Shown piece after piece: positions 1-31,736 of a stretch of DNA of 31,736 nt. The DNA comes from a virus. Location of the stretch: positions 1 to 31,736 of the IMG/VR virus record IMGVR_UViG_3300034198_025836, one strand, 5' to 3'. Every line of letters begins with the position of its first letter. The stretch's first letter is position 1. The translations under genes were made by a program, and so were the position numbers. Under the pieces are notes generated by a model. It had not been told where the DNA came from and ran no database searches. It saw only the letters and a program-made list of their open reading frames with translations.

Positions 1-879
1 CTTACCCATTTTTTTCTTTAGTCTTTTTACTGCCGAAATAATAGTTGAAAGTTCGGAACGAGCCATTGAATACTCGTGATCCTTTTCCTCATTTGCTGGA
101 TGAGGTTTATTTGGATCATAAGCATTTGAACTCAAACTAATTGGAGATGAAAACATATCCCAATATTTTGGTCCATACTTGCAGGCATCTCTAGTTTCAT
201 TTTTTTGACACCTTGGGCAATATCTTTCCATTTGAATTTCCTCCGTTTTTGTTCCCCAACTATCGGCACCAACTTTGCGGCATTTAACAAGTGCTCCAGA
301 AGCATAAGCACTTGGCCATACTTTATATCTAGACTTTACCTTCTTATAACATGCATCCTTTTCACCAGCAGCCTCTTGAGTTACCATTTTTGCTTCACCT
401 GATCGATTTGGGTTTGGGTCTTCTTTACGTTTTTTAGCAGCTCTTTTATTTCTTTCATCTTTACTTAATGCAGCACGATCATCTGGATCTCTGCAGTATG
501 GTTTAGTTGTTTGTCCTGGTTGTTTTGCACATGGTTTCCCATCATACTTTCCACCAGTTTGAACCCAACCACCATCATCAAACCACTTATCTAACCTACC
601 TTCATAATCCTTTGCTTTAATTCCATCAGTTGCTTCTTTCACATCTTTAAATTTTTTATGATGTTTTTTAGCATCCGCTTCCATTTTTTTTAAGCGAGTG
701 TAATAATCTGGAATTTCATCAAGATGTTGAAGAGCAATTTCTTTAGCAAGTTTATGATCTTGTGTATGCTCATGCTCTATAGGCTCTCCCATATTAAGTT
801 GCTTCTGTATAAAGGAAACATTAAGGCGATGTTTCTTTGCAATTTGCTCAACAGTCTTATATGGTTTTAATTTTTGCAC
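1..879 (-). CDS. Conserved phage protein with Cys cluster, 3' end cut by window edge
   Basis: I translated this open frame by hand: 293 codons with no stop, running off the window at position 1. The likely start is GTG at 879, because no ATG lies between it and the in-frame TAA at 889-891. An AAGGAC stretch inside the end of gp16 lies about 13 bases upstream. The chain has an acidic-basic helix containing HEHTQDHKLAKEIA and DEIPDYYTRL (residues about 35-65), a KWFDDGGW segment (near 100), a PSAYASGALVKCRKVG segment (near 190), a CX2CX8C cluster (near 221-233) and a basic helix with MARSEL near the cut end. From memory this resembles DUF5661- and DUF5872-like segments in cyanomyovirus proteins of unknown function. 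Its place after gp16 in a late gene cluster suggests a virion or packaging role, but no function can be assigned. Confidence 0.85.
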   Translation of the reverse strand, partial: MQKLKPYKTVEQIAKKHRLNVSFIQKQLNMGEPIEHEHTQDHKLAKEIALQHLDEIPDYYTRLKKMEADAKKHHKKFKDVKEATDGIKAKDYEGRLDKWFDDGGWVQTGGKYDGKPCAKQPGQTTKPYCRDPDDRAALSKDERNKRAAKKRKEDPNPNRSGEAKMVTQEAAGEKDACYKKVKSRYKVWPSAYASGALVKCRKVGADSWGTKTEEIQMERYCPRCQKNETRDACKYGPKYWDMFSSPISLSSNAYDPNKPHPANEEKDHEYSMARSELSTIISAVKRLKKKMGK

Positions 880-888
880 AGTTAAAAA

Positions 889-1332
889 TTAGTCCTTATT
901 ATTATTTAGAAAACCTTTTTTTAACAATTTTGATAATTCGTCAGTAGATCCAACAAATAAAGCATTATTTGTCACATTAGTTGTTTTGGGAGTTTCTTCT
1001 ACAACTTCTTTAAGTTTTTTTTGCAGATCTATAAGTTTATCGGTAGTATCAGCAACGTTTTTTATAAGTTGCCCAGCAACTTCATAAGCTCTAGGACTTC
1101 CACCCTCACCAGCAAGTTCCATTATACCGTTAATTGCTTCTTGACCTTTTTCAATTAACGAATATAAATTAGCTCGTGTGTACTCATAATCTTTTTTAAT
1201 ATCAGTCACTTCTTCAGATTTTTCTATTGAAATTATCTCAGTTAAATCTAATTCATTTTCTTGAATTGGAGATTTTATTATTTCTCCTTCTATGTTAAAA
1301 GATTCGTTCAGATTTTCATAACTATTTTTCAT
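889..1332 (-). CDS. 16: Terminase small subunit, gp16-like
   Basis: 147 residues, close to T4 gp16 (164). The small terminase recognises DNA and stimulates the large-subunit motor during head filling. The sequence is acidic at the N-terminus and then mostly helical and charged, with a likely coiled-coil core at about residues 45-110 (SLIEKGQEAINGIMELA, then VADTTDKLIDLQKKLKEV), the helical-hairpin pattern of T4-type small terminases. The C-terminus has a short NALFVGSTDELSKLL segment. ATG at 1332 is preceded by AGAGGA about 12 bases away, inside the end of gp15. The large subunit gp17 is not visible and may lie beyond the left edge. Length, helical pattern and position downstream of gp15 support the call; recognition is by pattern, not by search. 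Confidence 0.8.
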   Translation of the reverse strand: MKNSYENLNESFNIEGEIIKSPIQENELDLTEIISIEKSEEVTDIKKDYEYTRANLYSLIEKGQEAINGIMELAGEGGSPRAYEVAGQLIKNVADTTDKLIDLQKKLKEVVEETPKTTNVTNNALFVGSTDELSKLLKKGFLNNNKD

Positions 1333-1338
1333 ATTTAT

Positions 1339-2136
1339 TTAAATGTCCTCTTTTTTAGTTGGACTGAAAACTTTTCCATCTTCAAAATACTCCCAATTTT
1401 CACTAAATCCAAAATCATCGTCAAAATCCGCATTTTCTGGGTCCGGTGTCAAAGTATATCTCATTTGTCTCTTAGCAATTGAAACATCAGCATCTGTGTA
1501 AGAATCAACCTGAACCTTGCGAATAAGACCTTCAGTTGTTTCTGATATTGGTCCAAACATAAAACTTTTTGCTGTAAAAGTTAAAGTATAAATTAATAGT
1601 CTCCTTGTTGAAAAATCTCCTTCATAATCATCCGTAAATGAAATATTATCTAAAACAACAGGAATGTCTCTTTTTTCTCCTATAGAATTGACTAAATTTA
1701 CAGTTATATTAAATGATGGTTGAAAATATGGTAATATTTGTTCAACTATTTGTAGAGCATCGTCATTTAATTTACATATAATATTCAATTCAAACCCAAT
1801 ATTATAAGGAACTGGCATAAAAACTTTTTTTAAATTTTGCCCATCCGACGCCTTAAATGTTTGTGTTATTCCAGTTTTTCTTGATGAGTCATATTGAAGA
1901 GAAACCATTTCAAATGACATTCTTGGGAGGGTAATTTGAATTGGTTTATTTAAATCTGCTTGCTGCTGCAATCTTGAAAGAAACTTTTGTGAAGGACCAT
2001 ATGCTAAGGGAACTTTTATCTCACTATAAGTATCATCATTTTCATCCAAATGACGAATGTATATCTCATTAAACAATGTTCCAAATGCAACTATAGTTTT
2101 TCTAATAATTTCGTGATAAAAATAAGTTCCTAGCAT
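1339..2136 (-). CDS. 15: Tail completion / sheath stabiliser protein gp15
   Basis: 265 residues against 272 in T4 gp15, which caps the tail tube and sheath and connects the tail to the neck. It shows the recognisable gp15 signature: an N-terminal LGTYFYHEIIRKTIVAFGTLF, a central QIVEQILPYFQPSFN that is nearly identical to T4 QIVEQILPYFQPHFN, then RDIPVVL and the EGLIR segment after the FMFGP strand. The T4 Pro-rich C-terminal tail is replaced by an acidic tail (PDPENADFDDDFGF). The start ATG overlaps the TAA of gp14 by one base (TAATG), so translation is probably coupled to gp14. The order gp13-gp14-gp15-gp16 is as in T4. Confidence 0.95.
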   Translation of the reverse strand: MLGTYFYHEIIRKTIVAFGTLFNEIYIRHLDENDDTYSEIKVPLAYGPSQKFLSRLQQQADLNKPIQITLPRMSFEMVSLQYDSSRKTGITQTFKASDGQNLKKVFMPVPYNIGFELNIICKLNDDALQIVEQILPYFQPSFNITVNLVNSIGEKRDIPVVLDNISFTDDYEGDFSTRRLLIYTLTFTAKSFMFGPISETTEGLIRKVQVDSYTDADVSIAKRQMRYTLTPDPENADFDDDFGFSENWEYFEDGKVFSPTKKEDI

Positions 2137-3536
2137 TAGTAATTACCGAATAAATTTTTTTCTGAAAAGTCTAGTATATCGTCCGCTTCAAATTCAATCT
2201 CCTCATTTTGACGATATTTATCTACATAATCACCCTCTGATATGGATTTTAGAGTATATATTGCCGAAGAAGATGATCCAACAATATTTTCTCCTGGAGA
2301 AAATGTACCATCTACAATTCCAACTTGTAAAATTTTATTTGGTTCAGACCAACTTTTAACTCTTGATGTTGTTCCAGAAACTGTTCCAGTAACAACTTCA
2401 TTAAATTGATACGTCCCTATTCCTGTTATCAATGGAGGATTTGATATTGTTATTGTAGGGATTCCAACATATCCAATTCCAGCATCTTCTATTAAAATTT
2501 GTGTTATAGACCCACTCGTTCCAACAATAGATCTAGTTTTTGCAGTTATAGCGGAACCGACATTTGGAGATGTTATTACAATGGTTGGTGCATTAACATA
2601 ACCTTGCCCTGCATTTTGAATAGATACAGTTCCAATACCGCTATAAGTGGTTTCTATTTCTGCAACAGCTTTAGCGCCAGTTCCACTTCCATTTGGGAAA
2701 ATTGTAACTGTTGGTGCAACAGTATAACCAGATCCTGGATTAACTAATAAAATTTCTTTTATTGAGCATACCCCACCTTTACATCTAGTTAAAACTTGCC
2801 CAGATGCTGTTGTCCCCCCTACTGGGGCCGATGTAAATGAAACAGTTGGAATTCCAACATAACCATACCCATCATCGTTTAAAACAACTCTCCGGATATA
2901 ACCACTAACTAATTGAGTAGTTGCTGTTGCTGTTGCCCCAACACCTATTAGATTAAGCGATGTAATATATCCTTGATTCTCTAAAGTATTGTCTAAATTT
3001 TCAATAGAAGTATTATTTTGACTAAAACCACCAACCTCATCTTCGTATTCAAATAACTCACATTTTAATTCATACACATAAGTTTTTCCCAATTGATAAA
3101 ATGGTTGCTCATGCTCTACAAATTTAATTTCGAATAATCTACCACCGAGAGGAAAATAAATTAAATCACCCTCTCTAGGTCTAAGGTAAACAGCAATTTC
3201 GCTGTCATCAATATCAGATAAAAATGGCGAAATAAAATCTTCAAAACGTTCTTTTGAAATTATTAAACTTACCTCATCTCTTAAACTCATTCCAAATTTT
3301 GTTAAAATATCTCCAGATCCGGAATAACCCTCATAGTTATTGACATACGCCTCTATCGAAAAGCTATCATCAAATTTTGAGGTTGTTACTTCTCTTAATA
3401 TGTTATCAATTTTAATAAAAGTTCTAGGAAGATATAAAACCTCAACACCGTACATCTGCAATTGTTCGTTAATAAGACTTTGTATTAGTCTCTGTTCACT
3501 TGGAGACCCATTTAAGAAAAATGAATTGAGAGTCAT
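2136..3536 (-). CDS. 14: Neck protein gp14 with inserted Gly-Tyr repeat modules
   Basis: 466 residues, much longer than T4 gp14 (256). gp14 and gp13 form the neck that seals the filled head and receives the tail. Residues 1 to about 200 (LYLPRTFIKIDNILREVTTSKFDDSF, and a LIYFPLGGRLFEIKFVEHEQPFYQ segment) and the C-terminal 30 residues (DDILDFSEKNLFGNY) look like gp14. Between them are about four tandem beta-modules with a G-x-GY core (GYGYVGIPTVSF, PGSGYTVAPTVTI, AGQGYVNAPTIVI, AGIGYVGIPTITI; residues about 215-365). A TVSGTTSRVKSW module of a second type follows. ATG at 3536 has AGGATAAG upstream and lies 3 bases after gp13. The insertion accounts for the extra length. Confidence 0.9.
   Translation of the reverse strand: MTLNSFFLNGSPSEQRLIQSLINEQLQMYGVEVLYLPRTFIKIDNILREVTTSKFDDSFSIEAYVNNYEGYSGSGDILTKFGMSLRDEVSLIISKERFEDFISPFLSDIDDSEIAVYLRPREGDLIYFPLGGRLFEIKFVEHEQPFYQLGKTYVYELKCELFEYEDEVGGFSQNNTSIENLDNTLENQGYITSLNLIGVGATATATTQLVSGYIRRVVLNDDGYGYVGIPTVSFTSAPVGGTTASGQVLTRCKGGVCSIKEILLVNPGSGYTVAPTVTIFPNGSGTGAKAVAEIETTYSGIGTVSIQNAGQGYVNAPTIVITSPNVGSAITAKTRSIVGTSGSITQILIEDAGIGYVGIPTITISNPPLITGIGTYQFNEVVTGTVSGTTSRVKSWSEPNKILQVGIVDGTFSPGENIVGSSSSAIYTLKSISEGDYVDKYRQNEEIEFEADDILDFSEKNLFGNY
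2440..2900 (-). repeat. Four tandem Gly-Tyr beta-modules inside gp14
   Basis: Protein-level repeat of about 35-45 residues per unit, core (N/D)xGxGYxxxPTxxI, seen four times by eye. The DNA copies are diverged, so this is an old or selected repeat and not a recent tandem duplication. One copy shares a 20-base identical stretch with gp8 (2723-2742 and 13087-13106, both coding NPGSGY). Confidence 0.75.
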
Positions 3537-3539
3537 AAC

Positions 3540-4385
3540 TTATCCTATAAAATCATATGGTGGAAGTTCATACTCTGTCGACATTTTTTGTTTTATAGAT
3601 TCTAATTCCCTTTCGGCATCTTCATATAACTCTCTACCGTTTAATTCAATTCCACCAGGTAATTTAACTCCCCTAAACTTAATTAAATTTTGACCCCATT
3701 GTTTTTTCAATAAAGAAGTTAAATATGGTTTTAAAAAACTATCATTATAAACTTTAGTAAAGTCATTTGGATCTAAAATACGATAACAATCTATAACTAG
3801 AAAATCCCCAGCTCCGATTCCTTCCCAATTAAAGTCCAAATATAACCTATTTTGTCTCTTATTAAATCTAACTTGTTTGTCTGTTGTTAATAAAAAATCA
3901 ATATCTTCTAGATATGATTTAACCATCGAATACTGTAATAATTGTATAGAATTAAAATAATAAAGATCATTTAAAAATAATTGATACTTAATACTAAACA
4001 TTCCAGAAGAAATTGTGCTTGCATTAAATTTAAATAATTTTTCAACACCTATTACAGAATCTGGAATTTGTATATAATTGGATGATTCGTAAAAATTAAA
4101 AGATTTACTAACACCATTTATAGATGAAGTTCCTGTTGTGGTTGTTATTCCAGGTCCTTTTGGATCTTTCGCAGATGCTTTTCCCCTATCAATATCTTCT
4201 TGCGTTACCTGATATTTTAAATACATTTTTTCAACGCCATCAAAATGCCTTTCATTAAAATACTGTAGGGCATCATCGACCAAATCATCTATTTGCTCAT
4301 CATCTATATTAATTTCTAAGACAGGAGCACCTAAACGTCTTAAACAATAATCAATTAATCCTTGTCTACTTGAAGGTTTTGCCAT
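3540..4385 (-). CDS. 13: Neck protein gp13 (head completion)
   Basis: 281 residues against 309 in T4 gp13, which binds the portal and completes the head together with gp14. The N-terminus SSRQGLIDYCLRRLGAPVLEINI followed by DDLVDDALQYFNERHFDG is the conserved start of cyanomyovirus gp13. Further marks are LYLDFNWEGIGAGDFLVIDCYR and the C-terminal LKKQWGQNLIKFRGVKLPGG segment followed by a charged helix. The start is well supported: AGGAGTAATTAA directly precedes ATG. It sits 3 bases before gp14 and 10 bases after the 114-aa gene. Confidence 0.93.
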   Translation of the reverse strand: MAKPSSRQGLIDYCLRRLGAPVLEINIDDEQIDDLVDDALQYFNERHFDGVEKMYLKYQVTQEDIDRGKASAKDPKGPGITTTTGTSSINGVSKSFNFYESSNYIQIPDSVIGVEKLFKFNASTISSGMFSIKYQLFLNDLYYFNSIQLLQYSMVKSYLEDIDFLLTTDKQVRFNKRQNRLYLDFNWEGIGAGDFLVIDCYRILDPNDFTKVYNDSFLKPYLTSLLKKQWGQNLIKFRGVKLPGGIELNGRELYEDAERELESIKQKMSTEYELPPYDFIG

Positions 4386-4395
4386 TTAATTACTC

Positions 4396-4740
4396 CTATC
4401 GGGTTACTCCTTCTCTAACTAAAACAGAACCTTCAATAACTCTTGAAGCAATATTAGAAACAGTATTATTTACTAAAACATCATAAATGTATCTTCCAGG
4501 TTTTAATGCAGACGTTTCAGTTTTTCCTAATCCAATTCTAATTTGACCATTCGAAGAATTTACTATGGTAGTTGTAAATGTTGTGACACCAACACTCCCA
4601 TGCCATTTTCTCATTTGAGATTGTACTGTCGAATTTGATAAATTTAATGCAGCATCCGTAGCACTGCTAGTCAGAAAAAACTCTTGAGAAAAAGTTGCAC
4701 CAGAATTAATTATTAAATTACTTACATATACTGATGCCAT
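4396..4740 (-). CDS. Small virion structural protein, beta-sandwich type
   Basis: 114 residues, probably one beta-sandwich domain. The pattern of strands is typical of small phage baseplate or tail domains: INSGATFSQEFFLT, ALNLSNSTVQSQMRKW, TTFTTTIVNSSNGQIRIGL, then SALKPGRYIYDVLV and VIEGSVLVREGVTR. The GRYxYDV motif followed by a final EGxVxVxxGVTR is common in upstream domains of receptor-binding or baseplate proteins (BppU_N-like, from memory). It lies between the DUF4815-type gene and gp13, where T4 has the fibritin and short-fibre genes, so a virion role is likely. The start has no clear Shine-Dalgarno; a TATAAATT late-promoter-like site lies about 45 bases upstream. Confidence 0.75.
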   Translation of the reverse strand: MASVYVSNLIINSGATFSQEFFLTSSATDAALNLSNSTVQSQMRKWHGSVGVTTFTTTIVNSSNGQIRIGLGKTETSALKPGRYIYDVLVNNTVSNIASRVIEGSVLVREGVTR

Positions 4741-4769
4741 TGAAAAAAAAACAGTACTCTAAAAAATAT

Positions 4770-4946
4770 TTAGGTCAGTATTGAATTTATATTTGCTATA
4801 ACTTCTTGTTGTTGAAGATATAGTTTACAATACAACTTAGAAAAATTTTTAAGTTCATCCACATCTAGTTTATCTATAACTCTACAATGTTTTTCATATT
4901 CGAATAATTTGTCCATTGATTTAAGTTCAATTTTTTCTGGTTTCAT
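4770..4946 (-). CDS. Small protein of unknown function, 58 aa
   Basis: Found by hand translation. It begins MKPEKIELKSMDKLFEYEKH, continues through CRVIDKLDVDELKNFSKLYC and ends with TAA at 4770-4772. It is helical and highly charged, with a possible short coiled coil (LYCKLYLQQQEVIANI). ATG at 4946 has AGGGGA about 8 bases upstream and overlaps the end of the 68-aa gene by 20 bases, which suggests translational coupling. It fills a stretch that would otherwise be an unexplained 190-base gap in a packed phage genome. No family is recognised; a chaperone or assembly role is only a guess from position. Confidence 0.7.
   Translation of the reverse strand: MKPEKIELKSMDKLFEYEKHCRVIDKLDVDELKNFSKLYCKLYLQQQEVIANINSILT
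4784..4791 (-). promoter_or_regulatory. Possible T4-type late promoter (TATAAATT)
   Basis: The minus strand reads TATAAATT, one mismatch from the T4-type late consensus TATAAATA. It lies inside the end of the 58-aa gene, about 45 bases before the 114-aa gene, which lacks a good Shine-Dalgarno. In such AT-rich DNA a 7/8 match can occur by chance. Confidence 0.25.
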
Positions 4947-5133
4947 TTAACAAATCCCCTAATAAAGTTTTAATTTCTTCTAAATCTTTTTTAATGGTGT
5001 CTATTTCTTCTTTTTGTTTTTTCTTTTCCTCTTTAATTCTAACATACTGCGAATAACTATAATCATCTGCATTAATTATAGCTCCAGTTTTTTCATCCCT
5101 ATATAAATTTTTGTGATTTTCTATGGGTAACAT
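4927..5133 (-). CDS. Small coiled-coil protein, 68 aa
   Basis: The protein starts MLPIENHKNLYRDEKTGAII and ends in a lysine- and glutamate-rich helix (RIKEEKKKQKEEIDTIKKDL, then LLGDLLNE) that should form a coiled coil. A longer frame beginning with TTG at 5154 exists, but I chose ATG at 5133: it has AAGGA 7 bases upstream and clears the stop of the 2360-aa gene (5138-5140), whereas the TTG start would overlap that gene and has no such site. Its stop overlaps the start of the 58-aa gene. From memory, cyanomyoviruses carry a similar small protein after the large DUF4815 gene. Function unknown; it may be an assembly factor or a minor virion component. Confidence 0.75.
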   Translation of the reverse strand: MLPIENHKNLYRDEKTGAIINADDYSYSQYVRIKEEKKKQKEEIDTIKKDLEEIKTLLGDLLNETRKN

Positions 5134-5137
5134 AATT

Positions 5138-8100
5138 TTATCCTTGTAATGCAATAACTCTGAGGTCTTTAAACCTTAACGGATAAGATTCATTTGTTCC
5201 TGACATTATAATTTTTATAGAAAAACCAGTAAACTGTCCCAAATTATTAGCAGTAAACTGATATTCCGAAAACTCATCATCGCTATTTGCGGGAACAAAG
5301 ACATCAGATAAACCATCATTTAGTGATTTATCAATCACTATATCACCAATACCATCACCGTTAGAATCTCTTAGATTTAAATAACCTGGAAAATATTCAT
5401 ATGATTGATTAACTTCACTGGAATCCGCTCTTATTAGTTTATATAAGACTCTAAAATTGCTAGAAGAATGTCTATATGCAGTAGTAATAACTTTTAATGA
5501 AGATGCAGGTTTTAATAGATTAATTTGATTTGAAATATATACGGATGAATGTGGATCATCTAGTAAAGTGTTAGATCTAGGGTCTTTAGAATAATCTGAA
5601 ATTGGTTTATTTAATCTGTTTCTAAATCCAATAAATGAAGCACAATTAGAAATATCAACCATTGGAGATAGGTTTGCATTTTGTGTTGATAAATTAACTC
5701 CAAAGATTAATGATTTTGAGTTTGTAATATTGGTAATGTTATTTACCTCATTAATCTTCGAACATATAATTCTTGGACTTGTTAAATTATTAATTTCATT
5801 AATTACAACTGGTTCAAATTGTTGATCTATAAATGAAGATTCAGATCCGCTTGCACTAGTTCCAGATACGGATCGCAATATCGAATTAATAGATGTATCT
5901 TTTGGAGAAATTGTATTGAATAAAGGTAATATTGATGTATATTGGTAATTTTGTGTTGCTTTACAATTTAATCCACCTGAGGTTTTTTGTTCGATAAAAC
6001 TTAAGTGAAGTTTATCAGATCTAGGTATTTGTAAATAATATTCGTCAATATTATTAAGAGAATCTAATAGCGTAGATTCAACTTCCGAAGGAATAGTATG
6101 CGAAGTATTAATTCTTATTAAAGAAACGCCATTAATTTCATACTTATAGACCAAATCGTTTATATTATGATTTTTAGAAGTAGAACCATTAACAGCTCTA
6201 TTTAAAATATTTAAAACTCCAGTACCTACATTATTATATGATATAATTTCATTGTTTATCAATACGTAACCAGTATTAACACCAACTGCCGAGCCTTCAT
6301 AATTTGCAAAAATTGAGGTATTGGCAACTGATATTTGAGTAGATGATGGAGTAATTGCTGCGGTTAATAATTCTGGAACAGTGTCTGGATAAATTCCACT
6401 AATAACAACTTTATTATTGTATCCATGCATACCATGATTATAATGCTGGACCTTGATAACATTCCCCTTGTATAAATCATTAACGTAGAATGAACTTCCC
6501 CTAACAGTTGTTCCAGCTAAAGAAACTATAGTTCCATTATTATCATAAGAAATTGTGTTTCCAGTATTAAAATTATCTTTACTCAAATTAGTAAGATATA
6601 AAGTATCAATATTTGCTCTGGAAGTGACTGTTAATGATCCATCAAATCCTCTAGAAACGCTGCTGGTAGTAATTCCGAGCAAGTCACCCAAAACATAACC
6701 AGTTCCTGTACTCGCAATAGCAACTGAGGTTATAGATCCGTTTGCGAAAGTTATATTAGCCGTAGCATCACTATTTTGTCCAGTTCCATTAATTTTATAT
6801 AATGGAACATTATTAAATGTTCCTGTTGAATAACCAGATCCCACATTAGTTATGGACAGTTGGGAAATATTTCCACCAACATTTTCTACTATTCCTGTTG
6901 CTGATGTGGTATTTTCATAAACTTTTCTACCAACCGTCATTATATTTTCTAATCCATAGGTTGTTAAAATACCAACAACTTGTTTTCTAGGATACATTGT
7001 AATTGGATTTTCGACCAATGAGTCAAAGTTTTTATCATAAATTTCACTTGTATCGTTTTTACCTAAATCTGGATTTGTAAAATATACTGTTCCGGAACTA
7101 CTTGTAAAATTACATTTGTAAAGAACAAATTTTAAATCTTCAGATATAATAGGAGTGGAAGCACCCCCATTTTGAGGTTTAAATAAATTACCTCCAATAT
7201 ATTGATTGGAATAAATTATCTGCGAAACCGAAGGTAAAAATTGAGTTTTAACAGTGGGTTGGTTGGATTCAGCAATCCAAAGTTCATAAATTGAAGAAGA
7301 GGGTGAAGAAATACACAGTGCGTATTGGCGATTTGGTTCCAAATAAAGTGGAGATGATAATTTAATATTAGTTGGAGTATCACCATCTGTTGAAATTGAA
7401 ATTTGAGATGGTAAAATTTGTACTCTGGCAAAATCTTGAACTAATTTATTAGTTGGTTGACCTCCCAAATCAACTTCTCGGATTTCAATTGTAAGTTTTT
7501 CTTTAGCATCCTTTTCCTTAAAGAAAAGATCTATGGAAGTTAAAAATCCACCATCAATATCAGTTCTAAAAGTTTGAATTAATGGGTCTTTTATGATCGT
7601 AGAAGATGGTCTTGATAAAATTGGTCTTCTTATTAATAAAGAATTTGTATATGATAGATCATTGGAGAGTTCTGTGGTATAAAAATTATTTTCACAATAA
7701 GTAATAGTAGAACTAGAAAGAGGATTGGGAAGAGTTATTTTAACTGTTTTTGTTCCACTATTAAAAATTATTGGTGGTAATGGGGATCTATGCGGATCTC
7801 TTATAAAAATGGATCCCACCAAATCACCAAAACTATCAGTGATTAATTCTTGTGAGGAAACTGTTGCTTGAGCACCGCTTGTTTTTCCTATTAAAATAGA
7901 ATCCTTTACCGTATATCCATAAAATCTGCCATCAGATTCATCGGATAAAGAGTAAGTGTCTATATTCAGAACAGTCGATGATGTGGAATATGATAATAAG
8001 ATATTTCCAGAAGAATATGGATTTTCTGTAAAAATTTCAGAAGGTGAATTATAGGCACCAAATTTATGATTTAAATTACATATTCTAAAAGATGCAACTT

Positions 8101-11100
8101 TTTCCGTATTTGAATATGCATCTACAATTTCACCGGACTGGAAAGTTCCAGATAGCATTGATATCTGCAATAATTTTGGTATGATATCAACACCACTCTT
8201 TCCGTCAAAAATTAAATTATATTTTGTTAATGGGGATAAATCTCCAGCGATAAATTCAATATTTCTTGTTTTTAAATAAGAAGATGATTCACCAGTTAAT
8301 AATAAGTTCGAAATAAAAGAATTCTTCCATTCGCTTTGATTTTTAATAATATTTTTTCCATTGTTGTTAATTGTTTTAACCCAACAATCTGATGAGGGTC
8401 TTAAATTAACAAATCCACTATAATCTGTTAAATTAAACTGATTAATTTTTTCACCCTTTGTAGCAAAATTTTGAGATACATTTGACCAAACAGTTTCAGT
8501 ATAGTTTAGAGTAACAAAGTCTCCAGTTTTTTTGACATTCGAATCTAATAACTGTAAGTTTGTTGAAAAATCTTCTGTCTGTGAATTTAGTGAAGAATTT
8601 AAGAGTAATTTTGATTTTAAAGAAAATATTGAAATATCTGGTCTTAATTCTTCTTTTTCTAAGTCAACTGTAGAGGTAGCATCTGGATTTTTTATATCTA
8701 TAAAAGAATTTCCTTTAAAATTATCAACAAAAAATCCAGATTTAAATTTACTTATTCCATCTTCATCAACAATTTGTAATGACTTTGTATCAGACTCTAG
8801 TGCAGATAAAGAAGAAAAATTTTCTAAATTTTTAATCCTTTCTTCTAATTTTCCAATATCTTTCATAGTAAATCTTTTATTGTCAATTAATTTGACTTTT
8901 ATATCATTAACATTATAAACATATGGAGGTATTTCGATAAAACATATTTCCATTTCATCACTAATAGAAGATGGATTTTTTGGATTATCTGAAGGTGTTC
9001 CACTTATTATTTCAAATGAACCATCTTTTTTAAGAACTAATTTATCTATTCTTGGTAAGTAATATGAGTATCCAACCGAAGAACTTTCATTTGGTTTTAT
9101 TACTAATTTTGGATTAATTGTGGAATTAAAATTTCTACTAAAAAATGAAAATGGAGATTGATTGGATGAGGTAAAGTTATTAACTCTAGGTCTAATATCT
9201 AAAACATCTGAGGATCTAATATTGTCATTTAAAATAGGAATGTCCGATTTAAATCTTTCCTGATCATAACTATTTGCAGAATAAACTTCTCCATTATCAT
9301 TGGCAGGAACAGTGTAGCAATCGTAAATAACTAATAATTTTTTTGCTGGTATGGTGGAAGATTTCTTTCTAACTATTTTCGAATAATCATAATATTGTTC
9401 TTTTTGTCCCTTATCTAAAGTAAAATCTCTAGTTTTATCAATATAAACACCAGGACTAATTGAATTTACTACTCCTATAATTTTAGATTCTTCGAATCTT
9501 ACATTTTCTCCAATTTGAAATTTATTAGAATTTAAGTTCACATAATCTATAATTGTTGAAGATGGTGTAGAGATAATTTGACCTATTGCCCCACTTGATG
9601 TTCCAGTAATTTTTTCACCAATTATTGCATTTGTATTTAAATTTAAACCAGAATTGAAAGTTAATTTGTCTAATATGGGCGATGAACTATCTAAAGATTC
9701 GTAAATTGCTAAAATTTTAACCACATCTGGAACATTTAAAGATATTTCCGTGTCCTCAATTCTTAAACCATAATACGGACTTGTTGTTAAACCAGAATAT
9801 GATACTGAAGTTCCAGAGGAACTTTTACTAACTTCTAATTTTTGACTTCTAGTATATACCTTTTTCTTATTTACTATTGAATTTTTAGATATTGTAACAT
9901 TTGCTGTTACACCAGTCTGTGAATTTTTTAATCCAGAAAAAGTAACAGTTTCATTATTTGATCCAAAAGAAATTTGTCCAGAAGATAAATCTTCTATATC
10001 GCCATTTAAATAAAAAATAGAATATTTTCCTGGAGAGAAAGTAGTAAAATAAGCACTAGAAATCCCAACATCACTTGCTATTGATAATGACATTGTTCCA
10101 CTTGCAGAAGTGGTTTTTCCTATTATTTGTTGATTGACTATCAAAGAAGAATTTGATAAATCAACTGAAGAAATATTATTATTGTTTAACTTTGAATAAA
10201 GAGATGGTTTTGTGCTCTTAATAGATGGAACACCTAAACTAAAAGTAGTTGTAGTTGTGGATGAAGGTAAATCACCTACACAAACATTAGATACATTTGA
10301 GACTGGATTGATAACCATACTCAATCCATCAGAAGAAACTGAAACAACTCTATTAAAAGATTCAGTTGATAAACCAGAAACTTGATATCTAATTATTGCA
10401 TCACTCTTAATTCCTACAAAATTTCTACCAGAAGAAGTCACGGTGCTGAGGCCACTTTTTCCTTCACTGATTGTAATTTGATCTGAAACGTTAAAGTTAT
10501 TTCCTATTTTTCTTTCTAAAAATGTATCTGCAGAAAAATCGGTAGACAAACCAACAGATAAAGAGTCTGAATTTTGATATATAGATTTTATATCTTGAGG
10601 TCCGTAAACCTGAGTTAATTTTATACTTCTAACTAAAGACCTATCTTCATTTATTATAATTTGTTCACCATCGATAAAAGTTCCGGAAGTTTCTGATAGT
10701 GTTATTGTATTTCCGCTAGGCAAATAAACTGTATATCCGGATGCTCCACTAGATAGTCCTCTTACATACGAAGTCACTGGACAATTAGTGTTTGAAATGG
10801 CAGGATTTGTAGTTAAAATTGTATAAGTTTGTATATCATACAAATAACAATCCCAGTTACTTGAATTATTTTTATATGCGGCATCGCTTAAAGAAAATGA
10901 ATATAATCTTGCTTTACCAATTGTCGTTCCGGTTCCAATTATATTGCTACTTTTTCTTCTATTATGGAGGTCAACTGAAAAATTATTGTTTATTCCCAAA
11001 GCTGGTGCTCCGGCAACATTGTTCAGTATAATTAAATTTCCCATTTCAAATGGAACAAACCTATTGTTAAGAGTTTTAGATGCTCTTGTTTTAGGAACAT

Positions 11101-12220
11101 CCAACACAGTAGTTCCAGATTTTTCTATATCATAACCACCAACATAGGATTTTCCTGGTGAAATTTTAACAGATAAAAGACTGTCCGAAGGAATATTTCC
11201 TTGATCCGTAGTTTCATCTCTAGTATAAATTCCATTTAAATCAAGTAAATTATTTAATGAATCTAAAACATCAACCTGGAAAGGAATAACATTATAGTTT
11301 CCAGACTCTTCGTAATTTCTTTTAGATATGTAATCTTTAATTAATGAATAATCTGTAGTTTCTTTTATTTTTTTAACTTTACCATTAATAACCTGTAAAA
11401 TCTCAATAAAATCTTTATCTTCAAAATCATTTAATGCTTTTTTAGATAATTTTGTGGTAATTCTAAATCTATCTGAACCTGGTGCAGAGTAATTAAGAAA
11501 TCCCTTTGCATTGTCGTAAAGTGAAGGGTCACTTTCCGAAGTAATAATTTCTTCACTAACAAATAATCCAACTCGATAAGATGGATTATTTGAATATTGA
11601 TCAAGTATTAACGTATCTTCATTTACAGTTATAAAATATCCTCTTATAAAATAAATTCCAGATGAAATTGAAACTGCAGACCCTATAGAAGATGGTTGAG
11701 AATTTGATGCCGTTGCTATTGTACTTCCAGAAGTGATGGTAGTATTTCCATACTTAAATGATTCCTCAGTTATCAGTGTTTCTCCACTTAAAAACTGAGA
11801 GGTTTCAAAATTTACATCCGAACCAAGATATTTTACATATAATGTAGTAAAACTTTCAGTAGATTCTGACCTAGGTAAAACGTTAACAACCACGGCAGTA
11901 AGCTGTGAAGTTTCTCCTTTTATTTTTTTACCAACTAACTCTTTAGTATAAAACTCTACATCTAGTCCCAAATGTGATGGATTTATTTTTACTGCAAAAT
12001 AATTTGAATCGTATGTTATATTTCCAGGTACTACTATAGATCCATCTTTGAATATATTATTTCCAAAAGATTTTAATTGATTTTGCAAATATGATTGTAA
12101 ACTTGTTAATTCTCTAGCTTGAACTGGAACTCCAGGTTTAAATAAAATTTTATAAAAATTTTTACTGGCATCAAAATCATCAAAATATGGTGAGATGTTT
12201 AAATTTGTTTTTTGTGTCAT
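5138..12220 (-). CDS. Giant virion structural protein, DUF4815 type, 2360 aa
   Basis: 2360 residues, roughly 250 kDa. The N-terminus (NISPYFDDFDASKNFYKILF, then KPGVPVQARELTSLQSYL) is the DUF4815 signature of T4-like cyanophage structural proteins. A second conserved block near residues 985-1015 contains RSSDVLDIRPRVNNF. Repeated beta-rich modules follow: Gly-Tyr units (VGSGYSTG near 1792, TGTGYVLGD near 1840) and TSGA-type units such as GEKITGTSSGAIGQI. The C-terminus ends FKDLRVIALQG, a typical terminus of this family. It lies directly between gp8 and the neck genes, the place of gp9-gp12 in T4, so it probably belongs to the outer baseplate or tail-fibre attachment region. It starts 3 bases after gp8 with only a weak ribosome site (GGAATTCTAAGAA). 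Its exact role in the virion is inferred. Confidence 0.88.
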   Translation of the reverse strand: MTQKTNLNISPYFDDFDASKNFYKILFKPGVPVQARELTSLQSYLQNQLKSFGNNIFKDGSIVVPGNITYDSNYFAVKINPSHLGLDVEFYTKELVGKKIKGETSQLTAVVVNVLPRSESTESFTTLYVKYLGSDVNFETSQFLSGETLITEESFKYGNTTITSGSTIATASNSQPSSIGSAVSISSGIYFIRGYFITVNEDTLILDQYSNNPSYRVGLFVSEEIITSESDPSLYDNAKGFLNYSAPGSDRFRITTKLSKKALNDFEDKDFIEILQVINGKVKKIKETTDYSLIKDYISKRNYEESGNYNVIPFQVDVLDSLNNLLDLNGIYTRDETTDQGNIPSDSLLSVKISPGKSYVGGYDIEKSGTTVLDVPKTRASKTLNNRFVPFEMGNLIILNNVAGAPALGINNNFSVDLHNRRKSSNIIGTGTTIGKARLYSFSLSDAAYKNNSSNWDCYLYDIQTYTILTTNPAISNTNCPVTSYVRGLSSGASGYTVYLPSGNTITLSETSGTFIDGEQIIINEDRSLVRSIKLTQVYGPQDIKSIYQNSDSLSVGLSTDFSADTFLERKIGNNFNVSDQITISEGKSGLSTVTSSGRNFVGIKSDAIIRYQVSGLSTESFNRVVSVSSDGLSMVINPVSNVSNVCVGDLPSSTTTTTFSLGVPSIKSTKPSLYSKLNNNNISSVDLSNSSLIVNQQIIGKTTSASGTMSLSIASDVGISSAYFTTFSPGKYSIFYLNGDIEDLSSGQISFGSNNETVTFSGLKNSQTGVTANVTISKNSIVNKKKVYTRSQKLEVSKSSSGTSVSYSGLTTSPYYGLRIEDTEISLNVPDVVKILAIYESLDSSSPILDKLTFNSGLNLNTNAIIGEKITGTSSGAIGQIISTPSSTIIDYVNLNSNKFQIGENVRFEESKIIGVVNSISPGVYIDKTRDFTLDKGQKEQYYDYSKIVRKKSSTIPAKKLLVIYDCYTVPANDNGEVYSANSYDQERFKSDIPILNDNIRSSDVLDIRPRVNNFTSSNQSPFSFFSRNFNSTINPKLVIKPNESSSVGYSYYLPRIDKLVLKKDGSFEIISGTPSDNPKNPSSISDEMEICFIEIPPYVYNVNDIKVKLIDNKRFTMKDIGKLEERIKNLENFSSLSALESDTKSLQIVDEDGISKFKSGFFVDNFKGNSFIDIKNPDATSTVDLEKEELRPDISIFSLKSKLLLNSSLNSQTEDFSTNLQLLDSNVKKTGDFVTLNYTETVWSNVSQNFATKGEKINQFNLTDYSGFVNLRPSSDCWVKTINNNGKNIIKNQSEWKNSFISNLLLTGESSSYLKTRNIEFIAGDLSPLTKYNLIFDGKSGVDIIPKLLQISMLSGTFQSGEIVDAYSNTEKVASFRICNLNHKFGAYNSPSEIFTENPYSSGNILLSYSTSSTVLNIDTYSLSDESDGRFYGYTVKDSILIGKTSGAQATVSSQELITDSFGDLVGSIFIRDPHRSPLPPIIFNSGTKTVKITLPNPLSSSTITYCENNFYTTELSNDLSYTNSLLIRRPILSRPSSTIIKDPLIQTFRTDIDGGFLTSIDLFFKEKDAKEKLTIEIREVDLGGQPTNKLVQDFARVQILPSQISISTDGDTPTNIKLSSPLYLEPNRQYALCISSPSSSIYELWIAESNQPTVKTQFLPSVSQIIYSNQYIGGNLFKPQNGGASTPIISEDLKFVLYKCNFTSSSGTVYFTNPDLGKNDTSEIYDKNFDSLVENPITMYPRKQVVGILTTYGLENIMTVGRKVYENTTSATGIVENVGGNISQLSITNVGSGYSTGTFNNVPLYKINGTGQNSDATANITFANGSITSVAIASTGTGYVLGDLLGITTSSVSRGFDGSLTVTSRANIDTLYLTNLSKDNFNTGNTISYDNNGTIVSLAGTTVRGSSFYVNDLYKGNVIKVQHYNHGMHGYNNKVVISGIYPDTVPELLTAAITPSSTQISVANTSIFANYEGSAVGVNTGYVLINNEIISYNNVGTGVLNILNRAVNGSTSKNHNINDLVYKYEINGVSLIRINTSHTIPSEVESTLLDSLNNIDEYYLQIPRSDKLHLSFIEQKTSGGLNCKATQNYQYTSILPLFNTISPKDTSINSILRSVSGTSASGSESSFIDQQFEPVVINEINNLTSPRIICSKINEVNNITNITNSKSLIFGVNLSTQNANLSPMVDISNCASFIGFRNRLNKPISDYSKDPRSNTLLDDPHSSVYISNQINLLKPASSLKVITTAYRHSSSNFRVLYKLIRADSSEVNQSYEYFPGYLNLRDSNGDGIGDIVIDKSLNDGLSDVFVPANSDDEFSEYQFTANNLGQFTGFSIKIIMSGTNESYPLRFKDLRVIALQG

Positions 12221-12223
12221 TTC

Positions 12224-13786
12224 TTAGAATTCCAGAATGATTTTAATGTCTTCTTTTTGTCTTGCGCTTCTATTAACAAGAGGACGATTATCAATATAAA
12301 TTATTTCTCCAGATTTTTGGTTTATTTCTGGTGTTGCAATACCGTTGTTAAACGTCGATGACAAATTTACAATTTTTGTTGGAGAAACGTTAGTAGTAAT
12401 ACCACTAAAGTTAGCATCTATTGTCCCACTAAAGTTATTTATTGAAGTTATAGATCCTCCCTGAATAGAAAAATTAATTTTTTTAGATCTAACTGCAACA
12501 TTTTTAGAATCTTTTTGGTCATATGAAGTTTCATTATAAAAAAGAGATCTATCTGTAAAATACTTTAATACATTAGTTTCTTTATCAAAAGAAGCAATAT
12601 AACCAGTGGCAGTTCCAACTCCAGATATTGTTTGATATATGGCATTTCCTGCAATTGCATCATCCGGCGAAACGACACTAGATTGAACCAGTTTTAATGA
12701 TGATAAATTAGAAAATTTATCATCATTAAATATTGAAGTAGCAGATCCAACATAGGTTGGATTTTTTAAGACACCAATTTGAGCAAATTTAGAATCAATT
12801 GGAAAATCTTTAGAAGAATCGTCGAAACGAGCATAAATTAAAACTTTATCACAACCTAATTCCGTATAAATGTCATACCCATGTCCTCTGGATGGTGGTA
12901 TAATAGGAATTAAATGTGCAAAAGCAGTAGCTCCTTGATTTATTGACGATAAATCAACTCTACCATAACTGTAGTTTTTGCCACCACTCGATACTAAAAC
13001 GTCGCTTATTTTACCACCAACAACATCAACAACTACTTTCCCCCCTTCACCATCTCCTAATATGTCTAATTCTGATAAGGTCGTATTATAACCAGATCCT
13101 GGATTATTAATATAAACTTTTTTTATTTGATTTGAATTAACCAGAGAGTCTGCACTATTCCTAACTGCCTGTATATCTGCACTTGCACTTGTTTCCCAAT
13201 CATTTGGTACTGGTATATATTCAACTGAGTCAAATTTGATTACATCACTAGGATCTACGGTGAACATGTATTTCCAAATATATCCATCACCACTTTCCCC
13301 AGCCCTTGAAGGTTCCAAGTCTATAAAGTTCGGTTCATCTTGGGATGGATTTCCCAAAGGCTTAATTGACGAAGATCCATTATCAATACATAAGTAAACT
13401 TTAAATTGAGAATTAATTACATAATAATCTGCATCATAGAGCCGATATGAACTTGTTTTTGGTGAAGGATTTAAAACACTATAGTCATGTCTATACATTT
13501 CGTATACAGTATTTTGAACCCAATCAACTCTTCTTATTAATCTTCTAATATTATTAGGTGTTATTTTTTTACCAAAAATTATAGTATCTTTATAATGATT
13601 CAAATATTCTAAATTATCTATTGGTGATGGTGGATTTGAATCCCAACTTGTTGATCTTCCAAATCCAACAATGGACGGATTTGGTAAACTTAAAAAAACA
13701 TAGTGAGAATTTTGTGGATCTAATACGGAATCCACAAAATTTTTGGCATTGGATACTCTAAATTGATCCGTAACAATTGCAGACAT
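12224..13786 (-). CDS. 8: Baseplate wedge protein gp8, extended
   Basis: 520 residues against 334 in T4 gp8, which forms dimers in the baseplate wedge. The N-terminus IVTDQFRVSNAKNFVDSV and FLSLPNPS parallels T4 IVTSKFRTEKMLNFYNSI. The middle has SGDGYIWKYMFTV (T4 PGDGYVWEYLFEI), and the end GEIIYIDNRPLVNRSARQKE followed by DIKIILEF mirrors T4 GEMIYMENRPPI and EEINILFTF. The extra length contains a Gly-Tyr module at about residues 225-275 (NPGSGYNTTLSELDILGDGE, then SSGGKNYSYG). ATG at 13786 has AAAAAGGTAATA upstream and a TATAAATA late promoter just before it, so gp8 can be transcribed apart from the giant gene upstream. Confidence 0.95.
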   Translation of the reverse strand: MSAIVTDQFRVSNAKNFVDSVLDPQNSHYVFLSLPNPSIVGFGRSTSWDSNPPSPIDNLEYLNHYKDTIIFGKKITPNNIRRLIRRVDWVQNTVYEMYRHDYSVLNPSPKTSSYRLYDADYYVINSQFKVYLCIDNGSSSIKPLGNPSQDEPNFIDLEPSRAGESGDGYIWKYMFTVDPSDVIKFDSVEYIPVPNDWETSASADIQAVRNSADSLVNSNQIKKVYINNPGSGYNTTLSELDILGDGEGGKVVVDVVGGKISDVLVSSGGKNYSYGRVDLSSINQGATAFAHLIPIIPPSRGHGYDIYTELGCDKVLIYARFDDSSKDFPIDSKFAQIGVLKNPTYVGSATSIFNDDKFSNLSSLKLVQSSVVSPDDAIAGNAIYQTISGVGTATGYIASFDKETNVLKYFTDRSLFYNETSYDQKDSKNVAVRSKKINFSIQGGSITSINNFSGTIDANFSGITTNVSPTKIVNLSSTFNNGIATPEINQKSGEIIYIDNRPLVNRSARQKEDIKIILEF

Positions 13787-13802
13787 TATTACCTTTTTTA
13801 TG

Positions 13803-13810
13803 TATTTATA
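13803..13810 (-). promoter_or_regulatory. T4-type late promoter of gp8
   Basis: The minus strand reads TATAAATA, an exact match to the T4 late -10 consensus recognised by the phage late sigma factor gp55. It lies 16 bases before the gp8 ATG in one of the few intergenic gaps (13787-13857) of the virion block. Start of RNA synthesis would fall near 13796, giving a leader of about 10 bases that contains AAAAAGG. Confidence 0.75.
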
Positions 13811-13834
13811 TGGTATAAATTATGTTAATATTTC

Positions 13835-13859
13835 AATAATCATATTTATGATGATTATT
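13835..13859 (-). other. Hairpin at the end of the giant gene
   Basis: AATAATCAT (13835-13843) and ATGATTATT (13851-13859) form a perfect 9-bp stem with a 7-base loop, beginning inside the TAA of the 4212-aa gene. It is AT-only apart from one GC pair and has no T-run after it, so it is not a standard intrinsic terminator. It could protect the 3' end of RNA or weaken read-through into gp8. Confidence 0.4.
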
Positions 13860-16800
13860 ACACTAAATCTTTTTTCAAAGCTCCACTGTCTCTCAACCCA
13901 TATTTTCTTCTCTGCACTGTTGGAAATGTTGACAGTCCAGAAATAGTGGTATATTTTTGCAAATCAATTTGAATTGGAGATCTTGATCTCTCAAATCCAC
14001 TCAATCTTCCCCAAGAAAATCTACCACAGATATTTGATGTTGTGGCAATACCAACTGTATTTGTTGAAGATAAAACATTGCATAACATGACTCCATTCAA
14101 ATTGCTTCTTTGAATAGAATGAATATAATATATATTATCTAAAAATGTTGATCCTATTCCAACAACTTGATTATCATTAGCATCGATTGAAGTAATTCCG
14201 TTACCAACATTTGTATCAGAAATAAACACAGGATATCCAGAAACTAAATCATCATTTGCATCTGTTGAATTGTATTTTATAAAAAACTTTATTGCCAAAT
14301 ATGTTCCAACACCAACACTTGTGGTTATTCCCGTAACAATTCCCGAAAATCCCTGAACAAACTGAATATTATTAATTAATTCAGTCTTTGGATTTGGAAT
14401 TGGTGCTATAATTTGTGGGGGATTTGAAAAAGTGTATCCAAATCCGGGATTTATAATATAAACTGGATTAGTGAGTATTCCAGAGGGTGAAATAGAAACA
14501 TCTATTATGGCGTCTGTTCCACCATTTCCTACTATTGATCTAGTTTTTAATCTCAAACTATTTCCTATTCCAATATACCCACTACCACCAGAAATGATGT
14601 TAATACTAGAAATAGTAGATGAAGAAGAAACTGTAGCAGTTAATGCTGCAGAAATTGGATTGTCATTTAATACTATTAATCCAGAAAATTCCCTAATTTC
14701 CTCACTTGATTGATTTTCTTCATATTGGAAAAATTGTGCATCATCAACAAATATTTCACTACTAGTTTCAGAAAAACCTTTAATTATTCTTGCAGTTGGG
14801 AAAACCATAGATTCTATAGAATCTCTTTGCTTAGACTCAATACTATCATTAATTATTAAATCGGTTTTTTGTTTAGTCCAAGACATTGGTCTAAACAAGT
14901 CTTCAGTGATACCATCATTTAAATATATTCCAGTTTCCATTACATCAGATGAATTTATAAAAGAAACTGTTCTACTATCTTGACCAATACTATTGGATGC
15001 ATAGTCATCTTTAAGAATTTGTACACTATCTCCAACTTTAATAGTTTCTCTGACTTCTACTTCAGCACTATCTACTCCCAAAGTTCCTCTGTAGAAAAAT
15101 ATTGCAATATTATCTTCAGGTTTAGGTGCTTCATTAAATAATATTGTGGTTCCGCCAGTAAATGTATATGATACTTTAGGTTCTTGCATAACCCCATTAA
15201 GATAAATTAATAGAACCGTATCAAAATCAATTAAGGATGATGTTGGATCATTTACATTTTTTTCAAAACTTAGAAGGACATTATTTTTAAACAATGGAAA
15301 TCTTTTTCTAGTTCCATTTTGTAGAGTTTTTACGCTATCAATATAATCAAATTCCCCAAGTTGAATTGAAGAAAAACTATCAGTTCTAATATCAGTAACT
15401 GTAAATTTAATTTCACTTACAGGATTGCTTAATCTAGAATCAGTTACTAAACCTACTAAAGTGAAAGTATCTCCTATTAGAAATCCATATCCAGGTTTAA
15501 CAATTTCAAATCCAGTTAACCCAAATAATGTAGATCCTATACCAACCGATTTAGTAGATGGGCCAACGTCTACACTAATTGATAAACCAACTCCACATTT
15601 GTCAGTATTCCCAATTCCTGGTCTAAATATGGGTTTAATTGCCAAATGCTGGTAAGATGGATCTGATAGATAAACATTAGGATTACTGTATCCTGTTCCT
15701 CCAGAAATAATATTAAACCCTCTTATTGATCCACCAACACCGACTAAAGCAGTAATTACTGCTGCAGTTCCAGTGTGGGATTTTTCAGTAGCTCCAACAG
15801 AAATATTTCTATTATATCCAGATCCAAAAATAGGACCAATATCAAATCCAAATGCTGTTGAAATTGAAGAAGAATTAGTAGAAAATTCGGAAATAAATAC
15901 TGTTCCTAATCCAATTGCAGTAATTCTAGTATTGAATTTTAATATTTTCGTCTTATCTGGTAAAATAATATCTCTTGAGGTAATAGATGGTAAGTAAATT
16001 CCGGGAATATCAGTTAATCTTTGATTGATCTTCAAACCAGAAGTGTCAATTCCAGTAATTTGATTGCTATTAATTCCTATAGTTCCTGACGCATATTTTC
16101 CAATTACTAAAGAAGTTGTAAATCCTACGTTAGTTATTGATCCTCCAGCACCTGTTTTAACTTCAATCATACCAGTTGGTATTCCGACTAATGGTGCATA
16201 TCCAATTCCCTCAGTAGTTGCAACAGAAACTACTAAACCTCCACGAGGAAGTTGATTTTGATTCACATCATAATCAACAGTGAATACTGTAGGAGTATTG
16301 GGAATTTTAACTCCTGTAAACGATACGCTAGAAATACCTGATGGTGAAGTTAATATGTTATAATTATTTCCAATATTGTTATCAGTGTCTGGTGTTTGGA
16401 AAATATCATTTATAAAAACTAAATTATTTCCAGCAACAACATTAGAAACTAAATTTCCTTCTTTATACAATGTAAAGGTTCTAGCAACTCCGGTAAAAGA
16501 ATCTGATATGTCATCATAGATTTGATTTCCGGAATAATCTTTTCTCAGAAAAACTCTTCCATTGAAAGTAGATCTTGGAATAGGTAAATAATTATCACCT
16601 AAACGAGCATTGTTACCTTTTCCATCAGGTGCTTCCACAAAGAATATTTGATTCCCTACAATATTATATGCTCCCCTATAAACTCTTAAAGAAGTTCCAT
16701 CAGCGTGAGAAATTTCTGATGATCCTAAAGATGCTCTAATAACTTCAACTAATGGAATAGTTCCAATTCCAGTAATTGGACCAGATACAGTAGTTCCAAA

Positions 16801-19800
16801 ACCAACGTTGGATACAGATACAAATTCTTCTTGTATTTTAAGAATATCTTTTGGTACTATTGAAGATATTCCCGAAAGTGCAAAGAAAGTGGTTCCAACT
16901 CCAACAGATCCATTGTTATTGCCACTTAAAGTAAAACTTAATGGAGTATATGCAATCGGATATTGTGCAACACCATTAAGAGTAATCAAAGTTTTTTCAT
17001 TTTTCTTTTTCATTTCCAATTGATGAATATTACCAGATCCAGTTGAAGTGAATGTAAATCCTATTCCAGATAATCCAGAGACTCCAGTAATTTTAAACTT
17101 ATCATTATCAATTTTTAAAGCATATACTCTTGATGGGCATATATTTGTAGAAATTCCAGTTGAAAAAACAGATCTAAAAGTTGTTCCTGTAGAAACATTT
17201 GATATTTGTAATGATGGTTTTAAATTATTAGAATAATATATTCTATTTGATGCAATTTGAAGTGATGATGAAACTGCTATTGAGTTAATTCCAACGGATA
17301 TAACAGTCCCTAAAGAATCATTATTTCCAGAAAATATTCCAGAACCAACGGATATTACTTGAGTATTTGCAATACCAGTTATAACTGTTGATCCAGTTGA
17401 AACTACATTTCCCGTAAAGTAAGCAAAACTTTGTCCTATACCAGTTATTTGAGTTCCATTTGGGATATTCGAACCAATTACTATATCATTAACACTTATT
17501 CCCAATGTAGTTGATATTCCCGTAATAGTAGAAAAACCAGAAATTATATCAGCGACTATCGAAGAACCACCAACTATAGTTGTTCCAATTCCAACGGAAG
17601 TTGCTGCAACACCGATTAAAGATGATCTAGGAGTATATATTAGTTCCTCACCAGTTTCAAAAAAATGATTTTTAATAGTTATTATTCCAGTTTCTTTGTT
17701 AAATATAGACACATTTTTTGGATTAAATAATTTTGCAAAAATTGGTGTGCGTTCATGGTTTAAATCAAAGTTTAATCTATCTTTTCCAAAATTATTAATT
17801 GAACCATACCTACCAACTTCAATACTTTCTATTGATGTTCCGTAAGTTAAAGGTTCTGGATTATTAAATTCATCATATTCGGTATAAAAATATTGATCAT
17901 AACTTTGAATGGTTAATTGTGTTGATGAAAATTGTGGATCTGGATAAAATTGAACATTAACATTAAATTGATTCATTGTTGCTGCGAAAGTCCCTATTCC
18001 TGAGGTGCTTCCAATTGATAAAAATGGATAAGATTGAATATTACAAACAACTTGATTTGTTGTCACTAAAACTTGATGTACTGCTGTAGTTTTTCCTATT
18101 GATACTTTTACTATTGATTTTAAAGAAGACTCTATAGATCCATCAAAAGATTTAATAGTCGATGCTCCTGTTATCTTTTTAAAATTGGACTCTAATCTAG
18201 TTGTTCTTTCGGTTCCCTCAAGTTGTCCTTCAACAGAAAATCTATAAGTTCCTATTCCAGAAGCAGTAGTTCCAAAACCAACAGTTTTTGTTTTTACAAC
18301 AACGTTTTTATTTGTTTTATTTGTAAATGATAAATTTAGTACTTGATTATTATCTACGTTTGTACCAAATGTTCCAATAAATCCTCTAGACATACCACCC
18401 AATAGATTTTCACTATCAAAGTAAAACTCTGCTAAATGTGTATCTATTCCATCATAATATCCAATAACTTCATAATAATTTAATTTATAATCATCAGTAT
18501 TAATAATTAATGAATTTGAATAAAATACATCAAATTGAGACGTTAAACCTCTAAAAACAACTGTCGAAACTCCTACTGATGCTGCTAATCTTTCTGTTTT
18601 TGATGATAATCTAATAAAACCATAATCAGTAAATCCAATTCCAATATTAGAAAAACCATCATCAAATGTTTCTCTATATGTTTTTAATCGATAACTAGAG
18701 TTATATGGGTCTGTTGGTGTAAATTTAAGAACAGGATCACCAACTGAACTAACATCGCCACTAAAAGTTCCTAATAATTCATCAGTAAATAAATCCGTTT
18801 TGTTCAAAGTATAAGTATTTTGTTTTAAATCATTTAGAATTACAACTTCACTAGTTTGAAATTTTAAGTTATCTTCAGTAGAAATTTGAACTAAAAATTT
18901 AGAATATAAATCAGTTATCGGATATTCTACAAGTTCTAGGAACTCATCTTTGTTAAATTCTGAGCTAGAGAATATATTGCTAATATCATCTATTTGTAAA
19001 ACTCTATTCGTATTGCACTGAATAAAATCTGTTAATTTTTTATTTTTTAATCTAATGAATTGTGAAGAATTTGATGTTGTATCATAATCAGCAGCAAAGT
19101 CAAAAACATTGATAGTATCAACTCTTTTTTCCGCAACAAAATTTAAAGTTGTAAGTAGTTTTTCTGAAGATCCTATAGAAATTGTTGCTGCAGAAGTAAT
19201 TCCAACATCTGCAAAGTTTTTTAATCCAATTGGATGAATCAGACTATTAACCGGTCCGACAAATTTATCATACTCTATAGGACTCTTAATAGAATACGAT
19301 AAATTTTGATAATAATCATTATCTGGTATTACTTGAGTGTCTAAGTTTAATTTTCCTACGTTAGTTTTCCATCCAGATCTACTTTCATTGGAAGAATCTA
19401 CACTATATCTTCCACTATATGTAAAAAATTGACTTATTTTTGCGACAGATCCAGATACAGAACCTTTAATAATATCATTTTTACTAATATTATCTTCCAC
19501 ATTGAAAAGTTTTACTGAAGAGTCTGATGATTCTTTAATTTTAATATCGGTTGGTATATTATTAACAGATATAGATTCATTATCAATAAACCTAGCATAT
19601 TTCTGATTAATTTCAAAAACTGGATAATTTTTAACATTAACAATAGAACTAAAAACAGTTTGTTTTGGAAGTGGAACACCTGCAGAATTAGTATATTTTC
19701 CAATATTATATTTTAAAACAGCTGGATCTGAGTTTACAAATTCAGTAACCTCAAAGAAGTTATATCCATTATCATCAGAATTAAATCCTGTTCCTGGTGA

Positions 19801-22800
19801 ACTTACATTTCCCAACTCATCTGTAAAAGATGCTTTTTCTATACCCTCAACAAATATTAAGTCTCCTGCTGAGAAAGGAGCTACAGAAAATCCAGTTATA
19901 GGTGGAGTTCTTATTTCACACTCAACTATACCGTTGAGATATGTAGTAACACCAACGATGGGAATTCCATTACTGTTCCTAACAGTAAATATTTTATGTG
20001 TTACAGCATCTAGGCCAGATGGTTGATTTATAATTTGAATTTCCGATATGGAATTTTGACCCATAGTTGCTTTAATAAAACCACTATTAACTTCTTTTCC
20101 AGTTACGGTATTTACTAATTTTAAATTAGGTTCAGAAATATAATTTTTTCCTCCACTAATAACACTAACTGATGCTATAATTTGTGATGCACTTATAAGT
20201 GCAAACGTATCAATATCACAAGAGGGTCTTATAGTATTATCGGAAGAATATTCAAATCCATCATTTAATATTCTGATTAATCCAGGTTTTCCTATGGTTA
20301 TAGATTCGCATTCCACTACTGCATTTTTTCCCGTGCTTAAACTCGATATTCCTATAAACGATGGTAATTTTTTATACCCACTTCCACCGTTTAAAAGTAA
20401 AATATTTGAAATTGGTCCTTTCGAATTCTTTGATTTTGTTGTGTAATATGCAGAAACATTGTTATTGTTAACATAATTTAATTTTTCTGGTGTTTTTTTC
20501 AAAGAAATTGAAAATGTAGTTGTCCCAACTCCAGTAATTTTATATTCTCCATTGTACAAACTGTCTACAAATTCTATTTTAAAATCATTTTCGTTCTCAT
20601 TTTCAAAAACACTTTTTCCTAATTTAGATAAAGAATAATATAATCTGTTTGGAAAATCTTTATTGTAAATTAATTTGCAACTTGCATCAGGTGAAACGCC
20701 AATTGTCTTAAGTTTTTCAACGTTGAAATTTGAACTATTTCCTATAGAGATAAACTCTGTTTTTAAACTATTATCATAGTAGATATTAAAATCAAAACCT
20801 TGTAGAGAAGGATCTGATACATCAAAAACTAAATTATTATTTTTAATATTTTCAATAAATGGATTTACTTGTGCAATAGATTGATTAGAACCACCAGTAC
20901 TTCCAATAGAAATTGTTTTAGGGGGAGAAAAATTAGCATCAGAATATGTTTCTGATATTTTTATTGTATTTTTGTTTAACTTTACGGCATAATAAATCCC
21001 CGTACTTAAACCAGAAATAGATTGATCAGTATAATTGTAAAATATTTTTTGACCGTTATACAAACCATGAGAATTTAATGTGATTTCATTTTTGGTCACA
21101 TTAACGTGAGAAGAACTAAATCCTATAGAATTGACTAATAGTAAGTTATTACTGGAATTGTATTTTAATCTAACTGAAGAGCTAGTTCCGATTCCAACAG
21201 AAGAAGAAGGAATAACACTTAATTTTATAGAATCCCCATTAATTAAATTGTGATTTTTAGACGTTGATATTGTTGTTTTTATTTTTTCTACATTTGCAAC
21301 TATTTTTTCAACTTCACTACTTAAACTGTATTCAAAATTAAATGATCCGTTATTAACAAATAATAATCCGTCTGATGATGTAGTCAGACCAACATTAGTT
21401 ACTATACCAATATAATCTTTAGATTTATTAATTGTATACACATATTCACTCTCAGAACTTAAGAGTGTAAATGATGGGTCATTAGATGCTGCGTTTTGAA
21501 CTACTATTCCAGAAGCTGATATTGGTCTTCTAAGCAATAATTTTTGACTTGTTTTGAATGGATGGTTTGGTAGGTAAATACTTTGTGTAGGTACGGATAT
21601 TGATTTATAAGTACCATCTAAAATATAATTCAGAGGTTTTGAACTTCCAGTTACAATTCCAACTCCAATACTGTTATGTGGATTAAAATAAACAACATCA
21701 TCATTCCTAGATTCAAAATAGTCAGAAAGAACATTAATTTCAAACAATGATGGTAAAAATGAAACTAAATTTCCGGAGGTATGTGCTATGCCGACATTTC
21801 TCTTAACTCTTAGAACATTAATATCATCAAATTTATTTAAAACAGAAAATATTTGTTGATTTATTTTTAATGAACTTCCAATACTAATATTTTTTGGAAT
21901 ATTGGATAAACTAATATCTGTTACAATTCCACCACTACTAGGAATATTTTTTACAATAATAGAATTAAAATTGTCAAATTTTATTTGATGTGTTCCAGAT
22001 AAATTTTTAACAAAAGTTGAAATACCATTAATTTGAATTGTATCGCCGTTTTCTAAGTTATGATATGGTAATATATTTAATTTTATTGTACTATTATTCC
22101 ATTCAATAATAGAATTTTCATATATCTCCAAAGTAGTATTTAAACTAGTGATACCTTCTCCCTGAATTTCCGATATTTCGGCAGAAATTCCTCCACCACT
22201 AGTTTCAGTGTTATCAAATTTTAAAGATTCACCGACAGAATATTCACTTCCAGGGTTGATGATATTTAATTTTTCAACTTTTCCTGGTAGAACAGTTTCT
22301 ATAATAGAAGTTTGTTTTAATCTATTGCTATATTTTGGTAAAAAATCATTACTTGAATATTGACTCTTTACTCTATATGGAAATGTGTTTCTAATTAAAG
22401 ATGTTTTATTTAAATCAAAACTCTGATCAATAATAGAGTTATCATAAATTTTTGATCTATAATTTTTTCCTATAAAATAAGGAAATTTTGGAATTAATTT
22501 TCCAGTTGTTAAATCTGTAGAAAGACCAACATAATAGGCATAAGTTCCATTGGGAAATTCTGGAGTTTTAGCAAATCTACCGTTATTTTCATCCAAATCT
22601 CCAGAATTATCATAAACATAATCCTCTACAAAAAATCCAGAAGAAAAAGAAGACTCTGGAGGTCTATTGTAGATATTATTCGAATTTAAAATGTAACTAG
22701 TATCTAATAAACTTACAGGAGAATTAAAGTCTGAAGGATCCTTATATGCATATGGACCATAAATTGGATTTCCATCTAGTGCCCAACCAATGATTTTAGA

Positions 22801-25800
22801 GTGTGATGATGCCGAATCCGAAAAAGATACACCTGCTCTATCTGTGGAATAACCAATTACCCCATATGTTAAATCATCTTCTGATTCTAGTAAAATTTCA
22901 TCTACAAATCTAAAATTGTTATTTACGGATAAATATCTGACTGAAGAATCTAAAAACGCATTTGCTCCTGGAGTTTCGATTGTAATTGAAGTATTAGATT
23001 TATTATAACCAGTTCCACCATTTATAACAACGATAGATTCAACTTTTCCATCAACGACAACTGGTCTTAAGATGCACCCTATCCCATCTCCAATAACATT
23101 TAATTGTATTCCCTCAGAATAAAAATTTCCTTTACTTTGAACTTGAACTGCTACAACTTTCCCATTAATAATAGCAGGTTTTAGTTGACATCCGGATCCT
23201 TTGATAATTGATAATTTTGGTTTTTTATGAAAATTTAAAACTTCTGATCCATAATTGGATCCATTTTCATAAACATATGCATCTACTATTTTTCCTCGAA
23301 GTATTGGAGAAGCTGTTATCGTGCCTATAAATCCAGAATATTCTACATTTATATCAACTTTAATAGGGGGATAAGAAAAAATTTGATATCCAGATCCAAC
23401 ATCGGTTATATTAACAATTTTTCCTCTTTCATAGTTTGTTTTTGATGCACCAACGCTAATGAAATCAGCATCAGACAATTGAAATCTGTCTTTTTCTGAA
23501 TTTATAATGTAGTAATTTTTTAAAGTTGATATTCCAGAAACTGGAGTGCCCAACGAAGAATAATTAATTAAATCACCATTATTAAATCCATGATTTTTAA
23601 ATGTAATAAAATTGGTAATTGATGAAATTCCAGAAGTTTTAACTCTTAAAACTCTATTTTGATATCCACTACCACTATTAATTACTTTAATATCGGATAA
23701 AACTTTTTTAGAATCAAAAACTCTAAATTTATGAATTCCCCCATTGTTAATGGTAGTAATACCTATAGTATTAATTCCAGCATTTAAATCCGAAAGATTG
23801 CTATAGAGTTTTATAGATTTTGTGTTAATTATTTGTGGATAATAAATAGATCCATTAGACAAATATGTTGATTGGTCAGAATTAGAACCTGCAAAAAGTC
23901 CTATGCCAATGGGCAAATTACCATTTGAATTGTAAACAATCTTATCATTTATATTAAATTTGTGGGGATATAAAAATGTAATAGTCTCTGAACTAATATT
24001 AAGTCCCCCACCATCGGAAGTAGATGCTGCATTAAATTCAACTTCTCTATACTTATTTGATATAATTGGTGTTAGTATCGCACCAGTTCCGTTACCACCA
24101 GAAAGAGAAACTGAAATAACTCTTTCAATATCAACATCATTTGGATCAACTATTACTTTTTGTAATGAACCAGAAACTACTAGATTAACTAAAGCAGTTG
24201 TTCCGAGTCCTACAGGATTTGAAACTACAACTGGTGGTGGATAAAGTACATCATAATCATTTCCGGGATTAATAACTTTGACAGATTCTAGAGGACCATA
24301 ATAAATTCTATCATAACTTTTATAATTTATAATGTCTACACCGCTAATTAATGACCCAACAACACCAGGTTCAGTTTCAAAAACATCTTCATAATTGTTT
24401 TTTGGGTATAGTGGAATTTTAATAAAAGATTTTTTTGGTGCTAAAGATTTCCCATAATGTGAAGATAGTGTAAATGAATGTGTTCCTAACTGCAAATCTT
24501 TAGAAAATACAAGGTAATCATTTTTAGCAACAAATGATCTAGCAACGTATAATCTAATTTTATTTTTTGGATTTAATACTTCTACAACATATTCTTCATT
24601 ACTTGTTAAACCAGATATTGGACTTGGTGTTGTATGTGTATAAGTTACAATATCACCAGTAATAAATGGCACGTCATTATCAAATGATAATTCAGAATAT
24701 TTTACAGTTTGTGGATTAAAATTTGAGAAAAAATTATCATTATCATTTAAAGTAGATAATGTTTTTTTAATGTCGTATATATTCTTAGTAATATTATATG
24801 ATGGCAAAGAATTTGAAGCTACATAAACAAATTCGTTATTATCATTGTATGTATTTTGAACATTAGATAATGCTTTTGAATATTTAAGCGGTACTCCCGA
24901 AGATGATGCATAATCATATCTTCGTATTATACTTAAATTTTGACCAAAAACTAAATTATTTCCTTCTATTTGTTGATCTATTTCTACTGTATTTTGATTA
25001 ATAGATCTAACTATTGCATTTTCAATAACTATCTCAAAAGAATTTTGTTTAACTATATCAACATAATCATTAACTTTTAAACTACTTTTGTCTGGTTGGT
25101 CAAAGAGAGTAAAGGTAGGATTTCCTATTGAATAGTTTTTTATTTCATACCTACTTCTTACATTGTAAATCCAAGAATTAAAGTTAAGTTCTTTTAGAGT
25201 TTTATTTGAAGATAATGAAATACTTTCTCCAAAATTTCCAAGAGAAACACGATCCCCGTCAGAAAAATAATTTACTCTTTCAATATTTTCTATGCCATTC
25301 AATGTACTAATAACAATAAATTCAACTTTCTTAGTTTCATCTCCATTTTCATAACCATATACAGTAGGTGTTGAATATATCTCAGTCCCTTGATTTATTT
25401 GTTGAGAAATTCCAGAACAATTAAAAAATTGATTAACAGACTTGTCAGTATATGATATAGTTTTATTATTATATTTTAGTGATCCCGAATCTTCAAATCC
25501 ACCAGTAGAGTCTACAGTTATTATTGAAGCTCCTACAGAAACTGTTTCTGAGACTTTAGTTTTTGGTGTAATTTTGAATTTTCCAAAAATACTACTAGAT
25601 TCATCAAACCCACTAAACAAGTATATTTTGTAAAATGTGTTATTATTTCTAGTAACAACTTCAACTTCGGAGACTGGTCCGAATGCATTATTATCTGAAC
25701 TTTTAATTTCCTCTCCTATTAAATTATTCGGATTTGTACCAGGAGTGATTAGTTGACCTATTAAAACTCTTCTTTTAATATATTCACTTTCCGATGGTTT

Positions 25801-26496
25801 TATTAAATAATCTTCTAAATTTAAAACTATAGGGTCAAATCCATATAGAACTTTAAATAAAATTTTAAAAGATTCTTCAGTTCCTTTAGAATTGTAAAAA
25901 TCTCTAATTTGTTTTAGAAAATTATTAACATTAAGATTTGATTGTAAATCAAGATCTTCAAACCCAGGTGCAAAAAGATATTTTAACTTTTTGTAAAATT
26001 CCTTTAAAAATAATGTACTTAAATTTATAACTTGTGATCCAGAAGAGTGTGATGCTGCTAATGTTTCTGAAAACACTAACTCTTCTGGGCTTAAAGAATT
26101 CCTGTAAGAAGAAATAGCAGAAAATCCACGAATACATCCAACAAATGTATTTCCTTCTATTTTTGAGTAGGTAATAATTTCATCATCTATTTTTAATAAA
26201 CCATACTCTGAGGGAAAAGATTTTGTTGACTGAACAGTTATAGTTTGATTAGTAGAATTTATACTTGATGTTAAAACAGTTTTTCCTGAAATTACTTCTG
26301 GAGTAAGATTATCAAATTTTAAATACTGATCGAGATTTTCTACAATATCAGAAGGACCACTTTGATACTCTTGAGAAATATAATATTGTTTTAAAAATTC
26401 AGATATTTTCGGACTTTCGTCTAAAATAAACTCCGGTAATTGATTGTTAATAATTTGTTGGGTTTTTACTTTTTGTTCAAATCCAGTAGATATCAT
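13858..26496 (-). CDS. Giant baseplate protein in the gp7 position, 4212 aa, with YHYH domain
   Basis: 4212 residues, roughly 450 kDa; T4 gp7 at the same place has 1032. The N-terminal 300 residues (QLPEFILDESPKISEFLKQY; FLKQIRDFYNSKGTEESFKI; VLYGFDPIVL) are the conserved start of the large baseplate proteins of cyanomyoviruses. Near residues 1215-1345 lies a YHYH domain: HSKIIGWALDGNPIYGPYAY, then GDLDENNGRF, FPNGTYAYYVG and FPYFIG. About fourteen Gly-Tyr modules are scattered through the chain (for example INSGSGYQNR, INGGTGYNKS, ISGGTGYSNP). Related segments with an LNGVxQxP core occur near 3170 and 3770 (YLNGVMQEPKVSYTFTGGTT), with a diverged one near 3360. ATG at 26496 follows the gp6 stop by one base and uses GAGGTAAT as ribosome site. 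It probably makes the wedge core between gp6 and gp8. No signal peptide or membrane segment is evident. Confidence 0.88.
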   Translation of the reverse strand: MISTGFEQKVKTQQIINNQLPEFILDESPKISEFLKQYYISQEYQSGPSDIVENLDQYLKFDNLTPEVISGKTVLTSSINSTNQTITVQSTKSFPSEYGLLKIDDEIITYSKIEGNTFVGCIRGFSAISSYRNSLSPEELVFSETLAASHSSGSQVINLSTLFLKEFYKKLKYLFAPGFEDLDLQSNLNVNNFLKQIRDFYNSKGTEESFKILFKVLYGFDPIVLNLEDYLIKPSESEYIKRRVLIGQLITPGTNPNNLIGEEIKSSDNNAFGPVSEVEVVTRNNNTFYKIYLFSGFDESSSIFGKFKITPKTKVSETVSVGASIITVDSTGGFEDSGSLKYNNKTISYTDKSVNQFFNCSGISQQINQGTEIYSTPTVYGYENGDETKKVEFIVISTLNGIENIERVNYFSDGDRVSLGNFGESISLSSNKTLKELNFNSWIYNVRSRYEIKNYSIGNPTFTLFDQPDKSSLKVNDYVDIVKQNSFEIVIENAIVRSINQNTVEIDQQIEGNNLVFGQNLSIIRRYDYASSSGVPLKYSKALSNVQNTYNDNNEFVYVASNSLPSYNITKNIYDIKKTLSTLNDNDNFFSNFNPQTVKYSELSFDNDVPFITGDIVTYTHTTPSPISGLTSNEEYVVEVLNPKNKIRLYVARSFVAKNDYLVFSKDLQLGTHSFTLSSHYGKSLAPKKSFIKIPLYPKNNYEDVFETEPGVVGSLISGVDIINYKSYDRIYYGPLESVKVINPGNDYDVLYPPPVVVSNPVGLGTTALVNLVVSGSLQKVIVDPNDVDIERVISVSLSGGNGTGAILTPIISNKYREVEFNAASTSDGGGLNISSETITFLYPHKFNINDKIVYNSNGNLPIGIGLFAGSNSDQSTYLSNGSIYYPQIINTKSIKLYSNLSDLNAGINTIGITTINNGGIHKFRVFDSKKVLSDIKVINSGSGYQNRVLRVKTSGISSITNFITFKNHGFNNGDLINYSSLGTPVSGISTLKNYYIINSEKDRFQLSDADFISVGASKTNYERGKIVNITDVGSGYQIFSYPPIKVDINVEYSGFIGTITASPILRGKIVDAYVYENGSNYGSEVLNFHKKPKLSIIKGSGCQLKPAIINGKVVAVQVQSKGNFYSEGIQLNVIGDGIGCILRPVVVDGKVESIVVINGGTGYNKSNTSITIETPGANAFLDSSVRYLSVNNNFRFVDEILLESEDDLTYGVIGYSTDRAGVSFSDSASSHSKIIGWALDGNPIYGPYAYKDPSDFNSPVSLLDTSYILNSNNIYNRPPESSFSSGFFVEDYVYDNSGDLDENNGRFAKTPEFPNGTYAYYVGLSTDLTTGKLIPKFPYFIGKNYRSKIYDNSIIDQSFDLNKTSLIRNTFPYRVKSQYSSNDFLPKYSNRLKQTSIIETVLPGKVEKLNIINPGSEYSVGESLKFDNTETSGGGISAEISEIQGEGITSLNTTLEIYENSIIEWNNSTIKLNILPYHNLENGDTIQINGISTFVKNLSGTHQIKFDNFNSIIVKNIPSSGGIVTDISLSNIPKNISIGSSLKINQQIFSVLNKFDDINVLRVKRNVGIAHTSGNLVSFLPSLFEINVLSDYFESRNDDVVYFNPHNSIGVGIVTGSSKPLNYILDGTYKSISVPTQSIYLPNHPFKTSQKLLLRRPISASGIVVQNAASNDPSFTLLSSESEYVYTINKSKDYIGIVTNVGLTTSSDGLLFVNNGSFNFEYSLSSEVEKIVANVEKIKTTISTSKNHNLINGDSIKLSVIPSSSVGIGTSSSVRLKYNSSNNLLLVNSIGFSSSHVNVTKNEITLNSHGLYNGQKIFYNYTDQSISGLSTGIYYAVKLNKNTIKISETYSDANFSPPKTISIGSTGGSNQSIAQVNPFIENIKNNNLVFDVSDPSLQGFDFNIYYDNSLKTEFISIGNSSNFNVEKLKTIGVSPDASCKLIYNKDFPNRLYYSLSKLGKSVFENENENDFKIEFVDSLYNGEYKITGVGTTTFSISLKKTPEKLNYVNNNNVSAYYTTKSKNSKGPISNILLLNGGSGYKKLPSFIGISSLSTGKNAVVECESITIGKPGLIRILNDGFEYSSDNTIRPSCDIDTFALISASQIIASVSVISGGKNYISEPNLKLVNTVTGKEVNSGFIKATMGQNSISEIQIINQPSGLDAVTHKIFTVRNSNGIPIVGVTTYLNGIVECEIRTPPITGFSVAPFSAGDLIFVEGIEKASFTDELGNVSSPGTGFNSDDNGYNFFEVTEFVNSDPAVLKYNIGKYTNSAGVPLPKQTVFSSIVNVKNYPVFEINQKYARFIDNESISVNNIPTDIKIKESSDSSVKLFNVEDNISKNDIIKGSVSGSVAKISQFFTYSGRYSVDSSNESRSGWKTNVGKLNLDTQVIPDNDYYQNLSYSIKSPIEYDKFVGPVNSLIHPIGLKNFADVGITSAATISIGSSEKLLTTLNFVAEKRVDTINVFDFAADYDTTSNSSQFIRLKNKKLTDFIQCNTNRVLQIDDISNIFSSSEFNKDEFLELVEYPITDLYSKFLVQISTEDNLKFQTSEVVILNDLKQNTYTLNKTDLFTDELLGTFSGDVSSVGDPVLKFTPTDPYNSSYRLKTYRETFDDGFSNIGIGFTDYGFIRLSSKTERLAASVGVSTVVFRGLTSQFDVFYSNSLIINTDDYKLNYYEVIGYYDGIDTHLAEFYFDSENLLGGMSRGFIGTFGTNVDNNQVLNLSFTNKTNKNVVVKTKTVGFGTTASGIGTYRFSVEGQLEGTERTTRLESNFKKITGASTIKSFDGSIESSLKSIVKVSIGKTTAVHQVLVTTNQVVCNIQSYPFLSIGSTSGIGTFAATMNQFNVNVQFYPDPQFSSTQLTIQSYDQYFYTEYDEFNNPEPLTYGTSIESIEVGRYGSINNFGKDRLNFDLNHERTPIFAKLFNPKNVSIFNKETGIITIKNHFFETGEELIYTPRSSLIGVAATSVGIGTTIVGGSSIVADIISGFSTITGISTTLGISVNDIVIGSNIPNGTQITGIGQSFAYFTGNVVSTGSTVITGIANTQVISVGSGIFSGNNDSLGTVISVGINSIAVSSSLQIASNRIYYSNNLKPSLQISNVSTGTTFRSVFSTGISTNICPSRVYALKIDNDKFKITGVSGLSGIGFTFTSTGSGNIHQLEMKKKNEKTLITLNGVAQYPIAYTPLSFTLSGNNNGSVGVGTTFFALSGISSIVPKDILKIQEEFVSVSNVGFGTTVSGPITGIGTIPLVEVIRASLGSSEISHADGTSLRVYRGAYNIVGNQIFFVEAPDGKGNNARLGDNYLPIPRSTFNGRVFLRKDYSGNQIYDDISDSFTGVARTFTLYKEGNLVSNVVAGNNLVFINDIFQTPDTDNNIGNNYNILTSPSGISSVSFTGVKIPNTPTVFTVDYDVNQNQLPRGGLVVSVATTEGIGYAPLVGIPTGMIEVKTGAGGSITNVGFTTSLVIGKYASGTIGINSNQITGIDTSGLKINQRLTDIPGIYLPSITSRDIILPDKTKILKFNTRITAIGLGTVFISEFSTNSSSISTAFGFDIGPIFGSGYNRNISVGATEKSHTGTAAVITALVGVGGSIRGFNIISGGTGYSNPNVYLSDPSYQHLAIKPIFRPGIGNTDKCGVGLSISVDVGPSTKSVGIGSTLFGLTGFEIVKPGYGFLIGDTFTLVGLVTDSRLSNPVSEIKFTVTDIRTDSFSSIQLGEFDYIDSVKTLQNGTRKRFPLFKNNVLLSFEKNVNDPTSSLIDFDTVLLIYLNGVMQEPKVSYTFTGGTTILFNEAPKPEDNIAIFFYRGTLGVDSAEVEVRETIKVGDSVQILKDDYASNSIGQDSRTVSFINSSDVMETGIYLNDGITEDLFRPMSWTKQKTDLIINDSIESKQRDSIESMVFPTARIIKGFSETSSEIFVDDAQFFQYEENQSSEEIREFSGLIVLNDNPISAALTATVSSSSTISSINIISGGSGYIGIGNSLRLKTRSIVGNGGTDAIIDVSISPSGILTNPVYIINPGFGYTFSNPPQIIAPIPNPKTELINNIQFVQGFSGIVTGITTSVGVGTYLAIKFFIKYNSTDANDDLVSGYPVFISDTNVGNGITSIDANDNQVVGIGSTFLDNIYYIHSIQRSNLNGVMLCNVLSSTNTVGIATTSNICGRFSWGRLSGFERSRSPIQIDLQKYTTISGLSTFPTVQRRKYGLRDSGALKKDLV

Positions 26497-26497
26497 A

Positions 26498-28372
26498 TTA
26501 CCTCGTTATTTTTCCGCTAGAATAACTTGAAGTTAGTGGGAAATTCTTACCCGATATTTGTTCTCCGGACACAACAGTATCCTTTAACATATTTATGATG
26601 CTTTTTGAAACATCAAATGAAATATACAAATCATTCAAACCAACAACATCGTTTGAATCTGGACGTGCTTCTATTTCAACAACATTATTTGGCAATTCTG
26701 TTCCCGTAATATAAATTGTATTAATTAATATTTCTCCAGTTTTATAGTCGACAGTTCCAACAGATGTTTTAATAACTTGATATCTATTGTTTTCCGAAGG
26801 TCTAACAATACTCAATATTCCTATATTACTATTTTCCTGTGGAACATCAATAAAATAAACTAAATCACTTTCTCCCAAAATATTGAAACCTGTTGATTTT
26901 ATATTATATTCACCAAGTAATTTTCTGAATGCATTTCCAAAACATAACTCATATTGCGAAAAAACATTAATTGCACAATTTAAATTTCTTCTAATTTTAA
27001 TGTTAGTTATATTGGAAGTAATGCTAGAATCTACGTTGTCTATAATCTGCAAAACTTTACTATATCTAAATCTTCCACCAAATTTATTAAGATCCACAGA
27101 TTTTGAATATGACTCTAAAGATGAAATTATTTTGGATTTTAAATCATTTATATTTGATATTTTTGAAGAATCATAATAAACGGATGATTCTAACTCAACA
27201 TATAGTAATTTTAAATCTATGATTTTTTGATTTATTCCTGATATACTATATTGCTTTAATTTTGATAATATTTTTGATTTGGTAAAATCTGAGATTGTAT
27301 ATGCATTTTTTGGTTTAATGCTAATTAAAACATTTCCAAACTCTGGCGGATTCATTTCTTCTCCACCAATAACAGAAACAGATTCTGTATTTGGATATAT
27401 TTCTTGTATAATTGCCTCATAATCTCTTGCAGTAACTGCTCTATGCTGCGAAGCATATACTCTAGGAGCATAATATTTAATAGATTCTATTGGCTCAATA
27501 TCCCCACCACCCATTGCAGGAGAATTAGTTATTACACTAACAGTTCCAACTGGAGATTGTACGACGTCTAAAGTGTTTACAACTACTCCAGAATAACTAA
27601 ACAACGAAGGACCATTTCCATCTTTTCCTTCGGTTACAATATAACTTACTTTTACTATATCATTATTTGATAGTTTTTTACCTATTATTCCATCTCCAAA
27701 TAATATTTCATATTTTTCATCTTCTATTTCTTGAATTAAGAAAATTTCTGAATTTTCATTTAATTTTAAAATATTATTTACTTTTTGATATTCTACATTA
27801 CCCACTTTAACGACAATAGTATTTGTATCTATATTCGAATTGTCTAAAATATATCTCTGATTTATTGAAGAATCAACTGTAAATTGCTTGGTAACATAAA
27901 TTCCTTGATAGATATCAATATTACTAAAAGAAGCGACCGAAGTATTTTGATCAACTGTTGTTACAATGTTTTCTGGAATTGAAAAAACATAAGAACTATT
28001 TTCAACTGATCCGACCGCAACTAATCCAGCTTTTAATATAATTTGTGTTGGTAATTGAACCGGGTTTGGTAAATTTATATTAAATGAAATATTTGCTATT
28101 GCAGAAGTTTTAGATCTAGGTACATATCCAATGTTTCTAGACAAAGAGACAATATTTTCTCTAAGTGTTGCAGAATCCAAAAAGGATTCATTCACAATCA
28201 TATTTGAGTTAAATGCTGTAATATAAGTGTTATACGCTAGAGTATCAATTAAGACTGAAAAATTAGAACCTTCAAAATCAAAATCAGTAAAGGTTGAATT
28301 TGCTCTTAAATAATCTTTTATCGATTGCCTAATTTGATCGAAATCTAAATTGGTGAATTTAGTAAAAGGCAT
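26498..28372 (-). CDS. 6: Baseplate wedge protein gp6
   Basis: 624 residues against 660 in T4 gp6, which forms the inner ring that triggers sheath contraction. The N-terminus FTNLDFDQIRQSIKDYLRA followed by FDFEGSNFSVLIDTLAYNTY and LRENIVSLSRNIGYVPRS is the gp6/J-like start. The segment APRVYASQHRAVTARDYEAI is the strongly conserved baseplate J motif, with IYPNTESVSVIGGEE after it. The C-terminal third holds alternating beta strands. ATG at 28372 lies one base after the gp25 stop, with GAGG about 13 bases upstream. gp25 and gp6 interact directly in contractile tails, and their adjacency fits. Confidence 0.95.
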   Translation of the reverse strand: MPFTKFTNLDFDQIRQSIKDYLRANSTFTDFDFEGSNFSVLIDTLAYNTYITAFNSNMIVNESFLDSATLRENIVSLSRNIGYVPRSKTSAIANISFNINLPNPVQLPTQIILKAGLVAVGSVENSSYVFSIPENIVTTVDQNTSVASFSNIDIYQGIYVTKQFTVDSSINQRYILDNSNIDTNTIVVKVGNVEYQKVNNILKLNENSEIFLIQEIEDEKYEILFGDGIIGKKLSNNDIVKVSYIVTEGKDGNGPSLFSYSGVVVNTLDVVQSPVGTVSVITNSPAMGGGDIEPIESIKYYAPRVYASQHRAVTARDYEAIIQEIYPNTESVSVIGGEEMNPPEFGNVLISIKPKNAYTISDFTKSKILSKLKQYSISGINQKIIDLKLLYVELESSVYYDSSKISNINDLKSKIISSLESYSKSVDLNKFGGRFRYSKVLQIIDNVDSSITSNITNIKIRRNLNCAINVFSQYELCFGNAFRKLLGEYNIKSTGFNILGESDLVYFIDVPQENSNIGILSIVRPSENNRYQVIKTSVGTVDYKTGEILINTIYITGTELPNNVVEIEARPDSNDVVGLNDLYISFDVSKSIINMLKDTVVSGEQISGKNFPLTSSYSSGKITR

Positions 28373-28373
28373 T

Positions 28374-28775
28374 TTATCTAGTTGCCTCTAAAATATAATT
28401 GAATGATTGTGTTGGAAAATCTTGCCCTATAATATCAAAAATAACTGTTATTTCAAACTCATTTTGATTTGGATCTGGTGATACTTCAACTTTTACATTA
28501 TCTACTCTTGGTTCATAATTTAATATTGCAATTTCAATTTGAGTTTTTAATGAAGATGCAGTACCAAAATCTACAAATTCAAACAAAGATGTTTTAATAT
28601 CTGAACCAAATGAAGGATTAAAAAATCTTTCACTTGGCATTGTTTGTATTATATTTCGAATAGATTTTTTAATCGCATCTTCATTTTTCAAAGCGACAAT
28701 ATCTTTAGTAACTGGATGCATGTCAAAAGAAAGACTAATGTCCTTAAATATTCTAGATATTCTTTTAGTTTGCAT
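28374..28775 (-). CDS. 25: Baseplate wedge protein gp25
   Basis: 133 residues, matching T4 gp25 (132). gp25 joins gp6 and the sheath and is conserved in all contractile injection systems. The family signature is clear: EDAIKKSIRNIIQTMPSERF followed by FNPSFGSDI, then an ILNYEPRV strand and a final EITVIFDI. I chose ATG at 28775; the TTG at 28778 just before it would add one residue and has no advantage. No Shine-Dalgarno is visible. The gene is the first behind the late promoter at 28796-28803 and is followed closely by gp6. Confidence 0.95.
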   Translation of the reverse strand: MQTKRISRIFKDISLSFDMHPVTKDIVALKNEDAIKKSIRNIIQTMPSERFFNPSFGSDIKTSLFEFVDFGTASSLKTQIEIAILNYEPRVDNVKVEVSPDPNQNEFEITVIFDIIGQDFPTQSFNYILEATR

Positions 28776-28795
28776 CAATTATTCGATATTTTCTT

Positions 28796-28803
28796 TATTT
28801 ATA
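28796..28803 (-). promoter_or_regulatory. T4-type late promoter of the virion block
   Basis: The minus strand reads TATAAATA, an exact match to the T4 late consensus. It sits between the stop of the 80-aa gene (28805-28807) and gp25 (28775), exactly where accessory genes give way to structural genes. It probably starts the late transcript for gp25, gp6 and the giant gene. Confidence 0.8.
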
Positions 28804-28804
28804 T

Positions 28805-29047
28805 CTATTTCCACAGATGACCATATGATGGCTCAGTTCCATATTCCCAGTCATCATAATCGGCATCATTGCGAATTTTTTGATGATTTTTTTCACTCAA
28901 ATTAAATTTATTTTTGGGAATTTCATCATGCATAATTTCTTGAATAGTAGTTTTATCAATATTAGTATAATAATCAGTTGAGAGGCAAGATGTTCCCCAC
29001 ATTTGCCTCATATATTCAGCATCTCTGTCAACCTTAAGATTTGACAT
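28805..29047 (-). CDS. Unknown protein, 80 aa
   Basis: A hydrophilic, acidic protein of 80 residues with no family I recognise. It has WGTSCLSTDYYTNIDKTTI followed by an IMHDEIPKNKFNLSEKNH helix and an aromatic C-terminal YDDWEYGTEPSYGHLWK. The start is firm: AGGAG seven bases before ATG. The upstream hairpin (29058-29078) partly overlaps this ribosome site. It lies between speD and the late promoter of gp25, so it is probably the last gene of the accessory transcript. Solubility and small size fit a regulator or host-takeover factor, but that is a guess from context. Confidence 0.75.
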   Translation of the reverse strand: MSNLKVDRDAEYMRQMWGTSCLSTDYYTNIDKTTIQEIMHDEIPKNKFNLSEKNHQKIRNDADYDDWEYGTEPSYGHLWK

Positions 29048-29057
29048 TGTTTTTCTC

Positions 29058-29078
29058 CTGTTTTTTGGTAAAAAACAG
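29058..29078 (-). promoter_or_regulatory. Hairpin touching the ribosome site of the 80-aa gene
   Basis: On the minus strand CTGTTTTTT-ACC-AAAAAACAG is a perfect 9-bp stem with a 3-base loop. The last two bases of the stem are the first two of AGGAG, the ribosome site of the 80-aa gene. A run of eight A just upstream (29080-29087) could pair with the same T-run instead, giving two mutually exclusive folds. Read on the plus strand, the hairpin is followed by AAC and eight T, so it also resembles a plus-strand terminator, although no plus-strand gene ends here. Confidence 0.4.
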
Positions 29079-29119
29079 AACTTTTTTTTGAAGGAGGTTG
29101 CTATCTCCCCTACCAGTAT

Positions 29120-29473
29120 TTAACGATAAAGGTATCTTAAGTTATAATTATCGGAATTTAGGTATTTTAGCATCTCAAGTGCGATTAATTTGGGGTTTCC
29201 TTCACCGCAAGTGTACACATCTATTGCTAAACACCCATTTTCAGGCCAAGTATGACACGAGACATGACTTTCTGCGAGAGCAATCACTATCGTACACCCC
29301 TGAGGAATGAAGCAGTGTGAAAAAACGTTCAAAATAGTCATGTTTGCACGTTCAATACCACATATCATGGCATTTTGAAGCGATTCTACGTTGTTAATCG
29401 CTTCAAAATCAACATCATACACCTCTAAGAGTAGATGATTACCCATCGAAAACTGTTTCAATTCATTTGACAC
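29120..29473 (-). CDS. speD: S-adenosylmethionine decarboxylase (phage SpeD)
   Basis: 117 residues, the size of bacterial class 1B enzymes. It decarboxylates S-adenosylmethionine to give the aminopropyl donor for spermidine synthesis. The self-cleaving site is intact: AESHVSCHTWPENG, with Ser69 as the future pyruvoyl group after Glu68, processing His74 and, in AIDVYTCG, proton donor Cys89, spaced as in the Thermotoga enzyme (S63, H68, C83). The N-terminal GNHLLLEVYDVD strand is also conserved. Start codon GTG at 29473 gives 117 residues, but ATG at 29446, aligned with usual family starts, is possible; neither has a good ribosome site. speD is a known auxiliary gene of T4-like cyanophages and may raise host polyamine supply for DNA packing or stress tolerance. 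Confidence 0.93.
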   Translation of the reverse strand: MSNELKQFSMGNHLLLEVYDVDFEAINNVESLQNAMICGIERANMTILNVFSHCFIPQGCTIVIALAESHVSCHTWPENGCLAIDVYTCGEGNPKLIALEMLKYLNSDNYNLRYLYR

Positions 29474-29482
29474 TAAAAAATG

Positions 29483-29490
29483 TATTTATT
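29483..29490 (-). promoter_or_regulatory. Possible late-promoter variant upstream of speD
   Basis: The minus strand reads AATAAATA, one mismatch to TATAAATA, in the 20-base gap between the 208-aa gene and speD. Start of RNA would fall near 29476, almost at the GTG start and about 30 bases before the alternative ATG. Chance matches are common in this base composition. Confidence 0.25.
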
Positions 29491-29493
29491 TTG

Positions 29494-30120
29494 CTATAAA
29501 TTTGTAATTTCGTACATATAATGCTCAGAAGTTTCAATTTTTCTTTTATTCTCAACCGAATAAACAGTCATATCAATTTCATAACCTGGATTTTTATCAA
29601 TTCGGTTAAAAGTCCAAGCATTATCGTACCAAATAATGCGATTATTTGGATACGCATAGTAATTTCCAGTCTCTACTTTAAATAAATGGGCACATTTATG
29701 CTCTGGAGTCTCTGAAAAATTAAGATCTGGTATACCTTTGTTTTCCCAAGACCAATCCAGAGTGAACATATAAGATCCAATGACCTTTTTCCCATCAGGA
29801 CGAATAAGATCTGCTTGCAATCCTGCTAGACGAGAACGTTTTTGAACATCAATATAAGGAGAAAAACAATCCCAATACATAATATCTTCTAAAGGTTCAA
29901 TTGGGGCATCTGGTTTCCAGCAAAAAGCGTGAAGAGGACGACGAGTCCAATTCACGCCATTTTCAAGAAATGCCTCAAATAGAGGAACTCTTTTTTCAAT
30001 ACTTGCTACAGCATGTACATCACATTTGGTCACTTTACCATGTCCTTTCTGTTGATTAAACAAAAACTCATTACGAATATAACAAGACCAATCTGGTAAA
30101 CTATGATTCAAGTATGCCAT
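29494..30120 (-). CDS. Conserved phage protein of unknown function, 208 aa
   Basis: 208 residues, soluble, rich in Trp, Tyr and His. Visible segments are LPDWSCYIRNEFLFNQQKGH, CDVHAVASIEKRVPLFEAFL, VNWTRRPLHAFCWKPD, MYWDCFSPYIDVQKRSRLAG, GSYMFTLDWSWEN and YYAYPNNRIIWYDNAWTF. The many aromatic residues and conserved-looking Cys and His positions suggest a folded enzyme or binding protein, but I see no known catalytic motif. I recall similar proteins in cyanomyoviruses only as hypothetical. ATG at 30120 has AAGGA about 13 bases upstream, inside the end of the 50-aa gene, and lies seven bases after its stop. It precedes speD by 20 bases. Confidence 0.85.
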   Translation of the reverse strand: MAYLNHSLPDWSCYIRNEFLFNQQKGHGKVTKCDVHAVASIEKRVPLFEAFLENGVNWTRRPLHAFCWKPDAPIEPLEDIMYWDCFSPYIDVQKRSRLAGLQADLIRPDGKKVIGSYMFTLDWSWENKGIPDLNFSETPEHKCAHLFKVETGNYYAYPNNRIIWYDNAWTFNRIDKNPGYEIDMTVYSVENKRKIETSEHYMYEITNL

Positions 30121-30127
30121 CTATTTT

Positions 30128-30280
30128 CTACTTTCCTTGACCCCTATAAGGCTTACGGGCCTTATTGCGAGACGTGGCAGAATACTTAGTACCATCCCCA
30201 TCTCCCTGCCGTGTTCTCTTCGGAGGACCAGGAATATAAGAAATGTTCTTATTCAGTCCGCCTTTTGCTTTTGCTGCCAT
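30128..30280 (-). CDS. Small basic protein, 50 aa
   Basis: Found by hand translation; stop TAG at 30128-30130. The protein begins MAAKAKGGLNKNISYIPGPP, continues with KRTRQGDGDGTKYSATSRNK and ends ARKPYRGQGK. It is strongly basic and probably disordered, which fits binding of nucleic acid. The ribosome site is strong (AGGAGAATAAAC before ATG). I remember near-identical tiny proteins in cyanomyovirus genomes, always unnamed. The RGQGK tail and Gly-Pro segment recall ribosome-associated or RNA-binding peptides, but this is only a resemblance. It sits 2 bases after the 52-aa gene and 7 bases before the 208-aa gene, so it belongs to the same transcript. Confidence 0.8.
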   Translation of the reverse strand: MAAKAKGGLNKNISYIPGPPKRTRQGDGDGTKYSATSRNKARKPYRGQGK

Positions 30281-30282
30281 GT

Positions 30283-30441
30283 TTATTCTCCTATAATTTC
30301 AGTTTCAATTTCGTTTGGATTCGGAGAACCTGACTGATAAAAATCATTTGCCAGATCCTCCATAACATCGAAGTACTCTTCTTGTGTAAGTGAGGAATAT
30401 ATTTTACGTCCCTTACAAATTATATTGTACTTATCTGCCAT
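30283..30441 (-). CDS. Small acidic protein, 52 aa
   Basis: Found by hand translation; stop TAA at 30283-30285. The protein begins MADKYNIICKGRKIYSSLTQ, continues EEYFDVMEDLANDFYQSGSP and ends NPNEIETEIIGE. The short N-terminal strand, a TQEEYFDVMEDLANDFY helix and an acidic tail suggest a compact fold. I recall closely similar proteins in cyanomyoviruses, without function. ATG at 30441 lies 4 bases after the glycosyltransferase-like gene; only a weak AAGAG ribosome site is seen, so coupling is likely. The next gene's ribosome site (AGGAGAAT) overlaps its last codons. Confidence 0.8.
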   Translation of the reverse strand: MADKYNIICKGRKIYSSLTQEEYFDVMEDLANDFYQSGSPNPNEIETEIIGE

Positions 30442-30445
30442 AGTA

Positions 30446-31204
30446 TCAAATCACTCTTGTTTTTTCGTGCCCAACTCTAATACGAGGATCGCACCAAATT
30501 TCAAATCCTGCTTCCTTTGCATCCAGGCAGAATGATACATCCTCTCCACACATGTCTTGTACTTCTCCAGATTCGAAGACTTGCATTTTAGGTGCAAACC
30601 AAGGATACTTCATTTCCTCATGTTCGAATATACCGTGCTTAATTAGCAACCAACCAAATCCTGCATAATCAACAGTGAAAGGTTTACGACGCTTTGAGAT
30701 ACTTTCTACGGTTTCATGATTCATGACGCCGCCATTGTTTCTGAAATCATCTTCTTCCATCCAATGAGCAACCGATGTGGTATGCCCATCCTCTGTAGCG
30801 TACCATCCAGAAGCAATGTCCTTATCCATTAAAATCAACTGAAAGAATTTTTCTGTATTGAATACAATATCAGAGTCTATCCAAAGTTGATAGTCATAAT
30901 GAAGTTTTCCATCCCAGGGAAGTTGATCAGGACCTCTTAATACATTTGCTCCGAGGCACTTGCAACGGGCAAAGTTAACCATGGAACTGTAATCTTGTGA
31001 AATTTGAATACTTGCTCCGTTCTGTACAAGATCAAAACAAAGTTGAACAAAATTTTTCAAGTATGTGTAAGAAACTCCTCTTCCTGGAAGACAAAAAACA
31101 ATTGACTTCCCCTTGATCATTTCTTTTGCTTTATCATAATCCCATTCTAAAGTTTCTTGTGAAGGAATGGGTGTTTTTGCTTTTACTGTGAATCCTTTAG
31201 CCAT
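30446..31204 (-). CDS. GT-A glycosyltransferase-like protein, 252 aa
   Basis: 252 residues. Features of the GT-A fold: KGKSIVFCLPGRGVSYTYLK as the first strand and nucleotide-binding turn (about 31-50), YQLWIDSDIVFN with the metal-binding DSD at 110-112, a CGEDVSFCLDAKEAGFEIWC segment with the acidic pair of family 2 enzymes, and the terminal DPRIRVGHEKT with His near 247, the usual second metal ligand. It would transfer a sugar from a nucleotide sugar in the cytoplasm; the acceptor (DNA base, virion protein or host glycan) is unknown. Such genes occur in cyanomyoviruses. No Shine-Dalgarno precedes ATG at 31204; a strong sigma70 promoter lies just upstream, so host RNA polymerase can express it early. 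Confidence 0.8.
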   Translation of the reverse strand: MAKGFTVKAKTPIPSQETLEWDYDKAKEMIKGKSIVFCLPGRGVSYTYLKNFVQLCFDLVQNGASIQISQDYSSMVNFARCKCLGANVLRGPDQLPWDGKLHYDYQLWIDSDIVFNTEKFFQLILMDKDIASGWYATEDGHTTSVAHWMEEDDFRNNGGVMNHETVESISKRRKPFTVDYAGFGWLLIKHGIFEHEEMKYPWFAPKMQVFESGEVQDMCGEDVSFCLDAKEAGFEIWCDPRIRVGHEKTRVI

Positions 31205-31227
31205 AAGATAGAATGCTCGTTTTCATT

Positions 31228-31256
31228 ATCATACAATATTATGTATGCTTTGTCAA
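31228..31256 (-). promoter_or_regulatory. Consensus sigma70 promoter for the accessory genes
   Basis: On the minus strand, TTGACA (31251-31256) is an exact -35 box, followed by a 17-base spacer and TATGAT (31228-31233), five of six to the -10 consensus. RNA should begin near 31221, giving a leader of about 17 bases to the glycosyltransferase-like start. This is the expected form of an early promoter read by host polymerase and probably drives the accessory block to speD and the 80-aa gene. Confidence 0.8.
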
Positions 31257-31266
31257 TTTGATTAAT

Positions 31267-31437
31267 TTATTTTTCTTCTGAAAGGAAAATATCATCTCCT
31301 TCAACCGAAAATTTAATAGGAGTGTCTTCATACCAAGAAAATTCATTTACAATCCACTCAGGTATTATAACATAATACTCTCCAGTTATGGGATCGACTT
31401 GTAATGGTTGAATATTTTTGCCGCAATTTTTTTTCAT
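31267..31437 (-). CDS. Small conserved protein, 56 aa, AbrB-like in outline
   Basis: Found by hand translation; stop TAA at 31267-31269. It begins MKKNCGKNIQPLQVDPITGE, continues YYVIIPEWIVNEFSWYEDTP and ends IKFSVEGDDIFLSEEK. The series strand, IPEWIVNEF helix, WYEDTPIKFSVEGDDIFL strands resembles the IPxxVxxxLxxxxGDxVxxxVxxxxIxL outline of AbrB/MazE-type DNA-binding domains; this is an inference, not a search result. I recall similar small proteins in cyanomyoviruses. The start is fixed, because an in-frame TAG stands directly before ATG at 31437. No Shine-Dalgarno is visible. The sigma70 promoter follows its stop by 10 bases, so the gene must be read from a promoter further right. Confidence 0.75.
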   Translation of the reverse strand: MKKNCGKNIQPLQVDPITGEYYVIIPEWIVNEFSWYEDTPIKFSVEGDDIFLSEEK

Positions 31438-31736
31438 CTAATTGGAATAAAAGTTTATTTTTCATTTCTTATATAGAAAAATTTTTTTTTATATTCGTAT
31501 GATTGAGCTAGCGAATGCAAGACTTTATAGCTTACAGGGACCCATCGTTTTTAGGCACACGGCGCCCGCCATCACGATACCGTTATACCATAATACTGCT
31601 GCTGCCACGAACGAACGGGGGTGGGTGTGCCACCCCCCGAACTGTCACTTCACGTCGCCCAGGGCGCTTGCCTTGGTGCTCATCCGGGTGGCGCTGCTGC
31701 CTGCTGCTCCACCGTGGGTGCGAACGCGGGTGCTGC
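31438..31736. other. Region of abrupt base-composition change, no confident gene
   Basis: 31441-31500 is very AT-rich (8 of 60 GC by hand count) with A and T runs; 31501-31560 is intermediate (27 of 60); 31561-31736 is 116 of 176 GC. The rest of the window is strongly AT-rich. Several frames stay open because the DNA is GC-rich: on the plus strand from ATG at 31499 to the edge (79 codons), and on the minus strand two frames entering from the edge and ending at 31680-31682 and 31645-31647. None has a recognisable family or ribosome site. The AT-rich part may hold the promoter of the 56-aa gene, but no convincing -35/-10 pair is seen. No tRNA T-loop is visible. Confidence 0.6.
31617..31637. other. 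Strong GC hairpin in the right-edge segment
   Basis: GGGGGTGG (31617-31624), loop GTGTG, CCACCCCC (31630-31637): an 8-bp perfect stem that could extend with a bulged C. No T-run follows on either strand. On the minus strand it lies just after two short open frames that end at 31680-31682 and 31645-31647, so it could be a hairpin terminator of a GC-rich gene entering from the right. Confidence 0.5.

Follow-up and report, generated by a model that had tools for sequence, protein, structure and literature searches.

The GC-rich segment at the right end of the window, by which we mean the whole 31,736-base stretch that was analysed (an IMG/VR virus record), is probably a genuine part of the genome of a T4-like cyanophage, the border of a GC-rich island at which an early gene array in a host-like codon dialect meets the late structural module. 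The GC step itself is real and recurrent. From 13.3% GC at 31441-31500, composition passes through 45.0% at 31501-31560 and reaches 65.9% at 31561-31736, which confirms, with the right coordinates, the abrupt change from 13% to 66% within 60 bases described in the earlier note. That the segment is unlike the rest of the window is also borne out: positions 1-31440 have 30.1% GC overall, and 176-nt windows across them average 30.0% (sd 4.6, maximum 46.0%), which puts the GC-rich end about 7.8 sd out.

The AT-rich side carries the structural module of a T4-like (Kyanoviridae-like) cyanophage. Encoded in the window are gp25, gp6, gp8, a neck protein, a head-tail adaptor and the terminase small subunit, together with an S-adenosylmethionine decarboxylase; the baseplate genes gp25, gp6 and gp8 stand in T4-like order and have cyanophage homologs, and the closest annotated phage over 26000-31736 is S-SRM01 (71.1% nucleotide identity across 80%). 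The AT-rich late structural (baseplate) genes occupy 12224-28778 and were assigned by protein-family matches, gp7 by position: gp8 (12224-13786), a 4212-aa protein at the gp7 position (13858-26496, placed by comparison with P-SSM2), gp6 (26498-28372) and gp25 (28374-28778), all on the minus strand. The 4212-aa protein is a single ORF, and very long genes are found at the gp7 position in P-SSM2 and S-SRM01, too. Since every window ORF longer than 128 aa lies on the minus strand, the GC-rich end is upstream of the structural module. The first gene of the AT-rich side (31267-31437, minus strand) encodes a 56-aa protein that belongs to phrog_661, of unknown function, and gave no match in Pfam; its S-SRM01 homolog is annotated as a “DNA-binding domain-containing protein.” A sigma70-like promoter match, TTGACA-17-TATGAT (31228-31256, minus strand; 11 of 12 positions), stands ahead of the gene at 30446-31204, in a region where a promoter scan gave 3 sites against 1.6 expected. 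The product of that gene, which thus sits behind a good sigma70-like match inside the AT-rich module, has a strong match to phrog_1574 (unknown function) and a weak one to a glycosyltransferase PHROG. Reading upstream sequences by eye, we also noted CTATATAA (31469-31476, minus strand), which recurs a few tens of bases ahead of the next gene and is a candidate late promoter.

The junction is present in related phages, where the earlier note had suggested looking for it as a sign of a real feature. With the 56-aa protein as query, 69 IMG/VR loci were collected. At least 240 nt of sequence precede the 56-aa gene in 66 of them (near-duplicates included), and within those 240 nt GC goes up by at least 20 points in 64; over the 66, the level attained is at least 55% in 41 loci, 45-55% in 22 and lower in 3. 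Two contigs align across the window junction itself, one of them (L044, identical to L012) at 90.8% over 491 nt and the other (L045) at 85.0% over 492 nt, and the isolate P-SSM2 keeps the order of last small gene, boundary block and 56-aa gene. The family of the last small island gene, p64, has a relative in 139 viral contigs; 80 loci were analysed and fell into 51 clusters at 95%, of which 41 have a representative with at least 600 nt on both sides and 10 lack one side. Upstream GC exceeds downstream GC in all 41 representatives (mean 55.8%, range 38.5-67.0, vs 33.3%, range 29.0-40.2), the gap being at least 15 points in 31, at least 20 in 28 and at least 25 in 17; for 5 of the 41, the downstream sequence yielded no 56-aa gene. 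Six longer contigs, the longest of eight picked from loci carrying the 56-aa gene, each have exactly one stretch of at least 55% GC (1-kb windows merged), always at the junction site. Its length is about 4.8 kb in G001 (a 177-kb contig), 3.8 kb in G003, 4.8 kb in G005, 4.9 kb in G006, 1.1 kb in G004 and 2.8 kb in G002, where it lies at the contig end.

Several elements can be distinguished at the GC-rich end, all read on the minus strand. Outermost is the 3′ end of the p64 gene, 29 codons and the stop (31645-31734; ...STRVRTHGGAAGSSATRMSTKASALGDVK*), the gene being cut by the contig end. Over this part its product is 96.6% identical to a 63-aa protein of the relative L046, its GC3 is 79%, and a p64 homolog occupies the same place in P-SSM2. 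A GC hairpin follows 3′ of the gene (31617-31637; 8-bp arms at 31617-31624 and 31630-31637, 5-nt loop); it is terminator-like but has no T run, and a terminator scan of the window gave it no score, whereas a similar hairpin in contig L175 did score. Next comes the motif GTTCGTTCGTGGCAG (31602-31616), which by-eye reading, with no statistical scoring, finds again between island hairpin and boundary block in other boundary sequences and in P-SSM2. The conserved non-coding boundary block itself (31514-31592) contains a 29-mer and matches to the phages S-H38 and S-CREM1. The 29-mer (31517-31545) occurs exactly in 31 IMG/VR stretches, and in 20 of the 24 that have both sides, GC on the island side exceeds that on the other by 10 points or more; it marks the GC step in other cyanophage contigs (L005-L035). 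Positions 31514-31553 match S-H38 (40 nt, 97.5%) and 31561-31592 match S-CREM1 (32 nt, 93.9%), in each case in non-coding DNA ahead of a different gene, and a relaxed search over 13 sequences recovered the block in 5, once each, and missed it in 8.

The island beyond this edge was studied in relatives. It consists of about 14 tiny genes on the strand of the baseplate module and, in most longer relatives, spans about 4-5 kb; L046 has 14 hand-picked ORFs of about 49-100 aa (79% coding), and L038 has a comparable set, also of 14 hand-picked ORFs. Between 5 and 39 of the fetched loci, counting duplicates, carry a given island gene family; one query (p101, L046 2853-3159) was in the wrong frame there and in the right one for the codon analysis. 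Ten of the 14 L046 genes were scanned against Pfam and PHROGs (9 valid queries, 2853-3159 again being in the wrong frame), with one Pfam match (DUF7249) and four PHROGs matches, all of unknown function and one of them weak (E 0.009). The next-to-last island gene, p85 (L046 3230-3487 and homologs), encodes a predicted winged helix (pLDDT 80.4) whose best PDB match is the regulator PcaV (E 4.1e-4), followed by several MarR-family regulators and Z-DNA-binding domains; p85 could be an early transcription regulator.

Promoter-like sites accompany the small genes in some relatives. TTGAC-N16-18-TACAAT or TAGAAT stands ahead of five L046 genes and of about seven in L038/L175, and promoter scans gave 8 sites in the L175 region (1.2 expected), 7 of them on the array strand, and 9 in the L164 region (1.1 expected), of which 6 fall within the array and share its orientation. 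A strict census took in every representative with 2 kb or more upstream, 29 in all, and yielded a mean of 2.28 sites per region vs 0.12 in base shuffles; the pattern is present in 18 and has no site in 11, and a census on 23 hand-picked representatives left 7 without a site. At 54 of the 66 sites, 23-26 nt separate the end of the −10 box from the next start codon, and a stem of at least 6 pairs (one mismatch allowed) is found at 41 of the 66 −35 boxes, vs 71 of 1160 random positions. Relatives with such sites have two features of arrays of the promoter early stem-loop (PeSL) type, a host-type promoter directly ahead of small genes and a stem-loop coupled to it; the window, which holds the end of the last island gene only, has no such array promoter.

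Two codon dialects adjoin at the junction. GC1/2/3 is 57.7/46.9/77.8 in the L046 island and 58.7/47.0/79.4 in that of L038 (the same contig as G001), vs 37.5/37.2/13.7 in nine late genes of the window and 37.8/36.7/10.6 in 13 ORFs of at least 100 aa from G001 140-170 kb, so that GC3 within the single contig G001 is 79.4 in the island and 10.6 in late genes. Arg AGA, Leu TTA and Ile ATA make up 0.80, 0.63 and 0.40 of their codon families in the window late genes and 0.00 in the islands. Relative synonymous codon usage (RSCU) was compared with three host genomes chosen by us from 80 of at least 583 psbA loci (Cyanobium LBMAG, Cyanobium CH-040 and Synechococcus WH 5701); the islands correlate positively with them (rank correlations +0.75 to +0.85) and the late genes negatively (−0.69 to −0.77). 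Because an unfiltered set of host ORFs may include shadow ORFs (CH-040), these values come from frame-filtered genes, among which a few wrong ORFs may remain, and from ribosomal-protein operons; ribosomal-protein genes are as close to the islands as bulk host genes, or closer. For the LBMAG host, the correlation obtained from third-base composition alone is 0.84-0.86, and when this composition is held constant, the partial correlation of the islands is 0.68 with ribosomal-protein usage and 0.51 with bulk usage (gene bootstrap of the ribosomal-minus-bulk difference, 0.063; 0.036-0.091).

Some island codons depart from the host: Val GTC is at 0.02-0.04 vs 0.14-0.34, and Ala GCA at 0.26-0.28 vs 0.03-0.08. 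Threonine uses ACC at 0.81-0.91 and ACG at 0.04-0.06. GTC is nearly absent (L046 76-3748, L038 7143-10724) though Thr ACC and Ile ATC dominate, and Ser TCG, Thr ACG and Ala GCG are below their level in host bulk genes. The deviation at Val GTC and those related to it are accounted for neither by GC nor by host usage. Regarding tRNAs, G001 has 11, of which 10 are for A-ending codons and the eleventh is tRNA-Asn; each A-ending codon read by them is commoner in late than in island genes, CTA being rare in both and GCA common in both. G003, which has the island, has only 2 tRNAs in 146 kb, and a tRNA search of the 50-kb G005 found none. The psbA gene of G001 has Cyanobium as a joint best match (90%), from which we infer that the host of the island phages is a high-GC picocyanobacterium.

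An assembly chimera, in which cyanophage sequence was joined to unrelated GC-rich DNA at the contig end, had been the first explanation of the earlier note. Contigs do often end here: of the 69, 18 stop in the 800 nt upstream of the 56-aa gene and 2 in the 800 nt downstream (a hand count, near-duplicates included). An exact 29-mer common to 31 stretches could mislead an assembler. The junction is not unique to the window contig, however: together with the same flanking gene it appears in other contigs, some of which continue at least 3 kb upstream, and the gene order is conserved in the isolate P-SSM2. Because a second contig shares the junction (90.8% over 491 nt) and all 41 representatives are GC-richer upstream, we consider a chimera very unlikely. 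The uneven contig ends fit assemblies that would break at the boundary, and such breaks would account for the window stopping there; the concentration of ends upstream of the 56-aa gene is also a hint that island DNA assembles poorly. That the GC-rich end is a structured non-coding RNA, another suggestion of the earlier note, is highly doubtful. The strong hairpin at 31617-31637, the conserved non-coding block and a minus-strand fold of the GC-rich end with z −1.70 (9 of 200 shuffles as good) speak for it, but the other three single-strand foldings gave z −0.73, +1.61 and −0.48, Rfam returned nothing for the end region at curated cut-offs (sub-threshold E 0.26-2.9), and RNAalifold found no common fold, and no conserved secondary structure with covariation was seen, in 39 boundary sequences (S-SKS1 not among them), a weak test because the alignment is poor in the GC-rich half. 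Since folding gave nothing, we read the boundary block as a putative DNA-level regulatory site or leader. The suggestion of host-like DNA stands for composition and codon usage, which resemble those of Cyanobium and Synechococcus chromosomes; as recently captured host chromosomal DNA, the segment is very improbable. Its edge gene is a phage gene, with family members in 139 viral contigs and a homolog at the same place in P-SSM2, and no chromosomal homolog was found for p64, the sole family searched for: a pattern-limited scan of genome contigs gave 39 pattern hits, none a relative, and a profile search of 7 cyanobacterial genomes, run without a positive control, found none. GC of homologous island-gene stretches elsewhere varies strongly between phages (p64 46-71%, p53 30-62%, p61 40-64%), and no host copy of p64 was found; p64, p53 and p61 at least are phage genes of phage-dependent composition, not a recent piece of host chromosome.

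We propose the following scheme for how such a genome with two dialects may work. The array genes are tiny and probably early, and many of those in the better-defined arrays come with a predicted host-type (sigma70) promoter; often its −35 box is at a GC hairpin and the start codon follows the −10 box by 23-26 nt. The codons of the array follow the dialect of a presumed high-GC picocyanobacterial host: as soon as the phage DNA is injected, the RNA polymerase and tRNAs of the host would express the array, and since these alone are present at that time, host-optimal codons would pay there. Later, phage late promoters and phage tRNAs would carry the AT-rich structural genes, for which AT-ending codons would be suitable because phage tRNAs are supplied by then. 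In a further reading, expression time would divide each genome in two: an early block in the host dialect, which follows the host in its evolution independently of the remaining genome, and a late part in the AT dialect, which depends on the phage tRNAs; the junction, marked by the conserved non-coding block, would be a regulatory boundary. We regard the island with its probably early array as the likely explanation, and hold the further division into two timed dialects more tentatively, at just under an even chance; early timing of the array, use of sigma70 and translational selection as the cause are suggested by sequence features. Points against the explanation are the departing codons Val GTC and Ala GCA, the two tRNAs of G003 and the negative tRNA search in G005, the 11 of 29 representatives without a promoter by the strict pattern and the 5 of 41 without the 56-aa gene downstream. 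Isolates follow the same GC trend as the contigs, more weakly, which also counts against it: GC in the 2.5 kb upstream vs 5-15 kb downstream is 42.8 vs 32.1 in P-SSM2, 40.6 vs 30.3 in S-SRM01, 43.1 vs 30.2 in S-SKS1 and 39.2 vs 36.8 in Sf-CH5, and in 250-nt bins the locus has 38-48% GC in S-H38 and 34-55% in S-CREM1. Because of this weaker rise, a rule that early GC equals host GC was not adopted. Alternatively, and quite possibly, if less than probably, the island is real and takes its GC from a regional process, either GC-biased recombination in a shuffling-prone array or repeated cassette exchange with a high-GC phage pool, and host-like codons simply follow from composition. Island spacers are themselves GC-rich (60.5%; leaders 57.1, the rest 62.8), vs 20.9% in the non-coding DNA of the window (326 nt); codon selection alone is therefore insufficient, and a regional process may contribute or be the cause. 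The high correlation of third-base composition alone with host codon usage, the wide GC differences among homologs (p53, for example) and a weakly negative correlation between upstream and downstream GC across the p64 representatives (rho −0.38) also agree with a regional process, and PeSL shuffling in T4-like phages is discussed by the S-PM2 authors in the accessible text of PMC4503421. Against it, the islands track host ribosomal-protein codons after third-base correction, and neither the absence of AGA, TTA and ATA nor the preference for Thr ACC over ACG is simple GC pressure.

The timed-dialect scheme touches on several known systems, all of which we take from the accessible parts of the sources. 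Small orphan-gene blocks, PeSLs, early/late codon differences and cyanophage tRNAs are described across PMC4503421, PMC9964418, PMC13015707, PMC5683454, PMC6224464, PMC5082946 and PMC12482277. PeSLs of T4-type phages join a host-type early promoter and a stem-loop in small gene cassettes, and their arrays vary (Puxty et al. 2015, PMC4503421). The island is like them in its small cassettes, in the coupling of host-type promoter and stem-loop and in the variability of its arrays; it differs in being an array of about 60-67% GC in a genome of about 30-35%, and in that the −35 box is often at the hairpin itself. In S-PM2, PeSL-type elements are much sparser than in other T4-like phages, according to the same paper. 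The island resembles the “ORFanage” of S-PM2, in which small orphan genes of a T4-like cyanophage are likewise grouped, a likeness drawn from its description alone, the term “GC content” occurring 0 times in the accessible text of PMC4503421. Early/late codon-usage differences in phages have been reported (Mioduser et al. 2017, PMC5683454). For Shigella phage Sf14, the available text of PMC12482277 gives an early GC3 not significantly different from that of named host groups and a phage tRNA pool best fitted by late genes; late GC3 there is 31.6% vs 54.4% in the host, while the gap in G001, 79.4 vs 10.6, lies within one contig and sets off a sharp block. The S-TIM4 evolution paper (PMC6224464, citing Enav et al.) relates that tRNAs were proposed to help cyanophages in Synechococcus, and that host-codon-optimising mutations arose in the laboratory; that work concerns genome-wide tRNA effects or point changes, whereas the island is a block with its own dialect. 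Between P-HM2 and P-SSM2, 95% of shared genes keep their time class (PMC5082946), a figure not specific to array genes. A search of the open-licence literature, as far as its text was accessible and with most subscription journals outside it, turned up no description of an early island that is GC-rich and has its own codon dialect. The island is an extreme case that extends known early small-gene arrays and early/late codon differences.

Since contigs of these phages often stop at the island, its genes may be under-represented in viral catalogues. Why the GC of lytic phages differs from that of their hosts, and why they carry tRNAs, is an old question that has mostly been studied through modest differences between early and late averages. 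Here, two codon states adjoin that lie about 65-70 GC3 points apart; the block recurs, and homologs of its genes in other phages differ greatly in GC. With such adjoining codon states and GC-variable homologs, translational selection and regional mutation or recombination would become separable by comparison and by recoding.
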